Assembly: GCA_902803785.1 (NCBI GenBank)
Contig: CADCRE010000001.1
Location: 1 to 35,412, forward strand
DNA from: an uncultured Erysipelotrichaceae bacterium
Lineage (GTDB): Bacteria > Bacillota_I > Bacilli_A > Erysipelotrichales > Erysipelotrichaceae
Direction: 5' to 3'
DNA length: 35,412 nucleotides
The notes under the pieces were generated by a model. That model saw only the letters and a program-made list of their open reading frames with translations, was not told the origin of the DNA and made no database searches. The position numbers and the translations under genes were made by a program. Below are positions 1 to 35,412 of this stretch, piece after piece; the stretch's first letter is position 1; every line of letters starts with the position of its first letter.

Positions 1-20
1 ATATTCCTCTTTTTCATCAT
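1..20 (-). CDS. 5' end of a gene downstream of the XRE regulator (partial)
   Basis: Reading leftwards, tandem ATG codons at 20-18 and 17-15 overlap the stop codon of the XRE gene (TGA at 19-17). A GGGAGG ribosome binding site sits 4 nt upstream of the first ATG. The visible peptide is only MMKKRNI before the window edge, so the product cannot be named. Start-stop overlap with a 71-residue XRE protein suggests translational coupling. That layout is common in HipB/HipA-type toxin-antitoxin pairs, but this is only a guess from layout. Confidence 0.4.
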
Positions 21-232
21 TCAGCCTCCCTTTTCACATAAGAAAGCTCCACATCATATCCCAGAGCCTCCATCATCTGTAAGAAGGTCCTGTTGACGAC
101 GTTCCCGTTCTTACGGATCAGACGGTTCACATAGGAAGGGGTCGTAGAGATCTTCTCTGCGAGATCTGCCTGTGTGGTCCTGTTTTCGATACAACGGACT
201 TTCACATCTACTTCGATATTGTTTTTGAGCAT
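17..232 (-). CDS. Small XRE-family helix-turn-helix regulator
   Basis: A 71-residue protein made almost entirely of one helix-turn-helix domain. Residues about 18-40 (TTQADLAEKISTTPSYVNRL) match the XRE/Cro DNA-binding fold, where the TQADLAEK helix precedes a recognition helix. There is no ligand or sensor domain. The ATG at 232 is chosen because AAGGAG lies 6 nt upstream. The in-frame ATG at 265 would lengthen it to 82 residues but has no ribosome binding site and would start inside a palindrome. The gene follows two AATTAATT palindromes that overlap its promoter and leader, suggesting autorepression. Its stop overlaps the start of the next leftward gene, so it could be an antitoxin-type regulator. 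The fold is clear; the biological role is unknown. Confidence 0.8.
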   Translation of the reverse strand: MLKNNIEVDVKVRCIENRTTQADLAEKISTTPSYVNRLIRKNGNVVNRTFLQMMEALGYDVELSYVKREAE

Positions 233-250
233 AAGGATCTCCTTATTTTC

Positions 251-264
251 TGCAATTAATTGCA
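251..264. promoter_or_regulatory. Perfect 14-bp palindrome, putative XRE operator 1
   Basis: TGCAATTAATTGCA is a perfect palindrome in the leader of the XRE gene, downstream of its predicted transcription start. Its AATTAATT core recurs 21 bp away (centre to centre) at 274-283. Two turns of the helix between identical cores fits a pair of dimer sites for the XRE protein. Binding is inferred. Confidence 0.5.
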
Positions 265-273
265 TGATTTGTG

Positions 274-283
274 TAATTAATTA
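274..283. promoter_or_regulatory. Second AATTAATT palindrome, putative XRE operator 2
   Basis: TAATTAATTA is a 10-bp palindrome that shares its core with the palindrome at 251-264. It overlaps the -10 box at 280-285 and the predicted start point of the leftward XRE gene, a position where a bound protein would block transcription. Confidence 0.45.
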
Positions 284-288
284 TAACA
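280..288 (-). promoter_or_regulatory. Extended -10 promoter of the XRE gene
   Basis: On the minus strand the sequence reads TGTTATAAT, a perfect TATAAT with the TGn extension. No good -35 box is visible, which is usual for extended -10 promoters. The predicted start near 274 gives a leader of about 40 nt containing a strong ribosome binding site. Confidence 0.5.
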
Positions 289-379
289 CTGTACAAACGA
301 TTCTAAAAGGAGGTACGACCTTTCCTGCCGATGCTCTGCCAAAAAACGTATGATTCGCTTAACCGAACCATAATAATGT

Positions 380-385
380 TAAAAT
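380..385 (+). promoter_or_regulatory. -10 box directly before the ABC exporter gene
   Basis: TAAAAT ends 6 nt before the ATG at 392, so the expected transcription start falls on or next to that ATG. There is no ribosome binding site in between, and the AAAAGGAGG at about 306-313 is far too distant. This suggests a leaderless transcript. No convincing -35 box is visible. Confidence 0.4.
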
Positions 386-391
386 CTATTT

Positions 392-3300
392 ATGCTTAGT
401 CTACGCAATATACACAAGACCTATCAGACAGGGGATCTGGTCCAGACGGCACTCGACGGAGTCTCGCTCAATCTGCGGGACAACGAGTTCGTTGCGATCC
501 TGGGACCTTCCGGATCGGGAAAGACGACCCTGCTCAATATCATCGGCGGACTGGACCGCTATGACGAAGGTGACCTCGTCATAAACAACGTCTCCACCCG
601 CAGCTACAAGGACAGGGACTGGGATACCTACCGCAACCACACGATCGGTTTCGTCTTTCAGTCCTACAACCTGATCCCGCATCAGAACATCCTTTCCAAT
701 GTGGAACTGGCACTGACGATCGCCGGGATCTCCGCCAAGGAAAGAAAAGAAAGAGCGCTGAACGCGCTGGGAGAAGTCGGGCTGAGGGAACAGGCCCACA
801 AGAGACCGAACCAGCTTTCCGGAGGTCAGATGCAGAGAGTGGCCATCGCCCGAGCTCTGGTCAATGACCCCGACATCCTTCTGGCCGACGAACCGACCGG
901 AGCCCTGGATTCCAAGACTTCCGTTCAGGTCATGGAACTGCTCAAGGAAGTCGCCAGAGACCGCCTGGTCGTCATGGTGACGCACAACCCCGAGCTCGCA
1001 AACAGCTACGCCAACCGTATCGTCAATCTCAAGGACGGTCAGATCATCTCCGACAGCAACCCTTTCCTGATCCCGGATGTCCCTCTGGAGGAACATCCTC
1101 CCAAGGTAAGGAAGGCCCGCATGTCCTATCTGACAGCGCTGTCCCTTTCTTTCAACAACCTTCTCACCAAGAAGGGAAGGACCATCCTGACCGCATTCGC
1201 AGGATCCATCGGTATCATCGGTATCGCTCTGATCCTGGCCTTATCGACCGGCTTCCAGAACTATATCGACAAGATCCAGGAAGATACCCTGTCTTCCTAT
1301 CCATTGACCGTGACCTCGGAAACGGCTGATGCCACCTCTGCGATCCTGTCTATGGTGTCCGACCGTGAGAACAACAAGACCGAAGGAGACGTCGTCAGAG
1401 AGCGTCAGTACATGACGACGATGTTTTCATCCATCGGTACGAACGATCTGAAGTCGCTGAAATACTATCTGGAGACCCATACCGAAGACTATAAAGACGA
1501 CGTATCCTACATCAGCTACGCCTATTCTGTCAAACCTTTGATCTATACCGTCGATGCGGCAGACAACATCGCCAAGCTCAATCCGTCTTCGATGATGTCC
1601 AGCATCTACTCCTCATCCGCGACCTCCTTCATGTCTTCCTTCTCCATGGGCGCCAACTCCGTCTTCAGCGAGATGAACGACAATCTGTCTTCCTATCAGG
1701 ATCAGTACGATCTCCTGGCGGGAAGATGGCCGGAAAAATACGACGAACTGATCCTGGTCCTCTCCGAACCGAACTCCATCTCCGACCTCCTGGTCTATTC
1801 GCTCGGTCTGCGGGATACTTCGGAACTGAAGACCATCATGAACAACGTCATGGCCGGGGAAGATTCCGGTGTGAAGAACGAGGCTCTGGAATTCACTTAT
1901 GGAGAACTGATGGACCTAGATCTGCGACTGATCCACGCGAGCCAGATCTACCGCTACAACGTCAAATACGACATCTACGAAGATATGTCTACCGACACCG
2001 ACTACATGAAAGACCTCTACGACAAAGCCGTCAGGCTCCATATCGTCGGGATCGTCTGCGGAAAGGAAGACAGTTCCTCCATGGTCCTGTCCAACGGCGT
2101 CGGCTATACCAGAGCTCTGACAGAATACGTCATCGATGAAGCTTCCCGTTCTTCCATCGTAAGAAAGCAGCTTTCCGACAAAGATACCGATATCTTCTCC
2201 GGAAACAGTTTCGACGAGGAAAACAAGAAAAACGAGAACCGGCTGGATTTCAACGATATGATCACCGTCGACGAAGATATGATCAAGAACGCCTTCCACT
2301 TCAATATCGATGAAGAGATGTTCGAATTCGAGATGCCTTCCGAATCCAAGATGCAGAAGATCGTCATGGACAGCGCATCCAAGGCTGCCGAGATGATCGA
2401 AGAGGTCCCGGATTCCCGGATCCTGGCAGGCATGTTCGCACTGATCGACAGCCAGTATGTCGACAGCAAGATCCAGGCCTATGAATCTATGGAGGGGGTC
2501 ATCGAAACGGTCGAGGACGAAGAAGGAAACGTCTCTCAGACCCTTCTGCTCGACGATGAGAAACTGAGCGAGATCCGTTCCACGATGGATGCTTCGGATT
2601 ACCGCAGATTTGCGAAACAGATCGTCGAAGCCATCCCGGATGTCAGCGACTATTCCGGACTTCTGGAGATCTTCTCCGACGATCAGTATTCCTCTCTGGC
2701 GAAGGATGCCGCAAAGATGTTCGACGCTTACTACAGCGGCGTACAGACTGTCGCTGAAGAAGGAAAGGTCGCATACTACGCCGATGAGACGACGGTCAAT
2801 TACGGAAGCGGAGAAGTCCCTCTGACCAAGAACCTCCTGCTCTCCGGTGTCGTCGCTGATCCAAACAACCTGAGCGATACCGCATCCGTCTGTAACGACG
2901 TCATAAACAACTTCGTCGTCAGTATGATCGCCGCCCAGATCGGAAACGCCACTGCTCAGATGATGGCTCCGATGGCCGATTCTCTGACCGCACTGGGAGA
3001 AGCCTTCTCCGGTGAGATCATGACTGTCGATACCGACGCGTTCGCGAAAGCCTTCCGGTTCAATATGAATGAAGAAGAACTTTCCCGTCTGATGGAGACG
3101 ATGATGAGCAGTACGGAAGAAAAGTCCTACGGAAACAACCTGATCTCGTTGGGATATCAGGATACGGACGATCCGACATCCATCAGTTTCTACTTCCGGG
3201 ACTTCGACGGAAAGGAGAATTTCCTGAGATTCCTCGACAGATACAACGACAGCGTCGATGAAGATACGAAGATCCACTATACCGATATCACCGGTATCCT

Positions 3301-3736
3301 GATGTCTTCCGTCAAGACGATCGTCGATGTGGTCACCTACGTCCTGATCGCCTTTGTATCGATCTCCCTGGTCGTCTCTTCCATCATGATCGCAGTCATC
3401 ACCCTGATCTCCGTCATGGAACGCACGAAAGAGATCGGTATCCTCAGAGCGATGGGAGCTTCGAAACACAACGTCTCTTCCATCTTCTCCGCGGAAACGT
3501 TCATTATCGGTATGCTGTCGGGAGTCCTCGGCGTCGGCGTCACTGCCGCACTGATCCCGCTCATCAACACGATCATCCACAACCTGACCGGAAACTACAA
3601 TGTCAACGCGGTCCTGCCGATCCCGGCTGCGATCGCCCTGATCATCATCGCCATCCTGCTGACCATCATCGCCGGATTCATTCCATCCAAGAAGGCTGCC
3701 AAACAGGATCCGGTCATCGCCTTACGTACCGAATAG
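392..3736 (+). CDS. MacB/FtsX-like ABC transporter, fused ATPase and permease with giant extracellular region
   Basis: An 1114-residue single-chain ABC protein of the MacB/LolCDE type. The ATPase spans about residues 1-225, with Walker A GPSGSGKTT (38-46), signature LSGGQ (142-146), Walker B with DEPTGALD (166-173) and switch His198. A first membrane segment is at about 265-287. A predicted extracellular region of roughly 690 residues follows, then three segments near 974-1005, 1030-1055 and 1076-1095. The FtsX hallmark RTKEIGILRAMGAS lies after the second segment. MacB-type proteins couple ATP hydrolysis to mechanical work in the envelope, such as peptide or lipoprotein export or antimicrobial resistance, rather than classical transport. 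MacB itself is about 650 residues, so the external region here is unusually long and acidic. The gene appears monocistronic and ends at a strong hairpin. Substrate unknown. Confidence 0.9.
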   Translation: MLSLRNIHKTYQTGDLVQTALDGVSLNLRDNEFVAILGPSGSGKTTLLNIIGGLDRYDEGDLVINNVSTRSYKDRDWDTYRNHTIGFVFQSYNLIPHQNILSNVELALTIAGISAKERKERALNALGEVGLREQAHKRPNQLSGGQMQRVAIARALVNDPDILLADEPTGALDSKTSVQVMELLKEVARDRLVVMVTHNPELANSYANRIVNLKDGQIISDSNPFLIPDVPLEEHPPKVRKARMSYLTALSLSFNNLLTKKGRTILTAFAGSIGIIGIALILALSTGFQNYIDKIQEDTLSSYPLTVTSETADATSAILSMVSDRENNKTEGDVVRERQYMTTMFSSIGTNDLKSLKYYLETHTEDYKDDVSYISYAYSVKPLIYTVDAADNIAKLNPSSMMSSIYSSSATSFMSSFSMGANSVFSEMNDNLSSYQDQYDLLAGRWPEKYDELILVLSEPNSISDLLVYSLGLRDTSELKTIMNNVMAGEDSGVKNEALEFTYGELMDLDLRLIHASQIYRYNVKYDIYEDMSTDTDYMKDLYDKAVRLHIVGIVCGKEDSSSMVLSNGVGYTRALTEYVIDEASRSSIVRKQLSDKDTDIFSGNSFDEENKKNENRLDFNDMITVDEDMIKNAFHFNIDEEMFEFEMPSESKMQKIVMDSASKAAEMIEEVPDSRILAGMFALIDSQYVDSKIQAYESMEGVIETVEDEEGNVSQTLLLDDEKLSEIRSTMDASDYRRFAKQIVEAIPDVSDYSGLLEIFSDDQYSSLAKDAAKMFDAYYSGVQTVAEEGKVAYYADETTVNYGSGEVPLTKNLLLSGVVADPNNLSDTASVCNDVINNFVVSMIAAQIGNATAQMMAPMADSLTALGEAFSGEIMTVDTDAFAKAFRFNMNEEELSRLMETMMSSTEEKSYGNNLISLGYQDTDDPTSISFYFRDFDGKENFLRFLDRYNDSVDEDTKIHYTDITGILMSSVKTIVDVVTYVLIAFVSISLVVSSIMIAVITLISVMERTKEIGILRAMGASKHNVSSIFSAETFIIGMLSGVLGVGVTAALIPLINTIIHNLTGNYNVNAVLPIPAAIALIIIAILLTIIAGFIPSKKAAKQDPVIALRTE

Positions 3737-3742
3737 ACACTT

Positions 3743-3768
3743 AAAAATTCAGCTTTCGCTGAATTTTT
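3743..3768. terminator. Bidirectional intrinsic terminator
   Basis: An 11-bp perfect stem (AAAAATTCAGC and its complement) closes on a TTTC loop. It has A runs on one arm and T runs on the other, so it works in both directions. It separates the rightward ABC gene from the leftward PPC-domain gene. Confidence 0.85.
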
Positions 3769-3791
3769 ATTATGTCTCGATGTATGAGATC

Positions 3792-4214
3792 CTATTCGAA
3801 CCGAAACAGATTGAGACCTGTCTTTTCGTCTGTCATCCTTCCCACTTCTCCGTCCAGGACTCTGACGAACAGTTCAGTCGTCGCGGAGATGCGACATTCA
3901 TTGAGATGTCCGCCGATCACGTTCATCGTCTCATCGGCTAAATCGATGTGGATGTGAAGGTAGACTTCGTTCTCTTTTCTTGTGACGTTTCCGATAATGG
4001 AAGTGATCTCGAAAGGTCTGTCGTATTCATGACGCAGGAACTCTTTCTTCTCCACATCATAGAGTCCGATCACCACACGATCTGCAGCACCCAGTCCCTC
4101 GATCGTCGCAAGAGAGATATCCTCCTTCTCACAGAGTTCTTTCAGACAGGAGACGATCTCTTCTCCTCTGTCGAGCCTTACAACATATGTATCATTGAAT
4201 CTTTTGTATTCCAT
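3792..4214 (-). CDS. PPC (DUF296) domain protein
   Basis: A 140-residue single-domain protein of the plant-and-prokaryote-conserved (PPC, DUF296) family. Family features are the N-terminal RLDRGEEIVSCL segment, a central GLGAADRVVIGLYD strand, the HIHIDLAD metal-site-like motif and GGHLNECRI near residue 100. Prokaryotic members are small trimers of unknown function, and the plant AT-hook proteins that bind DNA carry this domain without its being the DNA-binding part. The start at 4214 is chosen because GGAGG lies 8 nt upstream; the longer frame to 4250 reads into the upstream gene. Only 1 nt separates it from the deacetylase stop, so it is the last gene of a three-gene operon. Confidence 0.8.
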   Translation of the reverse strand: MEYKRFNDTYVVRLDRGEEIVSCLKELCEKEDISLATIEGLGAADRVVIGLYDVEKKEFLRHEYDRPFEITSIIGNVTRKENEVYLHIHIDLADETMNVIGGHLNECRISATTELFVRVLDGEVGRMTDEKTGLNLFRFE

Positions 4215-4215
4215 T

Positions 4216-5439
4216 CTATCGTCCTCCGTATGCGCGGATCTTTCCCGCATCGATCCCCCTGTATTCCATCAGTTCACTGACCGTCACCAGCTGATATCCC
4301 ATATCCATCAGTTCCGGGACCAGTTTTTTCGTCGCTTCCGCCGAAGACATATACAGGGAATGCATCAGCACGATATCTCCGTCCGAAACGGTATCGATGA
4401 CGCGGGAATAGGTGATATCCGCATCTCTGTTTGCCCAGTCTCTTGAATCTACCGACCAAAGGATCGCCGGCATTCCGATCGAATATTCCATCTCATAGTT
4501 TCGACTTCCGTACGGCGGTCGATAGGTCTTCATCCGATATCCCAGTTTCTCATAGACATAGTTTACCGGTTCCATGACTGCCCATTTTGCGTTTTCGATA
4601 CTTTGTTCGCTAAGATCGTCGTGATATTCGGTATGCGATCCGAATTCCATTCCCAGTTCGATCCCGCGACGGATATTTTCAAGTTCCGCCTTGCTCATAC
4701 GGCTTCCGACAGAAAAGAAGGTCGCCTTTCCTCCGTAAAAGGAGAAGGTGTCGTATAGAACAGAATCCACCCGATCGTAAGGTCCGTCATCGTAGGTCAG
4801 CGCGACCATCGGACGGTTCGGATCGATATAGTTGTCGTGTTCGTAGGTGAAGATATCTGTTACACCGATACTTTTCCCCGTGAATGCCTTGAGATATCCC
4901 ATCGGCAAAGTCAGACGGTAGTCAAAATCCTTACAGTCCAGCGTGAAATCGTCTTTTCCCAGTTCCACTGAGACATGACTCAGATCGATGTTCTCCTTCA
5001 TCGTGTTTACCCAGAAGGATGAGGTATAGGCCCGATCCAGGCCTTCCTTCTTCATCTCATACCGCAGCATCCTCGACAGCAGGCCTGCGCCGGCTTTCAC
5101 CTTCAGTTCCGGTTTGCTGTCATCTTCGTTGACGTAGAATTCCTTCCCGTCTCCGTAGGTCAGGATATAGAGGTCTCCCCGCTTTTCCTTACTGTAGTCA
5201 TAGACCAGCTCTTCTCCGCTTTCACAGAGATGTTCCGCATATTCTTTTATCTCTTCGTTTCCCGGCGGATAGAATATCACACATTTTCCGTTCTTATACC
5301 GCTCCGCATTTTCATTGACAGACTCCGGTGCACATCCGCACAGCAGCAATAGAACGATCGCAATACGTGAAAAAAGCCGAAGCGGCTTCCTGCCGTCGGC
5401 TCTTCTGTTTATACTTTTAAACGATCTGCACGGATTCAT
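4216..5439 (-). CDS. Polysaccharide deacetylase (NodB domain) lipoprotein
   Basis: A 407-residue membrane-anchored carbohydrate esterase of family CE4 type. After a basic N-terminus, residues about 24-36 form a signal ending in the lipobox LCGC, predicting lipidation at Cys36. The NodB homology domain is C-terminal. Motif 1 is TYDDG, motif 2 SHTEYH, motif 3 RPPYG, motif 4 DSRDW and motif 5 IVLMHS, so the metal-binding Asp-His-His triad and catalytic residues all appear present. Known members N-deacetylate peptidoglycan or related polymers outside the cell, often giving lysozyme resistance. The region between anchor and NodB (about 40-190) is unassigned. ATG 5439 gives an ATGA overlap with the upstream phosphatidyltransferase; a GTG at 5457 is the alternative. 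Function confident, substrate not. Confidence 0.88.
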   Translation of the reverse strand: MNPCRSFKSINRRADGRKPLRLFSRIAIVLLLLCGCAPESVNENAERYKNGKCVIFYPPGNEEIKEYAEHLCESGEELVYDYSKEKRGDLYILTYGDGKEFYVNEDDSKPELKVKAGAGLLSRMLRYEMKKEGLDRAYTSSFWVNTMKENIDLSHVSVELGKDDFTLDCKDFDYRLTLPMGYLKAFTGKSIGVTDIFTYEHDNYIDPNRPMVALTYDDGPYDRVDSVLYDTFSFYGGKATFFSVGSRMSKAELENIRRGIELGMEFGSHTEYHDDLSEQSIENAKWAVMEPVNYVYEKLGYRMKTYRPPYGSRNYEMEYSIGMPAILWSVDSRDWANRDADITYSRVIDTVSDGDIVLMHSLYMSSAEATKKLVPELMDMGYQLVTVSELMEYRGIDAGKIRAYGGR

Positions 5440-5939
5440 TTTTCTTTCAGGATACACCTGATCTCATTAAAGGTAGAGATGTATGAGATCAGCAGGATCA
5501 GGAGGCTGTACGGGATGAGATAAGGGGTCTTGACCGTAAACGGAAGCAGGAACATCAGTCCTCCGTTGATCTTGTTCAGGATGGTATGACGGCTGGTGAA
5601 ACGGTGATCTCTGATCCCCACATAGACATAGCACAGGAAACGGATCCCCAGGACCGTATAGATCAGGATCCATACATACTGCGGAAGTCCTTCTCTCAGG
5701 AATGACCATATCTTCAGCATCATGACCGTATAGAACAGCAGGTCAGATACCGAGTCCAGCTTGGAACCGAAGGAGCTGATGATCCTCAGTTTTCTCGCAA
5801 CGAAACCGTCGAGCACATCGGAAAGGCCGCACCAGATGTATACCACAAAAAAAGGAAGGGTCAGCGGTGTCAGGAAGATCAGACAGAGCGTTCCCAGGAT
5901 GCGGGTGGATGTGATGATGTTCGCAAGGTTCTTTCTCAT
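5436..5939 (-). CDS. CDP-alcohol phosphatidyltransferase
   Basis: A 167-residue integral membrane enzyme. The full CDP-alcohol phosphotransferase signature is visible at about residues 40-66: D-x2-DG-x2-AR-x8-G-x3-D-x3-D, in the stretch DVLDGFVARKLRIISSFG onwards. The Asp residues bind the metal and the CDP-diacylglycerol. Several hydrophobic segments follow, consistent with the usual six-helix fold, although the protein is slightly shorter than PgsA. Family members join a diacylglycerol phosphate head to an alcohol such as glycerol 3-phosphate, inositol or serine; the alcohol cannot be read from this sequence. It is first in the operon with the deacetylase and PPC protein. Its promoter lies so close that the transcript should have almost no leader. 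Confidence 0.85.
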   Translation of the reverse strand: MRKNLANIITSTRILGTLCLIFLTPLTLPFFVVYIWCGLSDVLDGFVARKLRIISSFGSKLDSVSDLLFYTVMMLKIWSFLREGLPQYVWILIYTVLGIRFLCYVYVGIRDHRFTSRHTILNKINGGLMFLLPFTVKTPYLIPYSLLILLISYISTFNEIRCILKEK

Positions 5940-5948
5940 ATCAACAGA

Positions 5949-5957
5949 ATTATAACA
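5949..5957 (-). promoter_or_regulatory. Extended -10 promoter of the phosphatidyltransferase operon
   Basis: The minus strand reads TGTTATAAT, ending 9 nt before the ATG at 5939. The predicted start leaves a leader of only about 3 nt, and no ribosome binding site is present. A TTGTGA about 19 nt upstream is a poor -35 candidate. Confidence 0.5.
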
Positions 5958-6037
5958 GAGTTTTCAGTACCCGTCACAAAAGTGATTTCTTAAGATGTCA
6001 TGAAGGAATGATAAACAAAGGGATGGGATCTGATCAG

Positions 6038-6064
6038 AAAAAGACCGGCATCTTCGCCGGTCTT
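6038..6064 (-). terminator. Intrinsic terminator of the Liv-GntR operon
   Basis: AAGACCGGC (6041-6049) pairs perfectly with 6056-6064 around a 6-nt loop, and read leftwards it is followed by a short T run. The stem touches the stop codon of the GntR gene, so this marks the end of block A. Confidence 0.8.
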
Positions 6065-6735
6065 CAGGATCTTACTGCGTTTTCGTATGAGACGTCCAGA
6101 TGCATATGCATATTCATGATCGCATCGTTGGTGTCTTTCCGTTTGAGGGAATCGATGATCGCCCGATGAGCCGTGACCGCATCTTCGCGGTGTTCGGACT
6201 TGCTGAAGGTCTTGTTTCGATAGCTCTTGAAAGCCTTGGACAGCACATCCCCGATACTGATCAGAAGAGAGTTCTCCGTACCTTCAAAGATGATCTTGTG
6301 GAACGTCTCGTCGTATTCCGACATCCTGTCCACATCATTGTCTCTGACGGCCTTTTCGAACTTCTTTTCACATTCCTGCAGCCGTTCGACGTTTCTTTCG
6401 TTGTACTGTTTGATAAACAGTCTTACCGCCAAAGTCTCGATGGAGATACGGATCTCCATGAAATCTCTCAGACTCTCGATCCTGTCGATCACCAGTCCGT
6501 TGGTCTCACCGTTGGCCTGCTTGGAAGCCACATAGGTCCCGCTTCCTCTGCGGACACTGACGATTCCCTTCGCCTGAAGCATACTGATCGCTTCACGTAC
6601 CGTAGAACGGGATACGCCGTATCTGGAACACAGTTCCATCTCGGTCGGAAGCCGGTCTCCGACTTCGTATCCGTCGCTGAGAATCGTCTTCAGGAGACAC
6701 TCATAGATCATCCCTGACTGCTTATTATCTTTCAT
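6064..6735 (-). CDS. GntR-family regulator, FadR/FCD subfamily
   Basis: A 223-residue regulator. Residues about 1-75 form the winged helix, with the GntR signature LPTEMELCSRYGVSRSTVRE and the wing RRGSGTYV. The rest is the all-helical FCD ligand domain, with the metal-site residues visible as DETFH, the His of AHRAII and the His pair in MHMHL. FCD regulators usually sense small carboxylates such as sugar acids, sialic acid (NanR), lactate or glucuronate. The ATG at 6735 is preferred over a start at 6813: it has GGAGG 9 nt upstream and an ATGA overlap with the SDR stop. It is the last gene of the operon it probably controls. Its expected operator type (TNGTNNNACNA) occurs exactly at 13161 and 19121. 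Confidence 0.9.
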   Translation of the reverse strand: MKDNKQSGMIYECLLKTILSDGYEVGDRLPTEMELCSRYGVSRSTVREAISMLQAKGIVSVRRGSGTYVASKQANGETNGLVIDRIESLRDFMEIRISIETLAVRLFIKQYNERNVERLQECEKKFEKAVRDNDVDRMSEYDETFHKIIFEGTENSLLISIGDVLSKAFKSYRNKTFSKSEHREDAVTAHRAIIDSLKRKDTNDAIMNMHMHLDVSYENAVRS

Positions 6736-7490
6736 AAGGATGTACCTCCGTCTACCGTTATGACCGATCCGGTCATAAAACCGTTCTCTTCGCTCGCCGC
6801 AAAACAGATGCATTGAGCGATCTCTTCGGCCTTTCCGATCCGATGGATCGGGATACCGTTCTCAAACTGTTTTCGTGTTTTTATCGGATCTTCACTTCCC
6901 TGTATCCTTTTCTCCAGAGACGGAGAATCCGTCATACCCGGACAGACACAGTTGACCCGAACGTTCTTGTCCGCCAGATCGGAAGCCATCGCTCTGCTCA
7001 AAGAGATGATCGCTCCTTTCGTGGCCGCATACAGCGCTCTGTTTCTCGGTCCGATCAGACCCGCAACGGAACCGACGTTCACGATCGTCCCTTTTCCGTT
7101 TTCCACCATGTGTTCCGCACACAGTTTCGACAGGAAAAAGGCGGACTTCACGTTGATGTCGAAGGCTTTATCGTAGTCTTCTTCATCGAAGTCCAGTATC
7201 GTTCCTTCCGGTACGATCCCGGCACAGTTGACCAGGACATCGATCTGTCCCAGTTCTTTTATCGCTGTATCGAACAGCTTCCGGCATCCTTCCAAAGTCG
7301 AAAGATCCGCCTGTACGAACAGGGCTCTTCCTTCATATTTCCGGTCGAGTTCTTCCGCAACTTCCTTTCCTGTTTCGGAAGCTCCGTTGATGACGACGTT
7401 CCCGCCGTTTCTAAGAAACAGTTCAGCGCTGGCTTTTCCGATGCCAGCGCTGGATCCGCTTATTATTATATTTCTTTTTCTGAAGTTCAT
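6732..7490 (-). CDS. Short-chain dehydrogenase/reductase (SDR) 1
   Basis: A 252-residue classical SDR of the FabG-like type. It has the nucleotide motif GSSAGIG (12-18), NCAG (88-91), catalytic Ser141, Tyr154 and Lys158 (YAATK), and the C-terminal TVDGG strand. Such enzymes oxidise or reduce a hydroxyl/keto group with NAD(P). Position in a sugar-acid operon makes a sugar, sugar-acid or 2-keto-acid substrate more likely than fatty acids. It lies 1 nt after the DapA-like gene and overlaps the GntR gene by 4 nt, so all three should be co-translated. The exact substrate cannot be read from sequence. Confidence 0.85.
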   Translation of the reverse strand: MNFRKRNIIISGSSAGIGKASAELFLRNGGNVVINGASETGKEVAEELDRKYEGRALFVQADLSTLEGCRKLFDTAIKELGQIDVLVNCAGIVPEGTILDFDEEDYDKAFDINVKSAFFLSKLCAEHMVENGKGTIVNVGSVAGLIGPRNRALYAATKGAIISLSRAMASDLADKNVRVNCVCPGMTDSPSLEKRIQGSEDPIKTRKQFENGIPIHRIGKAEEIAQCICFAASEENGFMTGSVITVDGGTSL

Positions 7491-7491
7491 C

Positions 7492-8415
7492 CTACAGATG
7501 TCTCAAGTTTTCTTTTGCGTATGCGATATAAGGTTCCAGAGCCTTCCTGATCTGAGCGAATTCCTCATCGGAAGCCCTGCACAGAGGGGCCAAAGCATCT
7601 CCGCAGCCTCTGCCGATGCATTCCAGAGCGGCCTTCAGTCTTCTCGGGAACTGTGGACCCGTGATGGACATCCATACGGTATAGACCATCCTCTGAAGAT
7701 CCATGGCCTCCTGGTATTTCCCTTCCTTGTGCAGATCCCAGATCCTGACAGACAGTTCCGGGAAGAGTCCCAGGATCGCTGCGATCTCACCGTCTGCGCC
7801 CATCAGATAGGTGTTCTCCGGCATTTCATCCGTTGCCGCAAAGATCAGTCCTTCTTCATGGCACTTCTCATACATCGCCGCAAATCCGTCGATGCTTCCT
7901 CTGGATTGTTTGATACCGACCAGATTCTTGATCCCCTTCAGCATCCTGTAGGCGTCATTCGGTTTGACTTCGTTCTGTGGGATGACGTTGTAGATGATGA
8001 TCGGCAGATCGACTGCCTCGGAGATCGCGTCGTAGTAACGGTAGTTTCCGTCCGCATCCGTACCGCCCAGGTACTGGATCGGTGTGATCATCAGCGCATC
8101 CGCACCGGCTTCCTTCGCCTGTTTTGCGGCTTCGATCGCATCTCTCGTGGAGTGCTTGATGATACCGGCTACGATCGGAATGTTCCTCTTGTTTTCTTCC
8201 TTGATGATACGGATCATCTGGTTCCGTTCGTCATCATGAATGGCACAGCCTTCTCCCGTAGAGCCTCCCGGAGAGATCCCATGTACACCCGCATCCATGA
8301 TGAACTTTGCCTGTTCACGGAATGCTTCGGCATCGAAAGTCCCATCGCTGTGATAAGGCGTAACGACCGGGGCGATAATTCCATAAAGATAGTTGTACTT
8401 TTCTCTCTTGTTCAT
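7492..8415 (-). CDS. DapA-superfamily lyase/aldolase 3 (Liv operon)
   Basis: A 307-residue TIM-barrel class I aldolase family protein. The pyruvate-binding loop GGSTGEG is at 50-56, the general Tyr at 142 (YNVIP) and the Schiff-base Lys at 169 (GIKQS). The Arg that binds the aspartate-semialdehyde carboxylate in true dihydrodipicolinate synthase is missing; the loop reads YNVIPQNEV. A lysine-biosynthesis role is therefore unlikely. Family alternatives are 2-keto-3-deoxy-sugar-acid aldolase or dehydratase, or a pyrroline-hydroxycarboxylate deaminase. The ATG at 8415 has GGAGG 5 nt upstream and follows the LivF stop by 1 nt; the longer TTG start at 8427 is rejected. It shares an operon with a Liv-type importer and an SDR. 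Confidence 0.85.
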   Translation of the reverse strand: MNKREKYNYLYGIIAPVVTPYHSDGTFDAEAFREQAKFIMDAGVHGISPGGSTGEGCAIHDDERNQMIRIIKEENKRNIPIVAGIIKHSTRDAIEAAKQAKEAGADALMITPIQYLGGTDADGNYRYYDAISEAVDLPIIIYNVIPQNEVKPNDAYRMLKGIKNLVGIKQSRGSIDGFAAMYEKCHEEGLIFAATDEMPENTYLMGADGEIAAILGLFPELSVRIWDLHKEGKYQEAMDLQRMVYTVWMSITGPQFPRRLKAALECIGRGCGDALAPLCRASDEEFAQIRKALEPYIAYAKENLRHL

Positions 8416-8416
8416 G

Positions 8417-9142
8417 TTAACCTCCAAGGTATGCTTTTCTGATCTCGTCGGATTCGATCAGATCGGAAGATTTGCCGCTGCTCGTGATGACGCCGTTCTC
8501 CAGTACGTAGGTACGGTTGGAGATGGACAGGGCCATGAAGGCGTTCTGTTCGACCAGCAGGATAGGAATATTCTTTTCTTTGTTGATACGGACGATGACA
8601 TTGAAGACGTCATCGACGATGACAGGTGCCAGGCCCAGAGAAGGTTCATCGAACATGATCAGTTTCGGATCGGACATCAGTCCTCTGGCGATCGCCAGCA
8701 TCTGCTGTTCACCGCCGGACAGGGATCCTGCCAGCTGATTCCTTCTTTCCTTCAGTCTCGGGAATAGATCGAACTGTTCCTCCATCATCTGCTGCATCTC
8801 GGCCTTGGAATAATTGCGGGAGTAGGCTCCCATTTCCAGATTGACTTCGACGGAAAGGTCCGGGAAGACCAGTCTTCCTTCCGGTACATAGACGATCCCT
8901 TTGTCAACGATCTTGTGTGTCGGCAGTTTATGGATCTCCTGTCCGTCAAAGGTGATCTTGCCTTTCTTCGGACTTCTCAGTCCCATGATCGAACGCATGG
9001 TGGTCGTCTTTCCGGCACCGTTGGATCCGATGATGGAAACGATCTCACCGTCGAATACGTCGATCGATACATCGAACAGCGCCTGAACTTCTCCATAGTA
9101 GACATCGATGCCTTCCAGGCTGAGTATCTTCTTCTGTTCCAT
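8417..9142 (-). CDS. livF: Branched-chain-amino-acid-type ABC transporter ATPase, LivF-like
   Basis: A 241-residue cytoplasmic ATPase with Walker A GSNGAGKTT, signature LSGGEQQ, Walker B MFDEPSLGLAP and switch His-region equivalent LLVEQN. Overall it matches LivF, the shorter of the two Liv ATPases. It pairs with LivG to drive the LivHM channel. Its ATG overlaps the LivG stop by 1 nt (TAATG). The Liv family carries branched-chain amino acids but also amides, urea, aromatic and other carboxylates. The operon holds a lyase, an SDR and an FCD regulator, so the cargo here may be an organic or sugar acid. Confidence 0.9.
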   Translation of the reverse strand: MEQKKILSLEGIDVYYGEVQALFDVSIDVFDGEIVSIIGSNGAGKTTTMRSIMGLRSPKKGKITFDGQEIHKLPTHKIVDKGIVYVPEGRLVFPDLSVEVNLEMGAYSRNYSKAEMQQMMEEQFDLFPRLKERRNQLAGSLSGGEQQMLAIARGLMSDPKLIMFDEPSLGLAPVIVDDVFNVIVRINKEKNIPILLVEQNAFMALSISNRTYVLENGVITSSGKSSDLIESDEIRKAYLGG

Positions 9143-9915
9143 TATTTCACCTTATACCTTTCTCCCAGATATGCCTTGATGACCTCCGGATTGGTCTGGA
9201 TCTCCTGCGGAGTTCCTTCAGCGATCTTCGCACCAAAGTTGACGACGGTGATCCGATGGGAAACGTTCATGACGACATCCATGTTGTGTTCGATGAAGAA
9301 CAGGGTCTTGCCTTCCGAATGGATCCGCATCAGCAGATCGACGAATTCCGCACGCTCCGAAGGGTTCAGTCCGGCTGCCGGTTCATCCAGAAGTAGCAGT
9401 TCAGGATCTGTCATCAGCGCTCTGGCGACTTCCAGGACCTTACGGTTACCGTAAGGCAGGTTCTTGACGTATTCGTCCTTGATATTGTGGAGACCGACAT
9501 AGTCTAACAGCATCTCCGCTTTTTCTTTCAGCATCTTTTCCTCATCCATCAGACCTTTCGGATTGACGATGCTTGGGAAAAGATCCAGTTTCGTTAACTG
9601 ATGTCCGCCGACCATGACGTTCTCAAGGGCAGTCATCGTATCGTACAGTTTGATGTTCTGGAAGGTCCTGCCGATCCCCAGACGGGCGATCTCGTGTGTC
9701 TTCAGATTCGTGATCTCATGACCCTTGAAGAAGATCTGACCGCTGGTCGGATGGAAGACGCCTTCGATCATATTGGTAGCAGTCGTCTTGCCGGCACCGT
9801 TCGGACCGATCAGAGCGTGGATCTCGTGTTCCATGACCGTCATGGACAGGTCATTGACCGCTGTCAGACCGCCAAACTGTTTGGTGATATTTTTCAGTTC
9901 CAGCATTGCAGCCAT
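9142..9915 (-). CDS. livG: Branched-chain-amino-acid-type ABC transporter ATPase, LivG-like
   Basis: A 257-residue ATPase with Walker A GPNGAGKTT, a degenerate signature LPYGNRK typical of LivG, Walker B LLLDEPAAGLNPSE and the conserved FIEHNMD switch. The C-terminal LGERYK extension is characteristic of LivG. It lies 1 nt downstream of the LivM-like permease and is co-translated with LivF. Confidence 0.92.
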   Translation of the reverse strand: MAAMLELKNITKQFGGLTAVNDLSMTVMEHEIHALIGPNGAGKTTATNMIEGVFHPTSGQIFFKGHEITNLKTHEIARLGIGRTFQNIKLYDTMTALENVMVGGHQLTKLDLFPSIVNPKGLMDEEKMLKEKAEMLLDYVGLHNIKDEYVKNLPYGNRKVLEVARALMTDPELLLLDEPAAGLNPSERAEFVDLLMRIHSEGKTLFFIEHNMDVVMNVSHRITVVNFGAKIAEGTPQEIQTNPEVIKAYLGERYKVK

Positions 9916-9916
9916 A

Positions 9917-10885
9917 TTACGCTACCTCCTTGCCCTTTCCGAGCTTCTTCTTTACGAAACGGACAGCTTTCTGTAAGACAGACCACAGTCCGTCCGGTAC
10001 GAAGATCGCCATGAGCAGGCAGATCGTACAGAACATGACCCAGTAGTAGTTCTGGAACGCTCTGAGCACTTCCGGAAGGACAGTGACCAGTGCAGCACCG
10101 AGGATATTACCCGGTACGGAACCGATACCGCCGACCATCAGCATCGCGACGTAGTTCTGGGAATAAGAGGTCGCAAACGCCGTCGGGTTCAGGTACTGAG
10201 AATAACCCGCATACATGCATCCCGCAACGACGGAATAGATCGCAGCCATCGTGAAGGCCTGGATCTTGAGTTTTGCGACATCGATACCGGAAGCTTCCGC
10301 AGCTTCCCAGTTGTCACGAATGGATTTGTAGGCTCTTCCCCACTTGCTGTTGACGACCAGGACCGCGATCGCGATCATGATCAGGGTGAAGATCAGGTTC
10401 AGATAGAAGTAGGAGTTCTTGTTCGGGAATTCGAAGAAGAACGGAAGTCTCTTGACATCCTTGAATCCGGTCGCACCGCCGGTGATATCCGTCAGGTTGT
10501 TGACCGTGATACGTACGACTTCATTGAAGCCGATCGTCGTCAGGGAAAGGAAGAATCCCTGCAGTCTCAAAGAAGGATAACCCAATGCACGTCCGATCGC
10601 CAGACCCAAAGCCATGACCATCAGCAAAGCCAGCCACGGATTGACTCCGTAGGTCGTATCGGCGATCGCAAAGGAATAGGCACCCAAGGCCATCATTCCG
10701 GCAGTCGCCATATTCATCTGTCCGGTCAGACCGGTGATGAAGTTCAGACCCAGAACGAGGACGATATTGTACAGCAGCATGTTCATGACCGACTGGACAT
10801 AGGAGTTCGCGGAGATGAACAGAAGGACATATGCGACGACGATAGCTGCCGACAGCAGCAATACAAACAGTGTTTTCTTTTTCAT
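9917..10885 (-). CDS. livM: ABC permease, LivM-like
   Basis: A 322-residue inner-membrane permease with about eight to ten hydrophobic segments. It carries the LivM family motifs GLTGQMNMATAGMMALGAY near residues 53-71 and GAALVTVLPEVLR near the C-terminus. It forms the channel with the LivH-like protein, 8 nt away in the same operon. No defect is visible. Confidence 0.9.
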   Translation of the reverse strand: MKKKTLFVLLLSAAIVVAYVLLFISANSYVQSVMNMLLYNIVLVLGLNFITGLTGQMNMATAGMMALGAYSFAIADTTYGVNPWLALLMVMALGLAIGRALGYPSLRLQGFFLSLTTIGFNEVVRITVNNLTDITGGATGFKDVKRLPFFFEFPNKNSYFYLNLIFTLIMIAIAVLVVNSKWGRAYKSIRDNWEAAEASGIDVAKLKIQAFTMAAIYSVVAGCMYAGYSQYLNPTAFATSYSQNYVAMLMVGGIGSVPGNILGAALVTVLPEVLRAFQNYYWVMFCTICLLMAIFVPDGLWSVLQKAVRFVKKKLGKGKEVA

Positions 10886-10893
10886 ATCGTCAC

Positions 10894-11778
10894 CTACGCT
10901 TTCTTCCTCTTGATGATGCCGCCCGGTCTGATCAGCAGGAAGATGATCATCAGACCGAAGGACAGCGCGTCTTTCCAGACAGACGGAATGAAGATGATAC
11001 CGAACTGTTCGATCAGTCCGATCAGGATACCGCCGATGATGGCTCCCGGATAGGAACCGAAGCCGCCGATGACACCGGCACAGAAGCCTTTAGTCGCAGC
11101 GGACGTCACCATGTTGGAAGAGACGTTATATAACGGTGCACACAGGATACCGACGATTCCGCAGATGACGGATGAGATCGCAACTGTCAGGTTGATGCTG
11201 GCAGTGACGTTGATACCCATCAAAGCGGCCGCGTCTTTGTTCTGTGAGACACAGATCATCGCCTTTCCGGCTTTTGTGAACTTGAAGAACAGCTGAAGCA
11301 GAGTGATGACGATGACAGAAATGATGATTATGTAAATATAGGATTCAGACAGGACTGTCGAACCGATACTAATTGACTCTCTTAAGAAACCTTTTACGGT
11401 AAAAGGCAGGGAACCCCAGGACAGTCTGCAGATCTCGATGATGATACGGGAAAGCATCATCGTACCGAACATCGCGTATGTGACGAACTGCAGATTTCGA
11501 AGAGGATTCAGAATGGTCGAAGCGACCAGCACACCAAACGCAGCCATCGAGACCAAAGTCAGCAGGATGGCTAGCCAATGCGGGAACTGCAGCGCTCTTT
11601 CGAACGTACCCGCAAAGATGTAGGCTCCCAGGACGATAAAACTCTCATGTGCGAAGTTTACCAGACCGGTGGCGTTGTAGATCAGTGTGTATTCGGTGGC
11701 GATGAGAGAGTAGATGCAGCCCATCGCGATCGCGGTTACAAGCAACTGTAACCAGTTTACTCCTTCAAATACAGACAT
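10894..11778 (-). CDS. livH: ABC permease, LivH-like
   Basis: A 294-residue permease of the LivH type, about eight hydrophobic segments. Family hallmarks include YNATGLVNFAHESFIVLGAY at about 33-52 and GGFGSYPGAIIGGILIGLIE near residues 235-254. The gene follows the binding-protein gene after a 66-nt gap holding a strong terminator-like hairpin, so permease expression should be lower than that of the binding protein. Confidence 0.9.
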   Translation of the reverse strand: MSVFEGVNWLQLLVTAIAMGCIYSLIATEYTLIYNATGLVNFAHESFIVLGAYIFAGTFERALQFPHWLAILLTLVSMAAFGVLVASTILNPLRNLQFVTYAMFGTMMLSRIIIEICRLSWGSLPFTVKGFLRESISIGSTVLSESYIYIIIISVIVITLLQLFFKFTKAGKAMICVSQNKDAAALMGINVTASINLTVAISSVICGIVGILCAPLYNVSSNMVTSAATKGFCAGVIGGFGSYPGAIIGGILIGLIEQFGIIFIPSVWKDALSFGLMIIFLLIRPGGIIKRKKA

Positions 11779-11793
11779 AGTTTGATCCCTTTC

Positions 11794-11830
11794 AAAAAAA
11801 GCACCGCACTACCACAGAGGGTAGTGCGGT
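11794..11830 (-). terminator. Attenuating terminator between livK and livH
   Basis: An 11-bp perfect stem (ACCGCACTACC, 11803-11813, with 11820-11830) and a 6-nt loop are followed leftwards by seven T residues. This is a textbook intrinsic terminator inside an operon. It probably lets only part of transcription reach the permease genes and stabilises the binding-protein message. Confidence 0.85.
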
Positions 11831-11844
11831 ATATCGTTTAAAGA

Positions 11845-13092
11845 TTAGTGATATTTAGCAACGTTCTTGACGTCTTCCTGAGATTCGACCATAGAGACAG
11901 AAGCTTCCATCGTCGGAACCAGGTTTCTGATGTAAGTGATACCGATCTGGTAGATCAGGTTGGAGTACTGGTCAGCATAGACTGTACCGATCAGAGTCTC
12001 GTAACCGGAGATCTTTGCGATCGCATCAGCGATTGCCTGAGGTTCTGCAGATCCTGCATCTTCGATCGCCTTGACAGCGAGCTTCGCATGGCAGTAGTAC
12101 AGAGCGCCCTGGACATCAGGTGTTACAGTGTAGTTCTCTTTCCACTTCTTGGTGAATTCAGCGGACAGAGGGTTGGAATTGTCGGAAGCAGAGTAGTCAG
12201 CAACACAGCCCCAGCCTTCGACCCATTCAGGTTCCATCATTTCCAGAACGTTCGTCTGAGCGAGGATCGGGTTCATGTAGACGATCTGATCTCTCAGGCC
12301 CTGTTCATACATTGCCTTGGCAATAGCGACAGCGCCCTTATCATGGCAAGAGGATACCCAGCAGTTGCATCCTGCAGCGATAGCCTTCTGGATGTAAGCA
12401 GTCAGGTCATCGACAGTGGTATCGTGTTCATCACGGTAGTAGTCGATTCCGTTCTCTTTGAAGTAGTTCTCGTAAACAGTTGCAGCACCTGTACCTGTAT
12501 CATCGTTACCGCAGATGATACCGACCTTGATACCGTCAGTGCTTCCGTTCTTAGCGACATACGCGTCAACGACAGCCTTGCCCAGGATAACGCCGTTCAG
12601 ACCATCATCACAACGGTTGTGCCAGAGATATGGGTTCTGCAGATCATCGATACCGACGTTGGTTGCAGAGTTGATCAGCGCAACACCGAGTTCTCTCATC
12701 GTCGCATCCAATGCGATCGTCTGTCCGGAGAAGTACGGACCTAAGATAACGACAGCGCCTTCCTGTTCGACAAGACGACGTACCGTCGTGTCACAGAGGA
12801 CCTTATCGCCCTGGTCATCTTCGACCTTCAGAACGATCTTGTGATACAGACCGTCATTCAGCTTGATACCGCCTGCTTCGTTGACTTCATTGATCGCCAG
12901 CGTAGCACCGTTCACAGCCTGCTCGCCGCCGGCTGCCTGGTCGCCTGTAACAGTCGTAGTGACACCGAATACGATCGGATCGCCTTCTGTAGAAGCTTCT
13001 CCGCCTTCGCCGCCGCCATTGTTGTTCTGGTTACAAGCAGCGAGAGAGAAGACCATCAGTACAGCAAGCAATACTGACAAAAATTTTTTCAT
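11845..13092 (-). CDS. livK: Periplasmic-type substrate-binding lipoprotein, LivK/LivJ-like
   Basis: A 415-residue extracellular binding protein. Residues 1-20 are a lipoprotein signal ending in LAAC, so Cys20 is lipidated; a Gly/Asn-rich linker follows. The mature part has the type I periplasmic-binding fold seen in Liv proteins (FGVTTTVTGDQAAGGEQAVN, then GPYFSG and the INSATN region). It presents a ligand to the LivHMGF complex. It is the first gene of block A, with GGAGG before the ATG, a TTGACT/TATAAT promoter and GntR-type palindromes in between. The strong promoter and the terminator after the gene predict high expression. Ligand unknown; an acid is plausible from the operon. Confidence 0.9.
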   Translation of the reverse strand: MKKFLSVLLAVLMVFSLAACNQNNNGGGEGGEASTEGDPIVFGVTTTVTGDQAAGGEQAVNGATLAINEVNEAGGIKLNDGLYHKIVLKVEDDQGDKVLCDTTVRRLVEQEGAVVILGPYFSGQTIALDATMRELGVALINSATNVGIDDLQNPYLWHNRCDDGLNGVILGKAVVDAYVAKNGSTDGIKVGIICGNDDTGTGAATVYENYFKENGIDYYRDEHDTTVDDLTAYIQKAIAAGCNCWVSSCHDKGAVAIAKAMYEQGLRDQIVYMNPILAQTNVLEMMEPEWVEGWGCVADYSASDNSNPLSAEFTKKWKENYTVTPDVQGALYYCHAKLAVKAIEDAGSAEPQAIADAIAKISGYETLIGTVYADQYSNLIYQIGITYIRNLVPTMEASVSMVESQEDVKNVAKYH

Positions 13093-13160
13093 TTTTCTCC
13101 TCCTTGTAAAAATTTTTGCTTCCTATCTGTTCAACTTCCGGCTTTATCCGCCATTCTTAG

Positions 13161-13171
13161 TTGTCTGACAA
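13161..13171. promoter_or_regulatory. FadR/GntR-type operator downstream of the livK start point
   Basis: TTGTCTGACAA is a perfect odd-centred palindrome matching the FadR-subfamily consensus TNGTNNNACNA at every fixed position. It lies about 40-50 nt downstream of the predicted start of the livK transcript. The reverse complement of the identical site stands before block B at 19121. Confidence 0.7.
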
Positions 13172-13202
13172 ATAATACTTATAATGATCCTTTTACCGAA
13201 AG

Positions 13203-13213
13203 TTGTAAGATAA
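13203..13213. promoter_or_regulatory. Degenerate second GntR-type site at the livK start point
   Basis: TTGTAAGATAA matches TNGTNNNACNA except for T instead of C in the right half. It sits at the expected transcription start, 42 bp (four helical turns) from the perfect site, a spacing that would allow cooperative binding or looping. Confidence 0.4.
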
Positions 13214-13217
13214 CTTT

Positions 13218-13245
13218 ATTATAATACATCTATGGCATTAGTCAA
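13218..13245 (-). promoter_or_regulatory. Sigma-A-type promoter of the livK operon
   Basis: On the minus strand TTGACT (13245-13240) and TATAAT (13223-13218) are separated by 16 nt. The -35 box begins just 16 nt beyond the stop codon of the mutarotase gene. No terminator intervenes, so read-through from block B may add to expression. Confidence 0.8.
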
Positions 13246-13260
13246 TAAAGCGCTTACAGT

Positions 13261-13680
13261 TTATGCGACACCGATCGTGATCAGGATGTTCGCAAAGACT
13301 CTTTTTTCTCCTGTAGAGATCGCAAGCGCAACTGCTTCGCCTTCCTTTTCCTTCATGCAGGCATCGTAGAACTCGTAGCGTCCGAGCTTCTTCAGCTCCA
13401 TACCGCCCAGTTCCTTTTCGAATTCCGCGAAGATCTCCGGCGTGGATCCGTCTTCCGGCACCATGACTTCCGCCGCTTCGATCTCACAGACCGAATGGAT
13501 GGCTTCCAGTACATCCGTGACCGTCGGCAAGCCGGCCTTCACTCCCAGATAGACTTTCTTGGCTGTGCCGGTCTTTTCCGCCAGCGGATAGTTTCCGTCA
13601 GCGATCAGGACCTTGGAGCCGTGTCCGCATTTTGCCAACGCGGCCATGATCTCAGGATTGATCAGTTTCGTACTTAACAT
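13261..13680 (-). CDS. RbsD/FucU-family sugar mutarotase
   Basis: A 139-residue cytoplasmic protein. The family motif GHGSKVLIADGNYP (residues 19-32) carries the catalytic His20 and Asp28, and the C-terminal strand RVFANILITIG matches the FucU form. These enzymes speed interconversion of anomers or of pyranose and furanose forms: ribose for RbsD, L-fucose for FucU. D-arabinose has the same ring configuration as L-fucose, which matters for the pathway proposed here. The start has AGGAG 6 nt upstream. It is the last gene of block B, behind the KdsD-like isomerase and ribokinase-like genes, so it probably prepares the sugar for the kinase. Confidence 0.85.
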   Translation of the reverse strand: MLSTKLINPEIMAALAKCGHGSKVLIADGNYPLAEKTGTAKKVYLGVKAGLPTVTDVLEAIHSVCEIEAAEVMVPEDGSTPEIFAEFEKELGGMELKKLGRYEFYDACMKEKEGEAVALAISTGEKRVFANILITIGVA

Positions 13681-13689
13681 CGTTTTCTC

Positions 13690-14301
13690 CTATTTCTCGT
13701 TTTCACGGAGCTTTCCGAGAGATCCTCCCGGATGCCATTTCACATACTGCTTCGGATCGATATTCGCATCTGCCTGCAGTAATACACTCAACGCCTGGAG
13801 GACCAGAGTCTCTGCCAGGATCGAATTTCTCGGAGCCCGGTTGAGCGGACCGCCCTCTTCATCGACGTGTGCCAGAAGATGGACGTCCGATTCCTTGGCC
13901 AGCCAGGACGAAGCGTTTCCGGAGACACCGATCAGACGGCAGCCGTTGTTCTTGACGGCCGTGACCGTCGCCTTCATCTCTGCGGTCTCACCGCTGTTGG
14001 AGATAAAGATGACCACATCTCCCGCCTTCAGCTGTCCGCAGCTTCCGTGGACCGCCTCCGTTCCGTGCAGGAAGTAGCTAGGCGTTCCGGTAGAAGACAG
14101 AAGGGACGCGATATAACCGGCGATATGTCCCGGTTTCCCGATGCCCGATACGTGGACACGGTTTCCTTCTTCTTCCGCCTTCTGGATCAGCTTGACCGCC
14201 TTGTCCAGAGCCTTTTCATCCAGAGTATTCAAAGTCTTATCCATCTGGACTCTGACGCTCTGTGTAAATGTATCCAATGCTTTCTTTTCTGTTTTCTTCA
14301 T
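13690..14301 (-). CDS. SIS-domain sugar-phosphate isomerase, KdsD-like without CBS domains
   Basis: A 203-residue protein consisting of the SIS half of arabinose-5-phosphate isomerases. Motifs match KdsD/GutQ/KpsF closely: SGIGKPGHI (52-60), STGTPSYFLH (70-79), EAVHG, DVVIFISNSGE (95-105) and WHPGGSLG, where His190 corresponds to the catalytic His of KdsD. The enzyme class interconverts D-arabinose 5-phosphate and D-ribulose 5-phosphate. KdsD proteins normally carry two C-terminal CBS domains, about 320 residues in all, and serve Kdo synthesis for lipopolysaccharide. This host looks Gram-positive and the gene sits among catabolic genes, so a degradative role feeding the pentose phosphate pathway is more likely. 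A phosphohexuloisomerase role is the alternative. Confidence 0.8.
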   Translation of the reverse strand: MKKTEKKALDTFTQSVRVQMDKTLNTLDEKALDKAVKLIQKAEEEGNRVHVSGIGKPGHIAGYIASLLSSTGTPSYFLHGTEAVHGSCGQLKAGDVVIFISNSGETAEMKATVTAVKNNGCRLIGVSGNASSWLAKESDVHLLAHVDEEGGPLNRAPRNSILAETLVLQALSVLLQADANIDPKQYVKWHPGGSLGKLRENEK

Positions 14302-14308
14302 GATCGAC

Positions 14309-15298
14309 CTATTTCAAAGCGGAAAGATCCGGCAGTGTGCAGCCTCTTTCCTTCATAAATTCTTCCACTCTCTCCAGTTTCGGCAGAGAAGGCATCGCAC
14401 CGAATCCGCAGACAGTCAGCGCAGCGACGTGGTTCGCGAACGTTAAAGTATCATTCATATCCATGCCCAGGCATACTGCCGTACAGAAGGCAGCTACGAA
14501 GGAGTCACCTGCCGCAGTCGGGTCTTTGACATCCAGTCCCTTGACACATGGCGCATGGAAGAAACCGTCATCGTTCAGGATGGCGGCACCGCTTCCGCCC
14601 AATGTGATCAGCGCGTTCCTGACACCTTTTTCTCTCAGGACTTCGCAGGCCTTGCGGACATCGTCCATATTCACTTCATCGCCGTTGTAACGGATCTCGA
14701 CACCGGTGATGTCCTTTGCTTCGTGTTCGTTCGGTGAGATGTAAGCCAGATGAGACAGCAGTTCATCACTGAGCGGAGCGCTCGGTGCGCTGTTCAGCAT
14801 GACCGGTACACCGGCTTCGTACGCATATGCGGCGACCTGTTCGTTGATCTCCATCGGGATCTCCAGCTGCAGCATCACCATATCGTAGTTCTTCACTTCC
14901 TCTTTCAGGAAAGCGATCTCTTCCCTGCGGATCGTCATATTGGCACCCTGGATGATCAGGATACGGTTCTTCGTATCTTTGCCTTCGGCTTCTTCCAGGA
15001 TGATGTCGGCGACCTGTGTCGGAACTTCCTCATCGAACAGGATGCGGTCATGATGGATGCCGGCCTCATCGATCGTCTTCAGCAGTTCTTCGCCGTTGGC
15101 GTCTCTGCCGAGCTTGCCGACCATGGTGGTATCTGCACCCAGTCTGGCGACCTGAACGGCCTGATTGGCTCCTTTTCCGCCCGGTGCCGTCTTGAACGAC
15201 TTGCCGATGATCGTCTCTCCTTCCTTAGGAAAGACTTCCGTAGAGAACGTAAAATCCATGCCCAGCGATCCGACGATCAAAATTTTTGGTTTTCTCAT
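14309..15298 (-). CDS. PfkB-family carbohydrate kinase, ribokinase-like
   Basis: A 329-residue sugar kinase. It has the substrate-binding start GSLGMDF, the PfkB-1 signature with PGGKGANQAVQVARLG (39-54), PNEHEA near 189-194, and the anion hole/catalytic base in DPTAAGDSF (259-267, Asp265). The canonical TGAGD is changed to TAAGD. The pattern is closest to ribokinase, which phosphorylates O5 of a pentose. Next to a KdsD-like isomerase, D-arabinose or another pentose is a reasonable substrate, but the sequence does not distinguish pentose from hexose or deoxy-sugar-acid. AAGGAG lies just upstream. It is central in block B, 7 nt before the isomerase gene. Confidence 0.88.
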   Translation of the reverse strand: MRKPKILIVGSLGMDFTFSTEVFPKEGETIIGKSFKTAPGGKGANQAVQVARLGADTTMVGKLGRDANGEELLKTIDEAGIHHDRILFDEEVPTQVADIILEEAEGKDTKNRILIIQGANMTIRREEIAFLKEEVKNYDMVMLQLEIPMEINEQVAAYAYEAGVPVMLNSAPSAPLSDELLSHLAYISPNEHEAKDITGVEIRYNGDEVNMDDVRKACEVLREKGVRNALITLGGSGAAILNDDGFFHAPCVKGLDVKDPTAAGDSFVAAFCTAVCLGMDMNDTLTFANHVAALTVCGFGAMPSLPKLERVEEFMKERGCTLPDLSALK

Positions 15299-15310
15299 TG
15301 TTTTCTCCTT

Positions 15311-16204
15311 CTATTCAACGTCAAACCCTTCTTTGATCAGCACGTCGAGTCTGCGTTTCGCATCTTCACTTAACGGCGCAAACGGTCTGCGGCAGGTACC
15401 GCAGTCCAGCCCCTGCTTCTTCAGGATGTATTTCACTGCCGGGAAGATACCGGCCTTGACCATCTCTTCCACGCGGTGATTGACCAGTGTCTGGACCTTT
15501 CTCGCCTTGTCCATCTCGCCGTTCTGATAGTATTCTCTGACCTTTTTGAAAGTCTTCGGATAGAGGTTCACGGTCGTGCCGATCGCCGCATTGGCGCCGG
15601 CTGCCAGACCGGAAAGATAGATCTCATCGAATCCGTTGAAGTAGACCTTGTCCGGATAGTCCGTGATCATCCTTTCGAGACCGAACAGGTCAGTCGAAGT
15701 GTGCTTGATCCCGATGACTCTGTCGTTGTCCAGAAGTCTTCCGGCGTTGTCCTTATTGAAGGAGACTCCGGTAAACTGCGGGATATTGTAGACGATGACG
15801 CCGAGGTCATCTACCGCATTCACCACATCCAGGTAGTACTGCAGGATCTCATCCATCGAGAACTTGTAGTAATACGGCGGGATCATGCTGACGGCAGCGG
15901 CACCCGCTTTCTTTGCGTGCTGTGCCAGTTCGATGACATCTCCGGTACGGATCGTACCGATATGCGATACGACAGGGACTCTTCCGCCCACCTGATCCAG
16001 TACCGTCTCCAGGATTTTCTTTCTTTCCTCAAGAGAAAGCAGAAGTCCTTCCCCGGAAGATCCGCAGCAGTAGAATCCTTCCACGCCGTTCTTCAGTTCG
16101 AACTCTACGAGCTCTCTGAGCATTTCATAGTTGACCATCTCATCTTCATGAAACGGAACGATCAGGGCAGAAAAGATCTTCTTCAGTTCTTCCTTGTTTA
16201 CCAT
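15311..16204 (-). CDS. NanA-like class I aldolase of the DapA superfamily
   Basis: A 297-residue TIM-barrel aldolase most like N-acetylneuraminate lyase. Positions line up with E. coli NanA at a constant +2 offset: Ser-Ser of GSSGEG (49-50), Tyr139 (YNIPQFTG), Schiff-base Lys167 (GIKHTS), Asp193-Glu194 of NGFDE, and Thr210 where NanA has Ser208. The C-terminal CRRPFAPL block also matches. NanA-type enzymes split ulosonic acids into pyruvate and an aldose. The polyol-contacting Asp-Glu pair is kept, so a long-chain ulosonic acid is likely. No NanE or NanK is nearby, so sialic acid itself is doubtful; Kdo, giving D-arabinose, would fit the neighbours. Overlaps the SDR by 7 nt. Confidence 0.85.
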   Translation of the reverse strand: MVNKEELKKIFSALIVPFHEDEMVNYEMLRELVEFELKNGVEGFYCCGSSGEGLLLSLEERKKILETVLDQVGGRVPVVSHIGTIRTGDVIELAQHAKKAGAAAVSMIPPYYYKFSMDEILQYYLDVVNAVDDLGVIVYNIPQFTGVSFNKDNAGRLLDNDRVIGIKHTSTDLFGLERMITDYPDKVYFNGFDEIYLSGLAAGANAAIGTTVNLYPKTFKKVREYYQNGEMDKARKVQTLVNHRVEEMVKAGIFPAVKYILKKQGLDCGTCRRPFAPLSEDAKRRLDVLIKEGFDVE

Positions 16205-17028
16205 GCTGTCCAGCCGCCGTCCATGATCAGGTTGGAACCGGTCATATATCTGCTGGCATCGGAAGCCAGGAAGATGATCGCTCCGTTGTATTCGTCTTCT
16301 TTCGCCATACGGCCGATTGGGATCCTTGCCTCATAGTTCGCATGGAAGTATTCATCCTGTGTATCTCTCCAGACACCGGAAGGTGTGAAGGTGTTGACAC
16401 GGATGCCTGCCTTTGCCCAATACGTTGCGCAGTATCTGGTCAGGTTGTAGACACCGGACTTGGATGCGCTGTATGCGACCGGCTTGATGAACGGAACGCC
16501 TGTCATCTCTTTCTTGTATGCGTAGATGTCCTGTACCGGTGACAGCATGCCGTAGATGGAACCGACGTTGATGATGGAACCCGGGATACCTGCCTTGGCC
16601 ATTCGTGCACCGACAGCCTGGTCGATCAGGAAGGCACCGACGAGGTTGACTTCCACGACCTGACGGAAGACGTCTTCCGGGAAGTTCTCGAACGGACCGG
16701 AGACCTCAGGCGGAGCGGAAGGCTGTGTATCCAGACCGGCGTTGTTTACCAGTACGTCCGGAGTGCCCCAGACCTTTTCCACATCGTCCAGTGCGGTATT
16801 GATCTCATCCTTTTTGGTGATATCGACTTTGTAGAAACGCAGGTTCTCATTCTCTGCCATCTCTCCAAACACTTTCTTCACTCTCTCTTCTTTCGGTTCG
16901 CTGTGTTCGAAACACGCCACCTTCGCTCCTCTTTCGATAAAAGCCTTTGCGTAGTTGGAACCCAGCTGTCCCAGACCGCCCGTAATGATGACGATCTTGT
17001 CTTCTACAGAAAATAACGGATCTTTCAT
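16198..17028 (-). CDS. Short-chain dehydrogenase/reductase (SDR) 2
   Basis: A 276-residue classical SDR with GGLGQLG (17-23), NNAG (95-98) and the catalytic Ser157, Tyr186 and Lys190 (YSASK). A SIYG insert between Ser and Tyr and the C-terminal GGWTAW are typical of a subgroup found with carbohydrate and sugar-acid genes, including gluconate 5-dehydrogenase-like enzymes. AGGAGG precedes the ATG by 11 nt. It follows the zinc-type dehydrogenase by 15 nt and overlaps the NanA-like gene, so the two oxidoreductases and the aldolase are made together. Probably an NAD(P)-dependent oxidation or reduction of the sugar or ulosonate carbon chain; the exact step is unknown. Confidence 0.85.
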   Translation of the reverse strand: MKDPLFSVEDKIVIITGGLGQLGSNYAKAFIERGAKVACFEHSEPKEERVKKVFGEMAENENLRFYKVDITKKDEINTALDDVEKVWGTPDVLVNNAGLDTQPSAPPEVSGPFENFPEDVFRQVVEVNLVGAFLIDQAVGARMAKAGIPGSIINVGSIYGMLSPVQDIYAYKKEMTGVPFIKPVAYSASKSGVYNLTRYCATYWAKAGIRVNTFTPSGVWRDTQDEYFHANYEARIPIGRMAKEDEYNGAIIFLASDASRYMTGSNLIMDGGWTAW

Positions 17029-17043
17029 ATTCTTTTTTACCTC

Positions 17044-18060
17044 CTATTTCATATCGATCAGATATTTGTATGCTTCTCTGTTTTTCAAACGTTCATATGC
17101 TTCCGCGATCCTGTCCAAAGGAAGCGGATCTTTCTTGTCATACCAGTCTTCTGCCTTCAGTTTCCCTTCACGGATCCTTTTAATGACCTCATCGTGCGTT
17201 TCCGGCTCATCGTATCCTGCACAGTAGACCTTGAAATTATTCTTCGTACAGAACGGGTTGATGCCGTAACCCTTCCGGTCGTTCCATCCGTAGACAGCGA
17301 CCGTAGCATCCTCGTTGATCAGAGGCAGGGCGCGGTTGACGTTGTCGCTGCTGCCGACACCGTCGATGATCACATCGATGCCTTCCGGGAAGATCTCCCT
17401 CAGTTGTTCCTCGATGTTTTCAGAATGGTAATCGATCGAAGCGACCGCCCCCAGACGGATCGGATCCTCTGCCCGTTTCGGGCTTCCGATCACGGCGGCT
17501 CTATTTCCGTTATACACCGCATGTGCGACAAATGCCAGCGCATTTGCCCCGGAACCGCACACCAGAACGTTAGCGCTTTCAGATACCTTCAGTCTCTGAA
17601 AATAACTGAGCGTTTCTCTCCAGGTGATGATCATCGGACCGTCCTTCGGATCGATGTCTTCCGGTATGACTTTGTTCACACGGTTCTTGAACCATTTTGA
17701 TCTATCTATGCCGTCTTCTTCCATCGCCATCCAGTCTAAGGCGATCCCGTATTGCGCAAATCCGCCCCAGCACACCGAGATCCCATCGTTCGGGATCGTT
17801 CCCACTCGCGTGATCCGATCTCCGACCTTGAAGTTTCTGACTTTCTGATCGACTTCGACGACGACACCTGTCGATTCATGTCCCAGGACCGCCGGATAGC
17901 TGACCGGATTGGGGTGCTGCTTGCGCATCAGCCTCGCATCCGTTCCGGCACAGGTCGAACCGTATTCGATCCTTACCAGAGCCCCGTATTCCGGGATCGG
18001 CGGGACCGGGATGTCCTGTACGTGAAGCTTTCCTTCTGTATCTAATACCGCTGCTTTCAT
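17044..18060 (-). CDS. Zinc-type medium-chain dehydrogenase
   Basis: A 338-residue MDR-superfamily protein. The catalytic-domain zinc ligands Cys37 (CAGTD) and His61-Glu62 (LGHES) are present. The four-cysteine structural zinc lobe of classical alcohol dehydrogenases is absent, the corresponding stretch being about 86-105. The nucleotide site reads GSGANA (169-174), so the third Gly of GxGxxG is Ala. Relatives include threonine and sorbitol dehydrogenases and archaeal D-arabinose/glucose dehydrogenases, most of which keep the structural zinc. It lies after the DapA-like gene, separated by a terminator. Likely oxidises a polyol or aldose with NAD(P); the substrate is not determinable. Confidence 0.82.
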   Translation of the reverse strand: MKAAVLDTEGKLHVQDIPVPPIPEYGALVRIEYGSTCAGTDARLMRKQHPNPVSYPAVLGHESTGVVVEVDQKVRNFKVGDRITRVGTIPNDGISVCWGGFAQYGIALDWMAMEEDGIDRSKWFKNRVNKVIPEDIDPKDGPMIITWRETLSYFQRLKVSESANVLVCGSGANALAFVAHAVYNGNRAAVIGSPKRAEDPIRLGAVASIDYHSENIEEQLREIFPEGIDVIIDGVGSSDNVNRALPLINEDATVAVYGWNDRKGYGINPFCTKNNFKVYCAGYDEPETHDEVIKRIREGKLKAEDWYDKKDPLPLDRIAEAYERLKNREAYKYLIDMK

Positions 18061-18076
18061 ATGACCTCCAGAGAAT

Positions 18077-18101
18077 AAAAAAGGCGCTTCACAAAGCGCC
18101 T
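18077..18101 (-). terminator. Attenuating terminator after the first gene of block B
   Basis: AGGCGCTT (18082-18089) pairs with AAGCGCCT (18094-18101) around CACA; leftwards the stem runs into six T residues. It lies between the DapA-like gene and the dehydrogenase gene and should cut most transcripts, leaving the first gene the most abundant. Confidence 0.8.
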
Positions 18102-18109
18102 GATGTTTT

Positions 18110-19039
18110 TTAGATCAGTTCCAGTTCCTTCATGACCTTCTTGAGGTTGGCCATTTCTGCCTTGGTGATCGGAGCTAACGGACCTCTTGCCGGGCCGATC
18201 TTCAGACCGGTCTTGAGTTCGATCGCCGGACGCAGGATCGGGTTCGGATGAACTCTGCCGAAGTCTGCCCAGGTACGGCAGAATCTGTAGAGCTTCGTGA
18301 AGTTCTTCAGAGCGACATCGTTCTTGCCTGCTTCGAATGCATCGAAGACCTTGTTCAGAGTATCGCCCATGATGTGTGCGGAACCGGAAATGATTCCCTG
18401 AGCGCCCTGTACGATCGTCGGCAGCAGCATGACATCGTCACCGTTGAAGATGATGAAATCAGGATCGACGTCCTTGGTCGCAAGACGGTAGTCCAGGATC
18501 TGGTTCGGATTCAGGCCGGCCTCATCCTTGATACCGATGATGTTCGGATGCTTCGCAAGTCTTGCGCAGGTCTCCGGTTCGATATTGACGCCTGTAAATA
18601 CAGGAATGTTGTAAAGCATGATCTTTGCACCGGTCTCTTCGGCGATCCTCCAGTAGTGGTTGAAGATGCCTTCCTGATCCGGCTTGCAGTAGAACGGAGC
18701 GACGATCAGGCAGTAGTCTGCGCCGATCCTGACAGCTTCCTTCGTCAGCTTGATCGTTTCATATGTGGATGCACAGCCTGTACCGCAGATCAGGGTGCAG
18801 CGTCCGTCGACAGCCTTCTTCGCTGTTTCGAACAGTTTGACTCTCTCATCGAACGTCAATGCGCTCGCCTCACCGGTCGTACCGGTAGAGATCACGGAGT
18901 CGCCGCATTTGTTCTTGATGACGTAGTCGATCAGCTGTGCGTATACTTCATAGTTAACTTCTTCATTCTTCTTGAACGGGGTGACAAGAGGAATGGAGAT
19001 TCTTCCGAAACCTTTGTTGACAACAGTCTTATTTTTCAT
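18110..19039 (-). CDS. DapA-superfamily lyase/aldolase 2 (first gene of block B)
   Basis: A 309-residue TIM-barrel aldolase family member that would usually be labelled dihydrodipicolinate synthase. GTTGE (53-57), Tyr117, Tyr143 and the Schiff-base Lys171 (GIKD) are all in place. The position equal to Arg138 of E. coli DapA is Phe148 (YNIPVFTG), so binding of aspartate semialdehyde should fail. The active site can still form the pyruvate imine. With a position in a sugar catabolic operon, a 2-keto-3-deoxy acid aldolase or dehydratase is more likely. The ATG at 19039 has AGGAG 6 nt upstream; the frame could extend to 19081 but that start would lie at the -10 box. It has its own operator-bearing promoter and its own terminator. 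Confidence 0.87.
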   Translation of the reverse strand: MKNKTVVNKGFGRISIPLVTPFKKNEEVNYEVYAQLIDYVIKNKCGDSVISTGTTGEASALTFDERVKLFETAKKAVDGRCTLICGTGCASTYETIKLTKEAVRIGADYCLIVAPFYCKPDQEGIFNHYWRIAEETGAKIMLYNIPVFTGVNIEPETCARLAKHPNIIGIKDEAGLNPNQILDYRLATKDVDPDFIIFNGDDVMLLPTIVQGAQGIISGSAHIMGDTLNKVFDAFEAGKNDVALKNFTKLYRFCRTWADFGRVHPNPILRPAIELKTGLKIGPARGPLAPITKAEMANLKKVMKELELI

Positions 19040-19079
19040 TTTCTTCTCCTTATGATTTATTCGTTCTGTTTCTGACTTC

Positions 19080-19107
19080 ATTATATAATATGTCTTACAT
19101 TTGTCAA
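19080..19107 (-). promoter_or_regulatory. Sigma-A-type promoter of block B
   Basis: Minus strand TTGACA (19107-19102) and TATAAT (19085-19080), both perfect consensus hexamers, are 16 nt apart. A promoter this good is expected to be repressed. A GntR-type palindrome lies just upstream and a degenerate one lies within the spacer. The predicted leader is about 35 nt. Confidence 0.85.
19090..19100. promoter_or_regulatory. Degenerate GntR-type site between the -35 and -10 boxes
   Basis: ATGTCTTACAT keeps the GT-N3-AC core of the FadR-type consensus with altered outer bases. It sits inside the promoter spacer, 31 bp (three turns) from the perfect operator at 19121, where a bound repressor would exclude RNA polymerase. 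Confidence 0.4.
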
Positions 19108-19120
19108 TTTACTGAACGTA

Positions 19121-19131
19121 TTGTCAGACAA
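19121..19131. promoter_or_regulatory. FadR/GntR-type operator upstream of block B
   Basis: TTGTCAGACAA is the exact reverse complement of the palindrome at 13161 and fits TNGTNNNACNA at every fixed position. It lies about 14 nt upstream of the -35 box of block B. Sharing this site with the livK promoter joins the two operons into one regulon. Confidence 0.7.
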
Positions 19132-19149
19132 CTTTTTCTGAATATCCAA

Positions 19150-20118
19150 TTATTTTACGATATGGCTTTCCGCTCTCTTGGAACGGACGATATCCAATAT
19201 GACAGCTGCAACGATGATGGTCCCCAGGATGATCTCCTTGAAGGCGGCGTTCAGTCCGATCAGGTTCAGTCCGTTGTTGATCATACCGATGATCAGAGTT
19301 CCCGCCAGCGTATTGATGACGCTGCTCTTGGATGCGCCGCCGACATAGACTGCCGCCAGAGCCATCAGAGAGGAATCCGATCCGGAAGAAGGCTGACCGG
19401 AACCGAGCCTTGCAGCCAGAACGATCCCCGCCAATGCGCTGCAGGCTCCGCCCACCGCAAATGCCAGGACCTTGATCAGTCGGACATTGATCCCGCTGAG
19501 CTGTGCGGCCTGCCGGTTCTCACCTACGATCGCCACGTTGCGTCCGAAGACCCGGTATCTCTGTACATAGGCACCGAACGCATACAGGACCAGAAGGATG
19601 ATCGCGACGATCGGAATGCTGTCGTTGAAGATATAGCCTCTGGCGATCTTCGTGAAACTTTCAGGAAGCCCGGTGATCGCCTTGGAGTTCGTCAGCAGGA
19701 GGACCAGACCTGAAAGGACGTAGTTGAATCCCAGTGTCGCGATGAAAGACGGCACGTCAAGGTACGCAACGATCGAACCGAGGAATATAAAAGCCACGAC
19801 GCTCAGAAGGATCGTAATGATCGAAGCGATCCAAGGGTTCATCCCCACGTTCATCATCAGATGGGCACAGAAACATCCTGCCAGACAGACGACACCGCCC
19901 TGGGAAAGATCGATCTCCCCGGATGTGACTACGAAGGTCGCTCCCAACGCGACGATACCGGTCACGGCGACCTGACGGACGACGTTGATGAGGTTGCTGG
20001 CAGTCAGGAACTTGTCCGATGCGGCAGACATCACCGCAAACAGCAGGATCGCGATCAGCCATACGCCGAGTTTTCCCCATACCGTTCTGATCAGTTTTGT
20101 TGCTTTATTATCTTTCAT
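19150..20118 (-). CDS. Sugar ABC transporter permease, RbsC-like
   Basis: A 322-residue membrane permease of the RbsC/BPD_transp_2 family with about nine hydrophobic segments. Characteristic stretches are ASNLINVVRQVAVTGIVALG (49-68), the GEIDLSQGG loop (75-83) and GGASKSSVINTLAGTLIIG. It forms the channel for a pentose-, galactose- or autoinducer-type sugar importer. It overlaps the RbsA-like gene by 4 nt (ATGA). Its stop is followed within 20 nt by the operator of block B, with no terminator, so read-through into block B is likely. Confidence 0.9.
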   Translation of the reverse strand: MKDNKATKLIRTVWGKLGVWLIAILLFAVMSAASDKFLTASNLINVVRQVAVTGIVALGATFVVTSGEIDLSQGGVVCLAGCFCAHLMMNVGMNPWIASIITILLSVVAFIFLGSIVAYLDVPSFIATLGFNYVLSGLVLLLTNSKAITGLPESFTKIARGYIFNDSIPIVAIILLVLYAFGAYVQRYRVFGRNVAIVGENRQAAQLSGINVRLIKVLAFAVGGACSALAGIVLAARLGSGQPSSGSDSSLMALAAVYVGGASKSSVINTLAGTLIIGMINNGLNLIGLNAAFKEIILGTIIVAAVILDIVRSKRAESHIVK

Positions 20119-21635
20119 AATGTGATCCCCCTATTCGTTCCTGTTTCATTGACTGACAGTGCAGCGATCCTCTCCTGAGAGAATTCCTCTTTCTTCAGTT
20201 CGCCCGTGATCCTTCCTTCACACATGACGATGATGCGGTCGCAGATCCCCATGACCTCTTCCGATTCCGAAGAGACCACGATGATGCCTTTTCCTTGCGA
20301 AGCCATATCGTTGATGATGTCGTAGATCTCTTTCTTGGCTCCGACATCGATGCCTCGCGTCGGTTCATCCATGATGATGACCTCTGAATCAGACATCAGC
20401 CACTTGGATAAGACGACCTTCTGCTGATTCCCGCCGCTGAGATACATCACCTTTTGTTCGATCGAAGGCGTCTTGATGTTCAGCGCATCCACATAATCGT
20501 TTGAGTATTTCGTCTCTTTCCTGCGATCGATATTCCCGCCGCTGAGGACCTTGTCCAGCGCCACCATGACGACGTTCTCTCTGACGCTGATCGGAAGGAC
20601 CAGACCTTCCGTCTTTCTGTTTTCCGTAAGCAGGCCGATGCCGTTGCGGATACTTTTCTTCGGAGTCGAGGTATCGATCTGTTTTCCATGCAGATAGACC
20701 CTTCCCTTCTTCCTCTTCCGGGAACCGAAGATCGTATGCATCGTCTCCGTCCTTCCCGATCCGACCAGACCCGCAAAACCCAAAACTTCACCTTTATGCA
20801 GAGTGAAGCTGATGTCGCTGACCTTGACCCCGTCGGAAAGATCCTCGACCCGAAGCAGTTCTTCCCCGATCTCCACATCCCTTTCCGGGAACTGTTTCGA
20901 CATCTCTCTGCCGATCATCTTGGTGATCAGTTCTGCCTTTGTAATATCTTTTATATCCTTTGTATCTACGAACTGACCGTCTCTCATGATCGTGACACGG
21001 TCTGAGATCTCGAAGATCTCATCCAGTCTGTGCGTGATGAAGATGATCGAGACTCCCTTCTTCTTCAAAGTGCGGATGATCTGAAACAGTACCTTGATCT
21101 CTTTGTCGGTCAAAGAGGACGTCGGCTCATCCATGATCACCAGCTTGGAATCCCTGGATACCGCCTTGACGATCTCCACCATCTGCTGGCGGGCGATCGA
21201 AAGCGTTCCGACCGGATCCTCCGCCTTCAGATCGATCCCCAGAGCGTCCAGGTGTTCCTGAGCCATCCGATTCATCTTTCTCCAGGCGACGTTTCCTGTC
21301 TTCGTCTTCGGATGACGGCCGATGTAGATGTTTTCCGCTACGGTCAAAGATGGAAGAAGATTCAGTTCCTGATAGATGATAGAGATCCCCAGGTCTTCTG
21401 CGACCCTTGGATTTCCGATCTCCGTCGTCACACCGTCGAACACGATCGTGCCCGAATCTTTCCGATAGGCTCCGGACAGGATCTTCATCAGTGTCGATTT
21501 TCCCGCTCCGTTTCCTCCCATCAGAGAGAGCACTTCTCCTTTATATACATCCATGGAAAAGTCCGAGAGTGCCTTGACTCCCGGGAAGCTCTTGCTGATG
21601 CCTTCCATTCTCAGAAGGATATCTCTGTCTTTCAT
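20115..21635 (-). CDS. Sugar ABC transporter ATPase, RbsA-like, two nucleotide-binding domains
   Basis: A 506-residue duplicated ATPase typical of RbsA/MglA/XylG. Domain 1 has Walker A GGNGAGKST (40-48), signature LSIARQQ and Walker B MDEPTSSL. Domain 2 has the family's degenerate Walker A GLVGSGRTE, signature LSGGNQQ and Walker B MDEPTRGIDVG. The N-terminal site is therefore the competent P-loop, as in RbsA. GAGGAG precedes the start. It powers the RbsC-like permease and receives sugar from the lipoprotein encoded upstream. Confidence 0.93.
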   Translation of the reverse strand: MKDRDILLRMEGISKSFPGVKALSDFSMDVYKGEVLSLMGGNGAGKSTLMKILSGAYRKDSGTIVFDGVTTEIGNPRVAEDLGISIIYQELNLLPSLTVAENIYIGRHPKTKTGNVAWRKMNRMAQEHLDALGIDLKAEDPVGTLSIARQQMVEIVKAVSRDSKLVIMDEPTSSLTDKEIKVLFQIIRTLKKKGVSIIFITHRLDEIFEISDRVTIMRDGQFVDTKDIKDITKAELITKMIGREMSKQFPERDVEIGEELLRVEDLSDGVKVSDISFTLHKGEVLGFAGLVGSGRTETMHTIFGSRKRKKGRVYLHGKQIDTSTPKKSIRNGIGLLTENRKTEGLVLPISVRENVVMVALDKVLSGGNIDRRKETKYSNDYVDALNIKTPSIEQKVMYLSGGNQQKVVLSKWLMSDSEVIIMDEPTRGIDVGAKKEIYDIINDMASQGKGIIVVSSESEEVMGICDRIIVMCEGRITGELKKEEFSQERIAALSVNETGTNRGITL

Positions 21636-21656
21636 CTTCGATCTCCTCTCTAATCC

Positions 21657-21688
21657 GATAAGTGCACTGATGACTCAGTGCACTTATC
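21657..21688. other. 14-bp perfect hairpin between the binding-protein and ATPase genes
   Basis: GATAAGTGCACTGA pairs perfectly with 21675-21688 around a 4-nt TGAC loop. Reading leftwards no T run follows, so it is not a classical terminator. A very stable stem just after a binding-protein gene can protect the upstream message from 3' exonucleases and so raise binding-protein output relative to the ATPase and permease. Confidence 0.6.
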
Positions 21689-21711
21689 CTTGTCTTTTCT
21701 AAAGATCTGTC

Positions 21712-22689
21712 TTAGTTGCCGTAAACATCATCGTAGGTCTTTTCACCTTCATAGGTGTAAAGGACCGGATAGTAATTTACGATCCTGTCGACAGCGCCGC
21801 CGTTTGCGACAGTCTCGACATTCTTCAGAGTCGTCTCCATCTCGTAAGTTGCGCTGACGACCAGAGTTGCGATGAACTGCGTGCCGCCATCGATGGCTGC
21901 CTTGTCCGCATCGGAGCAGTCCCAACCAATGATGATCGGATCTTCACGTTTTGCGGCCTGTACTGCATCGAGTTCACCCATATTATTATTGGTACCAATA
22001 CCGTAAATCAGGTCGATATGATCGTATGCCGTCAGGTCATCTTCGATCGCCTGCATTGCGCCTTCCTGAGAATCGACCATGGATTCCTGAAGCAGCGTAT
22101 ATTTCAGTCCGCCCTTTTCCAGTCCGGCATAGAATCCGTCAGCTCTGTTTCTGCCGACACCTGAGTCGGAAGTCGTCGTGACCATCGTGATCTCATTGAC
22201 GCCCTTGTTCAGGAAGTACTTTGCGGTATAGACGCCCGCATATTCACCGACCGCGACATCGTCTGCGATCACGTGGCTGGCGAAGACATCACTGTCAGTA
22301 AGTCCGCCTGTATTCAGGAAGAATACCGGAACGTTTGCCTCTGCGGCAGCTTCCAGAACTTCATGAATGGAATCACCCCACCAGGAAGCGATGACCAGTG
22401 CATCTACACCTTGCTGCAGAAGGTCCAGACAGTCATTGATCTGCTGCTCAACATTCATATTGTTGATCAGAGTCGTATGATCCCAGCCCCTCTTGTCACA
22501 CTCCTTTTCGAACACATCTGCCATCTCGGCGTAGTAAGGGATATTCAGGGTAACGGAAGAGAAACCGACGAAGAAACGACCTTCCTCCGGAGTGCCACCC
22601 TCACCCGAATCATCCGCAGGCTTGTTGCCGCAGGCAGCCAGTGAGCACACCAGAAGCAACGTCATAAGCAGCGTAAGTAGCTTTTTCAT
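21712..22689 (-). CDS. Sugar-binding lipoprotein, RbsB-like
   Basis: A 325-residue extracellular lipoprotein. The signal ends in LAAC with Cys20 lipidated, followed by a short flexible Asp/Gly/Glu linker. The mature domain is the periplasmic-binding-protein 4 fold of RbsB and related sugar sensors, with the NIPYYAEM start, an IASWWGDS segment and a VGEYAGVYTAKYFL helix. It delivers a sugar to the RbsA/RbsC-like complex. AAAGGAGG precedes the ATG. A cre-type site upstream suggests glucose repression. The ligand (pentose, hexose or other) is not determinable from sequence. Confidence 0.9.
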   Translation of the reverse strand: MKKLLTLLMTLLLVCSLAACGNKPADDSGEGGTPEEGRFFVGFSSVTLNIPYYAEMADVFEKECDKRGWDHTTLINNMNVEQQINDCLDLLQQGVDALVIASWWGDSIHEVLEAAAEANVPVFFLNTGGLTDSDVFASHVIADDVAVGEYAGVYTAKYFLNKGVNEITMVTTTSDSGVGRNRADGFYAGLEKGGLKYTLLQESMVDSQEGAMQAIEDDLTAYDHIDLIYGIGTNNNMGELDAVQAAKREDPIIIGWDCSDADKAAIDGGTQFIATLVVSATYEMETTLKNVETVANGGAVDRIVNYYPVLYTYEGEKTYDDVYGN

Positions 22690-22772
22690 TATCTTGTCCT
22701 CCTTTATCGAAAGGCATAAAGCCCTTCTTTATAAGACCATTTTATCTTTCCGGTGCCCTGGAGATGAATATG

Positions 22773-22786
22773 TGAAAACGCTAACA
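22773..22786. promoter_or_regulatory. CcpA-type cre site upstream of the RbsB-like gene
   Basis: TGAAAACGCTAACA on the plus strand fits the cre consensus TGWAARCGYTWNCW at every position. It lies about 85 nt before the binding-protein start, within the expected promoter region. This points to carbon catabolite control of the importer. I could not assign a confident -35/-10 pair here. Confidence 0.65.
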
Positions 22787-22856
22787 TTTTTATATTTTCT
22801 GTTTTATGAAATCGGGTCCTGTGCGTATGGAAACGGCCTGAAAAAGTCTAAAAAAC

Positions 22857-23699
22857 TCAGATCAGACGCTGTTTTTTCCGGTATGCGGTAGGTGACATTC
22901 CCACCTCTTTATCGAAGAACTGGGAGAAGTAGGTCTGGTTGTCATAACCGACTTTATAGGCGATGTCGGCGATCGACAGATCGCTGTTGATCAGAAGGTC
23001 TTTGGCGACTTCGATACGCTTGTTGATGAGATAACGGATCGGTGCTTCACCGATCGTGATCTTGAACTGATGAGAAAGATGGCCTTTGGAGATATAGGCG
23101 ATATCTGCCAGATCATCCAGAGTGATCTTCTTTCCGTAGTTCTCATCGATATAATCCTTTACCTTCTCGCACTCCATGAAACTCGTCGTCCTTCCCTTCT
23201 CTCCCTTTCCGACTCTGCGCAGGATACGTACCAGGATCATCTTCAGGGCAGCCGACACCATGGAATAACCCATATAGTTTTCGTTTCTGGATTCTTCCAG
23301 AAGGACTTGAAACAGATCGGCGATCGGATCGTCTGCTTCCAGGCGGACGACCGGGGACACGCCTTTCTCGATCAGGTGGTTCTCGGGCAGATCCGGAAAA
23401 CGAAAACGGTCGAACGTGATGACGATCGCTTCCCTAACCGTATCGGAAGATGCGAATTCCTGATGGTTGATATCCGCATCGATCAGAAGGACATCGTTTT
23501 CCGCTGCCTCGTATCTTCTTCCGTCGTAAACGAGGCTTTCCCTGCCTTTCAGAAGATAGATCAGCTCACAGGATTTGTGAGAATGCTCGAGGTTGTACCA
23601 GCCCGGACTGTTGTGTTCGAAACCGATCTGCAGGACGCGGGGATCGAATTCATCCCGCGCATTGTCCTTTTCTTCAGGAGAAACGTAATTCTTATACAT
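22857..23699 (-). CDS. AraC-family transcriptional regulator
   Basis: A 280-residue regulator. Residues about 20-95 form a cupin-like sensor with the HSHKSCELIYLLKG segment and a DADINHQ metal-site-like turn. The C-terminal 100 residues contain two helix-turn-helix units: ITLDDLADIAYISKGHLSHQ and LSIADIAYKVGYDNQTYFSQ, followed by the F-x-K/E-x2-G-x-S-P-x2-Y-R signature. Such proteins activate sugar-use genes when the sugar binds the cupin. It is divergent from the MFS-GH172 pair and lies upstream of the sugar importer genes, so it could control both. Confidence 0.9.
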   Translation of the reverse strand: MYKNYVSPEEKDNARDEFDPRVLQIGFEHNSPGWYNLEHSHKSCELIYLLKGRESLVYDGRRYEAAENDVLLIDADINHQEFASSDTVREAIVITFDRFRFPDLPENHLIEKGVSPVVRLEADDPIADLFQVLLEESRNENYMGYSMVSAALKMILVRILRRVGKGEKGRTTSFMECEKVKDYIDENYGKKITLDDLADIAYISKGHLSHQFKITIGEAPIRYLINKRIEVAKDLLINSDLSIADIAYKVGYDNQTYFSQFFDKEVGMSPTAYRKKQRLI

Positions 23700-23776
23700 G
23701 ATATGGATCCAGCCCTTCTTACTTTATATTTTAACGGATAAATTAGGTTTCTTGCGAATTTTTACAGATTTTTTAA

Positions 23777-23795
23777 ACAATTTTACATAAATTGT
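23777..23795. promoter_or_regulatory. Inverted repeat in the AraC-MFS intergenic region
   Basis: ACAATTT and AAATTGT are perfect 7-bp arms around TACAT. The repeat lies between divergent promoters, together with a TTCCGCGGAA palindrome at 23811-23820. Either may be a regulator site, but AraC proteins usually bind direct repeats, so the assignment is uncertain. Confidence 0.35.
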
Positions 23796-23810
23796 AAAAA
23801 TGATTATGTT

Positions 23811-23820
23811 TTCCGCGGAA
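23811..23820. promoter_or_regulatory. TTCCGCGGAA palindrome before the MFS gene
   Basis: A perfect 10-bp GC-cored palindrome set in AT-rich intergenic DNA, about 38 bp upstream of the -10 box of the MFS gene. The contrast with its surroundings suggests a protein-binding site. No known consensus is recognised. Confidence 0.3.
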
Positions 23821-23857
23821 GTCTCCTTTGGACCTCTTTCTTTTATAATAAGGATCC

Positions 23858-23863
23858 TATAAT
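23858..23863 (+). promoter_or_regulatory. -10 box directly before the MFS gene
   Basis: A perfect TATAAT ends 6 nt before the ATG at 23870. If used, the transcript starts at or beside that ATG and is leaderless. A second TATAAT at 23844-23849 and an AAGGA 9 nt before a TTG at 23864 offer a conventional alternative. Confidence 0.4.
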
Positions 23864-23869
23864 TTGGGT

Positions 23870-25045
23870 ATGAGAGAGAAAAGAGATCATTCATTCATCC
23901 TGCTGTGCTTTCTGTACTGCCTGAGCGCCGTCTTCATCAACACCTTCGGTCAGGTCTCTCCGGATATGATGCAGATCCTGCATTCCACCCGCGATACCCA
24001 ATCCCTGATCCTGACCTGGCAGGCCGTCGGAGGACTGCTTTGTTCCATCCTTCTCTCGATCTTTGGAGAAAGCCTGCCCAAGTATCTGACGTTGATAGCC
24101 GCTGCCCTTCTAATGAGCCTTGGCTGCTTCGGCGCTTCCTTCTTTTCCGGACAGAGCGATCCATATGCGTTCATCTTCTTCTTCCTGATGGTCGCCAATA
24201 TCGGCTATACCGCCATCGATCTGACGATGAATTCCTATGTTTCAGAGACTTACGCAAAAGACAAAAGTACCCGTCTTCCGGTGATCCATACCTTCTACGG
24301 GATCGGAGCTATCCTGACACCTTTGGTCTATCTGGCTGTGAAACGTATCTCTTTCACGAGGCCTTACATCATGATGTATCTGCTTCTGGGTGTCTGCGCA
24401 GTCGCACTCATCCTCGGGCTTTTCTTTCAGAAGAGAGATACATGTAAAGATAAGATCCATTCTTCCTTGAACGGCGATCTCTTGCGGCTCTTCGGTTCCT
24501 TTCGCTTCTGGCTTCTCCTGCTGGCGGCGATCCTGTATGCGGTATTCCAGTGCGGGATCTCCGCCTGGCTTCCTGACTGCAACCTCACCGCGAGATCGTT
24601 CTCTTCGTCTGCTTCCGGTCTCCTCGTGGTCTCTTTCTTCTCCGGAGCCCTGGTCATGCGTCTTCTTTCGACTCGCATCCTGAAGAAGGTCTCCTTAAGT
24701 ACTTACTATTTCGTCTGTGGTATCCTTTCCGGTATCTCTCTGTTATTGGGATCTTTCAGCGGATCGGATCTGATCTATGCGGTATTTACGGTCCTGGCCG
24801 GTTTCTTCCAGGGAGGGATGGTCCCGACCTTTATGATCCTCGCTTCGGATTCCTTCCCGGATCGGCCGTCTTCCTCTTCCTCGATCTTCGTATCGGCTGT
24901 CTGTATCGCCAATCTGATCGCTCCGTACTTCGGTCGGATCATCGAGACGAGGTCTCACATGACCTTTCTCTCTCTGATCGCCTTCTCTTTGATTTTGTCC
25001 GCAATCATCTTAAAATTAATGTATAGACGAGGAAAAACACAATGA
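23870..25045 (+). CDS. MFS transporter, FucP/sugar-type
   Basis: A 391-residue major facilitator with about 12 hydrophobic segments in two halves, split by a basic loop near residues 187-200. The opening LLCFLYCLSAVFINTFGQVS and the NSYVSE-TR-P-HTFYGIGA region resemble MFS carriers placed beside glycosidases. ATG 23870 is preferred because TATAAT lies 6 nt upstream; TTG 23864 is an alternative. The gene overlaps the GH172-type gene by 4 nt (ATGA), which ties its cargo to that enzyme's substrate. Since the enzyme has no signal peptide, the transporter probably imports a short glycoside or oligosaccharide for cleavage inside. Confidence 0.85.
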   Translation: MREKRDHSFILLCFLYCLSAVFINTFGQVSPDMMQILHSTRDTQSLILTWQAVGGLLCSILLSIFGESLPKYLTLIAAALLMSLGCFGASFFSGQSDPYAFIFFFLMVANIGYTAIDLTMNSYVSETYAKDKSTRLPVIHTFYGIGAILTPLVYLAVKRISFTRPYIMMYLLLGVCAVALILGLFFQKRDTCKDKIHSSLNGDLLRLFGSFRFWLLLLAAILYAVFQCGISAWLPDCNLTARSFSSSASGLLVVSFFSGALVMRLLSTRILKKVSLSTYYFVCGILSGISLLLGSFSGSDLIYAVFTVLAGFFQGGMVPTFMILASDSFPDRPSSSSSIFVSAVCIANLIAPYFGRIIETRSHMTFLSLIAFSLILSAIILKLMYRRGKTQ

Positions 25046-26190
25046 GCTATCAGACCGCAGATCTAAACAATCTTTTCATCAAACGTCCGTACCGTCGGGA
25101 AAGAGTCTCCTCCTATGACCGGAACGGGCTCAATGACGACCGCATCCATATCGCTTCCGGACAGACGACAGAGTTCGCCTGTATCGAAGGGCCGGCCGTC
25201 ATCACCCATTTCTGGTGTACCTACGGGAATATCGCAAACGGAGATACGAGCGGTTCTGTCGGTCATGAACCATACAATCTGCGCAAGATCGTCCTTCTGG
25301 TCTATTGGGATGACGAAGAAGAACCAAGTATCGAAGTCCCTCTGGGCGATTTCTTCGGTATGGGTCACGGGATCTGTAAGGCATATAACAGCGCACCGTT
25401 ACAGATGACTGCGGAAGACGGACACGGATGCAACTGCTGGTTCCCGATGCCGTTTCATAAAAAAGCCAGATTTCTGATCCGCAACGAATGTCACAACGAG
25501 ACGGTGTTCTATTTCTATCTCGACTATGAAAAGGTGGATGAACTTCCAAAGGACAGCTTATACTTCCACGCCTCCTGGCACAGGGAGATGCCGACGGAAG
25601 GTAAGGATGAAAAAGGATACGATTCTCATACCCAGTGGATCTTCGGATCAGAAGAAGATAAAAACCTGGACGGAAAAGAAAATTATGTCATCCTGGAAGC
25701 GGAAGGAAGCGGCCAGTATGTCGGCTGCAATCTGAACATCGTCAACTGCAACACCAACGGCAACTGGGACTGGTACGGGGAAGGCGACGACATGATCTTC
25801 ATCGACGGAGAGCCGTGGCCGCCGAGGCTGCACGGCACCGGAATGGAAGACTACTTCAACTGTGCCTGGTCACCGACGCAGTCCTTTGAATCTCCCTATT
25901 ACGGCTGTCTCATCGACACCAACGACCATTTCAAGGGAAAAGCGACTTTCTACCGCTACCACATCCAGGATCCGATCATGTTTGAAAGATCCATCAAGGT
26001 CACGGTCGAACACGGTCACAACAACCTGCGCAGCGATGATTACTCTTCAACGGCCTACTGGTATCAGAGCGAACCGCATCGCAGTATCCCGAAGCTCCCT
26101 CCGTTAGAAAAAAGGCTCCCTCTGGATGAGAAAGCCCTCTGGTGGAAAGACATCATAAAGACGGTAGATGATTCCGATGAAGTAAAGTAA
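25042..26190 (+). CDS. DUF2961 glycosidase (GH172-type)
   Basis: A 382-residue single-domain protein of the DUF2961 family, now glycoside hydrolase family 172. The conserved core is visible: GEGDD (246-250), FIDGE, and LHGTGMEDYF (263-272) with Glu269, the region holding the catalytic acids in characterised members. Known GH172 activities include alpha-D-fructofuranosidase, difructose dianhydride I formation or cleavage, and exo-D-arabinofuranosidase. No signal peptide is present, so it should act in the cytoplasm. It is co-translated with the MFS transporter. A D-arabinofuranosidase role would link directly to the arabinose-5-phosphate-isomerase-like gene in block B, but a fructan role cannot be excluded. 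Confidence 0.85.
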   Translation: MSYQTADLNNLFIKRPYRRERVSSYDRNGLNDDRIHIASGQTTEFACIEGPAVITHFWCTYGNIANGDTSGSVGHEPYNLRKIVLLVYWDDEEEPSIEVPLGDFFGMGHGICKAYNSAPLQMTAEDGHGCNCWFPMPFHKKARFLIRNECHNETVFYFYLDYEKVDELPKDSLYFHASWHREMPTEGKDEKGYDSHTQWIFGSEEDKNLDGKENYVILEAEGSGQYVGCNLNIVNCNTNGNWDWYGEGDDMIFIDGEPWPPRLHGTGMEDYFNCAWSPTQSFESPYYGCLIDTNDHFKGKATFYRYHIQDPIMFERSIKVTVEHGHNNLRSDDYSSTAYWYQSEPHRSIPKLPPLEKRLPLDEKALWWKDIIKTVDDSDEVK

Positions 26191-26217
26191 AGAGTATCCG
26201 AAGATACTCTTTACTTT
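26184..26217 (+). terminator. Long hairpin after the GH172-type gene
   Basis: A 15-bp perfect stem (26184-26198 with 26203-26217) closed by a CGAA tetraloop overlaps the stop codon. The distal arm is T-rich (CTTTACTTT) but no pure T run follows, so termination may be partial or assisted by the adjoining hairpin. Confidence 0.65.
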
Positions 26218-26227
26218 CGATCATCAG

Positions 26228-26249
26228 AAAAGGCAGTTTTCACTGCCTT
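26228..26249 (-). terminator. Intrinsic terminator of the DUF349 gene
   Basis: AAGGCAGT and ACTGCCTT form an 8-bp stem around TTTC. Read leftwards it ends in a short T run. Together with the hairpin at 26184 it separates two convergent genes. Confidence 0.7.
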
Positions 26250-26256
26250 GATCCTT

Positions 26257-27153
26257 TTAGTTCTTATAGAACCTCATGTTCTCGTAGTACTTGTTGATGA
26301 TACCGTTGAACTCTTCCCACAGAGCGTTTTCATTGTCTCTGCCGGCATTTCCGATCTCTTTCCACTTTGCACGAAGTCCCTTGACGGATTCGATCTCATC
26401 TTCGGTGAATTCGCTTCTTGCCAGGTAGAGTTTTGCTTCACTGATCAGTTCCTTCTTTTCAGCAACTCTCTTGGCATAAGTCTCTTTCATATTGTCATAG
26501 AAGGCATCGCGCTTGTCATAGAAAGCCTTTCTCTCTGTCAGGAATGCCTGCCACAGTTTTTCATCATCCTTATGACCTGCACTGCCGACCTTCTTCCACT
26601 CTTCCATGAGTTCGCTGGTCTGCTTTGCAGCTTCCTTGATGTTTTCCAGATCCAGAACGGCCTTTGCCTTCTCGATCAGTTCTTCCTTGAGGACCTTGTT
26701 TGCAGCGAAAGTTTCCTTCAGGTTTGCGAAGTATTCGTTCTTCCTCTCGAAGAATTCATTTCTCGCTTCCTTGAATGCTGCCCAAAGTTCGTCATCCTTT
26801 TCTTTATTCAGACGACCGGCCTGCTTCCACTCTTCCATGAGCTGCTGCATCTGTTCGTTGCCTTTTTTGAAGTTCGTTCCGGCAGCGATCTCTTTCGCCT
26901 TGGCGATGATCTCGTTCTTGCGGTCTTCTACATTGATCTCGACATCACCGGCCTTCTCTGCCAGTTCATCCATGATGGCATTGAAACGGTCGGAAAGTTC
27001 CTTCTCATAGAAAGACTCTTCATCTTCTCTGGCGTTGCGCCATTTGCGGCTCAGGACCTTGGCTTTGAAGTAAGCCTCAGCGGGATTTTCACTGTCCCGC
27101 AGTTCTTCGAGCTGTCTGATCAGCTCTTCTTTCGTGTTGTAATTTGTTTCCAT
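26257..27153 (-). CDS. DUF349 repeat protein
   Basis: A 298-residue, highly charged helical protein built of about four DUF349 units of roughly 70 residues. Each contains a tryptophan-centred WxxF/L helix and a closing aromatic stretch (KNEYF, RDAFY, MRFYKN). Long coiled-coil helices are predicted throughout. There is no signal peptide or membrane segment. DUF349 proteins are widespread in Bacillota and Bacteroidota and lack an established function. A TATAAT lies about 23 nt before the start, with a GAAGG ribosome binding site in between; the gene stands alone. Confidence 0.85.
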   Translation of the reverse strand: METNYNTKEELIRQLEELRDSENPAEAYFKAKVLSRKWRNAREDEESFYEKELSDRFNAIMDELAEKAGDVEINVEDRKNEIIAKAKEIAAGTNFKKGNEQMQQLMEEWKQAGRLNKEKDDELWAAFKEARNEFFERKNEYFANLKETFAANKVLKEELIEKAKAVLDLENIKEAAKQTSELMEEWKKVGSAGHKDDEKLWQAFLTERKAFYDKRDAFYDNMKETYAKRVAEKKELISEAKLYLARSEFTEDEIESVKGLRAKWKEIGNAGRDNENALWEEFNGIINKYYENMRFYKN

Positions 27154-27214
27154 TCGATACCTTCTTTTTCCGTAATATTATACCATTTTTTAACGAACAT
27201 ACAAATATATCCCG

Positions 27215-28081
27215 TCATTCCAATGGCTTCTGATAGTAATTCCCATAGACATCTGCCGTATCCCGGGTCTCAATGAACGCGTTCGGATCCCCTTTCAGGG
27301 CCAGTTTGACGACTTCTTCCGTCTGGAAGGAGTTCACGACCGTATACAGTAGCATCTCATCTTCTCCCTTGAAAGCACCCTTGGCTTCCACCTTGGTGAT
27401 ACCGTGACGGACCTTGTCCAGGATGGAATCGATGACCGCCTGCGGCTTCTTGGTGATGATGAAGATCGCCTGATGCGTATAGCGCTTATGCAGCCTCTTG
27501 ATCATATAGCTGTTCATATACTGGTAGATGATGGAATAGGCAGCCCTCTCCCATCCGTACAGGAAGCCGGTCACGACGATCATGACCATATTGAAGAGGA
27601 AGACCTGGTTCCACATGGACTTGTGATACTTGTTGGAATAGTAGACGGACAGGAAGTCCATTCCCCCGCTGGATGCCCCATGCATGAGAGCCACGCCGGC
27701 ACCGAGGCCGTTGATCAGTCCGCCGAAGATCGCGATCAGGATCGTCTCATTCAGGACGATGTATCTTCCGAAGAGGGACGCAAACAGGGAAGCCAGGACC
27801 GTCTGAGCCAGGGAAAAGATCGTAAACAGCTTTCCGATGTGACGATAGACGATCACCGCCAGGATCACGTTGATCGGAACATAGAGGAGCTGGAAGGAAA
27901 AATCGATGTTGAAAAAATCCGCAAAGATATCGGATACGATACGGGAAAGTCCGATCACACCGCTCGGGTAGATCCCTGCAGGAATGGAAAACGAGGTCAG
28001 AGCCAGACCCTGCAGCGCAGCTGACAGGATGACCCAGAACCCCATAACGATCAAATGTGTATACTCTTTCTTTTTTGTCAT
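27215..28081 (-). CDS. YitT-family membrane protein (DUF161-DUF2179)
   Basis: A 288-residue membrane protein. The first 200 residues carry five to six hydrophobic segments with the family stretches IPAGIYPSGVIGLSRIVSD (33-51) and HGASSGGMDFLSVYYSNK. The final 80 residues form the soluble DUF2179 domain, including VVNSFQTEEVVKLALKGDPNAF-type sequence and the closing NYYQKPL. The function of the family is not established; YitT-like proteins are proposed transporters. A clear TTGAAA-16-TACAAT promoter lies so close that the leader is only 4-5 nt. Confidence 0.9.
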   Translation of the reverse strand: MTKKKEYTHLIVMGFWVILSAALQGLALTSFSIPAGIYPSGVIGLSRIVSDIFADFFNIDFSFQLLYVPINVILAVIVYRHIGKLFTIFSLAQTVLASLFASLFGRYIVLNETILIAIFGGLINGLGAGVALMHGASSGGMDFLSVYYSNKYHKSMWNQVFLFNMVMIVVTGFLYGWERAAYSIIYQYMNSYMIKRLHKRYTHQAIFIITKKPQAVIDSILDKVRHGITKVEAKGAFKGEDEMLLYTVVNSFQTEEVVKLALKGDPNAFIETRDTADVYGNYYQKPLE

Positions 28082-28091
28082 ACAACTATCT

Positions 28092-28119
28092 ATTGTAAGT
28101 GAAAACGGTCATCTTTCAA
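28092..28119 (-). promoter_or_regulatory. Promoter of the YitT gene with almost no leader
   Basis: Minus strand TTGAAA (28119-28114) and TACAAT (28097-28092) with a 16-nt spacer. The -10 box ends 10 nt before the ATG at 28081, giving a predicted leader of 4-5 nt without a ribosome binding site. Confidence 0.7.
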
Positions 28120-28125
28120 GAGGAT

Positions 28126-28581
28126 CTAATCCCATTCCAGCAATTCTTCCAGTTTCCTTACAAAGGTTTCGAGACCTTCCTGATCCTCGGATGAGAAACG
28201 GTTCAAAGAAGGACTGTCGATATCCAGTACGGCGACCACCTCGCCCTTAAAATGGATGGGGATCACGATCTCGGAATTGGACGCGCTGTCACAGGCGATG
28301 TGTCCCGGGAACCGATGGACATCTTCCACTCTCTGCGTCCGATCGGTCTCGTATGCGGTCCCGCAGACGCCCTTTCCCTTTTCGATCTTCACACAGGCAA
28401 CTTTTCCCTGAAAAGGTCCGAGGAGGAGTCCGCCGCCTCTTACGAGATAGAATCCCGCCCAATTGAGATCCTCCATATTCTCATAGATCAGCGCAGATGC
28501 GTTCGACAGTAACGGGATATAGTTTCTCGAGCTCTCGCTCAAAGCTTCGATCTGCGCGGTCATCAGTTTGTAACTGTTCAT
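28126..28581 (-). CDS. Free methionine-(R)-sulfoxide reductase (GAF domain)
   Basis: A 151-residue GAF-domain enzyme of the fRMsr (YebR) family. The signature LLLGPFQGKVACVKI, GKGVCGTA and FPGHIACDSASNSEIVIP is complete. The three redox cysteines are Cys63, Cys73 and Cys97, with the same 10- and 24-residue spacing as in characterised fRMsr proteins. It reduces free methionine R-sulfoxide using thioredoxin in the cytoplasm. It overlaps the upstream metallopeptidase gene by 4 nt (ATGA). MsrA is encoded divergently next door, so free and protein-bound methionine repair are grouped here. Confidence 0.93.
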   Translation of the reverse strand: MNSYKLMTAQIEALSESSRNYIPLLSNASALIYENMEDLNWAGFYLVRGGGLLLGPFQGKVACVKIEKGKGVCGTAYETDRTQRVEDVHRFPGHIACDSASNSEIVIPIHFKGEVVAVLDIDSPSLNRFSSEDQEGLETFVRKLEELLEWD

Positions 28582-29273
28582 CTTCTCCTCCTTCCGGAAC
28601 GGTCGGTAAACGACAGGATCAGTCTCATGATCTGTAACAGCGTAGAAGCGACAGCTGCGACATAGGTCAAAGCGGCAGCCGTAAGTACTTTCTTTGCGCC
28701 GTCATATTCCTCTTCCGTCAGATAGGCGTTCTGCCGGATCAGCACGAGAGCCCTGCGGCTCGCATCGAATTCCACCGGAAGCGTGATCACCTGAAACAGA
28801 AGGATGACGATCTCCATCGCGATCCCGATCCAGATCAGGTTCATCATGCCCAGAAGCGCTCCCATCATGATCGCAAGATATCCTCCGTAGGAAGAGATAT
28901 TGACTAGCGGAAGCATCGCGGAACGGATATTCAGGAAGGCATAGCTCTCCTTGTGCTGTATCGCGTGCCCGCATTCGTGAGCGGCTACCGCCACCGAAGC
29001 GACAGATGCGTTCTCGAAGTTGTTTTGAGACAGCACCACCTGCATATTCCTCGGATCGTAACGGTCCGTCAGGATGCCTGCGGTCTTCAGGATGTCGACG
29101 CTTCCCAGTCCGTTGCGGTCCAGTATATCCCGGGCAACACTTGCCCCGTTCCATCCGCTCATCGCACGGATGTTTCCGTATTTCGCATAGGTGTTCTGCA
29201 CGTAGATCTGCGCACCGAACGTCAGTAAAAAGGCCAGAGTCGTCAATCCATAATAGATATAGTAATCATTCAT
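28578..29273 (-). CDS. YugP-family membrane zinc metallopeptidase
   Basis: A 231-residue membrane protein with the zinc motif HECGH (99-103) in AVAAHECGHAIQH. A hydrophobic segment lies at about 6-25, another pair at about 120-160 and one near 195-215. It matches the YugP/zinc metallopeptidase_2 family, whose substrates are unknown. GAAGGTGG precedes the ATG. It is first in a two-gene operon with fRMsr. Its promoter lies back-to-back with that of msrA. Confidence 0.88.
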   Translation of the reverse strand: MNDYYIYYGLTTLAFLLTFGAQIYVQNTYAKYGNIRAMSGWNGASVARDILDRNGLGSVDILKTAGILTDRYDPRNMQVVLSQNNFENASVASVAVAAHECGHAIQHKESYAFLNIRSAMLPLVNISSYGGYLAIMMGALLGMMNLIWIGIAMEIVILLFQVITLPVEFDASRRALVLIRQNAYLTEEEYDGAKKVLTAAALTYVAAVASTLLQIMRLILSFTDRSGRRRR

Positions 29274-29299
29274 GTTTCCCCACCTTCTTTCCTGTCTCT

Positions 29300-29327
29300 A
29301 TTCTAGCGGATTTCGATTCGATCTCAA
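29300..29327 (-). promoter_or_regulatory. Promoter of the metallopeptidase-fRMsr operon
   Basis: Minus strand TTGAGA (29327-29322) and TAGAAT (29305-29300) with a 16-nt spacer. The region also forms the upstream part of the divergent msrA promoter, so the two transcripts may be coordinated. Confidence 0.6.
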
Positions 29328-29344
29328 AACAGGATGATCTGTCA

Positions 29345-29350
29345 TATAAT
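29345..29350 (+). promoter_or_regulatory. -10 box directly before msrA
   Basis: TATAAT ends 6 nt before the ATG at 29357, placing the expected transcription start on the start codon. The intervening ATCCTT contains no ribosome binding site, so the message is probably leaderless. No strong -35 box is visible. Confidence 0.5.
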
Positions 29351-29356
29351 ATCCTT

Positions 29357-29863
29357 ATGAAAAAGATCTATCTTGCCGGAGGATGTTTCTGGGGCGTAGA
29401 ACACTATCTCTCCCTGATCGAAGGTATTTCCTCGACCACTGTCGGTTACGCCAACAGCGATATCCCGTCTCCATCCTATGAAGATCTGAAGGCACACCGC
29501 TCCAGTGCGGCCGAGACCGTAGAAGTCGTTTATGATGAAGATCGGATCTCCCTGAACGAGATCCTGGAACTCTTCTTCCTGATCATCGATCCGACTGTCC
29601 TCGATCAACAGGGACACGACATCGGCCATCAGTACCGTACCGGTATCTACTACATCGAAAGGGAAGACGTACCTCTTATCGAGGATGCCTTGCATACCCT
29701 TCAGAAGGAATACAAGGACCCGATCGTCACTGAACTCCTTCCGTTGGAAAACTTCACCGTTGCGGAAGACTACCATCAGGACTATCTGATAAAAAACCCA
29801 CAGGGCTATTGCCATGTGGATCCCAAGATGTTCGAATTCGTAAAGAGATATAAGAAGGCCTAA
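29357..29863 (+). CDS. msrA: Peptide methionine-(S)-sulfoxide reductase MsrA
   Basis: A 168-residue enzyme with the catalytic motif GGCFWG (Cys10), GYANS with the substrate Tyr, DPTVLDQQGHDIGHQYRTGIYY, and the closing NPQGYCHVDP with a possible resolving Cys. It reduces methionine S-sulfoxide in proteins. The usual TGHAE block is altered to RSSAAE, keeping the Glu. The open frame extends upstream to about 29006, but only ATG 29357 matches the MsrA N-terminus and the TATAAT placement. The stop codon interlocks with that of the convergent gene. Confidence 0.93.
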   Translation: MKKIYLAGGCFWGVEHYLSLIEGISSTTVGYANSDIPSPSYEDLKAHRSSAAETVEVVYDEDRISLNEILELFFLIIDPTVLDQQGHDIGHQYRTGIYYIEREDVPLIEDALHTLQKEYKDPIVTELLPLENFTVAEDYHQDYLIKNPQGYCHVDPKMFEFVKRYKKA

Positions 29864-30555
29864 CCCAGGAAACGGATCAGATCTTCCTGTGCCGCTTCCG
29901 GATTGATCTTCTTCAGCTGTCGCAACAGTTTCCGATAGGACTCCTCAGGAGTCCTTTTATAACACTTCTTCGCAAAGCCCTTCCCGTAGTACTCTTCGGG
30001 AGTCGCATAACGGGCGATCCCCCATCCGTAGAATTCCCCATTCTTATCCGTTTCATAATCGAAGTCCGTGATCAGGACATAACCCTTCATCTGCAGGTTG
30101 GCGATCGTCGTATCGAAGCCTTTCCGCGGCTGCCAGGCGTCTTTTCCTTTTTCCTTGGTCTTCACATATCCGCCGATGGCTTTCGCCGTCTTGGACAGGA
30201 TGGAGTGGTGAGAAGCGATGATGTTGTAGAGGAACTCTTCGTTGTAGTTGGCCAGTCCGTCCGATACTCTCGCATCGAAGTCGTAGCCGTCCCTGCGATA
30301 GTTCGCAAGATCGTAGTAGAGATCCTTCCTCACATATGCGGCCTTTTTGTGGAAGAACTTTCCGTAGGCACATTTCGTCTCCAGGATCACCGGACCCTTC
30401 CATTCCCATACGCCCGGTCCGTCGGAAAAATAGACTTTGGGATCGCAGTTCTCTTCGATGGAGAAGCCCTTGATCTCGTTGGAAAAGAAAGGAACGATCC
30501 CGTATTCTTCGATCGCATCGATCAGATCCTGTTTTGTTTTGATATAAAATTTCAT
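29860..30555 (-). CDS. AlkZ-related protein of unknown function
   Basis: A 231-residue soluble protein. It resembles the proteins labelled AlkZ-related in Bacillota, a distant branch near the DNA glycosylase AlkZ/YcaQ group. Visible landmarks are an N-terminal KQDLIDAIEEYGIVPFF helix, GVWEWKGPVI, YGKFFHKKAAYVRKDLYYDL, ANYRRDGYDFDAR, and a C-terminal GWGIARYATPEEYYG segment. The family assignment is from recalled pattern only, and no glycosylase activity can be claimed. It overlaps the DegV gene by 4 nt (ATGA). Its TAG stop overlaps the TAA of convergent msrA with no terminator between. Confidence 0.6.
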   Translation of the reverse strand: MKFYIKTKQDLIDAIEEYGIVPFFSNEIKGFSIEENCDPKVYFSDGPGVWEWKGPVILETKCAYGKFFHKKAAYVRKDLYYDLANYRRDGYDFDARVSDGLANYNEEFLYNIIASHHSILSKTAKAIGGYVKTKEKGKDAWQPRKGFDTTIANLQMKGYVLITDFDYETDKNGEFYGWGIARYATPEEYYGKGFAKKCYKRTPEESYRKLLRQLKKINPEAAQEDLIRFLG

Positions 30556-31394
30556 TTTACGAAATAGGCGGTCGCGATCGCACCGGATCCCGCATACGTT
30601 CCTACCGTCGCACCGACGTAGGATACCGGGATCTCTCTGTCAGGATAGAGGTCCTTATTCTTCTCCATGAAATCGCGGATCCCGGAATCTTCACTTCCGG
30701 AATAGGCAAACCCGCAAGGCATCGTCGGATCGACGCCGCCGTCATTCAGGATATATTCTCTCATGGCCTGAAGGCCTTTCTTCATTCCCCTGACTTTTCC
30801 CAGGACATCGACGCCGCCGTCCGTGATCGTGATCAGCGGTTTGATCGACAGCACTTCTCCCACAAAGGCCGATGCGGAAGAGATCCTTCCGCCTTTTCTC
30901 AGATTCTCCAAAGTCGCGAATACCGCGATGATCCTGACCTTCTCTCTGGCCTTCTCCAGTTCTTCATAGATCGTATCCAGGTCCTTGCCTTCATCCGCCA
31001 GTCTCTTCGCATATTCCGCCAGAAGACCTTCGCTGATACAGAAATGTTTACTGTCGAAGACTCTGACCTTTCCGTCAAGTTCGGACGCTGCCAGACTTGC
31101 GCTCTGGAAACAGCCCGAAACACCGGATGAGATGCAGATATACAAGGCATCGCTTCCGTCGTTCGTCTCTTCTTTGAATACTTCTTCATATCGGTACGGA
31201 GGGATCTGGGAAGTCTTGGGAAGCTCCTCTTCCCCTTCCATCCGCTCATAGAATTCTTTTCCGGACATCGTCACGCCGTCCAGATATTCCTCGGTCCCAA
31301 AGCGGAACGTCAGCGGGATCACGCGGATGCCCAGCCGGGCTGCGCGTTCCTGCGACATATCGCTTCCGGAATCGGTAATGATCTTAACATTCAT
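30552..31394 (-). CDS. DegV-family fatty-acid-binding protein
   Basis: A 280-residue cytoplasmic protein with the DegV signature: KIITDSGSDM at the N-terminus, PKTSQIPP, ICISSGVSG (fatty-acid carboxylate loop), and VGATVGTYAGSGAIATAYF at the C-terminus. DegV/FakB proteins carry fatty acids to the FakA kinase for incorporation into phospholipid. No FakA-like gene is in the window. AGGAG lies 6 nt before the ATG, with TATAAT further upstream. It leads a two-gene unit with the AlkZ-related gene. Confidence 0.9.
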   Translation of the reverse strand: MNVKIITDSGSDMSQERAARLGIRVIPLTFRFGTEEYLDGVTMSGKEFYERMEGEEELPKTSQIPPYRYEEVFKEETNDGSDALYICISSGVSGCFQSASLAASELDGKVRVFDSKHFCISEGLLAEYAKRLADEGKDLDTIYEELEKAREKVRIIAVFATLENLRKGGRISSASAFVGEVLSIKPLITITDGGVDVLGKVRGMKKGLQAMREYILNDGGVDPTMPCGFAYSGSEDSGIRDFMEKNKDLYPDREIPVSYVGATVGTYAGSGAIATAYFVK

Positions 31395-31448
31395 GTTTTA
31401 TCTCCTGTTTATCCTTCTATATTATATGTGTTCTGTCGTGAAAAGACA

Positions 31449-31760
31449 TCAGAACAGCTTCTGCACCATCCACATGTATAAAGCCGTGCTGACCACGATC
31501 GACAAAGCTGTGCTGTGTTTCCAGCGGTATAGTAGTGCAGCGATCAAGGCCGCAATTATTTCCGGGGCAAAGTTTTCGACCCGATCGAAACGAAGATCGC
31601 GCAGACAGAACACCGTCAGCATCACCATCGCGCAGGCCGGAAGAGCTTTACCGAGATAATCCGCCCGTTCAGATACCTTTCCCTTCAGGAACAGGAACGG
31701 CAGGAAACGGATGAAGACTGTCGTCAGGGCGATGACCGCCACGATCAGTACGCTATGCAT
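31449..31760 (-). CDS. azlD: AzlD-family branched-chain amino acid exporter subunit
   Basis: A 103-residue protein with three to four hydrophobic helices (residues about 1-20, 38-58 and 65-95), of the AzlD family. It works with AzlC as a two-component exporter of branched-chain amino acids or analogues. It overlaps the AzlC gene by 8 nt, and GGAGAAGGGG precedes its start. A conserved RFLPFLFL stretch is visible near residues 18-25. Confidence 0.87.
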   Translation of the reverse strand: MHSVLIVAVIALTTVFIRFLPFLFLKGKVSERADYLGKALPACAMVMLTVFCLRDLRFDRVENFAPEIIAALIAALLYRWKHSTALSIVVSTALYMWMVQKLF

Positions 31761-32436
31761 CCCCTTCTCCTTTCGTCCTCCTCAGGACTTCCAGCATCAC
31801 GACGACCCCGATCATCCCCGGAAGCAGGAAACGTTCCCTTCCGAAGATCAGGATACACAGGACCGAAATCACGACCGTCAGAAGCACCGAGGTATGATCC
31901 TTCGTCTTTTCCCATTGGCTCAGAACGACCACCAGAAACAACGCCGTCATCGAGAATTCGATCCCTTCGGTATCAAACGGCAGGACATCTCCGAAGACGC
32001 TTCCGATCACGCTTCCCGCGATCCAGTACAGGTGGTCCAGCAGTGAAAGAAAAAAGTAATAGCGTTCCGGATCGAGTCCTGTCATATCTTTGGAACAGAC
32101 CAGTGAGAATGTTTCGTCTGTCAGCGCGAAGATATCATAGATTCTGTGTCTCTTCAGTTTCTGATACTTATCCCGCATCCCCAGTCCGTAAAAGAGATGG
32201 CGGATATTCACCATCACCGTCATCAGAAAACAGCTGATCAGGGATGCGCCGGTATGCAAAAGATCGATCGCCGCATACTGCATCGAACCCGCATAGATGA
32301 ATATACTCATGGCTGATGCGCAGAGTATCCCGAATCCGTTCGCTTTTAACAGAACACCGAATCCGATCCCCAATACGAGATACCCCGGCAGGATCTTCAG
32401 GGAGTCCCGCAGAGCCTCTTTTACCGACCTGTCCAC
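31753..32436 (-). CDS. azlC: AzlC-family branched-chain amino acid exporter subunit
   Basis: A 227-residue membrane protein of the AzlC (YgaZ) family. The hallmark N-terminal segment LPGYLVLGIGFGVLLKANG leads into SIFIYAGSMQYAAIDLL, then NIRHLFYGLGM and the ALTDETFSLV loop. It forms a permease with AzlD. The start is a GTG at 32436 with AGGAAGG 6 nt upstream. An extended -10 (TGTTAGAAT) lies about 27 nt upstream. Confidence 0.9.
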   Translation of the reverse strand: MDRSVKEALRDSLKILPGYLVLGIGFGVLLKANGFGILCASAMSIFIYAGSMQYAAIDLLHTGASLISCFLMTVMVNIRHLFYGLGMRDKYQKLKRHRIYDIFALTDETFSLVCSKDMTGLDPERYYFFLSLLDHLYWIAGSVIGSVFGDVLPFDTEGIEFSMTALFLVVVLSQWEKTKDHTSVLLTVVISVLCILIFGRERFLLPGMIGVVVMLEVLRRTKGEGDA

Positions 32437-32463
32437 TGCACACCTTCCTCTCTTTTGTCTATG

Positions 32464-32472
32464 ATTCTAACA
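32464..32472 (-). promoter_or_regulatory. Extended -10 promoter of azlCD
   Basis: Minus strand TGTTAGAAT, a TGn-extended TAGAAT box. No good -35 box is seen. The azlC ribosome binding site follows in a leader of ordinary length. Confidence 0.35.
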
Positions 32473-32524
32473 TATAGCATAATATAATGGCTTTTTGAGC
32501 ATATTTTTATGAGTGTGAATGTAC

Positions 32525-32530
32525 TATAAT
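32525..32530 (+). promoter_or_regulatory. -10 box of the repeat-protein operon
   Basis: TATAAT lies 28 nt before the ATG at 32559, with GGGGG as a ribosome binding site in between. No consensus -35 box is found at 16-18 nt. It probably drives the three-gene operon up to the terminator at 35088. Confidence 0.5.
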
Positions 32531-32558
32531 TCTTATAGAAACGGGGGTAAATAATACT

Positions 32559-32771
32559 ATGTTCGACAAGAAAAACAAACTGGACAAAGCGTTTGAAGAG
32601 AAGCCTGTCGAAGATCTGGTTTCTGCTCCTGCCGATGCCCTTCAGGGCGTATCTGAAGGAGACGGCGAAAAGCTGAAACGTTCCTTCGGGATCGAAACGA
32701 TCCGCGACATGGCTGAATGCGAGTGGTATCGGAAAGCGCTCGCGGTCAAGAGAAAGGCACAGGGCGAATAG
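32559..32771 (+). CDS. 70-residue protein paralogous to the tail of the downstream membrane protein
   Basis: A small soluble protein with no signal peptide. Residues about 14-63 align without gaps to the C-terminal 50 residues of the membrane protein at 34093. The pattern is KPxE-L--AP-DA--GVS-----K--F-I-TI-D-A, ending in a W or F position. The GVSEGDGEKLKRSFGIETIRDMA stretch resembles a helix-hairpin-helix-like unit, but I do not assign DNA binding. It is the first gene of the operon. Its function is unknown; as a free copy of a membrane protein's tail it might compete with it or pair with it. Confidence 0.75.
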   Translation: MFDKKNKLDKAFEEKPVEDLVSAPADALQGVSEGDGEKLKRSFGIETIRDMAECEWYRKALAVKRKAQGE

Positions 32772-32772
32772 G

Positions 32773-34080
32773 ATGAAAAGACGTCGTAATCATATCATAG
32801 GTCTTCTGATCGGCCTGCTCTGCATGGGCTTACTGACAGCGGGACTGAAATCCTGTGACTCCAAAGTCACTCTTCCGAACTTTGATTCAAGTATCGTCAC
32901 ACCGGGCGTCAACGCCAACGCCAAGAAGGTAGACGACCTCATCTCTGCGATCAAGACACCGATCACGCTTGAAAGCGCAGATGCGATCAGCAGAGCCAGA
33001 GCGGCTTACGATTCTCTGAGCGATGCGGATAAACCGTTCGTTACTTTACTGGATAAACTGAAAGGGTTCGAACTGGATCTCGCCAAGCTCGGCGGCGGTC
33101 TGATCGCCGGTGACGCAGCAACTCTGGACGGCTTACTGAGCGGCATCAAGCTTCCGTTGGATGCGGAAGGTATCGATCTCCTCGGAAAGATCCGCGCCGC
33201 CTTCGACGGCCTCAGCGATACTGAAAAAGCGAAGTTCAAGGGCCTGGATCTCCTGGAAGGTCTGGAACTCTCCGCAAACGGCGGTGCAGCCGAACTGGAC
33301 AACCTGCTCAACGGCATTCAGTTGCCGATCACGGCAGAACACTCCGGACTCCTCAGAAAGATCCGCAGCGCCTATGAAGGACTGCCTGAAGCAGAAAAGG
33401 CAAAATTCAAAGGCCTCGATAAACTGAAAGGCTTCGAGTTCGACCTCAGCAAGCTGGATCTCGGTGAGCCGATCGCCAATAACGCGGCAGCTCTGGACGG
33501 TCTGTTAAACAACATCGAAACGCCGATCACAGCCGATCACTTCGATCTCTTAAGCAAGATCCGTTCCGCATTCGAATCGCTCAGCGATGCTGAAAAAGCG
33601 AAATTCAAAGGATTGGATAAACTGAAAGGATTTGAATGGGATCTTGGTAAGCTGGATCTCGGCAGACCGATCGCAACGGACGCCGCATCTCTGGACGGTA
33701 TCCTCGACGGCATCAAACTGCCGATCACTGCAGAACATTCCGGACTCCTCAGAAAGATCCGCGAAGCTTATGACTCTCTGAGCGATGCCGAGAAGGCAAA
33801 GTTCAAAGGTCTGGACAAACTGAAAGGATATGAATCCGATCTCTTAGAAGCTTTGGACACCGGCACACCGGAGGGAGTTTCCGATCTGATCCGCCTCATT
33901 CCGACTCCGATCACTCTGGACAGTGAAGACGCCATCAACAGAGCCCTCTCTGCATACAACGCACTCAGCACTGCAGACAAGGCCAACGTCACCAACTATC
34001 CATTGCTTCAGGATTACCTGACTCAGTTACAGAAACTGAAGAACGGCAGTGCCGATCTTCCTAAGACAGGTATCGATTAA
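32773..34080 (+). CDS. Secreted six-repeat protein ending in an anchorless LPKTG
   Basis: A 435-residue protein with an N-terminal RRR plus hydrophobic segment (about 8-25) that ends near LKSC, an imperfect lipobox, so it is exported or membrane-tethered. The rest is six helical repeats of about 50 residues starting near 52, 118, 175, 241, 307 and 369. Each has a PIT-x-AY-x2-L(S/P)-x-A-(E/D)-K core. Repeats 2-5 share EKAKFKGLD, repeats 3-5 continue LDKLKGFE or LDKLKGYE, and these look recently duplicated; repeats 1 and 6 are the more divergent ends. The protein stops at LPKTGID, without the hydrophobic helix and basic tail a sortase substrate needs. Ligand or partner unknown. It starts 1 nt after the 70-residue gene. 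Confidence 0.85.
   Translation: MKRRRNHIIGLLIGLLCMGLLTAGLKSCDSKVTLPNFDSSIVTPGVNANAKKVDDLISAIKTPITLESADAISRARAAYDSLSDADKPFVTLLDKLKGFELDLAKLGGGLIAGDAATLDGLLSGIKLPLDAEGIDLLGKIRAAFDGLSDTEKAKFKGLDLLEGLELSANGGAAELDNLLNGIQLPITAEHSGLLRKIRSAYEGLPEAEKAKFKGLDKLKGFEFDLSKLDLGEPIANNAAALDGLLNNIETPITADHFDLLSKIRSAFESLSDAEKAKFKGLDKLKGFEWDLGKLDLGRPIATDAASLDGILDGIKLPITAEHSGLLRKIREAYDSLSDAEKAKFKGLDKLKGYESDLLEALDTGTPEGVSDLIRLIPTPITLDSEDAINRALSAYNALSTADKANVTNYPLLQDYLTQLQKLKNGSADLPKTGID
33123..33851 (+). repeat. Tandem coding repeats, about 171-198 bp period
   Basis: Four successive copies (repeats 2-5 of the protein at 32773) start near 33124, 33295, 33493 and 33691. They keep long stretches of near-identical DNA around the GAAAAAGCGAAATTCAAAGG-type core and the GACGG(T/C)-TGCTGATC-like start. 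The periods correspond to 57 and 66 codons. High DNA similarity suggests recent expansion and possible length variation between strains. Confidence 0.75.
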
Positions 34081-34092
34081 GGAGGGAAAGAC

Positions 34093-35058
34093 ATGAATAA
34101 GTATCCTTATTTAAGTGACAGACAGAAAGCCCATACCGCTTCTCTGGTCCTGATCGTCATCTCTGCCCTTTTGGGCCTGCTTGCGATCTTCACAAAGAAC
34201 AGGATCGCCTACTGCCTCGGTGCGATCGTCGCAGTCGTCTTCTACGCATTTGCGATGCACTACCTGGAATACCACAACGTTCAGGGTCAGAGCATCAAGA
34301 AATACATCCTGGCTTTCCACTGTTTCGCGATCCATGCGCTCCTTCTTGTGTTCGCTTCCTTCGCGGGTGCAGCCGGAACGCTGTCCTACCAGGTCCTTCA
34401 CGGATTGGCTGACGCTTTACTGATGGCCGCTCTGCTGACGACCGCAAGGATCTATCGCAAGGATCTGAGCCTTCCTCTGATCGTTGCACTGGTCATTGCG
34501 ACCTTCCTGCTGGCTCTGCTCAACATCAACACGGTCCTGGCGATCGTGCTGGCTGTCGCCGGTGCCGTCACCGCGTTCCTTTCCTTCAGAGAATCGATCC
34601 CGGCAGCCCTCTTCGGGTGTGTTACGGCCGTCGCTTCTCTGGTCCCGTTTTTCGCGGGCACAACGCCTGAGATCCACTCCTGGCTCCATGTCCTCGCTTG
34701 GGTCCTGGCAATGTTTGCGGCATACCGCACCTACGCAGTCGTAGAAAAGGAAGAGGACAACGTTCCTGTAAGCAGGACGAACCTCAACGTCAAAGAAGGG
34801 ACTATCAAGGAAGAAGCTCCGACCAGGACAGTCTTCCCGACAGCCTTCGAACCGGAGGACTCCTGGTTCGACAAGGAATACCAGGGCAAGCCATATGAAG
34901 AACTGATCAACGCTCCTCTGGACGCCTTCAAGGGAGTCTCCAAGAGAATGGCCGACGATATGAAGGCCGCCTTCAATATCAAGACGATCGGCGATCTCGC
35001 TGACAACAAGTTCTTCCGTTGGGCAAAAGAGATCACGGACGAAGCAGATCACAAATAA
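34093..35058 (+). CDS. Polytopic membrane protein with a helix-hairpin-helix-like cytoplasmic tail
   Basis: A 321-residue protein. About seven or eight hydrophobic segments fill residues 15-220; a charged linker (about 225-262, EKEEDNVPV...) follows, then a 50-residue C-terminal domain (WFDKEYQGKPYEELINAP onward). That domain is a paralogue of the 70-residue protein at 32559. The membrane part is not a family I recognise. GGAGG precedes the ATG by 7 nt and the gene starts 12 nt after the repeat-protein stop. Topology places the tail inside the cell, so it could act as a membrane docking or sensing partner for the operon's other products. No transport or catalytic motif is visible. Confidence 0.75.
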   Translation: MNKYPYLSDRQKAHTASLVLIVISALLGLLAIFTKNRIAYCLGAIVAVVFYAFAMHYLEYHNVQGQSIKKYILAFHCFAIHALLLVFASFAGAAGTLSYQVLHGLADALLMAALLTTARIYRKDLSLPLIVALVIATFLLALLNINTVLAIVLAVAGAVTAFLSFRESIPAALFGCVTAVASLVPFFAGTTPEIHSWLHVLAWVLAMFAAYRTYAVVEKEEDNVPVSRTNLNVKEGTIKEEAPTRTVFPTAFEPEDSWFDKEYQGKPYEELINAPLDAFKGVSKRMADDMKAAFNIKTIGDLADNKFFRWAKEITDEADHK

Positions 35059-35087
35059 TATCTTCAGATCTCAAAAGATCACTCAGG

Positions 35088-35118
35088 ATCCCGTCATCAA
35101 TGCATGGCGGGATTTTTT
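35088..35118 (+). terminator. Intrinsic terminator of the repeat-protein operon
   Basis: ATCCCGTCAT and ATGGCGGGAT form a 10-bp stem with one G-T pair around CAATGC, followed by six T residues. A classical rightward terminator. Confidence 0.88.
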
Positions 35119-35172
35119 ACAATATGCACAAAAATCGTATTTTCTGTAAACATACGAAACATCGGATTTCAC

Positions 35173-35178
35173 TACAAT
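35173..35178 (+). promoter_or_regulatory. -10 box of the right-edge gene
   Basis: TACAAT lies 45 nt before the ATG at 35224, with AAAGGAG between. The -35 region is not convincing. Confidence 0.4.
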
Positions 35179-35223
35179 TAAATTGAAAAAGTGTCTTCAA
35201 ACGAAAGGAGAGCCAGTTTTAGA

Positions 35224-35412
35224 ATGCACCAGTTTATCTATAGATCTAAAATTCCGCTTCTGATATTGATGACGGTCATCGTCAACATCTTATTCACAGG
35301 CCTCTGCTTCAATCACACGGTAAGGGCGGAAGATCCTGCCGAGACAACGGTCTCGACCGCCGAAGAATTCAATGAGGTACTGGCACAACTGAACGCAGAC
35401 GGAGGATCAGAG
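35224..35412 (+). CDS. Secreted protein, N-terminal part (runs off the window)
   Basis: The first 63 codons of an open frame that reaches the window edge. Residues 1-35 form a signal peptide: basic and aromatic start, hydrophobic core LLILMTVIVNILFTGL, and a probable cleavage at VRAED. The mature start is acidic and threonine-rich, then STAEEFNEVLAQLNADGGSE. That start resembles those of secreted right-handed parallel beta-helix or adhesin-like proteins, but too little is visible to assign a family. AAAGGAG lies 13 nt upstream of the ATG, a long spacing; no better start is in frame. Confidence 0.7.
   Translation, partial: MHQFIYRSKIPLLILMTVIVNILFTGLCFNHTVRAEDPAETTVSTAEEFNEVLAQLNADGGSE

Follow-up and report, generated by a model that had tools for sequence, protein, structure and literature searches.

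E. coli NanR is an FCD-type member of the GntR family with four zinc ligands and a carboxylate-binding arginine (PMC8012715), and in its sialoregulon one type of operator is found at several operons for the import of an ulosonic acid and its cleavage by NAL-family enzymes. The locus described here lies in a window (the whole stretch of DNA analysed) of 35,412 nucleotides from a MAG of an Erysipelotrichaceae bacterium and resembles NanR on both counts. Its FCD-type GntR protein has the same four ligand residues and the same arginine, and a single type of candidate operator appears at two operons whose products probably import and cleave a comparable acid. Unlike NanR, which binds direct GGTATA repeats, the candidate operator is a TGTCNGACA palindrome, and unlike the sialoregulon the importer is a Liv-type ABC system and the operon genes that were scanned include no identifiable NanK or NanE.

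Atu1419 is a VanR-group repressor with an FCD fold and a zinc site that regulates its own expression from a short palindrome accompanied by a degenerate second palindrome, the operator lying between -10 and -35 (PMC7797058). All of these features recur at the present locus, where the zinc site is putative and the autoregulation predicted. Unlike the palindromes described below, the Atu1419 operator ATGTATACAT has a different spacing, and its paired sites form loops across 109-190 bp whereas those of the present locus are separated by 30-42 bp (PMC7797058). GntR1/GntR2 of C. glutamicum have TNGTNNNACNA sites at uptake and catabolic promoters, and a second site together with a loop has been proposed (PMC2230225). 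The present locus would be similar if its sites at the importer and lyase promoters are bound as predicted, but it differs in that the gluconate regulon of GntR1/GntR2 is scattered over the genome and is partly activating (PMC2230225). The best solved-structure match by both sequence and fold is S. agalactiae GntR (PDB 6az6), which shares 28% identity with the regulator. Set beside these systems the locus is an ordinary and well-supported example of local gene control of a familiar kind, and an uncharacterised rumen system for the uptake and breakdown of a sugar acid gains a candidate regulator, operator and inducer class.

Gene content and promoters of the two operons

The livK operon is encoded on the minus strand and begins with the gene for a LivK-type substrate-binding protein (11845-13092, Pfam Peripla_BP_6). 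It continues with the importer genes LivH, LivM, LivG and LivF (8417-11778), the DHDPS/NAL-superfamily lyase A (7492-8421, listed as an open reading frame from 8427) and an SDR dehydrogenase (6732-7490), all assigned by Pfam. The last gene, at 6064-6735, has the Pfam GntR and FCD domains and is the candidate repressor, in agreement with the initial sequence-only reading in which an FCD-type GntR gene closes this operon. The second operon, block B, is likewise on the minus strand and starts with a DHDPS-superfamily lyase (18110-19039, Pfam) followed by an MDR-type dehydrogenase (17044-18060, Pfam ADH_N and ADH_zinc_N), an SDR dehydrogenase (16198-17028, Pfam) and a NanA-type lyase (15311-16204), also of the DHDPS superfamily, that scores above one of the two NCBIfam N-acetylneuraminate lyase cut-offs. 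It ends with three genes assigned by family match, which encode a ribokinase-like PfkB kinase (14309-15298), a SIS-only arabinose-5-phosphate-isomerase-like protein (13690-14301) and an RbsD/FucU-type mutarotase (13261-13680).

The predicted promoters, TTGACT-16-TATAAT for livK (13218-13245, minus strand, 11/12 matches) and TTGACA-16-TATAAT for block B (19080-19107, minus strand, 12/12 matches), are the two best sigma-70-like promoters in the 11.3 kb searched. Translation of livK starts at 13092. For block B the first codon is placed at 19039, where it is preceded by the RBS AAGGAGAAG, because the start listed for its open reading frame (19081) falls inside the -10 box and had to be rejected.

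Paired palindromes at both promoters

The strong candidate operator of livK (operator B), TTGTCTGACAA at 13161-13171, is the reverse complement of the strong candidate operator of block B, which reads TTGTCAGACAA on the plus strand at 19121-19131. This pair was the starting point of the sequence-only reading and was recovered at exactly these positions; neither these two sites nor the degenerate ones described below are assigned a strand. In a test for GT-N3-AC operators both strong sites fit the FadR-subfamily consensus completely, as had been proposed, whether it is written TNGTNNNACNA (PMC2230225) or GTM-N-KAC (PMC4494728), and the degenerate sites are off by one to two positions. The livK palindrome is centred at approximately +45 from the predicted transcription start. 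It had been described as downstream of the livK start, which holds for the start of transcription but not for the ATG at 13092. The block B palindrome lies at approximately -53 from the predicted transcription start and, as described, just upstream of the -35 box.

Each strong site is accompanied by a degenerate copy within the core promoter, and the distances of 42 and 31 bp first read between them are real. At livK the copy is the candidate operator A (TTGTAAGATAA, in sense orientation TTATCTTACAA; 13203-13213), which lies over the predicted transcription start, has two mismatches and is centred 42 bp from the strong site. The candidate copy at block B (ATGTAAGACAT, 19090-19100) is located within the -35/-10 spacer, has three mismatches to the 11-mer and is centred 31 bp from its strong partner. 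Where the copies deviate at conserved positions, livK has GAT for GAC and block B differs in the outer bases.

Across the 1.65 Mb of the host MAG the exact palindrome pattern matches twice, each time at the present locus, and the reversed control pattern three times. As roughly one exact match per genome would be expected, the genome-wide count alone is near chance and was dropped as proof. Since the count is ordinary by itself, the evidence is carried by location and conservation. The relaxed pattern WTGTCNGACAW is found 23 times in four genomes, namely the host (G000) and its relatives G020, G022 and G031. Five of these matches are intergenic and all five are at livK or block B promoters; the remaining 18 are inside long open frames. 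The palindrome is consequently not scattered over the genome, an outcome on which the proposal of a shared operator depended. When the window's 2.6 kb of intergenic DNA was subjected to dinucleotide shuffling, two gaps shared an identical palindrome with 5-bp arms in 18 of 2000 shuffles. This frequency, the expectation of about one exact match per genome and the three matches of the reversed control would be in keeping with two similar AT-rich palindromes having arisen in two promoters by chance and without meaning. Such a coincidence is largely refuted and extremely improbable, as the four genomes contain no other intergenic match, relatives retain the core between flanks that have diverged and a distant relative has a shared operator of its own. 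The host MAG is 74% complete and further sites or regulators may be missing from it.

Two other positions in the window resemble the motif and were set aside as unrelated or untestable. One, at 28075-28085, has one mismatch and lies over the start of a YitT gene; the other, TTATAAGACCA at 22729-22739, is one mismatch away from TKGTMNKACMA and lies upstream of the neighbouring rbs-like sugar ABC operon.

Conservation in congeneric genomes

Three congeneric genomes contain livK at 88-90% identity. G020 has the full block in the same order from the first lyase through GntR, G022 has most of the block split over two contigs, with the block B promoter lost at a contig end, and G031 is cut inside livK, again by a contig end. 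The named copies of the locus come from Erysipelotrichaceae MAGs, of which two originate from the rumen and abomasum of water buffalo, and no further members were found with a GntR profile in the class or with livK in the family and order.

The expectation that the palindrome would be kept in relatives is borne out for its core and spacing but not for the exact 11-mer, which has no match in the relatives carrying the locus. The exact palindrome was rejected as the conserved unit, which is instead the core TGTCNGACA. It is found at orthologous places as ATGTCCGACAA before livK in G020 and as ATGTCGGACAA before livK in G022 and before block B in G020. In the livK upstream region three genomes agree in 41% of the non-element columns, and against this background the degenerate site is invariant at 11/11 positions (P ~5e-5) and the strong site at 9/11 (P ~0.007), with variation only at the centre and at one outer base. 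At block B, where the degenerate site is conserved at 10/11 positions in G020, the comparison comprises two genomes with a background identity of 67% and is not significant alone (P ~0.08-0.25). The two sites of livK are 42 bp apart in the host and 41 and 30 bp apart in the relatives, those of block B are 31 bp apart in both genomes, and every spacing is within 1.5 bp of whole helical turns. Both sites of the host have T as the outer base and A/T at the centre, and the three sites of the relatives have A as the outer base and G/C at the centre. These matching base changes, although small in number, would fit with both promoters tracking one protein. The gene upstream of block B in G020 is unrelated to that in the host and stops a few bases short of the operator, which thus marks the edge of the conserved module.

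A different candidate operator in a distant relative

Ca. Acutalibacter stercorigallinarum (L098) encodes the same importer at 64-79% identity along with the SDR, the NanA-type lyase, an orthologous first lyase and an FCD-type GntR (36% identity), arranged as two divergent operons. The intergenic region contains the 15-mer ATGACATCATACAAT twice, at 3264-3278 and 3447-3461, each copy just downstream of one promoter-like sequence (promoters read by eye), and these are the only two perfect matches to the 15-mer in the 2.2 Mb genome. The predicted operator is different in sequence from that of the host locus and the apparent wiring is the same, which suggests that the regulator and its operators changed together while the wiring stayed. 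A search of the Acutalibacter family and class returned no further members.

An alternative is that another FadR-type regulator, encoded at a different place in the host genome, acts on the sites of the host locus, in which case the local GntR would have another target. In its favour, the host has a second GntR-type gene on contig C133 (G000:C133) that is 39% identical in the HTH, the assembly lacks 25% of the genome and the motif is common to the FadR subfamily as a whole (PMC4494728). A global regulator would however have sites elsewhere, whereas every intergenic site belongs to one of the two operons described here, and the local GntR gene accompanies the operon in both G020 and G022, as an FCD gene does in Acutalibacter, which makes an external regulator unlikely.

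The regulator encoded at 6064-6735

The local GntR protein has matches to PF00392 (E 1.9e-21) and PF07729 (E 4.6e-22), and its Foldseek matches are to FCD regulators. The VanR group consists of FCD proteins with six rather than seven C-terminal helices, and the regulator belongs to it with six such helices in the model, from H89-109 to H202-222 (mean pLDDT 85). Among solved structures it is closest to S. agalactiae GntR and E. coli NanR. The TM-scores of the matches are 0.5-0.6 and the rmsd is near 11 A, values which probably reflect the uncertain domain orientation in the monomer model (pTM 0.61). The metal-binding FCD signature (D-x3-H and two later His) is present as D142, H146, H190 and H212, which are invariant in four homologues. 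The NanR zinc ligands D172, H176, H222 and H244 align to these four residues and R128 of NanR aligns to R96, also invariant in the four homologues, and the regulator is putatively zinc-binding. It was ruled out as a NanR equivalog by a score of 103 bits against the curated cut-off of 260 and by its candidate operator, which is a palindrome and not a GGTATA direct repeat.

GntR (52-58% identity) and the adjoining SDR (59-62%), which together span 6064-7490, are far less conserved among the relatives than their neighbours (~90%). This suggests that the 3' end of the operon has been replaced or is fast-changing.

Proposed control of the livK operon and block B

It is probable that this one FCD-type GntR represses the livK operon, block B and its own gene through all four sites. 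The strong palindrome NTGTCNGACAN would be occupied by one dimer, and the weaker copy in the core promoter, three to four helical turns away on the same face of the DNA, would be bound cooperatively by another dimer or by the remaining half of a tetramer. At livK the protein would cover the transcription start and form a roadblock at +45, and at block B it would cover the -35/-10 spacer together with the adjoining upstream DNA, so that RNA polymerase would be kept off both promoters. The imported substrate, probably a 3-deoxy-2-ulosonic or keto-deoxy sugar acid, would be bound at the FCD metal site and trigger the release of the DNA, whereupon the importer, three lyases, dehydrogenases, kinase, isomerase, mutarotase and the regulator itself would be co-expressed. 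The exclusive location of the sites, the conserved core and spacing, the GntR gene that travels with the operons and the arrangement in Acutalibacter all support the original proposal of one repressor and a single regulon, in which binding and repression are predicted.

The same regulator could also act with mixed sign, as a repressor at livK (+4, +45) and as an activator, or as activator plus repressor, at block B. Through one and the same motif, GntR1/2 of C. glutamicum acts as a repressor at +2 and as an activator of ptsG at -60 (PMC2230225), and the strong site of block B at approximately -53, upstream of the -35 box, is in a possible activator position. However, the second block B site between -35 and -10 is in a repressing position and the near-consensus boxes at both promoters should need no activator, so a mixed sign appears quite improbable.

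Candidate substrate

If a single repressor does control both operons, this shared switch argues for one substrate common to the importer, the three lyases and the kinase-isomerase branch, and so narrows the search for it. An ulosonic or keto-deoxy sugar acid is probably the common substrate and is the natural candidate. Judging from the family matches, KDO (3-deoxy-D-manno-octulosonate) would best explain the kinase, the mutarotase and the isomerase. It is a tentative possibility that the regulon is a dedicated catabolic system for KDO or a related ulosonate, with the FCD domain acting as sensor of the ulosonate itself. KDO would enter through the Liv-type importer and be cleaved by the NanA-type aldolase to pyruvate and D-arabinose, from which the RbsD-type mutarotase and the ribokinase-like kinase would produce arabinose-5-phosphate and the KdsD-like isomerase ribulose-5-phosphate. 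Were this the case, the biosynthetic route of KDO would be run backwards on a sugar of rumen pectin (RG-II) or LPS. NAL enzymes have ~1% activity on D-arabinose, forming KDO, and weakly interconvert KDO with pyruvate and D-arabinose (PMC4016182). Nothing direct was found in the literature on a bacterial KDO breakdown operon, and the structural matches of LivK, which are amino-acid and urea binders, did not identify its ligand.

Other cis elements

A cre-like site, TGTAAGCGCTTTA (13246-13258, minus strand), abuts the livK -35 box on its upstream side and is invariant at 12/13 positions in three genomes; none was seen at block B. The site is a probable CcpA input at livK. Since it is conserved and G000, G020 and G022 all encode a CcpA-like LacI protein, catabolite repression may act as a second input at livK.

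In both operons the first gene is immediately followed by a terminator-like hairpin with a T-run, at 18082-18101 and 11802-11831 (minus strand), and both hairpins are also found at the corresponding places in G020. They are possible partial terminators or mRNA-stabilising elements that would raise the expression of the first gene.
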